This document shows positions 1 through 64,000 of a stretch of DNA of 64,000 nt, piece after piece. The translations under genes and the position numbers were made by a program. The stretch comes from Pegea sp. RAD2-039 (Eukaryota > Chordata > Thaliacea > Salpida > Salpidae), in NCBI GenBank assembly GCA_034620365.1, contig JAQGEQ010000351.1:310001-374000 (forward strand). The letters are read 5' to 3'. The notes beneath the pieces were generated by a model. That model was given only the letters and a program-made list of their open reading frames with translations. It did not search any database and had not been told where the DNA came from. The first letter of the stretch is position 1; each line of letters starts with the position of its first letter.

Positions 1-854
1 AGTGATCAGAATAGCCCACATCTGCAACAAGCAATTACAACAAACAATTACAAAGAGTAGAGACATGCTTGAAGCACTTGGTGCTGTTAATACAATTATT
101 GCGACATTTAACTTTTCTATACTTACTAATCACAACTATGATTATGATCAAAATAATAATTGATAGCATTATTATCATCTGAAAAAAATATTTTCATAGA
201 AAATTGTATTTTTGTGAATCAGGAGTTGCTGGGAAATGGTTGCTTAGGTTGGTTGAAAATGACAAAAAAAAGTTGTTAAAATTACTGCATTAATTATTCA
301 TCAGTGGATTGAATAAGTGAAAGAGTACCTTGCAGTTCTTCCACCAATACTTTCGTTTCAGCTTAGCAGCTTGAGTTTCAAACTGAGAAGCTCCTTGTTG
401 AAGAGCATCAGCTCTATCATCAAGCTCTGAAAGCTTTTGATCTCGTTCAAGAACTTTATCAACATTGGTCCTCATTACACCAACCACCTTCAAATAAGTT
501 GTGTTGAAACAGAAGATGTTAGAGGCAATTTTACCTCATCAACTTGAGCTTGTGTTTGCTGAAGTTTTTTAGATGTTGATGAACCATAATTTGTTGAAGT
601 GCCGCCGTAAGACCTTTAAAGCAACTTGTTTATAGCATTTTTATGAGTCAATAAATTAAATTAGCAAAATTTGCAAGTAATTAATCACAAATATATCATC
701 ATAACTCAAACTTAAGCAAAAAATGTCAACAAAAATTATAATCAATCAAACAAATTTCAAGACAGAAATTGAGAACAAGAATTCGATCACAAAGACAGAT
801 CACAACGGATTACCTGTTACTGCTATCATTTGGAACAGCTTGATATCCAGACAT
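1..854 (-). CDS. VAMP: Synaptobrevin / VAMP R-SNARE (3' end off window)
   Basis: Vesicle R-SNARE that pairs with syntaxin and SNAP-25 to drive membrane fusion. I read four exons: 814-854, 535-613, 329-487 and 1-21, all with GT-AG junctions and phases that join to 100 residues before the window edge. The protein starts [14 protein letters not shown], has a short Ser/Gly/Thr-rich head, then a SNARE motif starting near residue 34. The zero-layer Arg is at about residue 55 (KVLER), followed by [12 protein letters not shown] and the juxtamembrane [12 protein letters not shown]. The last visible codons read MWAILIT, the beginning of the C-terminal membrane anchor, so the anchor and stop lie beyond base 1. 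The final intron (22-328) is much longer than the 47-nt intron before exon 3. The start ATG is the only one that gives the family-typical short head. The family is certain; the paralogue (VAMP1/2/3 type) is inferred from the near-identical SNARE motif. Confidence 0.95.
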
Positions 855-3255
855 ATTTAGACTTTAAAACTCAAAAACCTAATATGCCTTAAACTGAACT
901 AAAAAATCAATTTTAGATTTAAAAAATGGAAAATAAATGTTTAAAAAATGTTTGTTTCAACTTGATAAAATAAATTGAAGTTTCTGTGTGTATAGAAAAT
1001 AAAAATGGAAAAACTCAAGTTGAATAAAAGCTTAAAAAATTCACTAAGTAACTCTTTCTATATAAAAAAATTTAATAAATATTTGTTGTAAGAAATTTGT
1101 AGTGACTTTATTCTTTATAAAAGTCTAAATGATATTGGAATCTTAAAAGTCTATCAATGAAAAATAAATTTTCAGACTTTATGAAAAGAAATATAAGCAA
1201 CATTTTATAAATTTTGGTGAATGAACAAATAAGCTCTAACCATTTTTGCAAAGTAAGTAAACTTTTTAATAAAAGTTTTTTTATCCATTTTTCATCAAGA
1301 ATTATGAAATTAAATATTATAGAATTCAATTCATAAGCTATAACCAAAATATAAACTAATTTAGTAACTAAACATGTAGATTAAAAACACAAAGTGATTA
1401 TTAGGACTAAAAACTTTAACAAACTATATTCAGTCAATCAAAACAGTACTTAACAATATTATAGCTAAAAGAAACATAAAAACTTAATAAAAATAAAAAA
1501 AAAGTTTGGGAATAAGGTGCACCCAAAAAGCATAGCTTTTTGTACAAAAAATTTAAATATTTTTAAGTCTAAAACATATCTAAACTAACTTACATGATGA
1601 GACTAGAATTCCAAAATATCCAAAATCAGAAAGCAACAAACACAATCGAATAAATATGTTTTAACAACCTATAAAAAGTTTCATTTCAATTCATCAAAAT
1701 TAAAAACGAATTTCAAATTACTGATGAAAAAAATTTAAAAACTATCTAACAATGACAAGTCAAAAAATAAGTGTTTATTAGTATATAAGTCAAAAAGGAT
1801 AAACATAAAATAGAACAAAACGAATTTAAATCAGCATAATTAAAATTTAATACAGGTTTATAATCTTTCAAATAATAAATTAATAGATAAGACAATAAGA
1901 AATAAATACAACTAATTTTTATGAACTTTTTGTTTTAACTGAAACTTTTATTTTAAAATATAGAATATTTTATACAAAACTTATCAAAACTTGAATGATG
2001 AAAAATTGTTTCAAGCAATTTTAAATTAAATTTAAAACAATAAAATCTGAAGTAGGTGAATTGAGAAAAAATTGAGAAGAAAACTGAAAAATATTTCAAA
2101 GCAAACAAACAAACTTATTTTTCTAATAAATTCTAAGATTTTTGATAATTTCTTTGAAATATTATCTTATTTATAGATAGATAGAAAAGATATGAGATAA
2201 GAAATGTATCTTTTTTCACTATAAAAACCATCTTATAAAAATAAATTTATAGAATGTAACAAAATATAACAAAAGAATAAAGTTCTGGGACTGAAAAGAA
2301 AATTATAAAAATTACTTAAAAAAATATAAATAAATGAAATTGAAAGTTCTTTAACATTTTTCAGACAAATAAAAAAAAAGTATTTGAAAAATGACAAAAT
2401 TTGCAAATTTAAAATATAAATAGTTTTTATAACAAAAAATTTTTTTGACAAAAGTTGTAAAGTGATAAAAATAATAATTAGGAAATTATTTTGACAAAAA
2501 GTTACTTTTTAATTAGAAATTAGGTTTCATTGACTAGTAGAATAATAGAAAAACTATAAAACTTATTTTTGAAGTTACAACAAATCAAAGTATAGCAATA
2601 AATTTGTTAGAATAAAATTTTCTAGACTTTTTAGTATATTGAGACGAATACAATATAACTTCTAAAAATATTTTTATAGCAGACTCAGCTTACGTATTAG
2701 GTTATTTACATAACCAAATTTCAACATTTAGCTAAAAGTGAAAGGAAATATTTATAACTCACAGATTTTATATGAAAGCTTTTAAGGAATCTTTTTAATG
2801 TAAACTTTATTTACAAAGCCCCGCCCTTCTTATCATCTCAATGTTTTCAACTCAATTAAACTCAGAAAAAAAACTTTCGACCAAAGGTTAGTTGTATAAT
2901 CGACGGACAGAATAAAATGAAGTTTTAACAGAAACTAACAAGATGAAAGAATATTTCCATAATTTTAACAAATCTAAAAAGAACGAATATTTCCTTTAAT
3001 ATATTTCTCCTTACATCTGTTTCATCAGCTGAGGGCGCAATTTAAAGAAGTAGCATTGAGAACATGACATTTAAAGATCGATAACAACTCAACATATTTG
3101 ATTTTATAATATTCAAAAGTATGAGAAATTAGTCTACTTCATACGTAAATAAACTGCATCTGAAGTATATAAATTTACTATTAAAACACTAATTATCTTT
3201 AAACTAATTAAAATAAACTTCAATTTAAACTATCAAAGCAGAGAAGTTATGAGAT
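855..3255. other. AT-rich intergenic DNA upstream of VAMP
   Basis: There is no convincing coding exon here. One less AT-rich island (about 2815-3060) contains CCCCGCCC, a GC-box-like string, and on the minus strand a good splice donor (GAT then GTAAGG, junction at 3014/3015). An acceptor-like AAAG lies just upstream of the VAMP ATG. The island could therefore be the promoter and a non-coding first exon of VAMP; this is inference only. Confidence 0.3.
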
Positions 3256-4745
3256 TTTTATTTATTTATTTATTTAAATAAATGCAAAGGAGGGTACCTG
3301 AAGAGAGCACCTCTCATTAACACACATTCTCACAAATAACATCTATTTAGCCAAAAATATAGAGAATAAAAGATGTAACGAGAAAAAAAATCACAGTTTA
3401 GAAATAACAATGTTGGCAATGTTATAACGGTTCAACTTCTTCTTGGACAACGCGAGTGACTTCGACATGGCAATGTCTTATGGCAGCTGGTTCCATGTAT
3501 TAATTGTACGGTATGAGAAAAAATTTGCTCTGACTAATGTACCAGGTGATATAGGCTTATTAAGGCGCAATGGGTGTCGTCTGAGCTGATATAACTTGAG
3601 GGAAGGACTAATGGAAAAGAAATCATCAAACTGAATGTCAATTAAATTGTGGATAATTTTAAAAATAAGAATTAAGTCGTATTTAATCCGTCGGATTTCC
3701 AAAGTATCTAAATTGAAGAGACTGAGACGATGTTTATAACTATCATATTTGATATTAAGTTTCCTACTAATCTTGTAAATGTGGTCTGAACAGATTCGAT
3801 TTTTTTTGATATCACTAACTTGATATGGCATCCATGCACTGGCATTGTATTCAAGAATTGGACGTACGTACAATTTGAAAACATTGATAAAAAAGCATGG
3901 GTTCTTAGAATTAAAAGTCTTTCTAATAAGGAAGATAAGATTGATTAATTTTCCAAAGATTTTGGAAACATAATTGCGCCATTTAAAGTCAGGTTATAGA
4001 GCAATGTCAAGGTCTAGGACCAAAGATACTCGTTGAATAATAAATCTATTGATGGAGTATTGGTTCAAGCAATTTACAGCTGGTTTAGGAGAAAAAGTTA
4101 TAAGTACAAACTTTGTGGGCTGGATTCTGAGCTGCTAATTCGCAGACCAGTCTTCTACAGTGTGTAGTGCAGTTTGAAGTTTTAAAGGATTACAAGATAA
4201 TAGCTTGATATCATCTGCATACACAAACACTTTGACGTCATCTACTGCTACTAATCTTCTGATAAGGTCTTCGATGAAAATTAAAAGGAGAAGGGGACCC
4301 AGAACAGAACCCTGAGAAACACTACTAGTGATTTGACTAGAAGTAGAGAAAGATCTTTCAACACGAGTTTGTTGGGTTCTACCTGATAGGTAATCTTCAA
4401 TCCACTGTAAGATAAAGCTGTTGATTTTTAAGTTTTTCAATACAGTAATGAGCTTAGTGTGTGGGACAGAATCAAACGCTTTAGCAAAATCGAGATATAT
4501 GATGTCACAGGGAGTATTACTTTCGTATTGGGCTGTAAGCTCAATAAGAAAAGTGAGATGCTGAGTCAGGGAAGATACGTTTCACAAAGCCATGCTGGAC
4601 ATCAGATATTAGATGGTGCTCCATCAAATGGCTGGTCATATAATTGTGAATAATATGCTCTTGAGTTCTGCAGATAACAGAAGTCAGCGAAACTGGTCTG
4701 TAGTTAAGTGCGGTGTTCCTGGGACCCTTTTTATGAATTGGAATA
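3256..4745 (-). mobile_element. Non-LTR retrotransposon (LINE), 5'-truncated and decayed, copy A
   Basis: Minus-strand reading gives reverse-transcriptase pieces in order: NYRPVSLTSV and QHGF near 4560-4720, then WIEDYLSGRTQQTRV, QGSVLGPLLLL and the catalytic YADD box (4135-4440). The C-terminal block starts MYVRPILEYNASAW (3478-3873). Frames are broken by stops and frameshifts between blocks, and everything upstream of the RT is missing, so this is a dead, truncated copy. The 3' end is a simple AATA/TAAA tail (seen as repeated TTTA at about 3256-3275), typical of LINE insertions. The 3' 100 bases are shared with copies at 28081 and 61797. The clade (CR1/Jockey-like) is a guess. Confidence 0.88.
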
Positions 4746-5024
4746 ATAATAGTTTTCTTCCTTTAATTTTATAAGCAGAGATTTTTCTTTAAAAATAAAT
4801 TTCATTATAAGTATTATTAACTTATTTTCAAAAACCATTATTCATCGAAACATTTAAAATCTTTTAAAGATTTAACAATTACAATTTTTATTGTGTTTTG
4901 TAACTGTAAACCTTGAGAATTAGGAATTCAACTATCAAAAATTGTATTAAAAGTTATCTTGCTCAAACCTTAATTTTTACTAAAACAATAAAAAAAAATC
5001 GTATAATTATATGAAGTTAACATC

Positions 5025-7616
5025 CTAACTACATTTTCGTTTTATTTTTTCTAGTATACTGGTTAAAGAATGAAGGCTAGAATCAGATGATTCAAATGAT
5101 TCTTCTTCTTTTTCTTCTTCTTCTTCATCATCTGCTTCTTCATCTGCATCTTTACCTTCATGGTTACAGCTAGTAATAGTGGATTCAGACTTTTTACAGT
5201 TTGTGGCATTTTTCTTCTTTAAAAAATAGTTTTCTCTTTTTATCGCTTGAGTTCTTTTAATATTGCACATATTCTTTTCTTTATCTTTCAAGCTGTATTT
5301 ATCTACTTGCTTTTGCCGTTGATTCTTGTTGCAACAATTGTTCGAATATTCAGATTCATTTAGCTGCAACAACTTATTTTCGTTTTTTTTCTTACACCTT
5401 GCAGTTCTTTTTTCGTTGTGCTTCCGTTTTTTTCCTTCTCTATCTTCTTCTGCCAAATAGTTTCTCATGTGAGATCGTTGAAGACGGTGCTTTATCACTT
5501 GCAACAAGTCTGTGCAACTCTCTTCTTCAACACATTCTTCACTTTGCTGTTCGCAAGCAGATTCAACAAGATCCGGAATACATTTATTTGACCTTCCAAC
5601 TATACCAAAGAAATTTCGTTCATCAGTACAATAATCTTCAGATTTGTTCGAGCATGACTTTGGTAAACAAGATTTCGGTGGACATGGTTTTGGTGGACAG
5701 GGCTTAGGTGGACAAGATTCGCTTGAACAGGATTTTGTTGGACAGCATTGACTTGAACATGATTTAGGTGTACATGGTTTTGGTGGACAGGGCTTAGGTG
5801 GACAAGATTTACTTGGACAGGATTTTGGTGGACAAGATTTACTTGGACAGGATTTTGGTGGACGTGGTTCTGGTGGACAGGGCTTAGGTGGACAAGATTC
5901 ACTTGGACAGGATTTTGGTGGACAAGATTTACTTGGACAGGATTTTGGTGGACGTGGTTCTGGTGGACAGGGCTTAGGTGGATAAGATTTACTTGGACAG
6001 GATTTTGGTGGACATGGTTCTGGTGGACAGGGCTTAGGTGGACAAGATTTACTTGGACAGGATTTTGGTGGACAAGATTTACTTAGACATGATTTAGGTG
6101 TACATGGTTTTGGTGGACAGGGCTTAGGCGGACAAGATTCACTTGGACAGGATTTTGGTGGACAAGATTTACTTGGACAGGATTTTGGTGGACATGGTTC
6201 TGGTGGACAGGGCTTAGGTGGACAAGATTTACTTGGACAGGATTTTGGTGGACATGGTTCTGGTGGACAGGGCTTAGGTGGACAAGATTCACTCGGACAG
6301 GGTTTTGGTGGACAGCATTGACTTGAACATGATTTAGGTGGACATGGTTCTGGTGGACAGGGCTTAGGTGGACAAGATTCACTTGGACAGGGTTTTGGTG
6401 GACAGCATTGACTTGAACATGATTTAGGTGGACATGGTTCTGGTGGACAGGGCTTAGGTGGACAAGATTTACTTGGACAACATTCTCGTCTACAAGGATC
6501 AACCATAGTTTGAGTATCAGTATCAACAAACTTGGGACAAGTATTTTCTCGCATCTTCTCTATTTCTAACACCAACAATAGAAACTTAATTGGCAGTAAG
6601 CTGATTGCTTGCTTCAACCTTTTTGCTGAGATATCTTCAAGGTAATAATCGTTTTTTCTAGACACAGCTTTTTGTAAGGAATCCAACAAATCCTCTGAAG
6701 GCAGTTGCTTTAATCGCAGTAAGACTACAGTAGGATATACATCCAGAAAATACATCATTAGTTTATCAACATTGATGTCTTTCAATAACTCTAAAACAGT
6801 TTTCCTCGATTTTCTGCTCGGTTTTGATTGGATGTAAATTTTTGTTCCTTTTTTATTTGTAAGTTTAGTTTCAGATCCCCAAAGTTGATGGTGATCAGTT
6901 GGTTTCTTGTTTTCGTTTATATACTCAAACACCTCAGGATTTTTGGCTTTTGCAACTTTCAAGTTCCGTTTAAGCTTATAAGACTTTGAGTTTTGTAAAG
7001 CGTTGGAGATAACATGTAAAGGAGCCGCTTGAAGGTCGACATTATCACCATAATCTCTCACAGCTTTTGCTATACTATTATTTGGATGAGAGAAAAACAT
7101 GCCAGCTGCAATGAGATCACTATTTTGTATGATGACGTCTTTAAGTACCTTCGGTTCTACTTTAAAGAGCTGTTGTACCCACATTTCCAAGGGTAAGTTT
7201 GTAGGGACACAAGTATGTCGATCACAAAAATCTACATCTTCTTCTGATATAGAACTACAAGACGATACATCAGCATCAATGGTTAGCTTGGTAAAGAGTG
7301 GGTTGTCTTGGCAACAACAGCTCCCTAGTTCATCATTTATAAATTTTACAGCCCGATTCTTTAAATCCTTGAATATTCCTATTAGCCCGTCTGAGTAAGA
7401 ATTTTTTCTAGTTGCAATATCCAATCCAATAAAATAAAGAATCCAGCAAACTACTGCCAGCAGCTGAAAGTAACAAATGTTGGCATGCTTACACACTATG
7501 GTAGTGATGTCATCACTTACCCCTGTTGCTATTAGTAAAGTGTTGTTTGCTAAAATAAAGAGAAGAATTGTGAGGATAGTAAGAGCGAAGATTGCAGTAG
7601 TGTAACAAAGTAGTTC
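5025..7616 (-). CDS. Cys/Pro-pentapeptide repeat protein with N-terminal membrane segments (5' end unresolved)
   Basis: A single open exon encodes about 864 residues; I recognise no family. Order: two hydrophobic segments (roughly residues 5-35 and 53-70, counted from ELLCYTT), a mixed soluble region of about 300 residues (includes LPLEMWVQQLF and VLELLKDINVDKLMMYFLDVY), then about 280 residues of CPPKP/CPPEP/CPPKS/CPSKS pentads. A lysine-rich region and an acidic tail (DEEEEEKEEE) end in KIKRKCS. The open frame extends to 7649 but only with a TTG codon. There is a strong acceptor (TTTTTATTTCCAG) just before GAACTAC at 7616, so an upstream exon holding the real ATG is likely; I could not place it. 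Cys/Pro repeats recall sperm structural proteins (SMCP, Drosophila Mst CGP proteins) and epidermal SPRR proteins. That resemblance is compositional only. Confidence 0.7.
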   Translation of the reverse strand, partial: ELLCYTTAIFALTILTILLFILANNTLLIATGVSDDITTIVCKHANICYFQLLAVVCWILYFIGLDIATRKNSYSDGLIGIFKDLKNRAVKFINDELGSCCCQDNPLFTKLTIDADVSSCSSISEEDVDFCDRHTCVPTNLPLEMWVQQLFKVEPKVLKDVIIQNSDLIAAGMFFSHPNNSIAKAVRDYGDNVDLQAAPLHVISNALQNSKSYKLKRNLKVAKAKNPEVFEYINENKKPTDHHQLWGSETKLTNKKGTKIYIQSKPSRKSRKTVLELLKDINVDKLMMYFLDVYPTVVLLRLKQLPSEDLLDSLQKAVSRKNDYYLEDISAKRLKQAISLLPIKFLLLVLEIEKMRENTCPKFVDTDTQTMVDPCRRECCPSKSCPPKPCPPEPCPPKSCSSQCCPPKPCPSESCPPKPCPPEPCPPKSCSSQCCPPKPCPSESCPPKPCPPEPCPPKSCPSKSCPPKPCPPEPCPPKSCPSKSCPPKSCPSESCPPKPCPPKPCTPKSCLSKSCPPKSCPSKSCPPKPCPPEPCPPKSCPSKSYPPKPCPPEPRPPKSCPSKSCPPKSCPSESCPPKPCPPEPRPPKSCPSKSCPPKSCPSKSCPPKPCPPKPCTPKSCSSQCCPTKSCSSESCPPKPCPPKPCPPKSCLPKSCSNKSEDYCTDERNFFGIVGRSNKCIPDLVESACEQQSEECVEEESCTDLLQVIKHRLQRSHMRNYLAEEDREGKKRKHNEKRTARCKKKNENKLLQLNESEYSNNCCNKNQRQKQVDKYSLKDKEKNMCNIKRTQAIKRENYFLKKKNATNCKKSESTITSCNHEGKDADEEADDEEEEEKEEESFESSDSSLHSLTSILEKIKRKCS
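5655..6486 (-). repeat. 15-bp coding minisatellite with 60-bp higher-order unit
   Basis: About 55 copies of a 15-bp unit, each encoding a Cys-Pro pentapeptide, are tandem and in frame. Blocks of four units (60 bp) recur almost exactly, for example the stretches starting at 6001, 6181 and 6241. Near-identity of the 60-bp blocks points to recent unequal exchange or slippage while the reading frame stayed open. One unit near 5982 has Tyr in place of Cys (KSYPPKP), and two blocks have Arg (PEPRPPK). Confidence 0.93.
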
Positions 7617-8267
7617 CTGGAAATAAAAACAAAATCTTACTTGAAACAATTTAAATCTACTGATGCTTGAAACAATGTTAAGTTTTTATTGGGGGATCAA
7701 ATAAATCGTATTAAAGTATTGGATAGAAAATCAGCGTCCCTATTATGGATTTCACGTAAGGTAAAAATACTTTGATAAGAAAATAGCTGAGTTTAATCTT
7801 AAAGATACTTGCAAGAAGTTTTTTTTTTCGAAATACTCTTCGGTGGTTCAAATTGGAAGTTTTTGATCAAATTTTTTGATTTAGAAAAAGGCTTTTCTGA
7901 TTTGGTTCGGTTTTAATGAACCTTGGCTTATATATTTCCCTTAAAAACATTTTTGAAGTTTATAAGATTTAATAGTGCAGACATTTTCCTAAGCTGCTAA
8001 ACGCTAAAAATTGGTAAAAAGGCCTAAGATTCAATTGTAATGTAAAGTTATACTTTCATATTTCTAGTTTTCTTTCTGAGCCTAATTAACCTCAGTTTTA
8101 TGGAAGATATCAAGTTTTGTTTAATTACATTAAAAATAATCTTATTTTTTTGAAAGGATTATGAGAGGCAGATATTGGTTTGTTTAGTTGTGGAGTTGAA
8201 ACATTTGATAAACAATTACATCACCACCACCTTGTCTGCTTCTACTTACAATCAACAAACATAAGAT
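7617..8267. other. Intergenic / possible upstream exon region
   Basis: About 650 AT-rich bases. An upstream exon of the Cys/Pro repeat gene should lie here or further right on the minus strand, but I found no clear one. The 3' UTR of the MARVEL-like gene must also lie here. Confidence 0.3.
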
Positions 8268-8774
8268 TCATCTGTAAGACAAAGTATCGAGTTGTCTTTG
8301 TGGCGTATTGCAGGTCGAAGTGTTAAGCATACATATTTGGTTAACAAATTTAATACAACTTTGCAAATCAGTGCTTGGTAGTTGATGACAACTATCACTT
8401 AAAAAAGTTAAAAAAAAACTGACCACAAAGGACCAGCGATCCCATGACAGATGAAAATTGAACAATTCGGTGAGATAGACGATTAGAACAAACCAAAAGT
8501 TAAACTGACAAAAACCAGCGAAGCAGACATAGAGGCCCCTTGAAGGCCAGCGCGAGACGTAAGCGCTGAACCAAGCTATTAGCGAAAACTTCTGCAATAA
8601 GAAAGATGAAGTTAAAGAAGAAAAATTGAAGTTACAAACCATTTGAAAAATCTTCAAGATTCCAATCTTTGATTTGAAAAAGTTTTTATTGAGTTTGAAT
8701 GGTTTGGCAAATTTACTTTCGACATAATCAGGATTGTAAAGTCCAGAACAAAAAGGAACAACATGACAAGACAT
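8268..8774 (-). CDS. Small multipass membrane protein, MARVEL-domain-like
   Basis: Exon 1 is 8640-8774 (45 residues, from the ATG at 8774). A 48-nt GT-AG intron (8592-8639) is followed by exon 2 from 8591. Because the intron length is a multiple of three, the reading frame also stays open through it. Spliced protein: a cytosolic head ending GILKIFQM, then hydrophobic segments KFSLIAWFSAYV, YVCFAGFCQFNFWFVLIVYL and WSFVVSFFLTFL. The GILKI entry into TM1 and the spacing resemble MARVEL proteins (plasmolipin/CMTM type), which usually have four membrane segments. Only three are visible, and the C-terminus after about 8400 looks non-domain-like, so another intron and a further exon may be missing. 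Family assignment is tentative. Confidence 0.5.
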   Translation of the reverse strand: MSCHVVPFCSGLYNPDYVESKFAKPFKLNKNFFKSKIGILKIFQMVCNFNFSSLTSSFLLQKFSLIAWFSAYVSRWPSRGLYVCFAGFCQFNFWFVLIVYLTELFNFHLSWDRWSFVVSFFLTFLSDSCHQLPSTDLQSCIKFVNQICMLNTSTCNTPQRQLDTLSYR

Positions 8775-8960
8775 CTCTTCTGATAAGGATTACATTAACA
8801 TAAATTATTTTAAACCCTTAATTACATGTCTGATTGATCCAAATCTTTGATTTAATGAGGTTACCACAATTAACTGATTATGACGTCATTAAAGAGATTT
8901 AATAAAATTCTCAGCTTTTTAAGAGACTTTGAAGATGAGCCTGTTGCTATGACGATCTGT

Positions 8961-8966
8961 TTTATT
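8961..8966 (-). terminator. Poly(A) signal AATAAA for MAPK15
   Basis: TTTATT on the plus strand reads AATAAA on the minus strand, about 195 bases after the MAPK15 stop codon. It is positional evidence only. Confidence 0.4.
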
Positions 8967-9161
8967 CATTCATATACAAGAGCTACGGAATTAAAAGCAT
9001 AAAAAGAGATAATACAAAAAGGAAGGAATAGACTTGAAAGCAATTTATATGAGAGTAGCCAAACTCCATTAAAATGCCAGCAGCATCGGAACCATAAGTC
9101 GGTTTAGTTAGCACGCGTATAAGAAGATCGGACTAACAAAGTCCTTTGGCCGGACTTGAAG

Positions 9162-11732
9162 TTACTTTTTCCCGCCAACACCAATTGCAGTCAACGCTGA
9201 TTGATTGATGACCGAGTATTTCTGCGGGTAACTACCTAATCGCTGTTTCGCGCTGCCACTGGAAGGTGCGTTCTTGTTTGAACCAGACACTAATTTACGA
9301 CCCATTTTTAACCCGTTCTGCTGATTGGAAAGCAACTGCGGAGATCTAGGCACCTGGTTAGATTGATGGCGGTTCAAAGAATCCTAAATAAGATTTTAAT
9401 CAGCAGCTGTACGACTGATGACGTCACTTACAAATCGCGAAACGTTGATAGTCGGATTGTCTTGACGCGTGAGTATCTTATGACTGTATCCGATGTTGTA
9501 TTGTTGAGTTAGAGAACGCGGTCTAAAGCCATTCTGAGAAGGGGCTGACTGCTGCCTTTGTTTGTAACCGTACTGCAAGCAACAACATTTGATTGGATTA
9601 AATCAGTTTGAAGCAGCCAATCAGGATCGGGTATTTACCCCACAAATACTATGATGGCGACGAAGAAGAGATAAAGCTCTCTCGTTTAACGAGTCACTTG
9701 ATTGGTACTAAAAACAGCTAGCTTTTAGAGATGTAAACGGATAAAAGGGTATTTTGGCGAGGATTTCAAGTGGTGGATGTCTTACTTTTGATAAATTTTG
9801 ATCTTGTTGGTCAGTAGCAGCAGTTTGAGCTCTTATCATTTCTTCTCTTTTGTTCGAATTTGAATATTTGACAGTTCTGCCGAACGCCACACCATTTGAT
9901 ATCTGCTAAATTATACAGGCTTCAATGCTTGACAGTTATTCCACGTTTCACTGACTTCACTCACCTGTTGGTCGTTTTGTCTTCTCCTTTGACTTGATTT
10001 TTGATTTCTATCACTACCCGTGATTTGGTGATAATTTTGGGGTTGTGATTGCATTGCTTGCTGGTAATTAGATCGTGTGTCTTGTTGCTGTCTTCTGATT
10101 GGTGCATTTTGAGTTGACATCAGCCTCATCTGTACATACAAATCAAATGATAAAAATCAAACGAGATGAAGATGAGAAAAACCTTTCTAAACTCATAAGA
10201 AGCTTCATCTTCATCATCGTCGTCAGCTGATATAATCTGCTGATCTCTAGAAGCTTCTCTCCGCTGTCTCCTCGCTAAAGACTTCTTACCTCTGATCATC
10301 TGTGGATCTCAGACTTTTATTAACCACTAGAGGGCGTTTGTGTTCACCTCATAAAGTTGGTTGCGATATTCAGCGACAGTCAGCTGGATATCGTCGTCAA
10401 GGGGAGGTAAAACGTCATAATTCAACATCTTCTCGCTTCTGCTGCTGTGGAATCTATCAGAGATCAACATCATCACGTGATCACTGAGCCGTGAACAACT
10501 GACTTAGATACATAAGGATGTGAAAGACAGTCTCTTGCTGATAAGCGCTTCTCGGGATTGAAGACGAGTAAACGCTCGATTAGATCAAGTGCGTCATCAG
10601 GAGCGTTTGGGATGAGATCTCGAAGTGATCTTCGCGCTCTGTGACGAGTAAATAAGATCTAAACTGAGATGAACATCAGGATCACCTCGCACTAGCTCTT
10701 TCTAGAATAGAGTGTCCGTAATCGGAATGGATGGAGTCGATGTCAGCGCGCGAAGGACGCGAGATTACATTCATAATCTTCTCGATTTGATTCAGAGTAG
10801 AAGATCCAGGGAAAAGAGGTCTTCCGAGGAGCAGCTCACCCAGGATGCATCCAATTGACCACATATCAACTCCTTTGGTATATCTGTTCATCACAGATGA
10901 AATACTGACACCTAGTGACCACTTTCTTACCTTGGAGATGCGAGAAGGATCTCAGGAGCGCGATACCATCGAGTTGCTACATACTCAGTGAGGGCAGGGT
11001 TGCTTCCTTCAACTTCAGGTTGTTTTAATTTAGTCAGAGATCTTGCTAGGCCAAAGTCACAGACTTTTACGAAGCAGTCACTATCCAATAGAATATTAGA
11101 TGGCTGAAATAAGGTCAGTTGAAGATCAGAGTCATTTTGATCATTTTCAGACCTTTAAATCGCGATGAATAACATTCCCTGAATGTAAATAGTTACATGC
11201 TTTCAATACTTGGTACATTATGTATCTTTTGTGGATGTCTTTGAGGATGTTTCCTTTTTTGATAACAGCATGAAGATCAGTGTCTGAAAGATTTCAAAGA
11301 TCTTTAAGATTTCTTGAAAATATTTCAGAAAAGTTACCCATAAACTCAAAAACAAGATAAATATCACGATCATTATCAGCTTTCAGGACATTTTTTAATT
11401 TGATTACATTATCATGATCACTAAATTCCTAAAAATGAAGATTTTAGTAAAATTTCAGATTCAAGCTAATCATTTTTCACGTTACTTGAAGAAACATAAT
11501 TTCACGAAAAGTTCTTTGTGCATCTGTGCAATTTCGAAAAGCATCAAAAATCTTCTTTAAAGCGACAACAGAACCAGTTTGTCTATCCAAAGCTTTCCAA
11601 ACTATTCCATAAGCCTGAAAACAAACCAACTAAAATACAACTTGGAAACAACAGATCAATTCTTACTCCTTTTCCAAGCCTTCTTTTGATTTCATATTTC
11701 TTAGTGATATGAGGATCAATGTCATTACTCAT
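9162..11732 (-). CDS. MAPK15: Atypical MAP kinase ERK7/ERK8
   Basis: Ser/Thr kinase of the MAPK15 family; in animals it acts at the ciliary base, in autophagy and in secretion control. Many exons joined by 45-65-nt introns give [17 protein letters not shown], glycine loop [42 protein letters not shown], catalytic HRDLKPSN, DFGLARS, the TEY activation motif and [28 protein letters not shown] and the MAPK-insert region follow. The [13 protein letters not shown] stretch separates this family from ERK1/2. After the kinase domain comes a long low-complexity tail rich in Gln, Asn, Ser and Arg, ending in IGVGGKK and TAA. Internal exons include 10682-10894 (VDMW...). Tail exon borders are less certain than those of the kinase; in particular the junction near 9700-9790 has alternatives. 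The ATG at 11732 fits the family start. Confidence 0.93.
10324..10338 (+). promoter_or_regulatory. CTCF-like motif in a MAPK15 intron
   Basis: CCACTAGAGGGCGTT matches the core of the animal CTCF consensus closely. It sits inside a 48-nt intron between two MAPK15 exons. Matching is by eye. Confidence 0.35.
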
Positions 11733-13809
11733 TATTTAAATTTACTTATAAATTTTATTTAAAGATAAAAATAAATCAACAATTCTAAAATCTATATATT
11801 CAATAATCTGTTAATAATCTTAAAAGCTGATAAATCAGATTTGAATAAGATTATAAATCATTAAAATCAAAAGCATCTTTTTACAAAACAAATAAAACAT
11901 GACCAGTTTAAATCTATAGTGGTAATCATCTCCAGATGCAAAAACTATAAATAAACAATTAAAAATAATAAAATCTTTGCATCATTTAAATTAGAAATAT
12001 AAACATGATGACTTTGAGTTAAGCTATAAGAAGATATGACAAAAAAACAAAAATAATTGTTGGTTTGCAAATATCATTGGGTTCTAATTAAATTAGTCTA
12101 AATGTAAAATGAGAAAATTGTGTCACTAAACAGTTTTCTTTTAAACTAAATTACTTTTATCACTTAAAAAAAGACCTTTCAAATAAAGACTCATAAAATA
12201 TTCATCAGACAACTAAAGAAAAAAAAAATAAATATTATATATCCTCTGATAATTTTTTTCACTGACACAAATTCATTTCTTTTTAACAATTTAACAATCG
12301 TTTATTGGTATAAAGTAATAAATAATAACTAACGAAAAATACTCAACAAAAAAATCAAGATAAATTTAAAACATGCAGAATTCATAGAAGCTATAAACTC
12401 TAATTTATTATAAATCTTATTTTGATTAATCATTATATCCGGGTTGATTTATAAATTGCTAAAATAAACAAATAATTAGACGAATATTTCGATTCTAACT
12501 GCATACTTCAGTTTTCGGTTGTCATAACATTTAGACGTTCTAATCCTCAACAGCGCTGCAAGTGTTGGCATATTTTTTAACTTGGAATAAATCTTCAAAC
12601 TTGAAAAGGCTAAATATTATGCTTCAGTAAATTGATGGTGGAGACATCAAGTGATAAAATAGTTACATCAAAGTTTTTCTCCCAATGCTTACGATTGAAA
12701 TTTATCGATTAGAAGTTCTATTTTGTCTTTTTGTTTAATTAGGTTTACAGACATTTTATAATTTATAGATCACACAATAAAATAGCCTTATACAGTTAAA
12801 CTTTGGAAAAATGGAGAAATAACTTATATAAATTGCAAATAATTTTACAAGATCATATGAAATCGTTGGATAATTGGTAATTGTTAAGAATGTAGGTAAA
12901 GCTGTTTTAGACAATTTTTCACAAAATAGTTTTTTAACTACAAAGTAATTTTTATTAGAATTGGATTAACTACAAGCCAATTTATTTGTTTACTAATCCC
13001 AGTAGACCTGAATTATTAATTCATTAAACCTTGAATAAGCTTCACACAAATGTTTAATTTTTGCTGAGTGATATTCAAAAAAGCATTGTTTGTATGTATT
13101 TCAAAGGTGCTTAACAGCTGAGTTTACTTTGTTGGTAGTTTATATATACTTCACAAAATAATTAAAAATAATTGTGGTAATCTTTATAGTTTTATTTTTT
13201 TAATTCTTAATAAGACTGAAGTCCGCTTGGTGGCGAACAGGCTGCTTAGAAACATCTGAAAACAATAAAGCTAAATCTTTGAACTTCGTCTTTTACAACG
13301 AAGACAATTAAGTTTAAGAACTTCAGATTTTATTAAGATAAATTTTATTTGTTAAAAAAGTCTAAAGTGTTTTTGGATTTGTATTAACATTATTTAAGTT
13401 GCTTTAAGGTATTAAAAGGAAAATATTTGAGTCATTGTTTAGAAAAAAAGAAGTTAAATAAAAAAGAAGTTAAATAAAAAAAAAGATAAATACAAATAAA
13501 AAGATTTGAAACTTAAATTTATTAAAATATTTTTAAATTTAGAATTTACAAACTACAGATGATAACTTTAGATAACTAAGTTTTATAAATAATTTCAAAA
13601 TATATAATCTAACAAAACTGTCATTTATTTTAATTAGTTTAAGTATCTTCACATCATATTTTAATTCTTACAGCTTATTTCCTAAAACTTTTAATTTTAT
13701 TAACTTTGTTCTTTTTTATTTGACCAAATTATTAAAGAAATCATTTTAACTTCAAAATTATTTTTAAATTTAGCCATTTGATAATCTATATCAATTAAAT
13801 CCAATTATC
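11733..13809. other. Intergenic, divergent promoters of MAPK15 and the lamin-tail gene
   Basis: About 2 kb of very AT-rich DNA between two divergently transcribed genes. It contains low-complexity runs (a short imperfect AAAGAAGTTAAATA repeat near 13445-13490). I see no coding exon. Confidence 0.5.
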
Positions 13810-16800
13810 ATGTCTTCTTGTGACCATGATCTTAATTTAGGAAGGTTTGAAGAAAAACAACAATTACAGCAACTAAATGGAAGAGTTGCTGCTTATATAC
13901 AAGCCATCAGATCAAACAAAGATAAAGTGATAAGAAAACATTCATATATCAAATAAAGCTGACTTGATATGTTTACAGGCTGCCGGTGAAAATCTTTTTA
14001 CTGTTACCAATGAAAGTTTGTCACAGAAACTTCAAACTCAAAAAGATTTTTACGAAAAAGAAATTTTCGATTTACAAAATCAACTCGAATCTTTAAAGAT
14101 TGAAAAAACTCAGCTTGGATTTTTTCAGATTAAATATGACACATTAAACAATGAGTTTGAGAAAAGGTTCTTCATCTTTTAATAATATGTAAAAACATAA
14201 ATAAAATAAATTCTACAGGATTTCAGATTTGAATAGAAAAATGAAAGATCAAAAAGAAGAGTATATGAAGTTACAAGTGGAAGTTTCAAGCAAGGATATG
14301 GAAATTGAAAAGTTGAAATCACAAATTATTGTTCCTCAATCACAGCTTGAAACATATAAATTAGAATCTGAAGATTTAATAAAAAAATTGGAACAATTTG
14401 AAGAAAGGTAACAAAGTTCAAATGAAGACATCACCAATAACTTCTATTTATAGATGCAGTCTTCTTGAAAAAGAAAAACAGATGATGGAAGAACATTTTA
14501 TTGGATATGAGACTCGATATTCATTTGATATTCAAATGTACCAACAGGTGACATCTAAACATCAACAGATTTAATTATTGAAACGAGGTTTTTAGGAAAT
14601 TGCTAACTTGCAAGACAACTTAGATAAATCTCGGCAACTAGTGCTGGATTTAGAAAGTTCCTTGTATGATGGTAAACAAAATGAAAATATGAATGAACTT
14701 ATCAAACAAGCTCGTGAAAAAAGTGATATGCAGATTCGAAGGTTTATAGATGAGAGTGAATCGAAGCATCAGTTAGATGTGAGTAAACTTCATGTGAATC
14801 ACAATGAAAATTCCACTGAAATATTTTTCAGATTTCCCAAATACAACTTCAAGTACAAGCAGACCACCAAAAGTTGGTGTCTTTAGAAGATGAAAATAAG
14901 AATTTAGAAGCTTGCATTAATGTGCTTAAAAACGAATTGAACCAATCAAGTAAAGATGTAAGTGAATCTAGAAGTGATGAAGAACTAATGACATAATCTT
15001 TCAGTTGATTGAGGTTCAATCAGACCGTGATATGTTGAGTTGTCAATTAGAAATAGAGAAAAAGAATTCACAACTTCAAATCAAACAAATTGAAGATAAA
15101 TTACAAGTTAGTTGACACATGACTTGCATAACACGTGATCATGACAATGATTTGAAGGACACACAAGATCTGTTGATGGTGAAGTTGCAAGAATTGAACA
15201 ACTCTCAGCAAATCTATCTTCCTCTCCGTGAAGAGATTGAATCTCTGAAAAATTTGATTCAATCTGAAGAAAGCAGGTGAGAAAGAGTCCTTAAATTGAT
15301 CTCCTTTTCATCTAAGACTTTTAAAGACTTGGATTAAGCGATGATCATTTGCATCGAAGTCTAAAGATATCTGACCACCAGATGTCGCTCTCTTCTACAA
15401 ACTCACTGAAACATAACGAGTCGATGACGTCACCTAGCAACTTACAACTTAATCATTCTACTCATTTTGTTCCTTTGGTAACTAATGAATTTACAAGGGC
15501 CCCACCTAGAAGCAATCCCGCCAACATCTTCACTTCGACGGTTGCTCACTTAATGACATCTTGTCACGCAACACTAATCACGTGTTGTTTTGCAGATGAA
15601 GACAGAAGCGAGCAATGAAGACGAAAGGTTGCTACGCAACCTTCCACAACGCTCCTCACCGCGTTTAAATCGAGTTCCTTCTGCCCCGATGCTGTTGCGC
15701 CCCAACTCCGAAGTGTCCCAAAAGATGCGGCCCATGAGCGCTGTGCGCTACAATCCGCCCGATGCAGGTGCTGATGACGTCACCTATGACGTGTTAAAGC
15801 AGCCATTTGTCTCAGGTGAAGGTCGCGACTACTATGACGTCATATTTAGCGGGAAACGCAGAGTAAAGTCATCTACACAACGTGACGTCATCAACACCAC
15901 TTGCAGGTGTCAGCCCGTTTTGCAAATATTTGAGTGGCGCGTCCCTTTTGACGTCATCGTTGGTGTTTGATTGAAATTGAGAGAAATATTGCGTAGCAAC
16001 CAACTTGTGTTTGTAGTGCGACTGGAAACTTACAAATTGAAGCAGTTGATGACGAATGTGTGAAAGTTCATAACTCATCAGCAAGCCGAGTTGAGATAAT
16101 CGGTAATTGTCTGATACAACAAAATGTCGCCGGAAACCCCGTCGCTGTGTTTCGATTCCCGCCCCGGACCAAGTTGCCCCCTAGTGGTACTTGTACGGTC
16201 AGTCATTAATTGTTCCTGGTGGTCAATAAATGAAAACTTTTGAAGGTCTGGACCGCCAAGTCTAAGTCAGGTGTCCATGACCCCCCGGAACACTTTCTAT
16301 GGAAGCAATTAGACAAATGGGGCACTGGACCACAATGTACAACTATATTATGTAAGCCCAACGGACAAGCAGTGGCGTGGACCACTTCACCACCTGTAAG
16401 TGGTCCAGAAATGCGGCCCATTTGTAAATTAGTTTGTTATGTAGAGAATCAGTCAAAGATCTCGATCTAATGACGTCACTCGATTACAAATAGAAGCTGG
16501 AGCAATCAACGATGCAAAAAGCGTTGATGACGTCAGTTGTGTTGCTCAGCACCCTGCTTGTCAACCTTACGCCCCGAAACCAACTTTGTACTTTAACGCT
16601 CCGCCCAAACCACCTTCGATTCCTTCAATCAAAGTGTGAGTTGCGGCATCAGTTCCGCTTCACTGATTTCATCGTGTTTATGACGTAGGAACGCTCCGAT
16701 GGAAGACAAGAAATCAAAAAGTAAAGCGATCGGGATAAAGAAGCAACAACAGCGAGGCTTGAAGCTTCGAATGCCAGGCAGCTTTCATTCACCAGCCGAT

Positions 16801-16914
16801 CAACATCGACAAGCGATGCTATGGTTACAAACTAACCACAATTCGCGCTTCAACCCGCCAATGCCTGAGCCACATCGCCAAATTCATTCAAGCGTATCGT
16901 CAAGACTAAAGTAA
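13810..16914 (+). CDS. Lamin-type intermediate filament protein with lamin-tail domain
   Basis: Exons 13810-13926, 13979-14166, 14219 onward and several more encode an intermediate-filament rod followed by a lamin-tail (LTD) domain. The start [19 protein letters not shown] leads into coil 1A ([16 protein letters not shown], the LNDRLA equivalent). Long heptad-rich segments follow. The rod end near 15100-15280 ([18 protein letters not shown]) corresponds to the IF helix-termination region. The LTD (about 16025-16400) reads [54 protein letters not shown] and [20 protein letters not shown]. The tail is basic ([16 protein letters not shown]) and ends VSSRLK with no CaaX box. It could be a divergent lamin, a cytoplasmic IF with LTD, or an LMNTD1-type protein. 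One exon end is ambiguous: donors at 15478 and 15541 both keep frame. Confidence 0.88.
15375..15390 (+). promoter_or_regulatory. CTCF-like motif within a coding exon
   Basis: CCACCAGATGTCGCTC resembles the CTCF core and shares AGATGTCGCT with the site at 16946. It lies in a coding exon of the lamin-tail gene, so chance is possible. Confidence 0.25.
16174..16187 (-). promoter_or_regulatory. CTCF-like motif in the LTD exon
   Basis: The minus strand reads CCACTAGGGGGCAA, a strong match to the CTCF core. It overlaps the codons for LPPSGT of the lamin-tail domain, so codon constraint may explain part of it. Confidence 0.3.
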
Positions 16915-16945
16915 TCCCGAATCATCTTCGTCTGTACATAACTCA

Positions 16946-16960
16946 CCACTAGATGTCGCT
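16946..16960 (+). promoter_or_regulatory. CTCF-like motif between convergent genes
   Basis: CCACTAGATGTCGCT lies 32 bases after the stop of the lamin-tail gene and before the 3' end of the opposing ASPHD gene, a plausible boundary position. Confidence 0.35.
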
Positions 16961-17029
16961 ACATTGCGGCGTAGAAATCGACCAAGCAGCGAGCAGCTGT
17001 GATATCACGTGTGACGTCATCACCACTTT

Positions 17030-17069
17030 TTTATTTATCAAGTAGTTTTGTAGAAATGACGTCATAATA
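17030..17069. terminator. Overlapping poly(A) signals of convergent genes
   Basis: TTTATT at 17030-17035 (AATAAA on minus, for ASPHD) and AATAAA at about 17064-17069 (plus, for the lamin-tail gene) lie within 40 bases of each other. The two 3' UTRs therefore probably overlap. Confidence 0.4.
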
Positions 17070-17133
17070 AAAATCAATATCAGTTTTATTAATGGTTTTG
17101 TTGCGAAGCGCAAATCAGAGTAAAATGACGTCA

Positions 17134-18053
17134 TCAAGAGGGATAGAGGGCCTGCACTGCTTGACGTTCCGTTTGAGACAGGTCATGATGCCACAAATCG
17201 ACTAATAGCACGACTCGCGGCGTTGTGACGTCATCACCTTTGCAAGACGGGAAGTGAACAGAATGAAGAAGTGCATCGTTGAAGAGAAGACAGCGACCAG
17301 TGGACCAGTAACGATGGACACCATCGATGGTCATATAAGCGCGTGATTTATGAGGAACTTCTAACCCTGAAAGTTAATTAAATAAAAACTAAAAGAAGAT
17401 CGCGCGGAAATGTACCTAGATGACAACGAACTCGCGCGTTTGTTGCTCCATAATGAGCTGAGATGTTGGTGTCGGGAGGTAGAAGAGAAAAACAGACGTT
17501 TCCGAAACTACAATCTTTTAATCGATCCTTTAATTTTTCAACAACTTCAACTGTTGCTGGGCAACGTGACGCGTTTGCTTCGATCTGAACGACAAGACAT
17601 TGTGATGATGTCACTAGCTGTTGATGACGTCACCTTGTTTCCTTGGTTGTAGATGTAAAAGAGCGCCCATTGGTGGTGACCGGAAGTGTTAGTGACGTTA
17701 AACTTCCAGCCATCAGCGTCAATGACGTCACTACACTCTTTCCAAATCACGTCGCAGTTTGATTCGAGCATTCTGACGTCATTCTCGTACAAGTGCGGGT
17801 CGACGCAAGCTTCGGTAGTAAGGGCGGGTAAGTCCATCAACAAGGGACTATTAGGATCAGGGGTCCACACCCCAATGCGACCCGGAAGCGGTGCTTCGGG
17901 CGTCACGTGATGACGTCGCGTGCATCTCACGCAGTTGGTACTTGTACATGTGGTGACGTCATCACGTCGCAAAGAGATTAGATAGTTGAGGGCGAGACAG
18001 AAACAGATTGCCAGAAGAATAGTGATGACGTCACTAATGACGTCATCAAACAT
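17134..18053 (-). CDS. ASPHD: Aspartyl/asparaginyl beta-hydroxylase-domain membrane protein (ASPHD type)
   Basis: Predicted single-pass membrane protein with a C-terminal Fe(II)/2-oxoglutarate hydroxylase-like domain, probably lumenal. From the ATG at 18053 a signal anchor (VITILLAICFCLALNYLISL) precedes TRRHHVTPEAPLPGRIGVWTP. Next come DPHLYENDVRMLE and GWKFNVTNTSG, then WALFYIYNQGNK at the first intron. Exon 2 has FGNVCFSLLPPDTNISAHYG and ATNARVRCHLG. Exon 3 has LEVPHKSRAYMTIDGVHRYW, GRCLLFNDALLHSVHF and PRVVLLVDLWHHDLS, then stop at 17134. HYG and the LLHSVH histidines fit the metal-binding positions of the family; whether catalysis is retained is unknown. Introns are about 50 nt, and the first begins GTGACGTCATC, a copy of the overrepresented octamer. 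Orthology to ASPHD1 versus ASPHD2 is unresolved. Confidence 0.88.
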
Positions 18054-18194
18054 TTAAAGAAATTAAAAATCTGAAATTAGAACAAAAGTTATTTAAAATC
18101 GATTGCAGTTGAAAATCAAGATCAGAATCATGAAGATCAGAATAAAGATCAAACTCAGAAACAAGCGGATCAGGATGAAGATCAAAAGATAAAA

Positions 18195-21100
18195 TCAGGA
18201 AAGAGAGACGCGCGAAGACACAAAATCTTCTTTCTTTTCCTGCAAACTATCTTCTCGTGAATTACCAAACTGTTGAAACATCAAATCTAACTCGAGGCGT
18301 CGTTGTCCTGACAACGAAGGCTTCGTCACTGACATCGCGTGCCTCAAATTACTTTTACTGATTCGAATCTTGCACGCATTTTCACTTGTACGCTTTGTGA
18401 CGTCACCACTTCCAATGATGACGTCAATCTCGTCAGCAATTCGCGCGTCATCAATTTCTCCAGAACCTGACACCACCGAGGGAAAGTAATTTGCGTCACA
18501 TCGTCGTGATGACGTCACCTCTGATGCTATCAGCGCCGCCGCTGTGTCAGTGACATCATCAACAAAGTGTGACGTCATCACTTTCTCGTTGTCGTCATGG
18601 ATGACGAAAGATTCAGCTTCAATGTAGATGTCTTCGACTGATAACTCATCGGTGGCGATTGGCGTAGTGACGTCATCAACGCGCGAGTGGATTGCGTCCA
18701 GTTGTGCGTTGTAAAGAAATGCTTTGATGTCGGCACCCGTGAACTCATCGAGATCACGCGCTAGTGACATCATATCGACGTCATCATCGAGAAGAAGGTG
18801 TGATGAAAGAGTTGCGAGGATTTGACGACGATCGATGACGTCAGGACGTGGGATAAAGAAGTGATGATCAAAGCGACCAGGGCGCAACAAGGCAGGGTCC
18901 AAAAGATCGGGACGATTAGTTGCCGCGACCACCGTGACCCCTTTAAGTGGTTCCACACCATCAAGTTGTGTGAGAAGCTGGTTGACGACGCGATCAGTGA
19001 CTCCAGTGGAATCACGACCACGACGCGGTGCTAGAGAGTCAAACTCATCAAAGAAGAGGACACAAGGAGCAGCAGCAGACGCGCGCGTGAATAAATCGCG
19101 GACTGCCGCTTCACTGGCCCCAATATATCGGCTTAAAAGTTCCGGACCTTTGACGGAGATGAAGTGAAGTTGACAGAGGTTGGCAACCGCCGTTGCTAGG
19201 AGAGTCTTTCCACATCCTGCTGGTCCGTATAGCAACACACCAGCGTTGCTATGGAAACCGATATCGCGAAACAGCTGTCGATAACGTACTGGCCACAAGA
19301 GTTGCTCGACTAGGCGCTGTTTGACTTCCTGTAAACCTCCTACGTCATCCCAGGACACACGCGGCGGTTCGTGGAGTTTGACGTCATGAAGTGATGACGG
19401 CGTGAAGTCGATGAGAGAGGTTTGTAGGTGCGTGACGTCAACAACGCGATCACGTGATGCGTGTCGCGCGCGACGCAACAAGCGCTGAAAGTCGATGGGC
19501 GCAAAACCTTCAGTGGCATCGACAAGCTGTTGGATGTGGGACAGTGAGGTGGTTGAGGGCAGTAGTGACGTGATGATGACGTCACGCTGACGCGCGTCTG
19601 GTAGTTGTAAGTTGACGAAATGATGGAAGAGGTGGTTGGTGGTGAGGGACTGGTGAAGTGTTTCGCGACTTTTTGCGGTTGCTATGACTACGACACGTGA
19701 GCCTTCAGCGTTATCAACGCGACGGAAGAAGTCAATAACGACGCGTGCTAATTGTGAGTCATACAAATCGTCGTTAGCACCTTCGTGACGCGATTGGCTT
19801 GTTGCTAGAAGATGCAGGTCGTCAAGAAGCACAATTGATGGTTGTCGCCATAGCAACTCATCAGCAAGTTGCTCGAAACGTCGCGCGATGCTATCACTTT
19901 TCTTGCCACGCCATTCACTACACGTTACCATAGCAACATACGCGGTTACTAAAGGGTCGAGGCGGAAGTTACGAAGCACGTGACTACAAATAGAAGTCTT
20001 CCCGCTGCCACGTGACCCTGTTACTAACAACGTTCGTCTATGGCAACGAGGAGAAAGGCGCAAGATGACGTCAGAGATGGGTCGTGCCCCTAAACCCTGT
20101 TCAACAAATCGCGTTATTTCATCTACGTCATCATCGAACGCGATGCAGGGCGCAGGAGGTGGCGTAAAAGGATCTACGTCGTCAGGTGGCCACGTGGTGA
20201 CGCTGTCGAGCTGGAAGTCGACACGAAGTGCGCGAAGACTACCAATTGATAGTAGGTGAGCTACAGATGATGATATCATCCCTCCATCGCGTCGCTCTAA
20301 CTTAGTGACGCAACACTCGACTGGCGTGACGTCATCGACGTGAAAACCAAATAGCGTTCCTATAGCAATGGGCAACGGACGAGTGACGTCACTATAGGTG
20401 GTAAGCCAGCGTTGAAAAGCGAGATGAAGCGATTGAGAAGCGATTCCGCGATCAAACAAGCCGCTAGAGGTCGGTGTTGTGCGAACTTGTAAGGTTATAG
20501 AGAAGAGATCGCTGCAATCGCGTAGCGAGGAGTTTGTGACTCGATGAAGGCGCACCCTAGAAGTGACTCCAATGTTGAGTTGCCGTCTAAGTAATCGCGT
20601 CAACTTCAATCGGTGTGTAGATAACAAGTTGGGACAGTTTAAGGACAGATTTAGGTGGTTTAGTGGATGAATATAGACCTGGACCACAGCTGTGGTTGTG
20701 GACCGGTCTTGGTCAGTTGGAGAAGGCAGTTTGGTCAATTTAATGATTCTGATGTCGCATTGATCCGAAGGTTCCAGATGTGAGAGATGCAGGAAGACAG
20801 CTCCTGGTTGATCATGAAGAAGTTCTCCATCACCGATAAAGATTGTGTCTGGGGCCTGATCCGATTCAATCACTTGTTCAACTCTCATCACTAGATCAAA
20901 GTCTTCTGGAAGTTCAGTTAAAATGTCAACTGCTGGTTGCTGATGAATTGGCTGGTTGCTACTGGCAACTACTGGTTCGGTTTTGAAGTTGATCAGAGAA
21001 GTAAAGAAGATGAGTAAGCGACGGATCGCTAATCGCGGAATATAGATAAAGATGAAGTTGAAGACACGCGCAAACTTGCTGCTTCGTACCCAACCCAAAA

Positions 21101-21893
21101 ATTGATAAATTATTGATAAATGTTTGATGGTTGGCGAAGAGACGGTTGTAGCATCTTCAACACCAGTTGAAGCATCTTTAATACCAGCCGAATTATCAGT
21201 TGAACCATCCCCGCCAGCAGTTGAACCATCTTCACCAGCAGTTGAACCATCTCCACCGGCAGTTGAACCATCCCCACCAGCAGTTGAACCACCTCCACCA
21301 GCAGTTGAACCACCAAACAAACCACTTTTTTTTTTACCAGATGTAAGAAACCGATTTGATTGATTAATTTTTGGCGCCACAATTAGTTCTGTAAGAGGCA
21401 TCAGGACGGCAAAATCACAAGTGTTTGGTTGTACATCAACTGTACGTAAAAATATACAAACAGCTCCGTTGTCCACCCACAATGGGAATACCTGACCTGG
21501 CCACACAACTCTCACTTGATCAAGTAGATTACTTTCAACTTGAGCTGCATGTAATTCAAGAATTTCCCAATCATCAACTGATACTGGTTCGATATTAGCT
21601 CTCATACAAGCATTTGTTTCACGAACACAATCAACAAATACCAATTGGTTGTCCCTCAATAACAAGTTGTTGGCCAACAGCAGATTTAGATGTACTTCAT
21701 CAACAACACCTTTAGTAGCTACTGCACTCAAATAAGCAACTTGTCCATCATATATCACTTTGACGATGGTTAAGAGGTCGTTAGTTGAGTCTTCTTCATC
21801 TATATCAACACCTATAGACTTCAGAAGTGACACAGAAGCTTTTACAAAACAGTTTTTGCTGTGATTTGTAATAATTTTCGCAACTTGTCTCAT
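18195..21893 (-). CDS. PEX1: Peroxisome biogenesis AAA ATPase PEX1
   Basis: PEX1 with PEX6 forms the hexameric AAA motor that extracts the PEX5 import receptor from the peroxisomal membrane. One open reading frame of 1,232 residues starts at ATG 21893. The N-terminal domain has VSVDDWEILELHA and the VFPLWVDNGAVCIF strand typical of PEX1. A low-complexity Gly-Asp-Gly-Ser-Thr-Ala repeat lies at about residues 193-230. ATPase D1 has Walker A GSRGSGKT (about residue 625) and Walker B IVLLDDLH. D2 has Walker A GPAGCGKT (about 890), ISVKGPELLSRYIGASE, Walker B VLFFDEFD, GVTDRVVNQLLTQLDG and RPGRFDHHF. Length is close to the usual 1,280. The coding sequence has no intron, unlike most neighbours. A GTAAG/CAG pair just upstream (about 21893-21946) suggests an intron in the 5' UTR. 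Confidence 0.95.
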   Translation of the reverse strand: MRQVAKIITNHSKNCFVKASVSLLKSIGVDIDEEDSTNDLLTIVKVIYDGQVAYLSAVATKGVVDEVHLNLLLANNLLLRDNQLVFVDCVRETNACMRANIEPVSVDDWEILELHAAQVESNLLDQVRVVWPGQVFPLWVDNGAVCIFLRTVDVQPNTCDFAVLMPLTELIVAPKINQSNRFLTSGKKKSGLFGGSTAGGGGSTAGGDGSTAGGDGSTAGEDGSTAGGDGSTDNSAGIKDASTGVEDATTVSSPTIKHLSIIYQFLGWVRSSKFARVFNFIFIYIPRLAIRRLLIFFTSLINFKTEPVVASSNQPIHQQPAVDILTELPEDFDLVMRVEQVIESDQAPDTIFIGDGELLHDQPGAVFLHLSHLEPSDQCDIRIIKLTKLPSPTDQDRSTTTAVVQVYIHPLNHLNLSLNCPNLLSTHRLKLTRLLRRQLNIGVTSRVRLHRVTNSSLRDCSDLFSITLQVRTTPTSSGLFDRGIASQSLHLAFQRWLTTYSDVTRPLPIAIGTLFGFHVDDVTPVECCVTKLERRDGGMISSSVAHLLSIGSLRALRVDFQLDSVTTWPPDDVDPFTPPPAPCIAFDDDVDEITRFVEQGLGARPISDVILRLSPRCHRRTLLVTGSRGSGKTSICSHVLRNFRLDPLVTAYVAMVTCSEWRGKKSDSIARRFEQLADELLWRQPSIVLLDDLHLLATSQSRHEGANDDLYDSQLARVVIDFFRRVDNAEGSRVVVIATAKSRETLHQSLTTNHLFHHFVNLQLPDARQRDVIITSLLPSTTSLSHIQQLVDATEGFAPIDFQRLLRRARHASRDRVVDVTHLQTSLIDFTPSSLHDVKLHEPPRVSWDDVGGLQEVKQRLVEQLLWPVRYRQLFRDIGFHSNAGVLLYGPAGCGKTLLATAVANLCQLHFISVKGPELLSRYIGASEAAVRDLFTRASAAAPCVLFFDEFDSLAPRRGRDSTGVTDRVVNQLLTQLDGVEPLKGVTVVAATNRPDLLDPALLRPGRFDHHFFIPRPDVIDRRQILATLSSHLLLDDDVDMMSLARDLDEFTGADIKAFLYNAQLDAIHSRVDDVTTPIATDELSVEDIYIEAESFVIHDDNEKVMTSHFVDDVTDTAAALIASEVTSSRRCDANYFPSVVSGSGEIDDARIADEIDVIIGSGDVTKRTSENACKIRISKSNLRHAMSVTKPSLSGQRRLELDLMFQQFGNSREDSLQEKKEDFVSSRVSLS
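21195..21312 (-). repeat. 21-bp in-frame repeat in PEX1
   Basis: Five to six tandem copies of a 21-bp unit encode the heptapeptide GGDGSTA in a linker between the N-terminal domain and the rest of PEX1. It is coding, in frame and slightly diverged. Confidence 0.85.
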
Positions 21894-22147
21894 CTGAAGA
21901 AGAATGAAGAGATAAGAGATTGAAAGGTGATGAAAGATAAACTTACCTTTTATTACGAGCTAACAAATTCATAACAAATACAAAATTCCCTACAAAAAAC
22001 CTATCATCTGTCGATAAAATACTTGTGATGATTAAATTACACAAAACCAAGTGGCAAGGTAAAATAAATAACACGATGTTGAAGCTATTCATAGAAGACA
22101 TATAAAAGAGAAGAAGGCGGACCAAAGAACTGAGGAAATAATCACCA

Positions 22148-22242
22148 ATGACACCTGGTAAGAATCAGGAAGATGAAAAGGGCGTTAAAGCGTAAGTGAC
22201 AAAAGCCCGAAGAGGGAATAGACTCCTTTCAGGGCACTCTGA
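22148..22242 (+). CDS. Candidate very short spliced ORF
   Basis: ATG at 22148 opens MTPGKNQEDEKGVKA. A consensus donor (GTAAGT at 22192) and an acceptor (CTTTCAG ending 22232) define a 41-nt intron, typical for this genome, and splicing would give a 17-residue peptide ending KAAL. It lies head-to-head with PEX1, in a segment richer in G and C than its surroundings. It could be a micropeptide, an upstream ORF, a non-coding RNA exon, or chance. No homologue is recognised. Confidence 0.2.
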
Positions 22243-22325
22243 GAGCCTCTATATGCTTTTCTTATAACATTAAAATATTTAGCTCCAAAGTTCAGATTTG
22301 AAATTGAATGTTTTTGTGATGCGCT

Positions 22326-23975
22326 TCAGTCGGATTTTTTATTAAAACTAATTTCATTCCATCTATATTCATCCGCGCACAGCTGTTCAAAGTGCAACAC
22401 CCAACCGTGGGTTTCAGCAGCAACTAAAAACTCTTCAACATCACCACCTGTCACAGAATTTAGTGAAAAGTTTGTACAAATGATGAATGATTAAACAAAC
22501 CATCTCCAGAATAATCCAGGTACAGTTTCAAGCTTTCAAAAGCTGCAGAAATCACATCGCGAGCTTTCGCTTCTTTGTTCAGCGCTACATTAATACATCC
22601 TGAAGAGAAAAAGATTACAAGATGTAATTGGCTGAAAGATGTCACGTGATTACTGTGATCCTTGTCAAAATCCAAGATAAATTTGCTTTGAGCTGAAGCA
22701 TCCGGAAAAGATGAAAATCTGTTTAGAGAGCACCCCAAATCCATCCAATCAGTAAGATCTAGAAAGATAAAGTTACATGAAAAGAGTCGGACGCAGATCA
22801 ACCACCTGATGATGGGAAGATGCTTTCAAGTTGATTGGCTTGTGTTGGGTCGAGCAATTGACCTGGACACAGATTAAACTTTTCAGGGTAAAGGTAACTC
22901 CTAGCAACGATAGCTAACCGCCTTCGGTTGAATGAGTCAATCACTAAACATTTGACCGCTTTGTAATTACTGTAAATATGCAAAGCAGTGAAGACAACAA
23001 ACAGAAGCCAAGTGACCAGGAAGTTTTCAGAACATATGCTTGTAGTGATGAAACCAACCGCTATTCCACCTAAAGTCACTAAAGTCTCCTAAAATGATCG
23101 GGATGATAAAATGACTCGCCGCCGGCATGATACGACTCACCTGAGACCCATCTTTTGCGCACACATCCGCCATATTGTTCTTTTTGGCCTGATGAAGAGT
23201 CAAAGCAGCTCTAGTGCTGCCTCCGGCAATTCCAACTAATGAGAAGAGAACTCCTGTGAGACACATGATCAACTGGAAGAAGGAACGAGGAACAAATTGC
23301 GCCAGTAGCTGTAGAAGAATCGCGCAATCGTTTGTGACGTCAGCAAACAAACGCCATTGCTTAGCGTTTGAATCAAGTGAAGATCTTTAATAAGAAGATG
23401 AGAGTGACATGATGAATAGATCACGTGATCCTTACCCCTGAAAATAAGCAAAAAGAATCCGAGATATCAATCCACAACCATCTACAAGAATTCATTTAAA
23501 AAAAGGGTTTGTCTGGTTTGCTTTTGACCACCTCTTAGAAACCAGATGGTTGTAGCAACCAGTACCGACGCTGTTTCATCTCCAACACCTGAACCTTTTA
23601 GAACAGCATACGTTGCTAGGGATTGAGTGATGCTGCTACAAAATGCCTGAATGGTGTCCCAGACCTACAGACATTAGTGATTGAAGACTTCATGTTGATT
23701 GGTGAATTGATAGAGACCTGATATTCAAAATAATCTTGACTGACGCTCTCAGGGTAACCTTGGGGAAGGAAAACAGCCTGAGAAGAAGATGACGTCATTA
23801 AGATTTTGGCGGACACTTTTACACTTACCATCATCCAGAATTTAATCTTCAAATAAAATGAAGCTCTCATCTTGTCATTTGTTGCTTCTTCTTTCATCAG
23901 AATTCCCTTTCTTGTTTCATAGATATCACTTCTCTCAGAGATAGAAGATGACCCATAACACTCAAATAACTTCAT
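22326..23975 (-). CDS. RUSF1: RUS1/DUF647 family membrane protein
   Basis: Animal homologue of plant ROOT UVB SENSITIVE proteins (human C16orf58/RUSF1); a membrane protein of poorly known function. Exons from ATG 23975: MKLFECYGSSS ... FWMM, AVFLPQGYPESVSQDYFEYQ, then VWDTIQAFCSSITQSLATYA and GVGDETASVLVATTIWFLR. CGLISRILFAYFQG, RLFADVTNDCAILLQLLA, GGSTRAALTLHQAKKNNMAD and AKDGSQETLVTLGGIAVGF follow. A C-terminal half after ALHIYSNYKAVKCLVIDSFN ends FEQLCADEYRWNEISFNKKSD. Family landmarks are the VGDE and GG.TRAALT.HQA.RNNMADV blocks. Introns are short. The sequence AATAAA occurs inside the last codons (Asn-Lys), so a poly(A) signal may overlap the stop. Confidence 0.92.
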
Positions 23976-25023
23976 CTTGAAGACTTAATAAAATGATCCC
24001 TTTATCTGTTTCATTTATTGATAAGCAAAAACAGAAATAAAAAGATTTTTTAAATAATTTGCTTGTAAAGAATTTCATATTAAATAACATTTTTAAATAT
24101 AACAAATATTATCATAACATTTGTTTCAAATCATATTTTGTTTACATTTTTATTAATTAAATTTAATTAAATCAAAGCCAATAAGTGAAATTTAAACGAA
24201 TAGATTGACCCAATCTGATAACAATAAGTTTTGGAGAAAAAAAAACATATTTGATGAATTCCAAAATATCACCATTTTTGTGTTCACATTCTTGTTTACA
24301 AATATATGCTGTTGTACAAGTTTATTCATATAAATTAATTTTGTTCTTAACTAAGCAATTTCTGTTAAAAAAAGATGCAAAAAATATTTATAAATATCAA
24401 TAGATTTTGTTATGTGTACCATTTTAATTTAATTTATTAAAACAAATTCTAAATCATTTTAAAAATAACATACTAAACAAGTTTTTTTCAGATTTGTCAT
24501 CAGATATTATTTTGATCATATATTACAATTTTTGATTAAAAATTGTATTGATCAATATACAAAAAAATCAGACATTTCTAATTAAGCATAGATTGTACAA
24601 AAATATTAATCAAAAAGCAACAAAACAAGTGCATAAACACTAACAAAGTAATTAAAGATTGCATCAAAAAAAGTTTCAACTTGTATTGATACTTGTAAGA
24701 AAAGATTAAGCATACAGCCAGCTCTGAAATTCTTGAAGTTTATATTTTGTAATAAATATTAATATATCCTACTTTATAACAATTAAAATAGTTCTACAAT
24801 CAACTGCTTTATGTTTATAAAATATCAACCAAAACCTAAATCTATAAATAATTTCATTAACAATTTGACAAAGCTTTTGTTTTAGATAACATTAGAAAAA
24901 AACAATTTCAAAAGCAAAACCACAATGTAAAAGATTTCTAGGTCATCAAAAAAAGTTTTTAAAAATAGATAAAAGAGCAACAAGTAAGAGAAATGTTAAA
25001 TAAAACAATAACAGAAAACAAGT
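23976..25023. other. AT-rich intergenic DNA
   Basis: About 1 kb with no coding exon seen. It should contain the RUSF1 promoter (right of 23975) and the TBCCD1 3' UTR. Confidence 0.5.
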
Positions 25024-26745
25024 TTATGCTTTTAAGCCTAAAGCACGAAGCTGTTTAATGTTGCCAGTTTCTGTCACCCACTCAATAAACCTCTCTTCAA
25101 CTACTTTCTGAAACATTCTAGACTGCTCTTTAGTCAGACTCGATCCCTTGAAAGCTGCTTTCCATCTTTCAGTTATTTGTTTCTTCTCATTAACAACATT
25201 TTGATACTCAACAGGAAGCTTCCATGGTATCTCTGTAGTTTCATAAACATTTTTCGACAATTTACATTTGAAAGGTATCACAAACAAATAAAACTCTGTA
25301 GTTGGTATGATAATATAATTCAAATCATTATTCAAAAAACTAAGATTTTCCAACACTGATACATTGCTTCTAACATTGGATTGTTTTAAATCAATGTTAA
25401 TAATCACAGGTTTATTCCATTGGTTTGTTTCAGGTGAAATAGAAAGACCTACCTCTATCAAATGAGACCCTAACTTTGAGTAAAAAGTGTTATAAGGTCC
25501 TAATTTAACAGGAGTATTATTGTTTGCCCCTGACTTGTTATCCAAAACAATTATAGGTTGATTTGGAGAGCTTAGAAACAGATTGACGGCAGAAGATGAA
25601 TAGATGATGCTAGATCGACAGGGTGCAATTATTGTGATATTTTTACAATCAACAACTTTAAGAGATGTACCAATAGGACCTAAAACAAAAGTACAATCAA
25701 CACATTTTTCAATGCTTACATATTTTAAAGGGCTAAGCAAATAAAAAAAAGTTTTTTGGCACTTCTGTATCATAACATGGCTTTTCCAAAGTACATTTGA
25801 TTCTTTAGCAATTGTTTGATCTATCACATAAGTGAATACAACAGTTTTACAACTGTTTACACCTTTGTTGATATTATAACAGATTCTTTGTTTACGACTT
25901 GGTTTATTTGGAGTTATTTCATCACTATTTAAAGTCCATTTTAATCTATATCCATTTGCAAGGCATGAACGAAGGTTGAAAGGATTATGAACAAGTGAAC
26001 CTGTAAACCAAGATATAAACTTACATTTAATGAATGATCTTGTATTTTTATCATATCCATTTTTTAAATGGCAACAATCTTTACGAGATATTTCCTGAAG
26101 TTTTTGAACATTACTATTATGATCTAACCTACCAACAACAAAACTAGAAAGTGCTCTGATAACTTCTAGACTGATATGTTTATCATCACTACTTGTTTTC
26201 AAATCCAAAAGAATATCAAAAAGATGAGAAATTCTGCCAGAGAAAAATTCTAGATACTTACTATCATCAGAAAGTTTAGTCCCTGATTCTAAATTAGCTT
26301 TAATATTTAGTTTAGAATTAATTCCAGGCCAGTCTTCTCCTAACATAGATTTTCTTAAAGTTATTTTGTTTGCTTGTTGTATATAAAGAAAAATAACAAA
26401 TTCAATAGTGGGTACTTTCATTTTATCTTTATAAGAATTTTCAGTCCCAAATTCAATACTCATTTGTTGATCTTCAGAAAGTTGGAGCCAATGAGAACGA
26501 TCTTTTTCAGTTAAAATATAAAATAAATTAAAATAAGTCCAAGCAAGGTCTTCAGAAAGAAGCATTTTATTAACTGCCATATGCTTCCATATGGTCCAAT
26601 TAAGATAGGGGTAACCCCCTTCGCTACCTTTACTTTTAGCATACGCTAAAACCTTTTTAAGATAAGAAAAATTAAGTTTTTGATGAGCACATACTACTCC
26701 ATGAAAAAAAATTTCTGGCTTTAACCATAATTGGACATTTGCCAT
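25024..26745 (-). CDS. TBCCD1: TBCC domain-containing protein 1
   Basis: TBCCD1 is a centrosome/basal-body protein needed for centrosome and Golgi positioning. One intronless frame of 573 residues starts at ATG 26745 (human protein 557). Landmarks: VQLWLKPEIFFHGV, SEGGYPYLNWTIWKHMA, LSEDLAWTYFNLFYIL, TIEFVIFLYIQQANKITLR and MLGEDWP. Then comes the C-CAP/TBCC beta-helix: CQKTFFYLLSPLKYVSIEKC, CTFVLGPIGTSLKVVDCKNI and CRSSIIYSS. It ends with EFYLFVIPFKC, TTEIPWKLPVEYQ and a C-terminal helix (FQKVVEERFIEWVTETGN). It is AT-rich like its surroundings. An absent intron in a gene this long is unusual here. Confidence 0.95.
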   Translation of the reverse strand: MANVQLWLKPEIFFHGVVCAHQKLNFSYLKKVLAYAKSKGSEGGYPYLNWTIWKHMAVNKMLLSEDLAWTYFNLFYILTEKDRSHWLQLSEDQQMSIEFGTENSYKDKMKVPTIEFVIFLYIQQANKITLRKSMLGEDWPGINSKLNIKANLESGTKLSDDSKYLEFFSGRISHLFDILLDLKTSSDDKHISLEVIRALSSFVVGRLDHNSNVQKLQEISRKDCCHLKNGYDKNTRSFIKCKFISWFTGSLVHNPFNLRSCLANGYRLKWTLNSDEITPNKPSRKQRICYNINKGVNSCKTVVFTYVIDQTIAKESNVLWKSHVMIQKCQKTFFYLLSPLKYVSIEKCVDCTFVLGPIGTSLKVVDCKNITIIAPCRSSIIYSSSAVNLFLSSPNQPIIVLDNKSGANNNTPVKLGPYNTFYSKLGSHLIEVGLSISPETNQWNKPVIINIDLKQSNVRSNVSVLENLSFLNNDLNYIIIPTTEFYLFVIPFKCKLSKNVYETTEIPWKLPVEYQNVVNEKKQITERWKAAFKGSSLTKEQSRMFQKVVEERFIEWVTETGNIKQLRALGLKA

Positions 26746-26871
26746 CCTTTAAGTAAACAAACAGAAGAGAAATTGCAGAGCTAATCACAAACTAGTCAGC
26801 TACAAAATTTGGCAAAATGAAAACAACAGCCTTTAAATCTAGCACAAAGTCATTTTAGTAAAAAGTCATAT

Positions 26872-26949
26872 TTGTAAATTTGTTTAGACGGTTTAAAGCT
26901 AATAATAAATTTGTAAATTTGTTTTGACTGTTTAAAGCTAATAATAAAT
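26872..26949. repeat. 39-bp tandem duplication upstream of TBCCD1
   Basis: Two adjacent copies of a roughly 39-bp unit (containing GTTTAAAGCTAATAATAAA) with three or four differences lie about 130 bases upstream of the TBCCD1 start. Confidence 0.75.
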
Positions 26950-27299
26950 AAAGTAAAATCGTAAAGTATGATAAAAATTATTAAATCTAATAAATAAAAC
27001 TTATGATAGTTTAAAATATAATAATAAAGACAAAAACATTTGACACAAAACCAATAAAATGAGATTTCTAAAAAAGTTAAAACTTTAAAATTATTTTTTA
27101 ACGATACAAAATACGTAAGTATTTACTTATTTGTAACCAAGTTACTTCAATCTAAAAAACTACATTACCATTTTTAGTTGCTAAATTTATAAAACTAGTA
27201 GCTTCAATAAAAATAGAAAATTAAATCACTTAAAATTTTAAATTGCTATCACTAGCGACTATTTCAGATTGTAAACTTATTCAAGTAAATCTGGTATCA

Positions 27300-27590
27300 A
27301 TTTTAGGATGTTAAGACGGAATGATAATGATGGACCGAGTACGGCTATACTGGGTATGCTCCAGAAACAGTTTCAAAAACAAACCACAGTGAAAGGAGCT
27401 AAACAAGTTTTAAAATTTGCTTCCTCTTCTTTGATGTAGGTTTTACTTCTCTATCCTTCTGATGCTTGCGGAGTAGAGAGTACTCTAATGGGGCTATCTA
27501 ATGCGATATTTTCCCATTTGATAGTATCGATATTAAGTGATTTCATATCGTGCTTGCATGCATCGTTAAAGCAAATACAAAGACAGACGA
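27300..27590 (-). mobile_element. Relic of a second LINE family (RT C-terminus)
   Basis: The minus strand from about 27590 reads FNDACKHDMKSLNIDTIKWE and then NIALDS. This is the conserved block near the C-terminus of animal LINE ORF2 proteins (CK.DMK.L.I....WE..A.DR). Further left the frame has stops. The region is a short dead fragment, and I see no similarity to the other LINE copies in this window. Confidence 0.6.
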
Positions 27591-28080
27591 CTATAATATA
27601 ATTTTATATATTGGTTTATATAATACAATATTTTGAGCTTACTATAAAAAGAGTTTTAATAAAACAAAACTTATTTAAAGCAAATTTGAAAAGTTATGTT
27701 TGGCAAGCTTCCAGCTAATATTGCAAAATAGATAAAAAATAAAATAGATAGTAGTTTTCTTTATAAGCATTTGGTAAATGAGAATACAATGCTGATGAGA
27801 ATGATGTGCAAACTTGTGTTTGAGAGTTTCTTGTTTTTTATAAACCATAATTAGTGGTCTTTCATCGGCTTCATAGTAGTTATGTTCATGAGGCAGTTTT
27901 GGGCTAAGAATAAAGTCAACTGTTTGTTCTCAAAGAGCTTCATAAATATTTTGATATCACTGGAGGTTAGTTAACATTGAAATTTAATTCAGCTTAATTT
28001 AAATTTAACTTCTACTAATTTAAAGCTTTTCTAAAAAACTACGAGTTCTTAGATAACATATGTACAGCCCCAACCTTGTT

Positions 28081-28905
28081 ATTTATTTATTACAATAAAC
28101 GCGAAAGAGGGTGCCTGAAGAGAGCACCTCTCGCTAACACACATTCTCATAAATGACATCTATTTAGTCAAAAATATAGAAAGCAAAAGATGTAACACAT
28201 GGCATTTCGATAGCACTCAAAGCATATAGCAGTGAACAATTACATAGAATTATAGCAATATTAAAAAGAAAAAACAAGGTAAAAATTCACAGTTTAGAAA
28301 TGACAATGTTGGCAATATTATAACGTTTTAACTTCTTCTTGAACAACACGAGCGACTTCGACATGACAATGTCTGATGGCAGCTAGTTTCATGTACTGAT
28401 TGTACGGTATGAGAAAAAATTCGCTCTGACCAATGTACTAGGTGATATAGGCTTAGTAAGATGTAATGTGTGTCGTCTGAGCTGATATAACTTGAGGGAA
28501 GGACTAATGGAAAAGAAATCATCAACCTGAAGGTCAATTAAATTGTTGATAATTTTTAAATAAAAATTAAGTCGTACTTAATCAGTCGAATTTCCAAAGT
28601 ATGAAAATTGAAGAAGCTGAGACGATGTTTATAAATATCGTATTTAATATTAAGTTTCCTGCATACTAATCTCGTAAATGTCGCCTGAACAGATTCGATA
28701 TTTTTTATTACACCAACTTGATATGGTATTGAATTAAAGTTTAAAGACCTTTATAATAAGATAAACAAGGTTGGTTGATTTTGCAAAGATTTTGGAAACA
28801 TAATTGTGCAATTGAAGATGAGATGGTGGGGACTAGGACCGAAGATATTCGTGGAATAATAAATGCATTGATGGAATATTGGTTTAAGGAATTTTCAGCT
28901 GATTT
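28081..28905 (-). mobile_element. LINE copy B, same family as copy A
   Basis: Aligns by eye with 3256-4090: the same tail (repeated TTTA, then GTGCCTGAAGAGAGCACC at about 28110-28130), the same 3' UTR and the same RT C-terminal codons, with small indels and stops. Part corresponding to about 3845-3910 of copy A is deleted near 28730. Similarity fades after about 28905. It is a decayed, 5'-truncated copy. Confidence 0.85.
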
Positions 28906-30690
28906 CGATGAAGTCGGTTTGTCAGAAATGGACTTATACTGGAACGTAAGGTCTTGCCACTTATTTGGGTCTACCATAGTTTTTACTAACATCAAAGATT
29001 TTTAGTGTAACAAAACTGTAGTTGTATAGTATACATACCACCAGTGTTTGGTAAATCACTTACACTGCATATTGTTGAACTCAGCAGTTAGTGATTTGAA
29101 ATGTTCAATGGAAATGCTTTTAGGAGAATGTTTTGACTATCAAGTAAGACATTTGTCTGTTAACTAATTTTTATTAATTATATAAAATCAAATTAAAACA
29201 AAAATATTTTATTTCAATATTTTAACGTTTATTTCCAAACTTGTGTTTGGAAAAACAATTAAAATTATTTGAAAATAATTTCAAAAAAGCCCATAGAGCT
29301 GGTGAAAAGGCAGATAATTATAATTATGAATTAAAATGTTTGCATATAGATTAGAAAGTCAAATCATAGTAATTGAGAAGACTTATAAATAGAAGTAGTT
29401 GATCAAGTAAGACATGAATAACTGATTGAGATATAACAACTCAAAATAAAAACTATTTGTTCTAACTCTTGTAATAAAATTCATGTGTTTGTGAGGTTTT
29501 ACTGATTAAATATTATCTTTTACTGTTTTCAACACCTTACTACAATTTTGTTTTTGTAGAATAATCGATTTATTTTGATTATTTAGTTTACAAATTTTTG
29601 TCTATCTGTAAATATTTAGAAGATTTCTTTTTAGAGTTATTTAATTTTGAACTCCTTGCTTCACTTTGAAGTTCATTTAACAATTACTTTGGAGACTTTA
29701 TTTGAATGAATTCCAACAAAAATATTAACTTGCAAATTTGTTAAGTTTAATTTTACATCAAATTGTTTTTATTAAAAGTTTTTTTAAATTTATTTCTAAA
29801 CTTGTTTTTGTTTTACAAATGCTGGCTCCGCGTTAAAAATTTCTCATGAGAGTTTCTTTAACTTTTCGATTTTAAATATTTACAACAATAAAACGTTTAC
29901 AGTAAACAGACTTTGGCTTTTGTCCAGTTAAAAGCTACAACATCAAAATAATGTTGAATGGAAACGTGGTTTACATCAATCAGTCGGCTAATAGCGGAAG
30001 TAAGTTAGTTGATAAAAAAGAAAAACTTTGTGAGAAAAATAAGCCTGTCAATTCGAAGCAATTAACACCTGGTCATAATTATTTAGTTGACATCAACAAC
30101 CTTGTACCTTGCTTTTTAAGTCTTTCATTTCTTGTCACTTTTAAAACTTTAAATAAGAAAGTTTAAATATGAGGGGAAAATTAAAGGTTTATTTTAAATA
30201 TTCCTAAAACTTTTGGTTTAAATTAAAACAAAAATATTCTCTTCCGTATTTAAAGCAAGCAAAGATTTCCTGAGACTGTAACAACTAAAAAATACGTTTA
30301 TGATGACAATGGCTCGCGGCAAAGGTAACTTGATAGAAGAATTGTTCTCAAAGTTCAAATCAATCGCGCAGAATGAAATATGTTCAAATATCGGGTTGTA
30401 TTTGATTATTACGAAATGAAAGCATTTTCACATGTGCTTAAAGAAAAACAAGTATCATTATTCAAATTGGTTCTCATAAGTCGTATATATATCATTCATC
30501 AATTTGATTAGTTTTTCAGAATAAAAATAAGAATAGAAAGTAAAGAGAACTTCAATCTGACATTGTGAAGCTGATCATTCAATCACTGTTGGCAAAGTTA
30601 AATCAAAATCAATGGAATTTGCTTGTGGTTAAATGATTGCAAGAAAGATTTGAAATTAGAGATAATTGTACTAGTCAGATGAGGCCAGGG
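28906..30690. other. Intergenic with one weak ORF
   Basis: Mostly AT-rich. A plus-strand frame at 29951-30166 (71 residues, MLNGNVVYINQSANSGSKL) has coding-like composition at its start, with an acceptor-like TTTTGTCCAG about 25 bases upstream and an internal GTAAGT. No family is recognised. A second short open stretch at 30301 begins MTMARGK. Both are weak. Confidence 0.2.
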
Positions 30691-32335
30691 TTAACGGTTA
30701 CGACGGGTTGGTGGTTTACGACCAGGGGCTGAGGGTTTACTGAACTTCTTGCGAGCAACGACTTCTGGCGGATGAATTTCATTACGGAGAAATTCTTCAG
30801 TGAGATCATTTGCATTATCCAACTCCAACTAGAGAAAGACCAGCGTTAGAAGCGTGACGAAGCAGCAAACGATTAACCTTTCTTTCAAACTTCAAACCAT
30901 AATCATTTTCCAACAAACTCAGTAAAGAGCTTTTGCATGATGAATACAACATCCGTTGTTTGATGGGGATCGAGTAACCAGGCATATAATAGATGAAAAC
31001 TGCAACAGAATTATTCACATCACTTACACAAGCAACTCAAAGATTACCATGACTCTCTAAATCCTGATCATCAAATCGATGTTTGTAGTTGAATAGATGA
31101 TATCCAGCTTGATCTGCTGGAAGCTTCGACTTTAATTCACTCGCGCCTATTGAGCTAGATGACGTAGAAAAGATCTCTTCTTTCTCCACATCAACTTTCT
31201 AAACATAAAACTACTTAATATGATGAAGACTTTTGATTGGCTGCTTACCAGTTCCACATGAGTGACTTGGTCGTCCCGGTAACTTGTCACGTGATTTCTT
31301 GCCTCATCGGTCAACGGGAAAAAAATTCCTTTGGAAGTTTGTTGCTTTGTTGAAGCACCGATGGCGGATTGCTTCTAGAAGCTCATTCAAGCGTGAAAAT
31401 AGGCATCTAAGTTTGATGATTGTTACCTCAGACACATTCAACTCTTTCAGCTCTTCTTCTGCAGATGTTAGAGGAGGAGGAGCGTTTCTACTTTTTAAGA
31501 ACTCTTCGTATCCATTAAAAGTGACTTCATTCTGAGGATGTATGATTAAAACATGTGATGATTTCCAAGTGAAATGATAAGAACCTTGTTGGTAGCAAAA
31601 TATTCCATTGAAACATAAGTTCCACCAAACTCAGACTTTAAAGAGGCTCTGGTGGCAGCATACATCATCTTCTCACGGACCTAAATGATCGAATTTTCAA
31701 CAAATTAGATGGTAAAGAAGAGCAGAGGTGTCATCAGTAAAAAACAAATTCAAAAGTTAAAATAGAATTTGTTTGTTTAAAACTTAAAGTCAAAAGTTTA
31801 TTTTGTATATACAATTATATAAACTTTCATCAAAAGCAAACAAAAATAGACCTATATAACAATTTACAATATCTATTTAGTATATTAATAGATCAAGTAA
31901 TAAACAAAGTTTAAAACTAGCATAAAAAGAAGACTCACAGAGGAGTTATCAGGAGAATAAGTGATAAAAAGCCAATCCTTTGACGAGGTTATCTTCATGA
32001 ATAAATAACATGGTTTGTCATCATCAATTAGTCCATCAACACTACAATCAAAATCTTTCTCCAGATGGTCACTAACTATGTCAACTACCTTATCACACAC
32101 CAAACTTTCTGTAAACATAAGTTACTTGATTAGAACTTAAACAATTATTTACTATTTGAGACAAACCATTTTCTATGATAACTTTGATAGTTCTGGTAGA
32201 ATCCCCATTAAGAGCTTTACTAAAAACAGTTTTTAAGCTGTCAGAACCTTAAAAAAAAAGATTTTTAATTATAGAGGTAAAAACTATTTTAAAAATAACC
32301 CAACACTTACCACCTATTCCTGTTTGGTGGGACAT
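30691..32335 (-). CDS. TWF: Twinfilin, actin-monomer-binding protein
   Basis: Twinfilin binds ADP-actin monomers and caps barbed ends through two ADF-homology domains. From ATG 32335 the short exon MSHQTGIGG is followed by [24 protein letters not shown] 1 continues with [21 protein letters not shown] and [20 protein letters not shown] and closes with [20 protein letters not shown]. The linker has [19 protein letters not shown] 2 reads [48 protein letters not shown] and [19 protein letters not shown]. The tail [21 protein letters not shown] ends in a basic KPPTRRNR, as in other twinfilins. Introns are mostly 45-60 nt. The exon order and phases I checked join without a break. Confidence 0.94.
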
Positions 32336-34388
32336 TTTACAAATACTAATAAATAAACTGAAAAGTTTTAACTTTGAATAATAACCTGTCTATAAAAATT
32401 CAAATTTCAAGTATTATAGCTTATAGATAAAAAAAAAAACAATTTTCAGTTAGAGAAAAAAATCAAATCAAAAACTATTTGTTTTTGCCAAATTTATAGT
32501 AGTTAAACTTTAACAAAATCAAAACTTTTCCTATTCTATTAGTTGAAAGAATGTTTATAATTTTTAACGTTTTTATACTTTTTATGAAGTATTTTAATAC
32601 AATTAATATTAATAATGATGAATACTTAAAACTTAGCATATGTAAAACATAAGTATATTCAGAAAAAGTATATTTACAACTTAAATATTTAGAAAATGCT
32701 GCCTGTTAAATGAAAAATTATTTAAACATTACAAATTACTCTTTCTAAATAAAAGTAAATAATTTTATTGTTAAAAATATTTATTATGAAATATTTCATA
32801 CAAAACCTTTCAAGTTTTTATCTTTAAGAATAATAAATGATTAAATAAGACTAAAATATAAATTTTTGAAATCAGTAAATTATTTTTGGCTTGTTTGAAT
32901 AATATATATCATAAAATTTTAGTACCATTATGTATCAATAATGTATATTATCAGTTGTTATACAGAATATGACTAAAATGTCTTCTACAAAAATCACAAG
33001 GGTGTGGTATTTCCGCATATTTGATTCCAAGTTCAGTAATACAAAAATTTGGATAAAATTGCCATACGCTTTTAAAGATTTAAAGGACTTGATTATGTTT
33101 AAAAAATATGTTTTGTAAGCGGCGAAGATCATTTAAAATTTTTAAAATTTTGCCTTCTATACTTTTTTTAAATATTTCTTAGTGCATATCTCATATTTCA
33201 TTGAAAACTAAAGCTTTTAAGCAACTAAAAGTAACATATATATCTTTTAGTGTTTATAACTGTACTAAGGCAGGTTCTCACTTTTAAAACTTTTACTTGA
33301 AGTTTACTTTTACTTTTTATTTTTAACTTTTTGGCTAAAATCCAGTAATGAACAAGATAGTTTAGAAACATTTAGCACTTTAGATTATAAAAACTTCAAA
33401 AATTATAAATCAGAAAAGGAAAATGTTTTATGAGTCATTTTGTAGCTTTGTGTTTGAAGATTTTTCGTCGCGCCGCTTCGTGAAGCATCACATCTATCTT
33501 TATAGTATCTTGTACTCTTTTTAACAGAACGTATAATACGTATTTTCTATATAATTGAATTAGTTATAATACTTTGTGTTATATTACTTCAAAAAGTAGC
33601 TGTTAACTGTTTTAAACTACTTTAATTCTAATAAAATGTGGAGTTGTAGTTGAATCTGTCAAATGCACTGTTTTTATCGTAGTTTAGGACTCAAAGGTTA
33701 TATGGGCCTCCAACTTAAAATTCATAAAATTAAGATTTTAGTTTGACATAAGTTTGGGCTAAATTTAGGTTAATTTAGTTACAAAACAAAAGCAAAATGC
33801 CAGTTGAGTCAATAAACTAGTTTGTCAATGAAATTATTCAGCCATAAATACTGAGTCAAAAAAATATGTTTAAAATAAATCTTACTGATAATATTTCAGG
33901 GTTTTAAAGATTAAACTGTTCATAGCAGAGCGCACCCTTTATCTCGGTAATGTCTGAAATTAAAAAAAAACATCAATATCAAAAACTTAAGGATTCAGCT
34001 AATAAATTCTGTTAAGCTAATAAAGGGTTAATTTAAAACAAGTTTTAAAATTCAAATAAATTCAAAAAATCATTTTTATACCAAACAAAGTATTTGAAGA
34101 AGTTTTTCTGCTTAAATTAAACATATTTTTGTTAATCAACCAAACTTCTACTAAGTTGGAGGTTTACTAGGTTTAAGTTATTTTTTAAGATATAATATTT
34201 TACTTCTTAATAAACCTTAAAAGCTCGTTACCTAGAGCAAAGCATAGAATTAAAAAAAAATAATTCTATTTAAAAGGGTTTTAAATATTTGAACAATTAA
34301 AGTAAAGTTTAAGAATCATAAAGATTTTTTAGTTTTTTGGTAAAAGTTTGCTATAAAAATTTTACAAAACCATTATTTACAGAACGTG
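32336..34388. other. AT-rich intergenic DNA between divergent genes
   Basis: About 2 kb separating twinfilin (-) and the RGS gene (+). No coding exon is supported. A small GC-rich spot near 33464-33487 (TCGTCGCGCCGC then GCTTCGTGAAGC, which can form a hairpin) is the only non-AT feature. Confidence 0.5.
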
Positions 34389-37300
34389 ATGAATATGGTC
34401 GTTAAACTTATTGTCGTGAATGAAGCCCAGTTTGTTGGCTGTTGGTTTTGGCGTGCAACTTTAAATTTATGTTTTGATTTACTTCAATTCAATTCTTATT
34501 TTATACCCACGGTTTACTTACATCCAGTGATGGTGCTACATAGTGAAATGAGTAAAAACTTTGATTTTTCACTCCTGCATCAGGGAATGGTAGATTATGT
34601 TGCTAAGATTGATGTAACAAGCCTAGGCAATAACGATATTGTGTTTCTAAGTAAGGACTTACTACAAAAGCATTCAAGCAATTCTGGTAACAGTAAAATT
34701 CTTGGAACATTTCTTATGAAGGTAATCATATTCTTTTATATATATATTATATTCTTTTAGCCTTTTTCAAGCTTTATTTTTGTACTACATTTAGGCTTCA
34801 AATTTTTACTATAATTTAAATGTTACTTTATAAAAATTTACTTATTATCTTCAACTAGAATTTAGATAAATATATTTTTATTTAGTTTTGTACCATAGTA
34901 TGAAATATGATTATATTTCCTGATAGAATCTACAGATTCTTCTTGAAACACTTCAAGTTACTAAAAATAATAATATATGGTAATATATAATAATGTATAT
35001 ATAATTATTATATATATATAAAATACTTTTTGATAAATTAAAAAAAACAGCAGAACCTTTTTCAAACAATTTTTTTTTTGATTATGTTGAAACAAATATG
35101 ACTTTGTAAAAAAATTAAGGAGTAAAATATGGTTTGCTTTATCTACAGATAAGACAAGATAGTATTGAGCTGTTGGATAGAAACCAAAATGAAAAAATTG
35201 AGTTCCTGACCAAAAACATTTTGTTTTGTTCTTACTATCTCTCAGATGATCAATATTTCTGTTTTATCTCTTCTCAGGTCATCTAAATATTCTTTTAATA
35301 TATTAAACTTTATATAAATAAATATATTTGAATATTTATTAATATTTCAGCTTGTATATTTAATTATAATTTTGAATTCTTTATAGAAACAATTATCTTG
35401 TGATTTTAATCCATTGAAGTTTTGTCATATTCTAAGAACTAATTCTAAGTTTGGACCACATTCAAAACACAAGACCATGGCCCTGAGGTAAGTTCTGTTT
35501 TTCATATTTTTGTTGAATATATTTTCAGAAATTTTTATTTTTTTGAAAATTTTTCTACAAATATTTATGATAAGAAGTATATTATAACAATTTCATTGTA
35601 AAAAAATTTGAAAAAAACTTATTTTTGTTGAATAATTTATGTTTATAGCTGAATATTTTTACTAAATACATCAATTTTTTAATTTAATTATCCTGACTTG
35701 TTTTCTAGCTTTAACATTCAATGTTCTACAAATGAATTAGGAAACTGTGCTGAGTTCCCTACCTCATCAGTAGCTGTAGTACACGTGTTACGTCATTTGA
35801 TTAAACAGAAGCAACCAACAAGTTCGTTTAATTGGCTAATCAGTTGATCACGTGTAAACTTATCTCTTTTTCAGCGCCGTCCACTCTTAGCCCTTTAAAG
35901 GTAAGTTTCTATCATCTACAACATCATGGTTAGCATTTCATCTCGAGCAGAAATACAAATCATCTGATGACGTAACATCCGTTGATGACTCTGACTTCGT
36001 CTTCAAAAAACCTATATTACAAAAAGCTCCAAAAAAGAAGAAACGTTTCAGTAAGCACCTCAACCTCTTTATCACGTGACGTATAAAAGATCTAATTTGA
36101 AGGTATCTCGATGTCTCTGGAAAATCTCAGAAACGTTGGACGTACCTCTTCAATAAACAAAGAGCGCTCGGTAACGATTTTCTATCTACATATTGGCAGC
36201 TGAACATGTAGTTTGGTTGTCGGTTGGCTTTTATTTGTGATCGGTTGATTGCAGATTATGGGTTTCAATTACTTCAATTGCTTCTGTATTTTATTGAGAG
36301 AACGAATAACGATTGGTAGTTATGTTGCTTGTGTTGTAGATATTTGTCACAAACTTTTTTTCTTTCTTTTCTATTTTTAGTTTCATTTTCTTTCTGTTTA
36401 TTCTTCTCGTTATTTGCTTTATCATCTTTAATTTTTATTTTTTGCTTCATTTTTGTGAAGTTAACTTCAGAAGAAGGATTGTTCTTGAAGATGTCTTATG
36501 TGAGTCCTTCTTATCTTTTAATTTTTTCCTCTATCATCTTCATTTTTCATATCTTAGTTTTTTATATTTTTGTTGTCTTGTCTCGATCTTTTTCTTCATG
36601 CTAGTTTCATTTTCTTTACAATCAAATTTTTTGTTTGTTTGAAAGCTTTTTTATTAATTTTTTCAACATGGTAATTTTTTATATGTTCAATTAGATTGAA
36701 ATCTCAGAGATCGAATTCACAATCAATAACGACCTGATTTAAATTTAAATTTATTTTCTGATTTCTGTTTCAACTTATTTCTATTTTTCAGAAAAGCAAA
36801 TTAAAATCAACAGAGGTGGAAGAGCGCCACCACGTGGTGACTAACAACGAACGATGCCGGTCACTGGAGGTGAGTAGAGAGATGTTTTTGTTAATCAATC
36901 TTTATTTTCTATTACTTGTTTACTTTGATCGTTTTCTTGTATTTAACCGATTTATTTTTGCCTTTTATTGTTTACAAATTTCTCTTAATCGCGATTAATT
37001 ATGGCGTAATACTTTAAAAGTTATGTGAAAATACCTTAGACTACAGATAGCGTAATATAGTAGTCATCAAGAAGCTTTTATTTAGTTTGATGATGACGTC
37101 ATGCCTGGGTAACTTCCGTTGCGTTTACACGTCATCTTGTGAATGTGAGGTGTGATGTCATCAGTTGACAAGCACGTGACTTCCGGTGGTATTTTTTGCT
37201 TACTATCAGTTTGATATGAGATTCTGTAGTGTTGTTAGTATCAGAGATAAACGAAAGAGAGGGGGTCTTCAATTTATCTTTTTCACTTTTATTTTTTTCA

Positions 37301-40270
37301 ATTTGTTTTTCGCTTAATCTATTTTTTGACGTTTTTAATTTGGTTTTTTCAGTTTTTGTTCTTATTTTACAGAGAATTAATTCTATTTCAAGTACTATCG
37401 CTGATTCTGGTTTGTTCTATTTCTTGCTTCCTTGTTCGCGTTTCATCTTCTCTTTTAAGAACTTTTTAACGAGTTTTTCTGCCGGCAGAAGAGTTTATGA
37501 AGATTAGGAACAGTGCTGACAACTTGTCATCGATTGAAATGAATTCTATGATGTCTAGAAGATCAACTCTTTCTGGAAGAGGTAGAGCTCACAATCTTCC
37601 TGCTGGTCGGATCTCTTACTGGGCTGTGTCTTTTGATAATCTTCTTCAAGACCCCCTCGGAGTTCAACATTTTAGGGTTGGTTGAAGTTGGTGGTTTATA
37701 AGGTGATTGATCTCGTCTCTTAGGAGTTCCTCACTAAAGAGTTCTCGGAAGAGAATCTCAACTTTTATGAAGCTTGTGATAAGCTGAAAGAAATTGGAGA
37801 GGAAGAGAAACTGCAAGTGACTGCTAATTACATCTACAATACGTAAGTTTCTAACTGACATTTTTCTTCTATTGATCCATTAATCAATTGATTTTTCAGT
37901 TATTTATCAGATGATGCGCAAACACCAATTAATATCACAGCTACTGCTCGTCAATCAGCAGAAGAAGCCATCAAAAGCTCTCCAAAACCTGATATGTTTG
38001 ATGTGCAGCAACAAGGGGTGAGGTTTGGAAGACATCATGACAACTAATCGATGCAGCATTTGTAGGTTTATTATCTGATGAAGTTAGACAGTTACAGTAG
38101 ATTTGTCAAATCCGATCTTTATCGTCAATGTCTTTTATGTGAACTGGAGTCAAAACCTCTTCCTCTACAAGAAGCACCTTTTTATAGAGCATTCAGTAGA
38201 GCTGGCAGCATAGATTCAAGTTCCTCGAGACGGGTCGGTAACTGTATCTTCTTTTTTATCTTACTTTCTAACTTTATTTCTTTCGCAGTCAAAGTCAAGC
38301 TTCAAGAACTTCTTTAACCGAAAACGTGAGTTTATGTTTTAGGTTCAAATCGAAGTTTTTACGACGGATAGATGTTTTTATTCGTATTCCACTTTTTTCA
38401 TAAAATTAATTCAACATTTTGTTATTCTTATTTTTGTGCTGGTGTTTCAGGAAGGCCAAAAAATGCGGATGATGATTGTATTTCAGTTACAAGCGAATAT
38501 AAAGTAAAAAAAACAATTTAGTTTATATAAGAATAAGTAGGAAATAACTAGATAATGAATTAGTAGATTATTAAAGTAATAAGCGATAATTTACTTAAAG
38601 TATACATCGATTAATTAACCAGTAGTTGATTCCATCATTGTTAACAATCGACTGCTATTTGAAACAATCACTACAAGCTGAGTCATATTAGAGTTTTAAA
38701 GTTTCATGAATAGTATTTAGGTTATCAAAACAAGTAGTAATTGAGTTTATGAATGAAACTTTTTCATTACTTTATCTAACTAAAGGTCAAATACTAATCT
38801 TGCTGATAATTCATAAACTGACAAATTATAAGTTAGCTATTACTTAAATAGAAACAAAACTTTTGAACTTAATATAAATCTATATATAAATAGCTGTTGA
38901 TGAGGTAATCAATCAAACTTCTAGTTGTAAAAATAGTTTAAAGCAAATACTTATGAAATTAATGAATAGATTATCGACCATACATTAGGTGTTTAAGAAA
39001 GTTAATAACTAAATTACTAGTTTAGTAAATTGTTAGATAATTTATTAACTTGGAAACTAACTAGAATAAACATCAACAAGTAATAAAGATCCTAATAAAT
39101 TATAGGATTCTCTTAGTCTTCACGAATCAATGTTCATGAGTGACAAATCTACATCCTTTTGCGAGGTGATCTGGACTGATGGAGAAAGTCTTATGATCAA
39201 CATCAAGAAGGATGAAACTCTGCGTACAGTGCTGCAGAGATTATGCTCCGAACATGAGATCAATATAAACTCAGTGGAAGCTATTTTATCCGACGACAAC
39301 TCAAATCATTGCGTTGATCTTTCAAAACCGATGACTGAATTGGGTATTTTCACACCTTCTATCTCCCTCTAGTGGCTAAAATCCGCTTGTCACAGCTTCT
39401 CAGACAATTATCATTGAAAAGAGATCCTCTTTTCGCGTCGATCTTGCTCCATTTGGAAAATCTCTTGGTATCAACGCAAGACTGAACAAGCCACTGTCTA
39501 AAGCCATTGAGATGGTTTTATCTAATTACAATCTTTCTTCTGATGATGTGATCATCAAAAACGTCGGTTCATGATCTCTAGTCTTCATTAAGCAACTAAA
39601 TCACTAATTTTTGATCAGGGAGACACTGAACTAGATTTAAAGCAACCAGTGTCCACTGTGGACGGATGCCACATCAAAATACAGCTGAAACAGCGACCAA
39701 GATGTCAGTTCACTTTCTGATCTTCATCAATCCTAACTCGTTTTATTTTGCAGCTCAATCTTGTATCAAATCGAGCAGCCGAGAACCCAGAGTCAAAGTA
39801 TCGTCTCTACAGCGTGACACAGATGGTAATTTGTTGTTTTTCCCCTGTTGGGCGTGAAGTGAATGTTTATTTGATCGATTTAGAAAATTAATTTTAGAAA
39901 ATGTCTTTCACTACAAGCCGAGCAGCAAGTTACTGCTGCTGGTGGTACAAGTGATGACGTGTCTTTCTGTCATACATCGTTGAATGACTATCGCGTTCAT
40001 GACGTCATATTTTCTTTCACAGAGCTATTTCGAGTGGTATCATCGATGCAAAGAGCGCGATTAGACGATCAATGTGGATTAATTTCACAAACTGACTTAG
40101 AACTTCCGGATTTTCTCAAGATCAATAATCACAACTCAAACTGTAACATCGACCCTTCTGACTCCTTTCTCGCCGGAGTTTCACCTCCCAAATCCCGCCA
40201 ACTTTTAAAAGATGTCCCTATGGCTAACTTTACTCCGCCTCCACCACTACATCATGAGTCACATACGTGA
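34389..40270 (+). CDS. RGS12: R12-family RGS protein with PTB, RGS, two RBDs and GoLoco
   Basis: A GTPase-activating protein for Gi/o alpha that can also bind Ras/Rap and GDP-bound G alpha i. From ATG 34389 (an upstream in-frame GTG is not a start) the exons give a PTB domain: [48 protein letters not shown] and [10 protein letters not shown] (34560-35490). A basic linker (KAPKKKKRF) and several small exons follow, spread over larger introns to 37.4 kb. The RGS domain (about 37615-38210) has [46 protein letters not shown] and [22 protein letters not shown]1 (39160-39345) starts [23 protein letters not shown]2 (39400-39700) has [20 protein letters not shown]. GoLoco (about 40020-40080) reads [19 protein letters not shown]. 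Stop TGA is at 40268. No PDZ domain, present in vertebrate RGS12, is seen. Symbol by domain order; RGS14/loco are co-orthologue candidates. Confidence 0.9.
39362..39375 (-). promoter_or_regulatory. CTCF-like motif in an RGS gene intron
   Basis: The minus strand reads CCACTAGAGGGAGA. It lies in the short intron between RBD1 and RBD2 exons. Confidence 0.25.
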
Positions 40271-40502
40271 TTATTTCACAAATCCTAACTAGCATCTTCA
40301 CATCTTTAGTCAATTTATCCTATGATGTCACCTGTTCTTTAGGTAGTAACTTTTTGTTCAATTTGTACAAAGAGGACATTATAGTATCTGATTTTTTAAT
40401 GTCATTTCGATGTTTCGCGCTTTATAGAGCTGTCGACGTCACTGTTGCAACCTGTGTTTTGAAAATGGTGACCAGTTTTCATTTGTATAAAATCTTTTTA
40501 TG

Positions 40503-40508
40503 AATAAA
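40503..40508 (+). terminator. Poly(A) signal AATAAA for the RGS gene
   Basis: AATAAA about 235 bases after the RGS stop codon, in a sequence that becomes AT-rich beyond it. Confidence 0.45.
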
Positions 40509-43500
40509 AATAAGAAAGTAGAAAGAGATTTGAAAATCTGGTATCTGCAGCTGTTGTTGTTTTAGTTTCAACTCTGGTTTTTTTAGGGTTATATAAAAAG
40601 CCGAGTTGAAACTGGTTTGATGACAGTTGTTTTATGTCATTAGTTTTTAAAGTTCTCTGAAAAGTTTTAAATCTTAAAGAAATAAATTTGATTATTACAA
40701 AAGTACGTTAGATTTTGCATTTAACCGAGTTACTTCAATTTTTTGTAAATTTATCAGCTGTATCGATTTATATCTGTGGAAGTCTCTTGAACAACTTTTA
40801 TTACTTCATCAATAGAAAAAAGTTATTGTTGAAAAAAGCTAAAATTAATTTTTAACAATAACCAAAGTGTTTAGCTTACTTTCAGATGTTTTAAATTGGT
40901 AGAATTGTTTTTCATTTCTTCTTGAACTTACGCCATGTGATAATTAATTTATTTCATTAAACAATTTGATCTAAATGTAATGGTTTAAAGCTGATGTTTT
41001 TACGCAACTAGGATAGTTTTACTGAAAACCTATTTTATAAAAAGAAATTAGCCTTAGATTTTAATAGAAGGAATAAATTGTCTACTTTTCAAACTATAAT
41101 TTACTAATAATATTATGATATACATTTCTGTTTATCAAAAATTGTTCATGGCATAGATTAGTAATTTTGTGTGATTATATTTGCGGTAAGACAGGCAGAA
41201 ATGAGAGCATGCAAAAAAATGCTGAAAGCTATTTGTTTAATTTCTTATATTTGACAATAACATAAATAGTGAAGAGGGCTAAAGAAAAATCTTCTGAGTA
41301 AATATGGATTTAAAGTAATTCCCAAATATTATGCAAATTTTACAAAAATTTCTAATCAAAAGTCTTATCGAAAAAAGTTAAAATAAGAAAATGTAACAAT
41401 TTGTTTTAGAACTGCAATAAATTAAAGGTTTATTTGATTAGCTATATTAGGATCATTTACAAAATAGAGAAAATTGTAGTTTAGACTAGTTGTAAAGATT
41501 TTCATGAATAGACAGTTAACAGAGTTTTTGCTCATAAAATCTGCTATTGAAATTAAAAAAAGATTTATTGATCTAAGTATTAGTTTTGAAAAGTTATACA
41601 GATGAATAAGAATATTTTGATTTGGAAGAAAATATTTAAAATAATTGTAGTTTTTATTAAATTTCACAGCCTTTTTTGAACTAATTCATTATCTAATTAA
41701 CGATAAGTACAAAATAAAAGGAGAAATCATTAATTATTCAAAAACAGTTTTTTTTTACAAGAAAACAACTAAACAGAATTTCAAGTTGAAATGATTTTTT
41801 CATTATTTTGATGTCTTTATCTTTGAGAAGCTAGCATAATATTTTAACTAATAATTAACTAATCATAGTTAATTTTAGTTAATCTAAAAATTTTTGCTTG
41901 TGAAATGATATTTCAGAAAATTAATTTTGTTAAAATTTATTTAGTTGCCAAAGGTGCTAAAAACTCAATAAATACTACAAAACATCTATCATAATGATAG
42001 TTTATATGTTATAACAATTAAAGATATTTCTTTTATGATATATATTTTTATCATTTAAAAAAGTAGGGCATTTATGACTCATATCATGTTATAGTGAATA
42101 ATGACAAAAATCATTTATTAAAAAAGGTTTCCACTTTTAAATTCAAATGTTTATATTTTCCACAATTTTTATCTTTTCAGACTTTAATACTTATTTGAAA
42201 ACATACTTAAGCAGGTTTATAAGACTAAAAACCTTTAACCTTAGCCCTATTTAACTGTTTTAAAACTTGTTATTAGTTAAATATAAATTTTAATCATCCT
42301 TAAAAAAGTAATACCCAATACCAAAGCAAATTTATTTATTTACCAACTTCTGAAACTTAATCATTACTATTTAAAACTAGTCAACTGATGTCCATTACGA
42401 ACAAGTAGATAAGTTTCATTGTCAATACACTAAAATGAATAATATCTATTCTTGCATTGTACCGAAATGTTCACTAAACAAATTATTTAAACTTCCTATT
42501 TTCAAACAATGCTAGCAAAACTGACTATATTAATTCACAAGTTAGTGTTTGATAAGTTTTACTAAGCAGACTTGAATTTTAGTTTACATCTTTTGATATA
42601 TACTGCATGACTTACACGAAGATATTTTGCATTAATTTTTGAGGAAAAATGATTATACTAGAACCAGTTTTTATTCTCACTTCTATTGTACTCATTACAC
42701 AGCGTGCTTATAAAATACAGCTTGAAAAAGAACTTGCCATTGTTTATCTCTTTATAAAAAAGGTTATGATCCAAAAAATATAGTTTTTACTTTTGTTTAA
42801 GTTTCTAAGTTATACTTTTTGCTATTTCAATACTTTTAGCCGATACAACAGCGCACCTCTAAAATAATGATTTTCATGAATGCATAGAACGTAATAAAGC
42901 AATTTATTTTATTTAACATTTTTTAGGTAATAACTTAAAAATCTTTTAGCATCACCGTAAGTTGCACAACTATTAGATCTAGTTAAAAAATCTTTAAAAT
43001 AAAACTGCACAAAATTATCTTTACATTTTAAATCTCATTTGCATTCTGTTAACGTAATTAATTTTTTATGAACAGTTTTTTCAAACAGTTTAAAAAAGGG
43101 TTTAAACAATAAATTATAGTATTCACTTTTTAAACTCATAACAATAACTAAAAATAAGTAACTATATAATTATTTTTCAAGTTTAACATTTAGTATGCTC
43201 AGGTTAACTAGAAATGTTAATTATGTTCAAGTTTTATCTTTTTATATAACGAAAACTCAAATTATTAAACCCAATTTACAAAGCAGCCATAAACGAATGA
43301 TTTTCAGATATGTAACGTAAGATAAGCTATATTTTGAAATGTGTGATTAACCACTGTTTACATTTTGGGTGTTTATTTTGAAGCTGATATTTTGATCTTT
43401 CAATTGTAAAGGACTACAAACGAGTCCCAATTTCCAAATGTTGTAGTTTAGCATTTGTGCAACAAATATTTTTTCAATTTTTAGATTAAGTAATATTCGT

Positions 43501-43976
43501 TTATTCAACATCTTTTTTTTAAATTATTTGATCTTTCATTATAATTGGCTAAAATTTTCTAAATGGATATTAATAAATTAAAACTAAATGATTTCAAAAT
43601 TAATTAAATATTTTTAAACTTATGAAATGATTTAGATATACAATCTGTGAATAAATATTTATTGTAATTATAAAAGTTTATTTTTTTACTAATACTTTCT
43701 GCGTTCTTTATTATGTTTGTAGAATGTTTGATAATTTTATCTTATTAGCTTAAATCTTATCTGCTTAATTCTAAAAATAAATATGATTTTCGAATAGTTA
43801 AAAACAAATTAATATTTAAGTAACAATAGTATTTATTTTATTATATTAAAATTTTTTAATTTGAAAATTTTTTTTAAATATTTGGTTACTTTATACAAAT
43901 ATCTAATTGTTTTTATTTTAATTATCAAGTTTTGAAAAAAAATATTTCTTAAAAGTGTCTTAAAGGTCAATTAAAT
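40509..43976. other. AT-rich gene desert
   Basis: About 3.5 kb with no coding exon, no clear repeat family and no GC-rich spot. A 26-codon frame at 42435 containing two Cys-X-X-X-X-Cys-like cysteines is too short to call. Confidence 0.5.
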
Positions 43977-44157
43977 AAAGATAAAATTGATATTGATGAT
44001 TTTTCATAATAATGACCTAATATAAATTTACCTAATTTTGAATTTATCATTACTCAATTAATAGATAAAATTAATATTGATGATTTTTCATAATAATGAG
44101 CTAGTTTCAATTTATCTAATTTTGAGTTTATCATTACTCAATTAATAGATAAAAGGA
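43977..44157 (+). repeat. 84-bp tandem duplication just upstream of PIEZO
   Basis: Two neighbouring copies of an 84-bp unit (containing GATGATTTTTCATAATAATG and ATCATTACTCAATTAATAGA), with period 84 measured from 43995 to 44079. The array ends about 30 bases before the PIEZO start codon. It would lie in the promoter or 5' UTR. Confidence 0.88.
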
Positions 44158-44185
44158 CAGAGTAGGTATGAAATAACTTATTAAA

Positions 44186-47100
44186 ATGGCCTCATTGCAG
44201 TATGTTACATGGTTCTTATTTTGGGTTGTATCTCCACTATTTCTTCTTCTAAGTAAGTTTGTTATTCATTTATAGCTTTTGTTTTTTTTTTTAAATTCTC
44301 TAAAAGCAGCTTAGTGATTAACTATAATTAAAATGTTGTAACTTATTCAGGTATCATTTTTCGATATAATGCATTTTCAGCGATATATTGCCTACTTCTT
44401 GTAACATTTCCATACTCACCAAGGTTAAAAGCAGCTTTCATTCGTAAGTTGTTTTTATAACCAGATTATAATATTCTTTGAAAAACTTAGCTTATATAAT
44501 GTTTGCTTTGTTCTTTTGCTTAAATCTTTGATAATCTAATTATAGCTTCTACAATAATGACATTGCTGTTATGGTTGTATGATTATTTTTATAAATTTAT
44601 CCTTTAAATAATGACAAAAATTTTCAAAAATGTCAAACTAAGTTAAGAAAATTTATTTTTACTTTTGAAAGTTGTTTTAAACTTTCTAAATAAAGCAATA
44701 GAATAAGAAAGTTGTATTACCGTAAGATTGATGAATACTTAACCACATCCTATCTGCTTTTTAAGTTGAAATCTTTGAAAACTGATCTGTTGAAGATATT
44801 AATTTCAAATTCTCTGCAAGCAAATACTTAACTGATTACATCACTATAGCTTCATGGCTCCGTTACACTCGTACTGTGATGATTCTATCTGGTCTTTTTC
44901 TTTTGGCACAAATCTCTTTTCAACTTGCTCTTGTCATCAAATCCCCATACGGTTCTTTACTTGGAGAGCACTGTTAGTTGTTGACGTCATGCAGAAGTCG
45001 TGACATGATAATTTGACCTTTTCTTACAGGCTCATCACTTGAACTTACTTTGAGCTATATTGGTCTTCACAGGTGACTATTTCTTTTGATGATTTTTTTT
45101 TTCAACTTTTTAATTGCAGTTTCAAAAACATGCTTGCAATAAATGTCTTCCGACTTTTTGCACCTGATCTTTTTGTGTTTGTCATCTCACTCATCATTTA
45201 TATCCTCACTATGAAGATCAGGAGTAGGTTGATGAACGGAGTCTTTATATCTTTTAATTTCTGCTATTTTAGCGCAACTTCTCGAATCAGAAGATGAAGA
45301 AGAGGCAGAAATCGAGAAATTGATTGAAGGACCCCCATTTCTTGTCAAACGCAAAGTGGCTTATGAGCGATTGAAGAACGGATTGTTGTTGTGTTTCACT
45401 GTCGCCTTTCTCGCACTTTCAGGTTGTAAAGACTTCACCACGGCATCAGCTAACGACTTATCATCTCAGGAGTGGCATCTCCTAGCCTCGTTTCAGCCAT
45501 CTTTCTCCTTTCATTCTTCTTCATCTCTCTTTTATGGGCTTATAATCGCCCCACCCTCACCTCATTTATCACTATCTTCAGGTATGACGTCATCATCGTG
45601 ACATTATAGTGACGTCATGACATCTTTTTCAGGGCTATTCTCTCGGCAGTCACCGCTTTCTATCTTCTCTTCTTCTATATCTATCAAATTGGTTACTTTG
45701 ACAACGCGTCACATTCTTCCGCCCCCCTTGTTGCCAGGTGACCCATTTACTCTTATAGCCTATTAGCTGATAGTTATGACGTCACAGACTGATGGGTATG
45801 AAAGTTATCGTGACCACTCCTTGTAATGGGACAGCTGCCAGGTTTCCACTGGTCCGAAGGACCGATGTTGAGTGGACTGTTTACACCAGTCTCATTCTGA
45901 TTCTGGTCCTTCACTGGATAATGGCTGTAGCAGTTCGAATGTTCTTTCGTGACTACTTGGTGAGCTTCTGTCGTTCGCGCGTTTATGACGTCATCAGCAC
46001 GCTGTGAACTACAGGTTTTCATCAACCGTTTAGGCTTCAATATCACCTCAGTACCTTCAGTGTCCTTCAACTTCATTTCCAGGGACAAAGGTTTTGTTGA
46101 CGAGAGGGTAAGTGTTGTCATGGTAACCACTAGTTGATTGGTTTGTTTGTTGGTCCTTTTTCATCAACAACTGCTCACAGACAGGCCGAGACACAATATT
46201 TTTCACAGAGATTTTCTGCAAATCCGACAAGGTTCAAATGTTATGAAAAATAATTTTAATTTTGATCTGATCTACAAATGCACGAATGATCTTGTTGACC
46301 TTGATAATCGGAATGATTACCAGTTGCTTGTTTATTAACGACAACAATTTTTCTTTAATTTCTTTTTCTTTACTTCTAAATGAATTTTTTTTTGAACTTG
46401 ACGTCAAACCGACAAACAGCAACCCACTGATTTCTCCTAAGTTGAAATATTTCGGAAATGTATGCTCTGGAATAGGTCCCAAATATCTTCAAGCATCTTA
46501 TCTTCATCTACCTTCTTCTAATTTATTCTTTCTCTTCAGCCTTTGATACACAACAGTAATGAAGCTCATGCATCCGTTAGTTACGGAGCCATTGAAGTCA
46601 CACCAATCTCTGAAACAACTTTCGACACAGGTGGGTTTGATTTCATCAGATGCAAATTTTTAGAAAATTATTTAGGCAAAAATAAAAAGTTTCTTGTTGG
46701 TGTTCACGAATGGTTAGAAGAAATCAAATCTTACAGCTTGTATGTGTTAGCGTTGGTTGCTATGGTGGTAAGTGGACGGAGATCTTCAGTTGTCAGTTAC
46801 TTGCAGTTTAACCTACAGCTTTGGAGCGTTACTTATCAGAGTTGGTTGACTTTTGTGCTGCTTGTACTTTCATTGCTTTTGTGGTTGAATAAGAACAGTA
46901 GGGTTTGGACAGTTCGGTTATCACCTTTCATTACTATATATGGAATGTTACTAATAATTCTTGAAGTAATCATCGAATATTTGATGTTTTTTTTGTCACC
47001 AACCAAATTATTTGCAGTATGTATATGCTCTACCGTTAACAGAAGACGAACTACCCACACAAATTAATCTAACAGATAGTGTTTTGTATCTTTCACAATT

Positions 47101-50100
47101 TGGTATCAAGCGATATGGAATTCCATTTCTAAATTTGGCAATCAAAGTAATCTTCAAGCTTGTAACATGTAACCTATTAACACCTTCTTTTATAGACTAT
47201 TTACTTATGCACCTTCCTTATCGCCATGAAACAACAACCACGAGTTCTTACTAACCAAGATGGTTTGTAGATTGGTTAACCGGTTTTATTCTGAACCATT
47301 TACATTACAGTTAAAAAGGCAGCCTCTGATATAGCAATGTTGGCTTCTAGCTCTTATAAAGCTTTATGTAAATATTGGATATTTATAGTTGTCGCTTTCC
47401 ACATAGCAATTGCAACTGAAGGCAAACCAAATGGTATTAAAATCATCTACATGTTTCTACTTGTCATATTTGTTACTTCATTTGTTGTAAGTTACCATCA
47501 CCACAATTTCCAACTAATTCTGCAAACCTCCCACCTTCTATAGGCATCCTGGAGTTTATGGACCAAAGCTTTAACCGCCTATTTGGCTATACTGGAAGTG
47601 TACACCATGATTGTACTAGTGGTCATATATACTTACCAATTTCAAGATTTCCCTGACTACTGGAAGAATTTAACTCATATGACAGACGAACAGTAAGTTG
47701 CTGATGGTGATCTTCAAATGTTGAACTGTTCCTTCTACAGGCTGAAAGATTTGGGACTTTTTAAGCAAACAGAAACCTCTGAACTGATTAAGATGATGTT
47801 GATACCAACAACCTTACTTCTTTGTGTTATGGTTCAGTTGCATTATGTCAATAAACAGTTTCTACAGGTGATAACTACTAATCAAACAATAGAGACAACT
47901 TCTTGTGAATATAGGAAGTTGCTGATCCGGTTGTTATTGAATCTCGATTAAGACGTGAAACGATCCCATTAAACAATCTACAAGATGGTATGACAACTGC
48001 AAACCAACATGGCATGTGTTCAAATCATTTCTCCAAGCAATCATTCTTCATAATTTATCAAAATCAATCACTTCTTTCATTCCAACCAGCAATTTCGAAT
48101 AAACAACTTTTATTACACAGATGGAACCCGGACTATTTGTAACTCAATTCGAAAAGCATTTGTTAAATTGAAGATCATTTTCTTCGATGCTATCACTTTT
48201 CTGATGAGAATATTTCGATTTCATTTCTACAAATTCGTGTTTCTTACTGTGGTTATATCAGCAATGAATAAGGTGATAGGCTGAAGCTAACCAACTCACT
48301 ACTCACTTGTATTTGCAGCCATCGGCTTTGTTTGGAATCATGGTCATATTTTGGATGGTAGTTTTCCCTTTCAGACAATGTCGTTATATTTTACTAACCA
48401 TGACAAGCTTATATGTTGCTGTCGCTTTATTGATTTCAATGTTTATTCAACTTCATTTTGTAAAAATCCCGGAATATCTCACAGTCAATTGTACCATTGA
48501 CACATATGTAAGGTCTTTCTGCTCCTTACTTTCCTCATTCAAATTTATCACCATCTACAGGGACATCTGAAAACTGTTCAATTGAGTACTCTCAGCTGGT
48601 TAGGATTCGACAAAAGTCAATCAACAACTTTTTTTTATCATGCACAGGTAATAAATTAAAGAATTTTGATCTAGAAAATGATGTGTGTCTCCTCTTTTCA
48701 GGGTCTCATCAGTATCTTCCTCATGATTGCTTTCTCAAAGGTTGTTGAAGTAAGACATAGATATCTCGACATCCGCTTCAATCGTGAGCGTTTAGTTGTA
48801 ACAAGTCTCTTCCCACAAATCACTTATAAAGACATCGATAAGAGCTTCACACACGCTCTCAAATATCACACAAATTTCTTCTTCTACAACTTTGGATTAG
48901 AAGTAAGCCCCCAACTAATCTTTAAACCTCCTAAATGTCTCTCCTCATCTTCAGATAGTCTACGTCAGTACCTTACTGACTGTTCTTTCATGTCAAGATG
49001 TTTTTAGTATCATCTACAGCATCCTCTTTATCATCTCCTTTTGTTTAAGGAAACGAAACTTTTTAAAAAGGTACCCTCGGCCCCATTTAAATTCATCTCA
49101 TCAACCTCATTTCAGCTACTTCAAGCTCTACCTCTTCCTGTTGGTCCTGATCTTCATCTGGAAGTACATCTGCACAATTGGACTCCCTCCTAATTTATGT
49201 CAAAGTCCTGGCCCCTGCCCTGGCCCCCATTGTCCGTCTAATCCTTTATTTTTCGACAGCTATCAACTACCCGTGGTCGGTGATAGGAGAAAGTGAGAAG
49301 GTTCGGGACCGTTTAGTGGTCTGGTTACTTTTGCCTGACTTCAGGAACAAAATGTTGCAAAATGGGACAATGTTAGGTAAGTGTCCTGGTCACCACTTTA
49401 CCTTTTGTCCTAACTCTGTCCACATTTAGCGGAAGGACTTCAAATTTTGATGGTCATTTGTCAATTATATGTTTTTGAGATGGAACAAGCCATAGGTCGG
49501 CAATTTGGCGGACACAATGAGGTTCTGACCGGCCAAGACCTTGATGACATCACTGTCGCGACTAACCCCACCAAGAATTTCATGATTAAGACGTAAGTGA
49601 CGTCACAGCAGATCACGTGATGATGGTGACCGCAATTTTTAGGAATCTTGACTTACTCGATAAGATAAAGATGTTTGTATTTGAATATTTCGTGTGGTTT
49701 ACCATGGCAACCATATTCTTCACCGGCTCCACTCGTATTTCACTCTTCTGTCTCGGATACTTGGTCAGCTTCTTCTTTTTATTGGTCAAACAACAATCAC
49801 TAATCATTAGTGAGGTGAAACACCTACTGAAAATTTGGAACATTGTGATTGGTTAGTTGATGATCACTGATCCGTAACAGCTGCTGATTGATTGATTTGA
49901 AGGTTACAATATCTTCGTAATCATCAGTAAAACAGCGATGCAACTTGCTGCCTGTGTTTACAAAGATGAACTTGATGAAAAGGCCTGCATCTTCGTCCAG
50001 TTACTCAGTCTAGTTTGCTCTCATAAAGACCGCTATCATTACAGCAGTAGTAAGCTTCACAAAAACCATATTGACCAGACTTTTAAGTTGTGGCCCTGTA

Positions 50101-53100
50101 GAATCAAATGACTGTCCACTATCTCAATATGACTCGGGTATGGGCTGGGACATTGCTTGTTTTGTCTTCATCATTATTCAAATTCGGATTTATTCGAGTT
50201 ATTACTTCCTACATGTTCGTGAAGATGTCATCAGCTCATTTAAACTTGCTTCTCGGTAATTTGTCCACTAGCTGGCGCTAAATTACTCATCAGAGTTGTT
50301 TATAGTGGCGCAGAACTGTATAAGGACATTTTAGTAGATGAAGCTCGCGAACGAGAAGCAGAAGAAGTAACTTGTTTGAAAGAAATCAAATTATCGTGAG
50401 TCTTTTACTCGCTTTTCAATTTTCTTTATTTAATTTTCAATTGTTCAGCATGAGACGCATAAAAGAGAAATATGCAAAGCTGCATGGTAAACAGGAAAAT
50501 ATGGACCACTATGATGGTCAGTGACTACCTCTGTACACTTCAGTGTCCTCTCACCATTTTACTTTATGTTCTAGCAATCAGATCTGGTAATGAATTGATG
50601 TTTGAAGATGTCAATTACGAAGAAAGCTTCCATGCACCTGGAGTTCCTGACCCTGACAAGGTACGTGCCCCTGACTTTTCATCTGTCATCTCATCTTCTT
50701 TATCATTTCTTGTAGACGTTTAGAGATGTCGCCAATAGTGGAATTCTTAATGTGATTAATAGAAGAGACAAATCCCGAAGCTTGTGGTCGCAAACAGGTA
50801 AAAGATGCCTTTTAATAGTGATTCTGAAATCACATGAGCGCTCAAATGAAAGTTGACAGAAAGAGATCAGTTTTAGATCAGTATTTACTCATTAGGCTCT
50901 TCATCAGTATATAGAACGAGTCCCAACCCATTTGGAAGTTTTCACAATCAGCAGAAAGAACAGAAATATATAAAAAGTCGTTTAAGGCGAATCACTTTCG
51001 ATCAATCTATTGGTCGGTTTTATATTAGCTCTAAATACTAGTTCTTCTCGAAATGATGACGTCATTGTTACAGATGATGACACAGCAAACACAAGCAGTA
51101 CAAGTGTCAACGATTCAAGTGATGAGAGTGATACTAATAAAAATGTGCCCCGGCAGTCGGCAGGGAACCCTAGATCTTCTATAGAATTGGGTTAGTACTC
51201 GTCGTTAGCAATCACTAGTTGCCATGGTTACTAGTGGTCACATTTTGATTTTTCTAGCTAAAGAAGACCCACAGGTCGCGAAACCTCTAACTTTGCATCT
51301 TCCTCAAATTAACGGAGAATCAAATCATTCATTGTCAGTTGGATCAGAATCAAATATTCCAAAAGGATCTTTTGGTGGGTCTTGGGTCATCTTCATCTTT
51401 TTCTCATCTTCACTTGATTGACAGGAGACAAATTGAAGAAAGTCTTCAGTTACTTGTACAGTGGAATGTTGCTGTTGATGACCTGGTGTGCCACTAATTT
51501 GAATGAATGGAATTATAAATATCGAAACATCAACGCTATACTTGCATCCGAGAAAGCATCCCTCGCTAAGCATTTAGCGAGCGGAATGAACCTCCCTCCA
51601 GTTAGTTGTTAGCTTCTTTTTCGAAATTTCATTTCTAAATATTGACTTGTTCAGCAAAAATTTCTGCATTCAGCATCCCTCTCTTCGTTACCTCAACGTA
51701 CAAAGTCCTTGGATATCTCAAATGATTTGAAATTAAGAAAAGTTCACTCTGAGTTAGTCTCTGATCCAATCTTGGCAATCTTTAGTGTTTGCATCTGTTT
51801 TCAGAATGGCTATTCATCATGTTCGGAAAGTTGATGCTAAAGAGTTTGATAAGAACAAACATCCAGCAGTCCAGCTACTTAATGCTTTGTGGTTGGTTCA
51901 TCTTCTTCATCTGATCTTCTTCATCTGATCTTCTTCATCTGATCTTCTTCATCTGATCTTCTTCATCTTCATCTGATCTTCTTCATCTGATCTTCTTCAT
52001 CTTCATCTGATCTTCTTCATCTGATCTTCTTCATCTGATCTTCTTCATCTGATCTTCTTCATCTGATCTTCTTCATCTTCATCTGATCTTCTTCATCTGA
52101 TCTTCTTCATCTTCATCTGATCTTCTTCATCTGATCTTCTTCATCTGATCTTCTTCATCTGATCTTCTTCATCTGATCTTCTTCATCTGATCTTCTTCAT
52201 CTGATCTTCTTCATCTGATCATTTTCATCTGATCTTCTTCATCTGATCTTCTTCATCTGATCTTCTTCATCTGATCTTCTTCATCTGATCTTCTTCATCT
52301 GATCTTCTTCATCTGATCTTCTTCATCTGATCATTTTCATCTGATCTTCTTCATCTGATCTTCTTCATCTGATCTTCTTCATCTGATCTTCTTCATCTGA
52401 TCTTCTTCATCTGATCTTCTTCATCTGATCTTCTTCATCTGATCTTCTTCATCTGATCTTCTTCATCTGATCTTCTTCATCTGATCTTCTTCATCTGATC
52501 TTCTTCATCTGATCATCTTCATCTGATCTTCTTCATCTGATCTTCTTCATCTGATCATCTTGTTCCCAGGTATTCTTTCATTACAAGAACTGAGTTGGTT
52601 TGTTATGTGGTTATTATCCTCAATCTCACACTAACAGCTTCAATCCTCTCTCTGGTCCTACCTCTAACTATCTTCTTCTGGGGCACTTTCATGATACCGA
52701 GACCTTCCAAATTTTTCTGGACCTTCATCTTGATTTACTTAGAAGTAAGATTCTAACAACCAATCACAACATCAGCTCATTACCGCTACCAGGTGGTTAT
52801 TTGTGTTCGCTTCTTCTTCCAATTTGACTTTGTGGTGTCTTGGTTGGATTCAGTGAACAACGAGGGGCCCTATGCTATCCCCACATTTATTGGGATCAAC
52901 AAGTCCGACTCTTGGATGGTTCTGGACCTCCTTCAACTCCTCTGTGTAGTCTTTCACGTTAATTTTATCAAAGTATATCTGCTCCTATCCATGCATCCAT
53001 CATCTGCATCAGTTGATCTTCCGCAGACTCTTGGGTTATGGGATAAATCATCAAATAATGTCGCAACGATCCAGGATTTGATCCGATTATATGATGATCA

Positions 53101-55731
53101 GGTTGCATCCCCGCAAACATCATCTGATCCTGTAGTCATCAACCGTCATCCTCTCTTCTATTCACGTGATCTCAAAAAGATGTCTTTTATGTCTCGATTC
53201 ATCATCAAATATCGCAAATATGAAGATGAAGCTCAACAAAAGAGCAATAAGTAAACATCTCTGTGACGTCATCAACTCGTGCTTCATCACGTGACTTCTA
53301 GAATCATTTGCGTCATCATGAAACCACTGATCTTCTACTGGGAGGTCCTTAATCAAAGATTTACTCTTGTCAGTGATGTCTACATCTACATGCTTCTTTG
53401 TGACGTCATCAACTCTTTCATTCTTATGTTCGGTTATTGGGCTTTTGGAGTAAGTCGCGTTTGTGACGTAACCACCATGTGATGACGTCATCGTTTTGTT
53501 TCAGCCATATGCAAATGTTCATAGCAACGTATTGGATAATTTTCAGGATAATCGCGTGCCGACTGGTTTCTTAGTGATGCTGATGCTTCAGGTGCCCTAA
53601 ACGCCCCAAACTTTATATTTGATCTTCATCTTTTAGTTTGCAATGATCTTTTTGGATCGAGCTTTATATTTGAAGAAGAATCTCACCGGAAAGATCACTT
53701 TTCATATGATCCTTCTCATCTTCGTTCATATTTGGCTCTTTTTTGTTCTGCCTGGGATCAATGGAAGGTCTGATCTTCCTCCTCTTTGAAATCTTCATCT
53801 TAAATTCTGATCCTTTTTCAGCCCCTTTTTCAACAACCACGTGGCACAAGCCTGGTACTTCTTTAAAGCTCTCTACTTCCTGCTTTCTGCTTATCAAATC
53901 AGAGCTGGGTATCCAACGATCGTCAATGTCAACTTCCTCATCAAATCTCATGGAACTTTCAATCTAATCTTCTTCAAGATGTAAGATCTTCCTACTGATT
54001 CAACATCCTCATCTTGATCTTCTAGATTTCGAGCAATCCCGTTTCTTGCTGAGCTCACAGCAATTATGAACTGGATGTTCACAGAAACCACCCTGGTAGT
54101 TAGTGAATGGATGACCTTGTGGTCGATCGAGGGTTCCATCTTTGAATTGAAATGCTGGAGACGTCTAGAAAAGGTCCTCCTCCACGCGCCCCGATCTCCC
54201 TACTAACTCTTTTTCTGATGTAGAAATACAAATCAGAAAGAGGTGTAGTTCAACCGATGTTTTATAAGTATCTTGTGGGTGGTTCAATCGTGTTCTTCGT
54301 CATCCTCATCATTTGGTTCCCTCTTCTATTGATGAATCTTGTTCTAACAATCGCAGGAGTTCCCAACAATCCATCTGCACTTGAAATCAAAGTGTCCGTG
54401 GATACATTTGAGGTGCCCCATCCTCCCTCAACCGCATCAGTTATCACATCTTTCTCTTCCAGCCGCTTATGTTGGTTTCAATTGATAATTCATCTATCAG
54501 ATCTTTCAATAATAGTCAGTTCAATCACATCAAAAATAATTTTTATGGAGACCAGGTAACCTCATCACTATGACAACAACATCACGTTACTGTTGCTTGG
54601 TTACAGCAAGCGCAAGCGTTTCTTAGCGACTTTGGCGTCGATCAAATCAAGTGTATATCATTTGAAGGCAACTCGAAGAATACATGGATGATAAGTCCTC
54701 CTCAAGAACAACTTCTGCTGTATAAGTTGATGTCAAAAACAGATACTCTCCAGGTCACATTTGAATGGACCATTACGAGGTTGACTGGTTGTGTGGGTCA
54801 ATAGGGCCATAGTTGACGACCATTTTGACAGAAATGCAGAATTGACTGGCGTCTACATTGCTACAGGAAGGACTAGCTACACTTTGAGAGCAAACTCAAC
54901 CATCCGTGACGGATTGATCGAAATGTTGAATTCTTCAACAGCTGCTAAACACAAAGTGTTCGTTTCGCTTCACTGCACACACTCCCAAATATTCACACGT
55001 GTTTTTTTACAGGGAAATACCCAACTTGTTACCCGTCTATCTTCATTCACAAGCTACCTCGTCTTCAGCAGTCGTCCCAACTCGTCTCAAAAGTCCTGAT
55101 TTAGTTGCTAGGTGACGTAGTAACGAATATTTTACAGGTGGAAACGAGCCGTTACAACTACCACTTTTCTTCTATCTAAATCGAACCACGACTGCTAAAT
55201 GGTGGGAAATTTCCATGACAACACCCGACCACCTTAATATTACAGTTTTCAGTGACAAGGTCTCACCTGCTAGTCTCAACTTTCTCGTCAGTTACGGGTG
55301 AGTGCACATGAACAAGTACAGAACAATGACCATTAATTTGTTCATAGTATTATTGGATTGTATGTGTCCGTGGTCTTAGTTGCCGGTCGGTTCTTTAGAA
55401 CGCTTTATCTTGGACTTGCAGAAACAATTATGTTCAGGTGAGATCACTTGTGTCCAACCACTTGTGTCTGACCACTTGTGTCCAACCACTTGTGTCTGAC
55501 CACTTGTGTCCAACCACTTGTGTCTGACCACTTGTGTCCAACCACTTGTACCTGACCACTTATATCTACAGAGAGCTACCATCAGTGGACCGCATCTCAC
55601 AATTATGTAGCGATATACTGCTCGTCCGTGAACTTGGTGAGTTTGAATTAGAAGAAGACCTATATGCAAAGTTGGTTTATCTGTACCGGTCTCCAAACAC
55701 CATGTTGAGATGGACAAAGAAAGATGATTAA
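44186..55731 (+). CDS. PIEZO: PIEZO mechanosensitive cation channel
   Basis: A very large trimeric membrane channel gated by membrane tension, read across dozens of exons with mostly 40-60-nt introns. The first exon starts MASLQYVTWFLFWVVSPLF, and a second gives YSPRLKAAFI, matching the N-terminal membrane helices. Many hydrophobic exons follow (four-helix blade units). Toward the C-terminus are the family signature PF-x2-E-x6-W (PFLAELTAIMNW, 54039-54074), then ELKCWRRLEKKYKSE, YLVGGSIVFFVILIIWFPLL and MNLVLTIAGVPNNPSALE. The cap-domain strands come next (FEWTITR; YLNRTTTAKWWEIS), then YGIIGLYVSVVLVAGRF. The C-terminus is MFRELPSVDRISQLCSDILL, LEEDLYAKLVYLYRSPNTML and RWTKKDD with TAA at 55729. 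Internal exon borders in 45-51 kb were not all checked, so the exact length is open. Two introns are made of minisatellite DNA (51892-52569, 55438-55571). Confidence 0.95.
50265..50279 (+). promoter_or_regulatory. CTCF-like motif in a PIEZO intron
   Basis: CCACTAGCTGGCGCT is the best match to the CTCF core in this window. It lies in a short intron just before the exon with SGAELYKDILV-like codons. Confidence 0.35.
51899..52556 (+). repeat. 14-bp minisatellite filling a PIEZO intron
   Basis: More than 40 tandem copies of CATCTGATCTTCTT with rare variants (GATCATTTTCATCT, GATCATCTTCATCT, and 20-bp units with a doubled TTCATC) make up nearly all of a 678-nt intron between exons ending LLNALW and starting YSFITRTE. 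The plus strand is pyrimidine-rich and resembles the polypyrimidine end of other introns here. Confidence 0.97.
55446..55565 (+). repeat. 16/32-bp minisatellite filling the last PIEZO intron
   Basis: Alternating 16-bp units CACTTGTGTCCAACCA and CACTTGTGTCTGACCA (32-bp dimer) form almost the whole 134-nt final intron, between MFR and ELPSVDRI. The last units are diverged (TTGTACC, TTATATC). Confidence 0.95.
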
Positions 55732-55870
55732 TTTGTGATTGAGATTTTGTTGTGGAATTTTTCTTTATTGTTGTCAGTGCAGTTTTTGTGAATATTTTAA
55801 TCACTTTGTGTAAATTTCAGTCCCTTTTATTGTTGCTCTGTATGTTGTTTCTTTCAATGCAAATATATTT

Positions 55871-55876
55871 AATAAA
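55871..55876 (+). terminator. Poly(A) signal AATAAA for PIEZO
   Basis: AATAAA 140 bases after the PIEZO stop, followed within 20 bases by a T-rich stretch. Confidence 0.5.
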
Positions 55877-57063
55877 TTCTTTCAACTTTTTTGGCTGATG
55901 ACAGATTTTTTATTGACTTTTCAATAGTTTTTAATCATAATATTTGAAGGATATGATTCATTGATCATTAATTCGCAATATTAGAAAATATCAAAAGTGC
56001 ATTTAGAAGTACAAGAAGCTTTGGTTTATAATATTATTAATAAGACACAAGGAAAATAAAAAAACTAACATCTGACCTTTAGAACCCTTTTGAATTTCAA
56101 GTAGAAAAAAAGATTAATCAAAGTTAAAATGATCGAATTATTAACTTGATTTGTAAAACTGTCAAGTTGAGGAAAACTTGTTTTATAAACATATCTTGCG
56201 CTGATAGCCAAAGGTGTTTAGGAGGTTCGTATCAAGTCAATTTTATGTTTATGCTCCTAAAAAAGATTGAGAAATATTTCCAAATAAACTGTAAAATATT
56301 CAACAATTTTTAATTATTTCATATATAAAAATGTTTCTGAAACTAATTTTTAATTTATTATCTTATTCAGCATCAACCTCTCTTTAGCGCCACGGGTTGC
56401 TACAACAACACAGGTGCTTTTCTTGTAACAGATACCAAGTTTGAAAATTTGAGATTTAATAATTTTCAAAACAAATTAGTTTCACAGATCCATTATAGAA
56501 AATTATGTAAGTTTCAATTGTCTATTGCTAACTTCCTGTATTCAGTCGATTAATGATCAATTCCACTTAAACTAAGCGAGATATTTTCAATTATTTTTTT
56601 ATAAAGTTTTTATTTATACAACTTTTTAAATATAAGCTGATAATTTACTTGTACAATATTTGACAAGTTAATTTCATTTGTATTTTGTATTATACTACTA
56701 ACATTAATCTGATTTATTTAACAAAAATAAATAGATTTCAAATAAATAAAAATAAGAGTCTAATGACAGAAGATTTTGATAGGAAAATTTAAGTTTAAAA
56801 AATCTTTGAAGTCATTGATGTATTCAAAGGTTGATATTTTCTGATTACACTTTTTAGATTTCTTTTTAACAAACTTGATAAAGTAACAAACAAGTAAATT
56901 TAATTATTAGAAGTAAAATATTTAACAATTATCATATAGAACAAAAAAGTACAAACTCAAAAGATATATTTAAAAGTAAAACTTTTTAATGATCCGTTTG
57001 TGCTTAAAAATAACTTGTTTACAGGTATTTGTTGGTTTGCTGAAATTGTATACAATCTGAAAC
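55877..57063. other. AT-rich intergenic DNA
   Basis: About 1.2 kb between PIEZO and LRRC43 in the same orientation. A less AT-rich patch at about 56370-56415 (AGCGCCACGGGTTGC) may be part of the LRRC43 promoter or a non-coding exon. No coding exon is supported. Confidence 0.4.
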
Positions 57064-59286
57064 ATGTCACAAATAAATGAAGCCAACTTTTCATGTTATG
57101 ATTACTTTAAGAAAGCACTAAAAATGTTACCATTAAAAGAGTTTCCATGTGGATTAGGATCTTGGGTAAGAAATATTGCTTCATTTATACTCAAGATAAT
57201 TGACATTAATAAGTTAACGATGCTAATTATACAGATTTTAATATAATGATTAGACAACTTTATACAAAATTGTATATTAAAAATTGGTTTTATTTTAAAC
57301 TAATATAAATTATGTACAAAAAGCAAATCACTTTTTAATTGATATTGTTTTTAGCGAAATGTTGAATGTAAGAAAACTGATGAGATGTTTGCTGTTACAA
57401 CAGCAGGTGAAAAATTATAATAGTTTTTTTATAAAACCATTTCTTCCAAACCATGTCAGTTCAGCTAAATCAAAAGGTTTTTTGTTTGAAAAATTTCAAA
57501 TTTTATTTGTTGTGTTGTTTAGATTATGGAGTAAACTATGAAAAAGTTGAAACGTTGTTGGATTATATAAATAACTGGGATTCTTCTGATATAAGTTGGA
57601 GTAATGAAGCTAAAAAACTGATGATAATATCGGTATTAAAACCACACAAGTTTCAACAACCTCATAACCTTCCTTTCATCTTTGCATTTATCAGATCTTT
57701 GTACTTCAGAGATAAGAATGTAATAAAAAATTCATCAAATTACAGCAAATAATTTGATTAAATTGCAGATTACTTTTGTAGATGAAGAAATGAAAAAGTT
57801 TACAAACCTTGAAGAGTTAGTTTTATCGGCAAACTACTTGACAGAAATTAATTCTTATAATCTTCCAAACACACTACAAGTAATTTCTGGCTAAAAACTC
57901 CTAAATTCAGATCACAAACCTTTTTCTGTAGGTTTTGGAATTGGGAAGCAACCTAATCCATGATCTTTCTTCTTTATGTCTTCAACCTCCACCTCTTCTG
58001 CATCTGGGACTCTCTCACAACCGACTATCTAATAACCAACAATCTAACAGCTTCTTCTTATCCCACTTGTGGTTGGTAACAATGACAACCAAGACCACCA
58101 ACCACACCTTTGTCTTACAGGCCTCACCTTAAATCACTTGATCTCAGTTTTAACGACTTGGACAAACTCTCTGCAACAATCACCGGCCTACAATTCCTGC
58201 CAAGCCTCAAAAGTCTGGCCCTCCAGGGCAACCCGCTCAGTGTACACCTTCTACATCTGATTATTCTTTTCTTCAACATTCAATTTGCAGTTGCTACCAA
58301 ACTACCGCAGATACGTCATCAAAACGCTCAGAAGCCTCTCTTATCTCGACGACGTCCTTATCTCAACTGATGAGCGCCATTACTCGAGCGTAGAGACGAA
58401 GAAAGATAATGTAGCTCGCGATGAAGCGCAGTTGATCGTAAAGATCGGTGGAGTATACGGAGCTGGCCGAAATTTACTTCCAGTATTCCCGCAGATTATT
58501 TTAAAATTTATGATTTAAACATAAATGTTTGCTGGCAGATGACGTCATCAGACACGATGGTGACTACCGAATATTTCGTCAGCTACACGATGTTAGAGGA
58601 GGATGGTAGTGACGTGATAAACCATTTGAGCGAATCGAAGCCTGGAAGTGACGTCATTAACTTTAATTACACGTGAGTTAAAGAGTAATGACACCGTAGA
58701 TGCGAGATGACAGAATGGTATTTAGGAAAATTCACAAAGTGAAAGATTTGAAAAGTCTGAGAGATTTGCTGATGGATGGTATAGAGATTTCAATTATTCG
58801 GAAAACTGTCAAATGGTGGCCGGTAGACGAAGCTTCAACTCCCGCCACGGGTAAGAAGAAAAAGCCGAAGAGCGCAAAGCGCGAAAAAAATGAAAAAAGA
58901 AAGAAGAAGAATGAGGAAGAGCTACGTGAAGGTCCCCCGGAATTAGATCACCTGGGAGGATATAAGATGCTAACTGATGATTTGGTTAGAGGTGAATGGA
59001 GATTGATGAAGATTTGTTATTGTGGAGGAGGCGAAGAACCAAGTGAAGAAGATCAGATAAAGTTGGTGATGCCAGTCACAGAGGTGAGGAAGAGATGAGG
59101 AAGATCAAACATGATCTTGTTGATCAATTGCAGGTCAAAGAGTCTGAAGTAAAAAAGAAGAAGAAAAAAGATAAAGAGGAAAAAAAGAAGCAAGTAGAAG
59201 ATTTGGATACAAAAGAAAGACCTTTACTGGTTCATGTCACCTTCCAACTCGACCGTTGTCAACTTAATTCTGAACTTAACAAGTGA
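57064..59286 (+). CDS. LRRC43: Leucine-rich repeat-containing protein 43
   Basis: LRRC43 is an LRR protein found in animals with motile cilia. Exon 1 (57064-57165) starts MSQINEANFSCYDYFKKALK and has KEFPCGLGSW. Later exons have LKPHKFQQPHNLPFIFAFIR, FTNLEELVLSANYLTEINS, VLELGSNLIHDLSSLCLQPP and HLGLSHNRLSNN. Then PHLKSLDLSFNDLDKLSATI, LQFLPSLKSLALQGNPLS and LLPNYRRYVIKTLRSLSYLD complete the LRR cap, matching family order. The C-terminal part has VFRKIHKVKDLKSLRDLL, a Lys/Glu-rich segment (GKKKKPKSAKREKNEKRKKK), and ends HVTFQLDRCQLNSELNK with TGA at 59284. Junctions near 58070 (donor TG then GTTGGT) and 58250 (donor AGT then GTACAC) were chosen because only they keep frame. It converges on the HAD gene; AATAAA at 59487 lies beyond the likely minus-strand poly(A) signal at 59421, so the 3' UTRs probably overlap. 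Confidence 0.9.
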
Positions 59287-59420
59287 CGTCAGTGATGACG
59301 TCATAGTCTTGTTTGCAGCTTAGTCATGACATATTCCCAATCAATATGGAAACTAATTTTGTATAAAGTTGCTTACCTCAAATTTAGCTCTTTAAAATTA
59401 ATTTTAAGCACCATCTTCCA

Positions 59421-59492
59421 TTTATTTGTTAATCATTTTAAACTCGAAATAATTGACAACTGATGAAGCCAGAGTAAAATCGGATAAATAAA
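59421..59492. terminator. Overlapping poly(A) signals of LRRC43 and the HAD gene
   Basis: TTTATT at 59421-59426 gives AATAAA on the minus strand (HAD gene); AATAAA at 59487-59492 serves LRRC43. The order implies overlapping convergent transcripts. Confidence 0.45.
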
Positions 59493-59560
59493 AGCAAAAA
59501 AGAAAATTCTGTTGTTGATCAAGTTCAGTTGAAAGAAAATAGTTTGAAGGAAATCGAAGT

Positions 59561-60514
59561 TTAGTGCTCTGTTCGTGTAATAGCATCAATACTAGCTTGT
59601 ATGTTGACAAAACCTCCGGCTAAAACCATTTCAGCTGCCTTCAGTTCATCAACACAGAAAGGACCAGTGTCAACAGCAACGCAGGGTACACCATTGTCAT
59701 GAGCACATTGTATGTCTTTGGGGGTATCCCCGATAATTACCATATCGTTCCCTGTCACCTCTTTGCCAAGGTATTCCATGTAACGCTGTCGTGCAATTTC
59801 AACCAGTTTACTCCTTACAGGGTGATCTGATCCTCCAAAAGCACCAAACATTGTGTTGCCGCCCCACTTAAAAAGATTTGTGTCAATTCCCGCGTTTTGT
59901 AGTTTCATCTCAGCTGTAGTAATGTGATTACCTGAATAATTAGACAACGAAAAATGAAAAAATTTAAATTGATACAAAATAGTTTAAAGACATTAAAAAA
60001 TTCTTGAAGAAAGTGTTCAAGAAAATTGATAACCTGTAAGCAACGCCAATTTCACATCTTTCCTAAATGACAACTCTTGTAGAAGCGATTTAACATTTGG
60101 CAAGCAGTTCCATTGGTAACTAAAAGAAAAAGTTGAGATTTCAATCATCTTTTAAAGTAGATACTTGCTTTCCTGAGTCAATTCCTTCTTGTACTAAACG
60201 AGGCATTTCTGAAAATGACTTTATTATTCTTTCATCATAATCTGAGACTGTTTTGGGCGATATTCCATATTTAGATAAAACTTCCAAGGCAATACTACCA
60301 TCAGTTCCTCCTAAAGATAATTATATTAGAGTAAAAAACAAACTTCTCAGCAAATTTGACTACCAGAGAACATCACATTATTTTTTTCGATGGTTCTTCC
60401 AAAACCAATTGATAAAGCTCTACACAAATATGAACTGGAAGCACCACTTTTTTGTTTGTTTATTAAAGTTCCATCAATATCGAAAAGTAGTAGACGAGGT
60501 ATTATAGTATTCAT
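59561..60514 (-). CDS. HAD-superfamily phosphatase, phosphoglycolate-phosphatase-like
   Basis: Four exons (60364-60514, 60169-60310, 60034-60119, 59561-59931) sum to 750 nt, giving 249 residues. Motif I is LLLFDIDGTLI with the nucleophile Asp and acid/base Asp. The cap follows (SGGTDGSIALEVLSKYG). Motif II is LALLTGN, a conserved Lys sits in SDHPVRSKLVE, and motif IV is VIIGDTPKDIQCAHDNGVPC. These are the catalytic residues of a class-I cap HAD hydrolase, probably a small-molecule phosphatase; the substrate is unknown. The second intron only keeps frame with a GC-AG pair (donor GGAAA then GCAAGT at 60168), a known minor class of intron. The protein resembles bacterial and algal phosphoglycolate phosphatases more than animal PGP, so bacterial ancestry is possible but untested. 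Confidence 0.88.
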
Positions 60515-63500
60515 TATAATTCAAACTTTAAACTCACTAAATGATAAGAATAACTCAATAAAAAAGTCATTATAAAACTAAATAATTTTCAAATTTGTTT
60601 AAATATACCAAATGCAAAGCAGTCTAATATAATCAAATAACTTTATTTGTTAATTTATTCAAGATATTGCTGCAGATGACAAATTATACAGCTCTTATAG
60701 CAAAAAAACAATGAAAAGGTTTTAACTACCACAGAAAAATTAAAACATTACAGAAACAACAATAAAAATAAGCTATGAAGCAAAATAAGCAAAGAGACTG
60801 GCAACATTATATATCTAATGTTAGCAAAATTACTTAAATCATATTTTATATACAATTTCAAAAAAGGTAATAGACTTCAATTTAGTGATAGAGTTAAGAA
60901 AAGGATTCTAAACTATAGTTACCCTATTAAAAATATTTTTTAATCAAAAAAGTTTAATGCATAACATTCTAACTTTGATTATTTTTCTAGAAATTTACAT
61001 GAATAGACAGACAAAATATTTATATTAGTTTTTTAAAAGCTACAAAATTATTTTAAATTTATGAAAACACAGCTTAACTTAATTATAATGATATAATTAC
61101 AATGACTTTTATTCCTTTGTATATTTTATAAATCATATATTTATACAGTATAACAAACAACTAAGTTATATTAAGCAGTAAATAATAAAATAGAAACATT
61201 TTAAGGTTTAATTACTATAAATTATTTTATCAAACTATAATATTATAAATTATATTAGATAATTTCAGAAAATACTTTTTTTTTAATTTAAAAACTATAA
61301 AGAAAATGTAAATAATAAGTTTCCAACGTTTATTATAGAAAGCTTAGTATAGTTGAAAAACTTTGAATACTAACTAATAAAGTTAACTCTACAAAAATAT
61401 ATAGTTCATTAAATTTATATTAAACTAAATTGATTTAATTAATTGCTAAATACTACTAGCAAAAATTAATAAATAATAATATTTTCAAAGTTTTAACAGA
61501 AAGCAACTGAACAAAATACTTTGCAAAAGTTTGAAATATGAAAGTTGTTTAGAAGCCCTTAAGACATTATGGTTTTAATAATTACATTCTTTTACATATT
61601 TGTGCTGCCATAAATAAAAAAGTAATTAAATGTTTTCATTCCTCTAAACATTTCTTTCATACTTGTTTAAACTATAAAAAAATTCGATCTTATTAATTAC
61701 ACATGAAAACCACCGGTACATTTAACAAATGCTTTGAGGATTACCGAAAGGCCATGTGTTACATCTTTTTATTTCTATATTTCTAACTTAATGGATATTA
61801 TATGTAAGAATGTGTGTTAGCGGGAGCTGCTCTATTTAGGCACCCTTCTTCGCATTTATTGTAATAAATAAGTACTTCCTAGCTTAGTAGTAGTTCCTAG
61901 CTTTGTCAACTGTTTACAAACGATTTTTAAAATGTTTATTATTTATTGTTTAAGATAAGTTTGAATAAATAATGCTAAAGAAATCTATAAAAGTAATCCT
62001 ATACAACTTTACTAAGGAATTATCGACTTATTTTAAAGACAAATTGATACTTTCAAAAACTCAAAATATTTTGCAAATAGTGAGTTAATGAAGTGACTAC
62101 AAAATTAAAACTTTATTTTCCTAACTTTTTAACGACAAAATATTTCATATTTTAAATCAACTAAAAATATATATAAACCTTCTCCTGCTCACTTTATAGT
62201 TCAGTTGTATAAAAAAAATGTGAAAACTTAAAAAATTTATTAAACGAAATATTTTTTCTTAATACAAGAAGTTTCCCTGAAATTTATAATACTGCGTGTG
62301 TTTAATTGTTTCATGTTTATTATAGAAGATTGTATCAAATACTTATTTACACAGGAAGTAGACTTTTTTTAGTATTATGATACAAATTTGTTGTTGCATC
62401 AATCTGTATAATTGTCAAATTAGTAAAATAATCTTGATGAACTATTTTTCTAAAATATCTTCGGTAAAATATCTTTCTAACTGATCATAGAAGTATAATG
62501 GAATTCATGTTTGAAATAACAGATCGTGGATATTATATTAGATAATTTTTTTGACTGTCTAGTTTTGCTTAGGTTTGTCCGTCCTACTTTTCTTTGTATG
62601 CACAGCTGTAAGACTGTTCTAACAGTTTTAAATTAGATCTTTTGTGAAACCACAGATGATCATAACTTTCTATATCTAGTTTCAACATTTGGAGTTATAG
62701 ATCAACAAAAAATAGTTTTCATGAAAATGTTTTTAAATTTGAACTAACACTAATAGTATAATTATAAACTTAAGAAAGTATTGAAAGCTATTCAATCCAA
62801 TAATTTAAATAAATTGAGAGGTCAAAATTGCTTCTTACATTTAGATTACTAACTAAAAGAAAACCTTTTGGTCTATAAAGAGCTTATTTTTTCATTTGAA
62901 CAACTTGATTTTAAATTTTCACTAAATTTACATCAAAACAGCAGACTCCATCGATCTAAAGATAAATTTTGTATTTTAAAATATTTTACTTAAAAACATA
63001 CTCCAGGAGAAAATTTCGAAATTTTGATTAATATATACTTAAGAAAAATAATTTTTTTCTATACTTGATATATCTAAGTCTTTTTTATGACAAATTAAAT
63101 ATGATTTAAACTACTACATCATGAGTGAGTGAAAAGAAGATGAAACTTACCAAATCATAGAATTTAAAGCTGGTGTCAAATTTTTAAATAAAAATGTATC
63201 TTTATAGATAACAAAATTCTCTTACAAAAACTAAATTCAAGTTTTAGCATATCTTTAAGATGACATAAGAATGATATATCATTTTTATCAGATGAAAAAA
63301 TGACTTGTTGATAAGCATCGGTATTTAAATTCAACTTTGGTTAAGTTATTCAACACTTTCTTGGTTCAATTTACAGAAAGAAATTCTTTAGATTTGAAAT
63401 ATCAAATTAAATTGTAACTTTTCATCTCTTCTTCATTTGCAGTCATCCAGAAATCCCTTTTATTTAGTCAATGATATTATTTTTTTAACTCAGACGTTAA

Positions 63501-64000
63501 TATTTGAAATTTCATTAATCTAACTGTCAAAAAGCTTTCATCAAAATATATATTTTTTAATATTTAAAAAAAAAATTTCAAGGTTAGTTGTAAATTTGAA
63601 CAAAAAATTCTAGCTCAAAATAATTGTTAAAAATGTCGTTAAATTGTGTTTCGTCTACTGATGTCTATTATCTTATGTCTAATTATGGCAATTTCCAGAT
63701 AGCAATCATATAAAAATATAAAATTAAGAATTTATTATTTTATCTTCTAGCTATTTATTTATTACTTTTTAGAATATCTATTGTAAAATTAAAAGATTTT
63801 CAATAATTTGTGAAAATCAAAATAATATAAGTATCATTTTACTGTAATCAACAAGTCACGGTCGGTTTTAATTAATCAAAACTTAAATGAAAGAATTTAA
63901 TAAAAACAAATCAGTTAATTAAAATCTGTACATTTTTTAACTAATACAAAAGTTAAGAGTTGTCTCAACGACATTAAGTTTACATTTTATTTAATTACTT
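60515..64000. other. AT-rich gene-poor DNA
   Basis: About 3.5 kb with no supported coding exon. The only identifiable item is the LINE tail at 61797-61880. Confidence 0.5.
61797..61880 (+). mobile_element. LINE copy C, 3' tail only
   Basis: About 85 bases in plus orientation match the 3' end of copies A and B (GAATGTGTGTTAGCG, GGCACCCTTCTTCGC, then TTTATTGTAATAAATAA). Weaker similarity may extend left to about 61755 (CATGTGTTACATC). It is a severely 5'-truncated insertion. Confidence 0.8.

Follow-up and report, generated by a model that had tools for sequence, protein, structure and literature searches.

The bZIP proteins prefer the flanked site RTGACGTCAY, and exonic enhancers or duons are known as scattered sites. 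CREB binds the octamer TGACGTCA, and CpG methylation can inhibit this binding (PMC1796609). Mammalian CREs are reported to be concentrated in the 1-150 bp that precede transcription starts, a bias reported as absent in sea squirt, fly and worm, and canonical CREs in the human genome are put at 25% of the expected number, with the data not shown in that report (PMC1796609). The bacterial octamer HIP1 (GCGATCGC) has a link to orphan methyltransferases whose specificity matches it, and in the model for it saturation is reached near one site in every 1000 nt (PMC4390886). Judged by its letters, TGACGTCA is the canonical CRE (cyclic-AMP response element), which bZIP dimers of the CREB/ATF/JUN class recognize as a complete palindrome. 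In the DNA described here it resembles HIP1 in that one palindromic octamer is vastly over-represented genome-wide, coding DNA included.

The window analyzed, a stretch of 64,000 nucleotides, holds 51 perfect copies of TGACGTCA against 0.56 expected (100 dinucleotide shuffles; largest shuffle, 3). Twenty-nine of the 51 lie within 15425-20391, so the first-pass annotation was right to count about 30 octamers in 5 kb. The source genome (105.7 Mb) carries 27,792 copies, compared with 969 of the reversed-order control word. Among 18 loci sampled by place (178.5 kb), 41 copies were found where an order-2 Markov model expects 0.83, and there TGACGTCA ranks first among over-represented palindromic octamers. 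CpG-centered palindromes of like composition are scarce: the window and place sample together contain AGTCGACT 4 times, GTACGTAC 3 times and ACTCGAGT twice, compared with 92 copies of TGACGTCA. The genome-wide excess is real, at tens of times expectation; a return to near-expected counts outside the window, named in advance as telling against the annotation's reading, was not seen. No comparable excess was reported among the matches listed by a full-text literature search, which covers subscription papers only in small part.

The CRE island (15425..20391, 29 perfect copies in 4967 bp) takes in an open frame on the + strand, a gene for a beta-hydroxylase and the 3' portion of PEX1. All copies in the window are given by their + strand coordinates. 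On the left side of the island, perfect matches stand at 15425..15432, 15775..15782 (reading DDVT in the + frame 15578-15967), 15835..15842, 15883..15890, 15949..15956, 16471..16478, 16528..16535, 17012..17019, 17057..17064, 17126..17133 and 17226..17233. The aspartyl/asparaginyl beta-hydroxylase (ASPHD-like) gene (17378..18053, - strand) consists of two open frames joined by eye, with PF05118 matched in 17378-17629 and no Pfam match in the upstream frame 17550-18053 (-). One copy (17625..17632) sits at the 5' end of a short intron of this gene, a splice reading made by eye. The upstream frame translates five more copies, as SDVI (17723..17730), NDVR (17774..17781), DDVT (17954..17961), SDVI (18026..18033) and, 12 bp after the last, DDVI (18038..18045).

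PEX1 is a single open frame on the - strand (18198..21959), 1254 codons long when counted between stops, with Pfam PEX-1N and AAA matches and matches to PEX1 in the PDB. Its 12 copies fall within 735 codons of the 3' part, and the remaining 497 codons hold none, placing a sharp island edge inside the gene. They read GDVT (18398..18405), IDVI (18419..18426), VTSS (18510..18517), MTSH (18570..18577), DDVT (18668..18675), PDVI (18836..18843), HDVK (19379..19386), VDVT (19433..19440), RDVI (19577..19584), SDVI (20066..20073), DDVT (20327..20334) and SDVT (20384..20391). Synonymous shuffles of PEX1 gave a mean of 1.3 copies and a maximum of 6, and reached the observed 12 in 0 of 5000 trials; in a BTB exon carrying 9 copies, 0 of 3000 synonymous shuffles reached that number. 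Codon usage, which had been set as a test of the excess, thus fails as a full explanation for PEX1 and the BTB exon; the test is weaker for three exons carrying 2 copies each.

More broadly, codon usage, GC content or a tandem or transposed repeat might yield the octamer by chance or composition, and sites do correlate with GC and CpG. Such an origin is next to impossible, and as sole cause it is refuted: the Markov expectation is far exceeded, codon-order and synonymous shuffles fail, the island is single-copy, the flanks are unrelated, and the comparison palindromes are rare.

The first-pass annotation had also proposed checking whether the DDVT segments are insertions. Alignment allowed 4 of the 12 PEX1 copies to be judged, the DDVT at 18668 lying at the alignment edge and the other seven outside it. 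Against solved PEX1, RDVI (opposite RAKL) and HDVK (opposite RGVK) align gaplessly, and VDVT (opposite VTRE) aligns with the motif itself ungapped; two short deletions in this PEX1 come immediately before it. Against CDC48, PDVI aligns gaplessly with PDED, and a one-residue gap adjoins HDVK. All four copies are in line, with no motif insertion; as the alignments read, they arose in place, not by insertion. A mobile short sequence is likewise unsupported, since the 5-kb island is present once in the source genome, flanks are unrelated between copies past ~3 bases, and the alignable PEX1 copies contain no motif insertion.

The rest of the window contains the copies at 4233..4240 (within a reverse-transcriptase frame, 4138-4581, -, matched in Pfam), 8881..8888, 9419..9426, 23335..23342 (ADVT in an open frame matching UVB_sens_prot), 23790..23797, 37094..37101 and 40000..40007. 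A second, weaker island of 6 copies (44982..46406) occupies the 5' part of a Piezo-like gene, with introns placed by eye. Its copies are at 44982..44989, 45585..45592 (intron), 45610..45617 (same intron, 25 bp on), 45777..45784 (intron), 45986..45993 (intron) and 46399..46406. Also by eye, introns hold the copies at 49598..49605 and 53264..53271, each adjoining TCACGTGA, at 51057..51064, and at 53483..53490, where the intron also holds TGACGTAA; an exon carries 53401..53408 (CDVI). The Piezo_THU9_anchor match in 54224-54556 scores 28.1 bits against a cut-off of 28, with intron positions read by eye. The last copies are at 58540..58547, 58649..58656, 59284..59291 and, 12 bp on from the start of the latter, 59296..59303. 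Each of the 14 positions outside the island listed in the first-pass annotation lies at most 7 bases from a true copy, and eight further copies (4233, 40000, 44982, 45777, 46399, 51057, 58649 and 59284) were absent from its list. Its remark that AT-rich spacers have almost none holds as well: 1-kb bins with GC below 0.30 (n = 25) carry 1 site, and the other 39 bins carry 50. Its statement that many copies extend to a longer palindrome was overstated, as just 2 of the 51 sites extend to the 12-mer GATGACGTCATC; the usual extension is one-sided, with GATGACGTCA on 34 of 102 strand-wise flanks in the window.

Islands of TGACGTCA measure ~0.4-5 kb and extend over spacers, introns and coding exons alike. 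This pattern suggests a signal for chromatin or repair that proteins bind, on an unusual scale. On C1, 29% of the 99 gaps between the first 100 sites are under 500 bp, compared with 3% under random placement. GC and CpG o/e exceed those of the flanks in 8 of 8 islands compared, four of which come from loci fetched for being dense; the CpG rise is slight in two (1.01 vs 0.88 and 1.11 vs 1.07). The island at 15425-20391 has a GC of 0.47 and a CpG o/e of 1.22, and its 3-kb flanks 0.34 and 0.69. Like vertebrate CpG islands, these are separate stretches in which GC and CpG o/e rise above a CpG-poor background; unlike them, their GC is only 0.35-0.47 (8 islands), below the customary 0.5, and a single word marks the segments. 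TpG o/e is 1.10 outside and 1.11 inside dense DNA, and since it is no higher outside, the methylation side of a CRE reading is weak.

The flanks were compared across 113 distinct sites. The strand-wise -1 position is A at 0.58 and G at 0.29, giving RTGACGTCAY, and relative entropy is 0.46, 0.32 and 0.12 bits at -1 to -3 and at most 0.14 farther out. Near-misses number 50 against 31.7 expected in the place-sampled loci. There the excess is chiefly in the deamination product TGACATCA (17 vs 6.9) and in TGACGTAA (9 vs 2.7), with AGACGTCA also raised (4 vs 1.2) and 7 of the 12 near-miss words within about 1.5 of expectation or under. In the window, TGACATCA occurs 11 times against 3.9 expected.

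Two other words are raised: the palindrome TCACGTGA, also of dimeric-factor type (4614 genome-wide vs 237 reversed), and an RFX X-box-like word (18 strand matches at 11 places in the window vs 1.4 expected, two mismatches allowed).

Pairs of TGACGTCA 8-38 bp apart number 5280 genome-wide, at 416 per bp for spacings of 19-21, 233 for 22-26 and, by subtraction, 150 for 27-38; none closer than 11 bp was present among the first 50 listed of the 8-18 class. A spacing histogram for C1, which retains a few short tandem-like runs (e.g. 2014300, 2032274 and 5274240), has maxima at 15-16 and 19-21. Some close pairs stem from minisatellites with TGACGTCA in the unit. The preference rests on the genome counts and C1 lists, because the 19-21 peak is absent from the pooled fetched loci, where it accounts for 4 of 35 close pairs and 30 bp for 5.

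Taken together, the flanks, the near-misses and the spacings favored between paired copies are in keeping with a dimeric site to which bZIP proteins would bind. We favor, at roughly even chances, the reading that these are islands of CREB/ATF-class sites forming CpG-island-like open domains. The CRE would have multiplied, at least partly through in-place substitution, into ~0.4-5 kb islands indifferent to gene structure. A candidate bZIP dimer would occupy them in the germ line or in most cells, with adjacent dimers co-operating or steric limits setting their spacing. Dense occupancy would leave the island open and, by analogy with vertebrate CpG islands, probably unmethylated. Selection for occupancy would then keep the full palindrome even in coding DNA, at the price of Asp-Val or Thr-Ser residues.

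The octamer itself, its RTGACGTCAY flanks, its central CpG and the raised decay product TGACATCA/TGATGTCA are those of a canonical CRE. Unlike mammalian CREs, it exceeds expectation here ~50-fold, and its islands cross exons and introns; the human shortfall in CREs counts against the favored reading. So does the size of the excess which, with exons included, is to our knowledge far above what is usual for a transcription factor site. The presence of bZIP genes in the source genome, with at least 12 exon-level matches over the cut-off, speaks for the reading; the lack of visible expansion in this gene class speaks against it. As in exonic enhancers or duons, regulatory-type sites overlap codons; unlike those scattered sites, up to 12 exact copies are packed into 735 codons of one gene. 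A known regulatory octamer at ~50 times expectation, coding DNA included, would be an extreme example of protein sequence being shaped by what a DNA-binding factor prefers. It would also offer a natural system for studying how one word keeps genome islands open or unmethylated, and for separating selection on binding from biased repair.

The first-pass annotation had weighed three causes, and of these the bZIP-bound element is best supported, by the CRE identity, flanks, spacings and companion palindromes, with binding predicted; the mobile short sequence is not supported. The remaining one, a methylation- or repair-linked motif, may apply, as the islands are CpG-rich, several cytosine methyltransferases are encoded, and TGACATCA is the commonest excess near-miss.

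In its fullest form the repair view is our main rival, which we hold to be rather unlikely: a biased repair or gene-conversion ratchet would spread TGACGTCA with no selection acting through gene expression. Its agent would be a repair protein, either DNA-binding or guided by methylation, that favors the strand or allele bearing the octamer, turning near-sites into sites and keeping perfect ones, as a would-be eukaryotic counterpart of cyanobacterial HIP1 or bacterial DNA uptake sequences. Such a ratchet accommodates the indifference to gene structure, the in-place substitutions in coding DNA, the sharp edge within PEX1 and the minisatellites with TGACGTCA in nearly every unit. It also fits an excess over base composition that climbs with GC: bins with GC below 0.25 show 8-fold, on 1 site, and those above 0.40 show 196-fold, the latter figure inflated by choice because the bins include the window and dense loci. 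In its favor, too, the source genome encodes several C5-methyltransferases (11 PF00145 matches, 7 of them in open frames of 832-873 aa), each at most a candidate for an enzyme acting on the site. However, TGACGTCA sites are strongly clustered into islands, unlike the roughly even spread that we read into the HIP1 model, which saturates near one per kb (PMC4390886). Further, a ratchet alone does not predict preferred pair spacings, and the raised TCACGTGA and X-box-like words point to protein sites.

It is possible, although we would not call it probable, that this eukaryotic genome carries an iterated palindrome that maintains itself. Some process of repair, conversion or chromatin, tied to binding and able to override codons, would both keep full CREs and add new ones, to a total of tens of thousands, and bZIP-marked islands would do the work of CpG islands or of replication or recombination domains.

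The architecture of the islands is also compatible with a chromatin-level mark set by a protein other than CREB/ATF-class bZIPs, such as a zinc finger or architectural protein marking chromatin loops or boundaries. In ctenophores, the zinc fingers CTEP1 and CTEP2 bind a CpG-containing, GC-rich loop-anchor motif, and loop anchors in placozoans carry a motif with a link to Mutator TIRs (PMC12221973). We consider this improbable here, since the flank and near-miss preferences of TGACGTCA are those of bZIP sites; the main text of the report on loop anchors mentions neither TGACG nor bZIP (PMC12221973).

Finally, the islands could be hotspots of meiotic recombination resembling M26 in fission yeast, where chromatin is opened at ATGACGT by a bZIP dimer that also brings in the machinery for breaks. 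GC-biased conversion would then account for the high GC, and the repair of breaks for the minisatellites. This is very doubtful. Hotspot alleles are normally lost by conversion, so a hotspot role alone predicts depletion. Core and protein class are nonetheless shared: M26, which arose by point mutation within coding sequence, is bound by the bZIP pair Atf1-Pcr1, whereas a full CRE in ade6 is reported as unbound by that pair and as not promoting recombination (PMC9775316). M26 concerns single loci, unlike the tens of thousands of copies here. The M26 heptamer is common here, with A at -1 in 58% across the 113 sites compared and 61 occurrences of ATGACGTC by strand in the window, and the islands are GC-rich relative to their flanks. 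Tandem arrays bear on this reading in both directions: only 1 of 75 in the window and place-sampled loci holds TGACGTCA, and some minisatellites, located through searches for motif pairs, carry it in nearly every unit.

The palindromic octamer TGACGTCA is the canonical CRE, which CREB/ATF proteins bind. Within the window (C83:310001-374000), 51 perfect copies were found against 0.56 expected from shuffles, and 29 of these fall within 15425-20391, the main island. The first-pass annotation had placed the sites correctly to within 7 bases, but had overstated their extension to a longer palindrome, which exists but reaches the full 12-mer GATGACGTCATC at only 2 of the 51 sites. Across the whole genome (105.7 Mb, 387 contigs), TGACGTCA occurs 27,792 times versus 969 for the reversed word ACTGCAGT; since this control lacks a CpG, the true expectation for TGACGTCA is probably lower. 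The excess also holds when palindromic 8-mers are counted against a Markov background: in 18 loci (L009-L026, 178.5 kb) picked by place, with no regard to the motif and no random generator used, TGACGTCA was the most over-represented palindromic octamer, with 41 copies versus 0.83 expected under an order-2 model. The element itself is known; among the papers listed in a literature search, none reported a CRE excess at such scale or in islands. PMC1796609 reports that CREs lack a position bias in sea squirt, fly, and worm, and puts their number in the human genome, as data not shown, at 25% of expectation.

Copies were strongly clustered, with 29% of the first 99 gaps on contig C1 shorter than 500 bp versus 3% under random placement. 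The loci examined contained eight islands, defined as runs of at least five sites and spanning 365-4967 bp; four of the eight come from loci that had been selected for density. GC content and CpG observed/expected ratio exceeded those of the 3-kb flanks in all eight, with only a slight CpG rise in two; in the main island, GC was 0.47 versus 0.34 in the flanks and CpG observed/expected was 1.22 versus 0.69. The excess over composition climbed as GC rose; it started at 8-fold, a value based on one site, and reached 196-fold in a set that includes chosen dense loci. The main island has a boundary inside PEX1 (18198-21959, minus strand), of which the other 497 codons contain no copy. With the beta-hydroxylase frame beginning at 18053, close to its midpoint, the island may be promoter centred. 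Against the PDB, the upstream frame of the beta-hydroxylase gene matched nothing beyond chance level (best E 0.22). Genes that host or adjoin islands had domain matches to RhoGAP, BTB, and FH2 and, in a WD40 gene, to MIOS, the last weak and below cut-off. A Piezo-like gene, so named from one Pfam match with a score at the cut-off, carries 11 copies; reading by eye placed 8 of them in introns and one in an exon. The Piezo-like, formin, MIOS-like, RUS, and PEX1 genes, together with a reverse transcriptase, suggest an animal genome; the reverse transcriptase is a fragment (RVT_1) at 4138-4581 on the minus strand with one motif copy in frame.

A repeat or mobile element was rejected as the source of the motif, because the main island is single copy: a 4964-bp query from it matched itself and short stretches only, among the 105 matches listed. 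Nearly all of these short matches fell on query positions 2683-2782 (window ~18.1-18.2 kb), the location of a 15-bp tandem repeat, and one further match of 71 bp covered query positions 3612-3682. When 113 distinct sites were aligned on the motif, only about 3 bases on each side were common. The suggestion that coding copies are insertions was not borne out by the PEX1 copies that could be aligned. Three copies aligned with no gap in the motif to solved PEX1 chains (8c0v and 8u0v, from yeast), pairing RDVI with RAKL, VDVT with VTRE, and HDVK with RGVK, and a fourth, PDVI, aligned to PDED of CDC48; in-place substitution thus accounts for no fewer than these four copies. Two short deletions in this PEX1 protein directly precede VDVT, and HDVK adjoins a one-residue gap in the CDC48 alignments; as aligned, neither is a motif insertion. 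Of the remaining PEX1 copies, a fifth lies at an alignment edge and seven lie outside the alignments.

Codon usage as the sole cause was also rejected for PEX1, by synonymous and codon-order shuffles, and for a BTB exon on another contig, by synonymous shuffles. The island part of PEX1 (735 codons) contains 12 copies, while synonymous shuffles gave a mean of 1.3 and a maximum of 6 in 5000, and codon-order shuffles gave a mean of 0.14. Ten copies encode Asp-Val and two Thr-Ser, and reading the motif in the third frame would give a stop. The Asp-Val pair also occurs in excess (15 versus 6.4). The BTB exon contains 9 copies versus a synonymous-shuffle mean of 1.3, a count reached by none of 3000 shuffles. 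The evidence was weaker for three exons that hold 2 sites apiece: 12, 8, and 25 of 3000 synonymous shuffles reached this count for RhoGAP, MIOS-like, and FH2, respectively. No sites occur in TBCC, in the part of PEX1 beyond the island, or in a DNMT frame, the last taken as far as its terminal stop.

One-base variants of the motif were also raised. The place-sampled loci, which provide the unbiased figure, contain 50 such variants versus 31.7 expected beside their perfect sites, a surplus due mainly to TGACATCA (17 versus 6.9), the product of CpG deamination of TGACGTCA, and TGACGTAA (9 versus 2.7). In the window, there were 28 variants versus 17.4 expected, including TGACATCA (11 versus 3.9), CGACGTCA (3 versus 0.3), and only 3 copies of TGACGTAA versus 1.3. 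Thus, perfect sites outnumber the near-miss surplus, and near-misses occur mostly at the CpG. Dense bins gave 158 perfect and 42 one-off sites, with 15.3 of the latter expected, a comparison biased upward because L033-L036 were chosen, and L002 returned, for holding sites. The same CpG decay is described for mammalian CREs, and CpG methylation can inhibit CREB, according to PMC1796609. The genome encodes C5-methyltransferases (11 matches, some in open frames of 832-873 amino acids), making CpG methylation possible, and one such frame, when scanned, contained BAH and methylase domains. Seven matches in frames of this size lie at C57:819728-826344, C249:1740707-1742050, C32:10146-38173, and C52:9209-10639 (L252-L254). 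On C57, two frames occupy opposite strands ~4 kb from one another; on C32, three fall within 28 kb. The frames resemble DNMT1-type genes that have multiplied, possibly as cargo of mobile elements.

Genome-wide, 5280 site pairs are spaced 8-38 bp apart. Uniform scatter would yield ~7 pairs per bp, and the observed densities were 96 at 8-18, 416 at 19-21, and 233 at 22-26 bp, with a value of 150 for 27-38 bp obtained by subtraction. On C1 to 5.77 Mb, 109 pairs peaked at 15-16 and 19-21 bp, fell at 22 bp, and were absent below 11 bp; seven array pairs had been removed by eye from this histogram, and a few tandem-like runs, including four 15-bp pairs, were retained. Pairs at 20-21 bp made up 14 of the 56 computed. 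Reading frame could boost multiples of three, yet the top single spacing, 20 bp, is no such multiple. The 35 close pairs in fetched loci showed no 19-21-bp peak (4 pairs); spacer identity was at most 0.6 in 34 of them, indicating that most are not duplicates, although no more than four of these fall in the 19-21-bp class. In a Fourier analysis of the 8-26-bp histogram, power was greatest near 5 bp instead of 10 bp, so the claim is one of preferred spacings without a clean helical phase. Minisatellites with the motif in most units (17-46 bp) add to the 22-26-bp class; they include C3:391168-391684 (L037), C3:249202-249702 (L038), L039, L040, and L035, with examples of 24 bp x 21.5 and 22 bp x 22.8 copies.

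Several features suggest that a protein binds the motif: its flanks, its raised variants, its palindromic form of dimer type, the preferred distances between copies, and the lack of copies lying very near one another. The simplest candidate is a bZIP of the CREB/ATF/JUN class; bZIP genes are present in the genome. A HIP1-like repair or conversion ratchet (PMC4390886) could instead spread the palindrome and would account for its indifference to gene structure and for the excess climbing with GC, but leaves the spacing preference unexplained. A role as an M26-type recombination hotspot is possible, but is weakened by a report of the full CRE in ade6 being inactive (PMC9775316). Under the bound-protein reading, the predicted bZIP would occupy sites across the whole island, and this occupancy would maintain the DNA open and unmethylated. 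Islands would then be the counterpart of CpG islands, with a single word as their mark; selection for occupancy would recruit codons as well. The step from site to protein would follow from established knowledge of CREB/ATF binding, while that from occupancy to open chromatin is one that we infer.

Stretches with motif pairs also occur elsewhere, with 93 in viral contigs and at least 118 in prokaryote genomes, mostly holding one pair among the matches listed. Among these 211 loci counted, the densest viewed by position (L182 and L057) were spaced like tandem repeats, and another, L250, contains 12 copies in 8 kb. The window contains two long minisatellites, one with a 14-bp unit repeated 45.6 times (51900-52561), by eye between Piezo-like exons, and one with 45/90-bp units (5671-6479) inside an open frame at 5028-7685 on the minus strand. 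Other words were over-represented as well. TCACGTGA ranked second among palindromes in the place-sampled loci (6 versus 0.78 expected) and was raised genome-wide (4614 versus 237 reversed). The RFX X-box-like word GTTRCYATGGYAAC was raised in the window, with 18 strand matches at 11 places versus 1.4 expected, including 19245, 19844, 19924, 46114, 49698, and 51218, some within PEX1 coding sequence.
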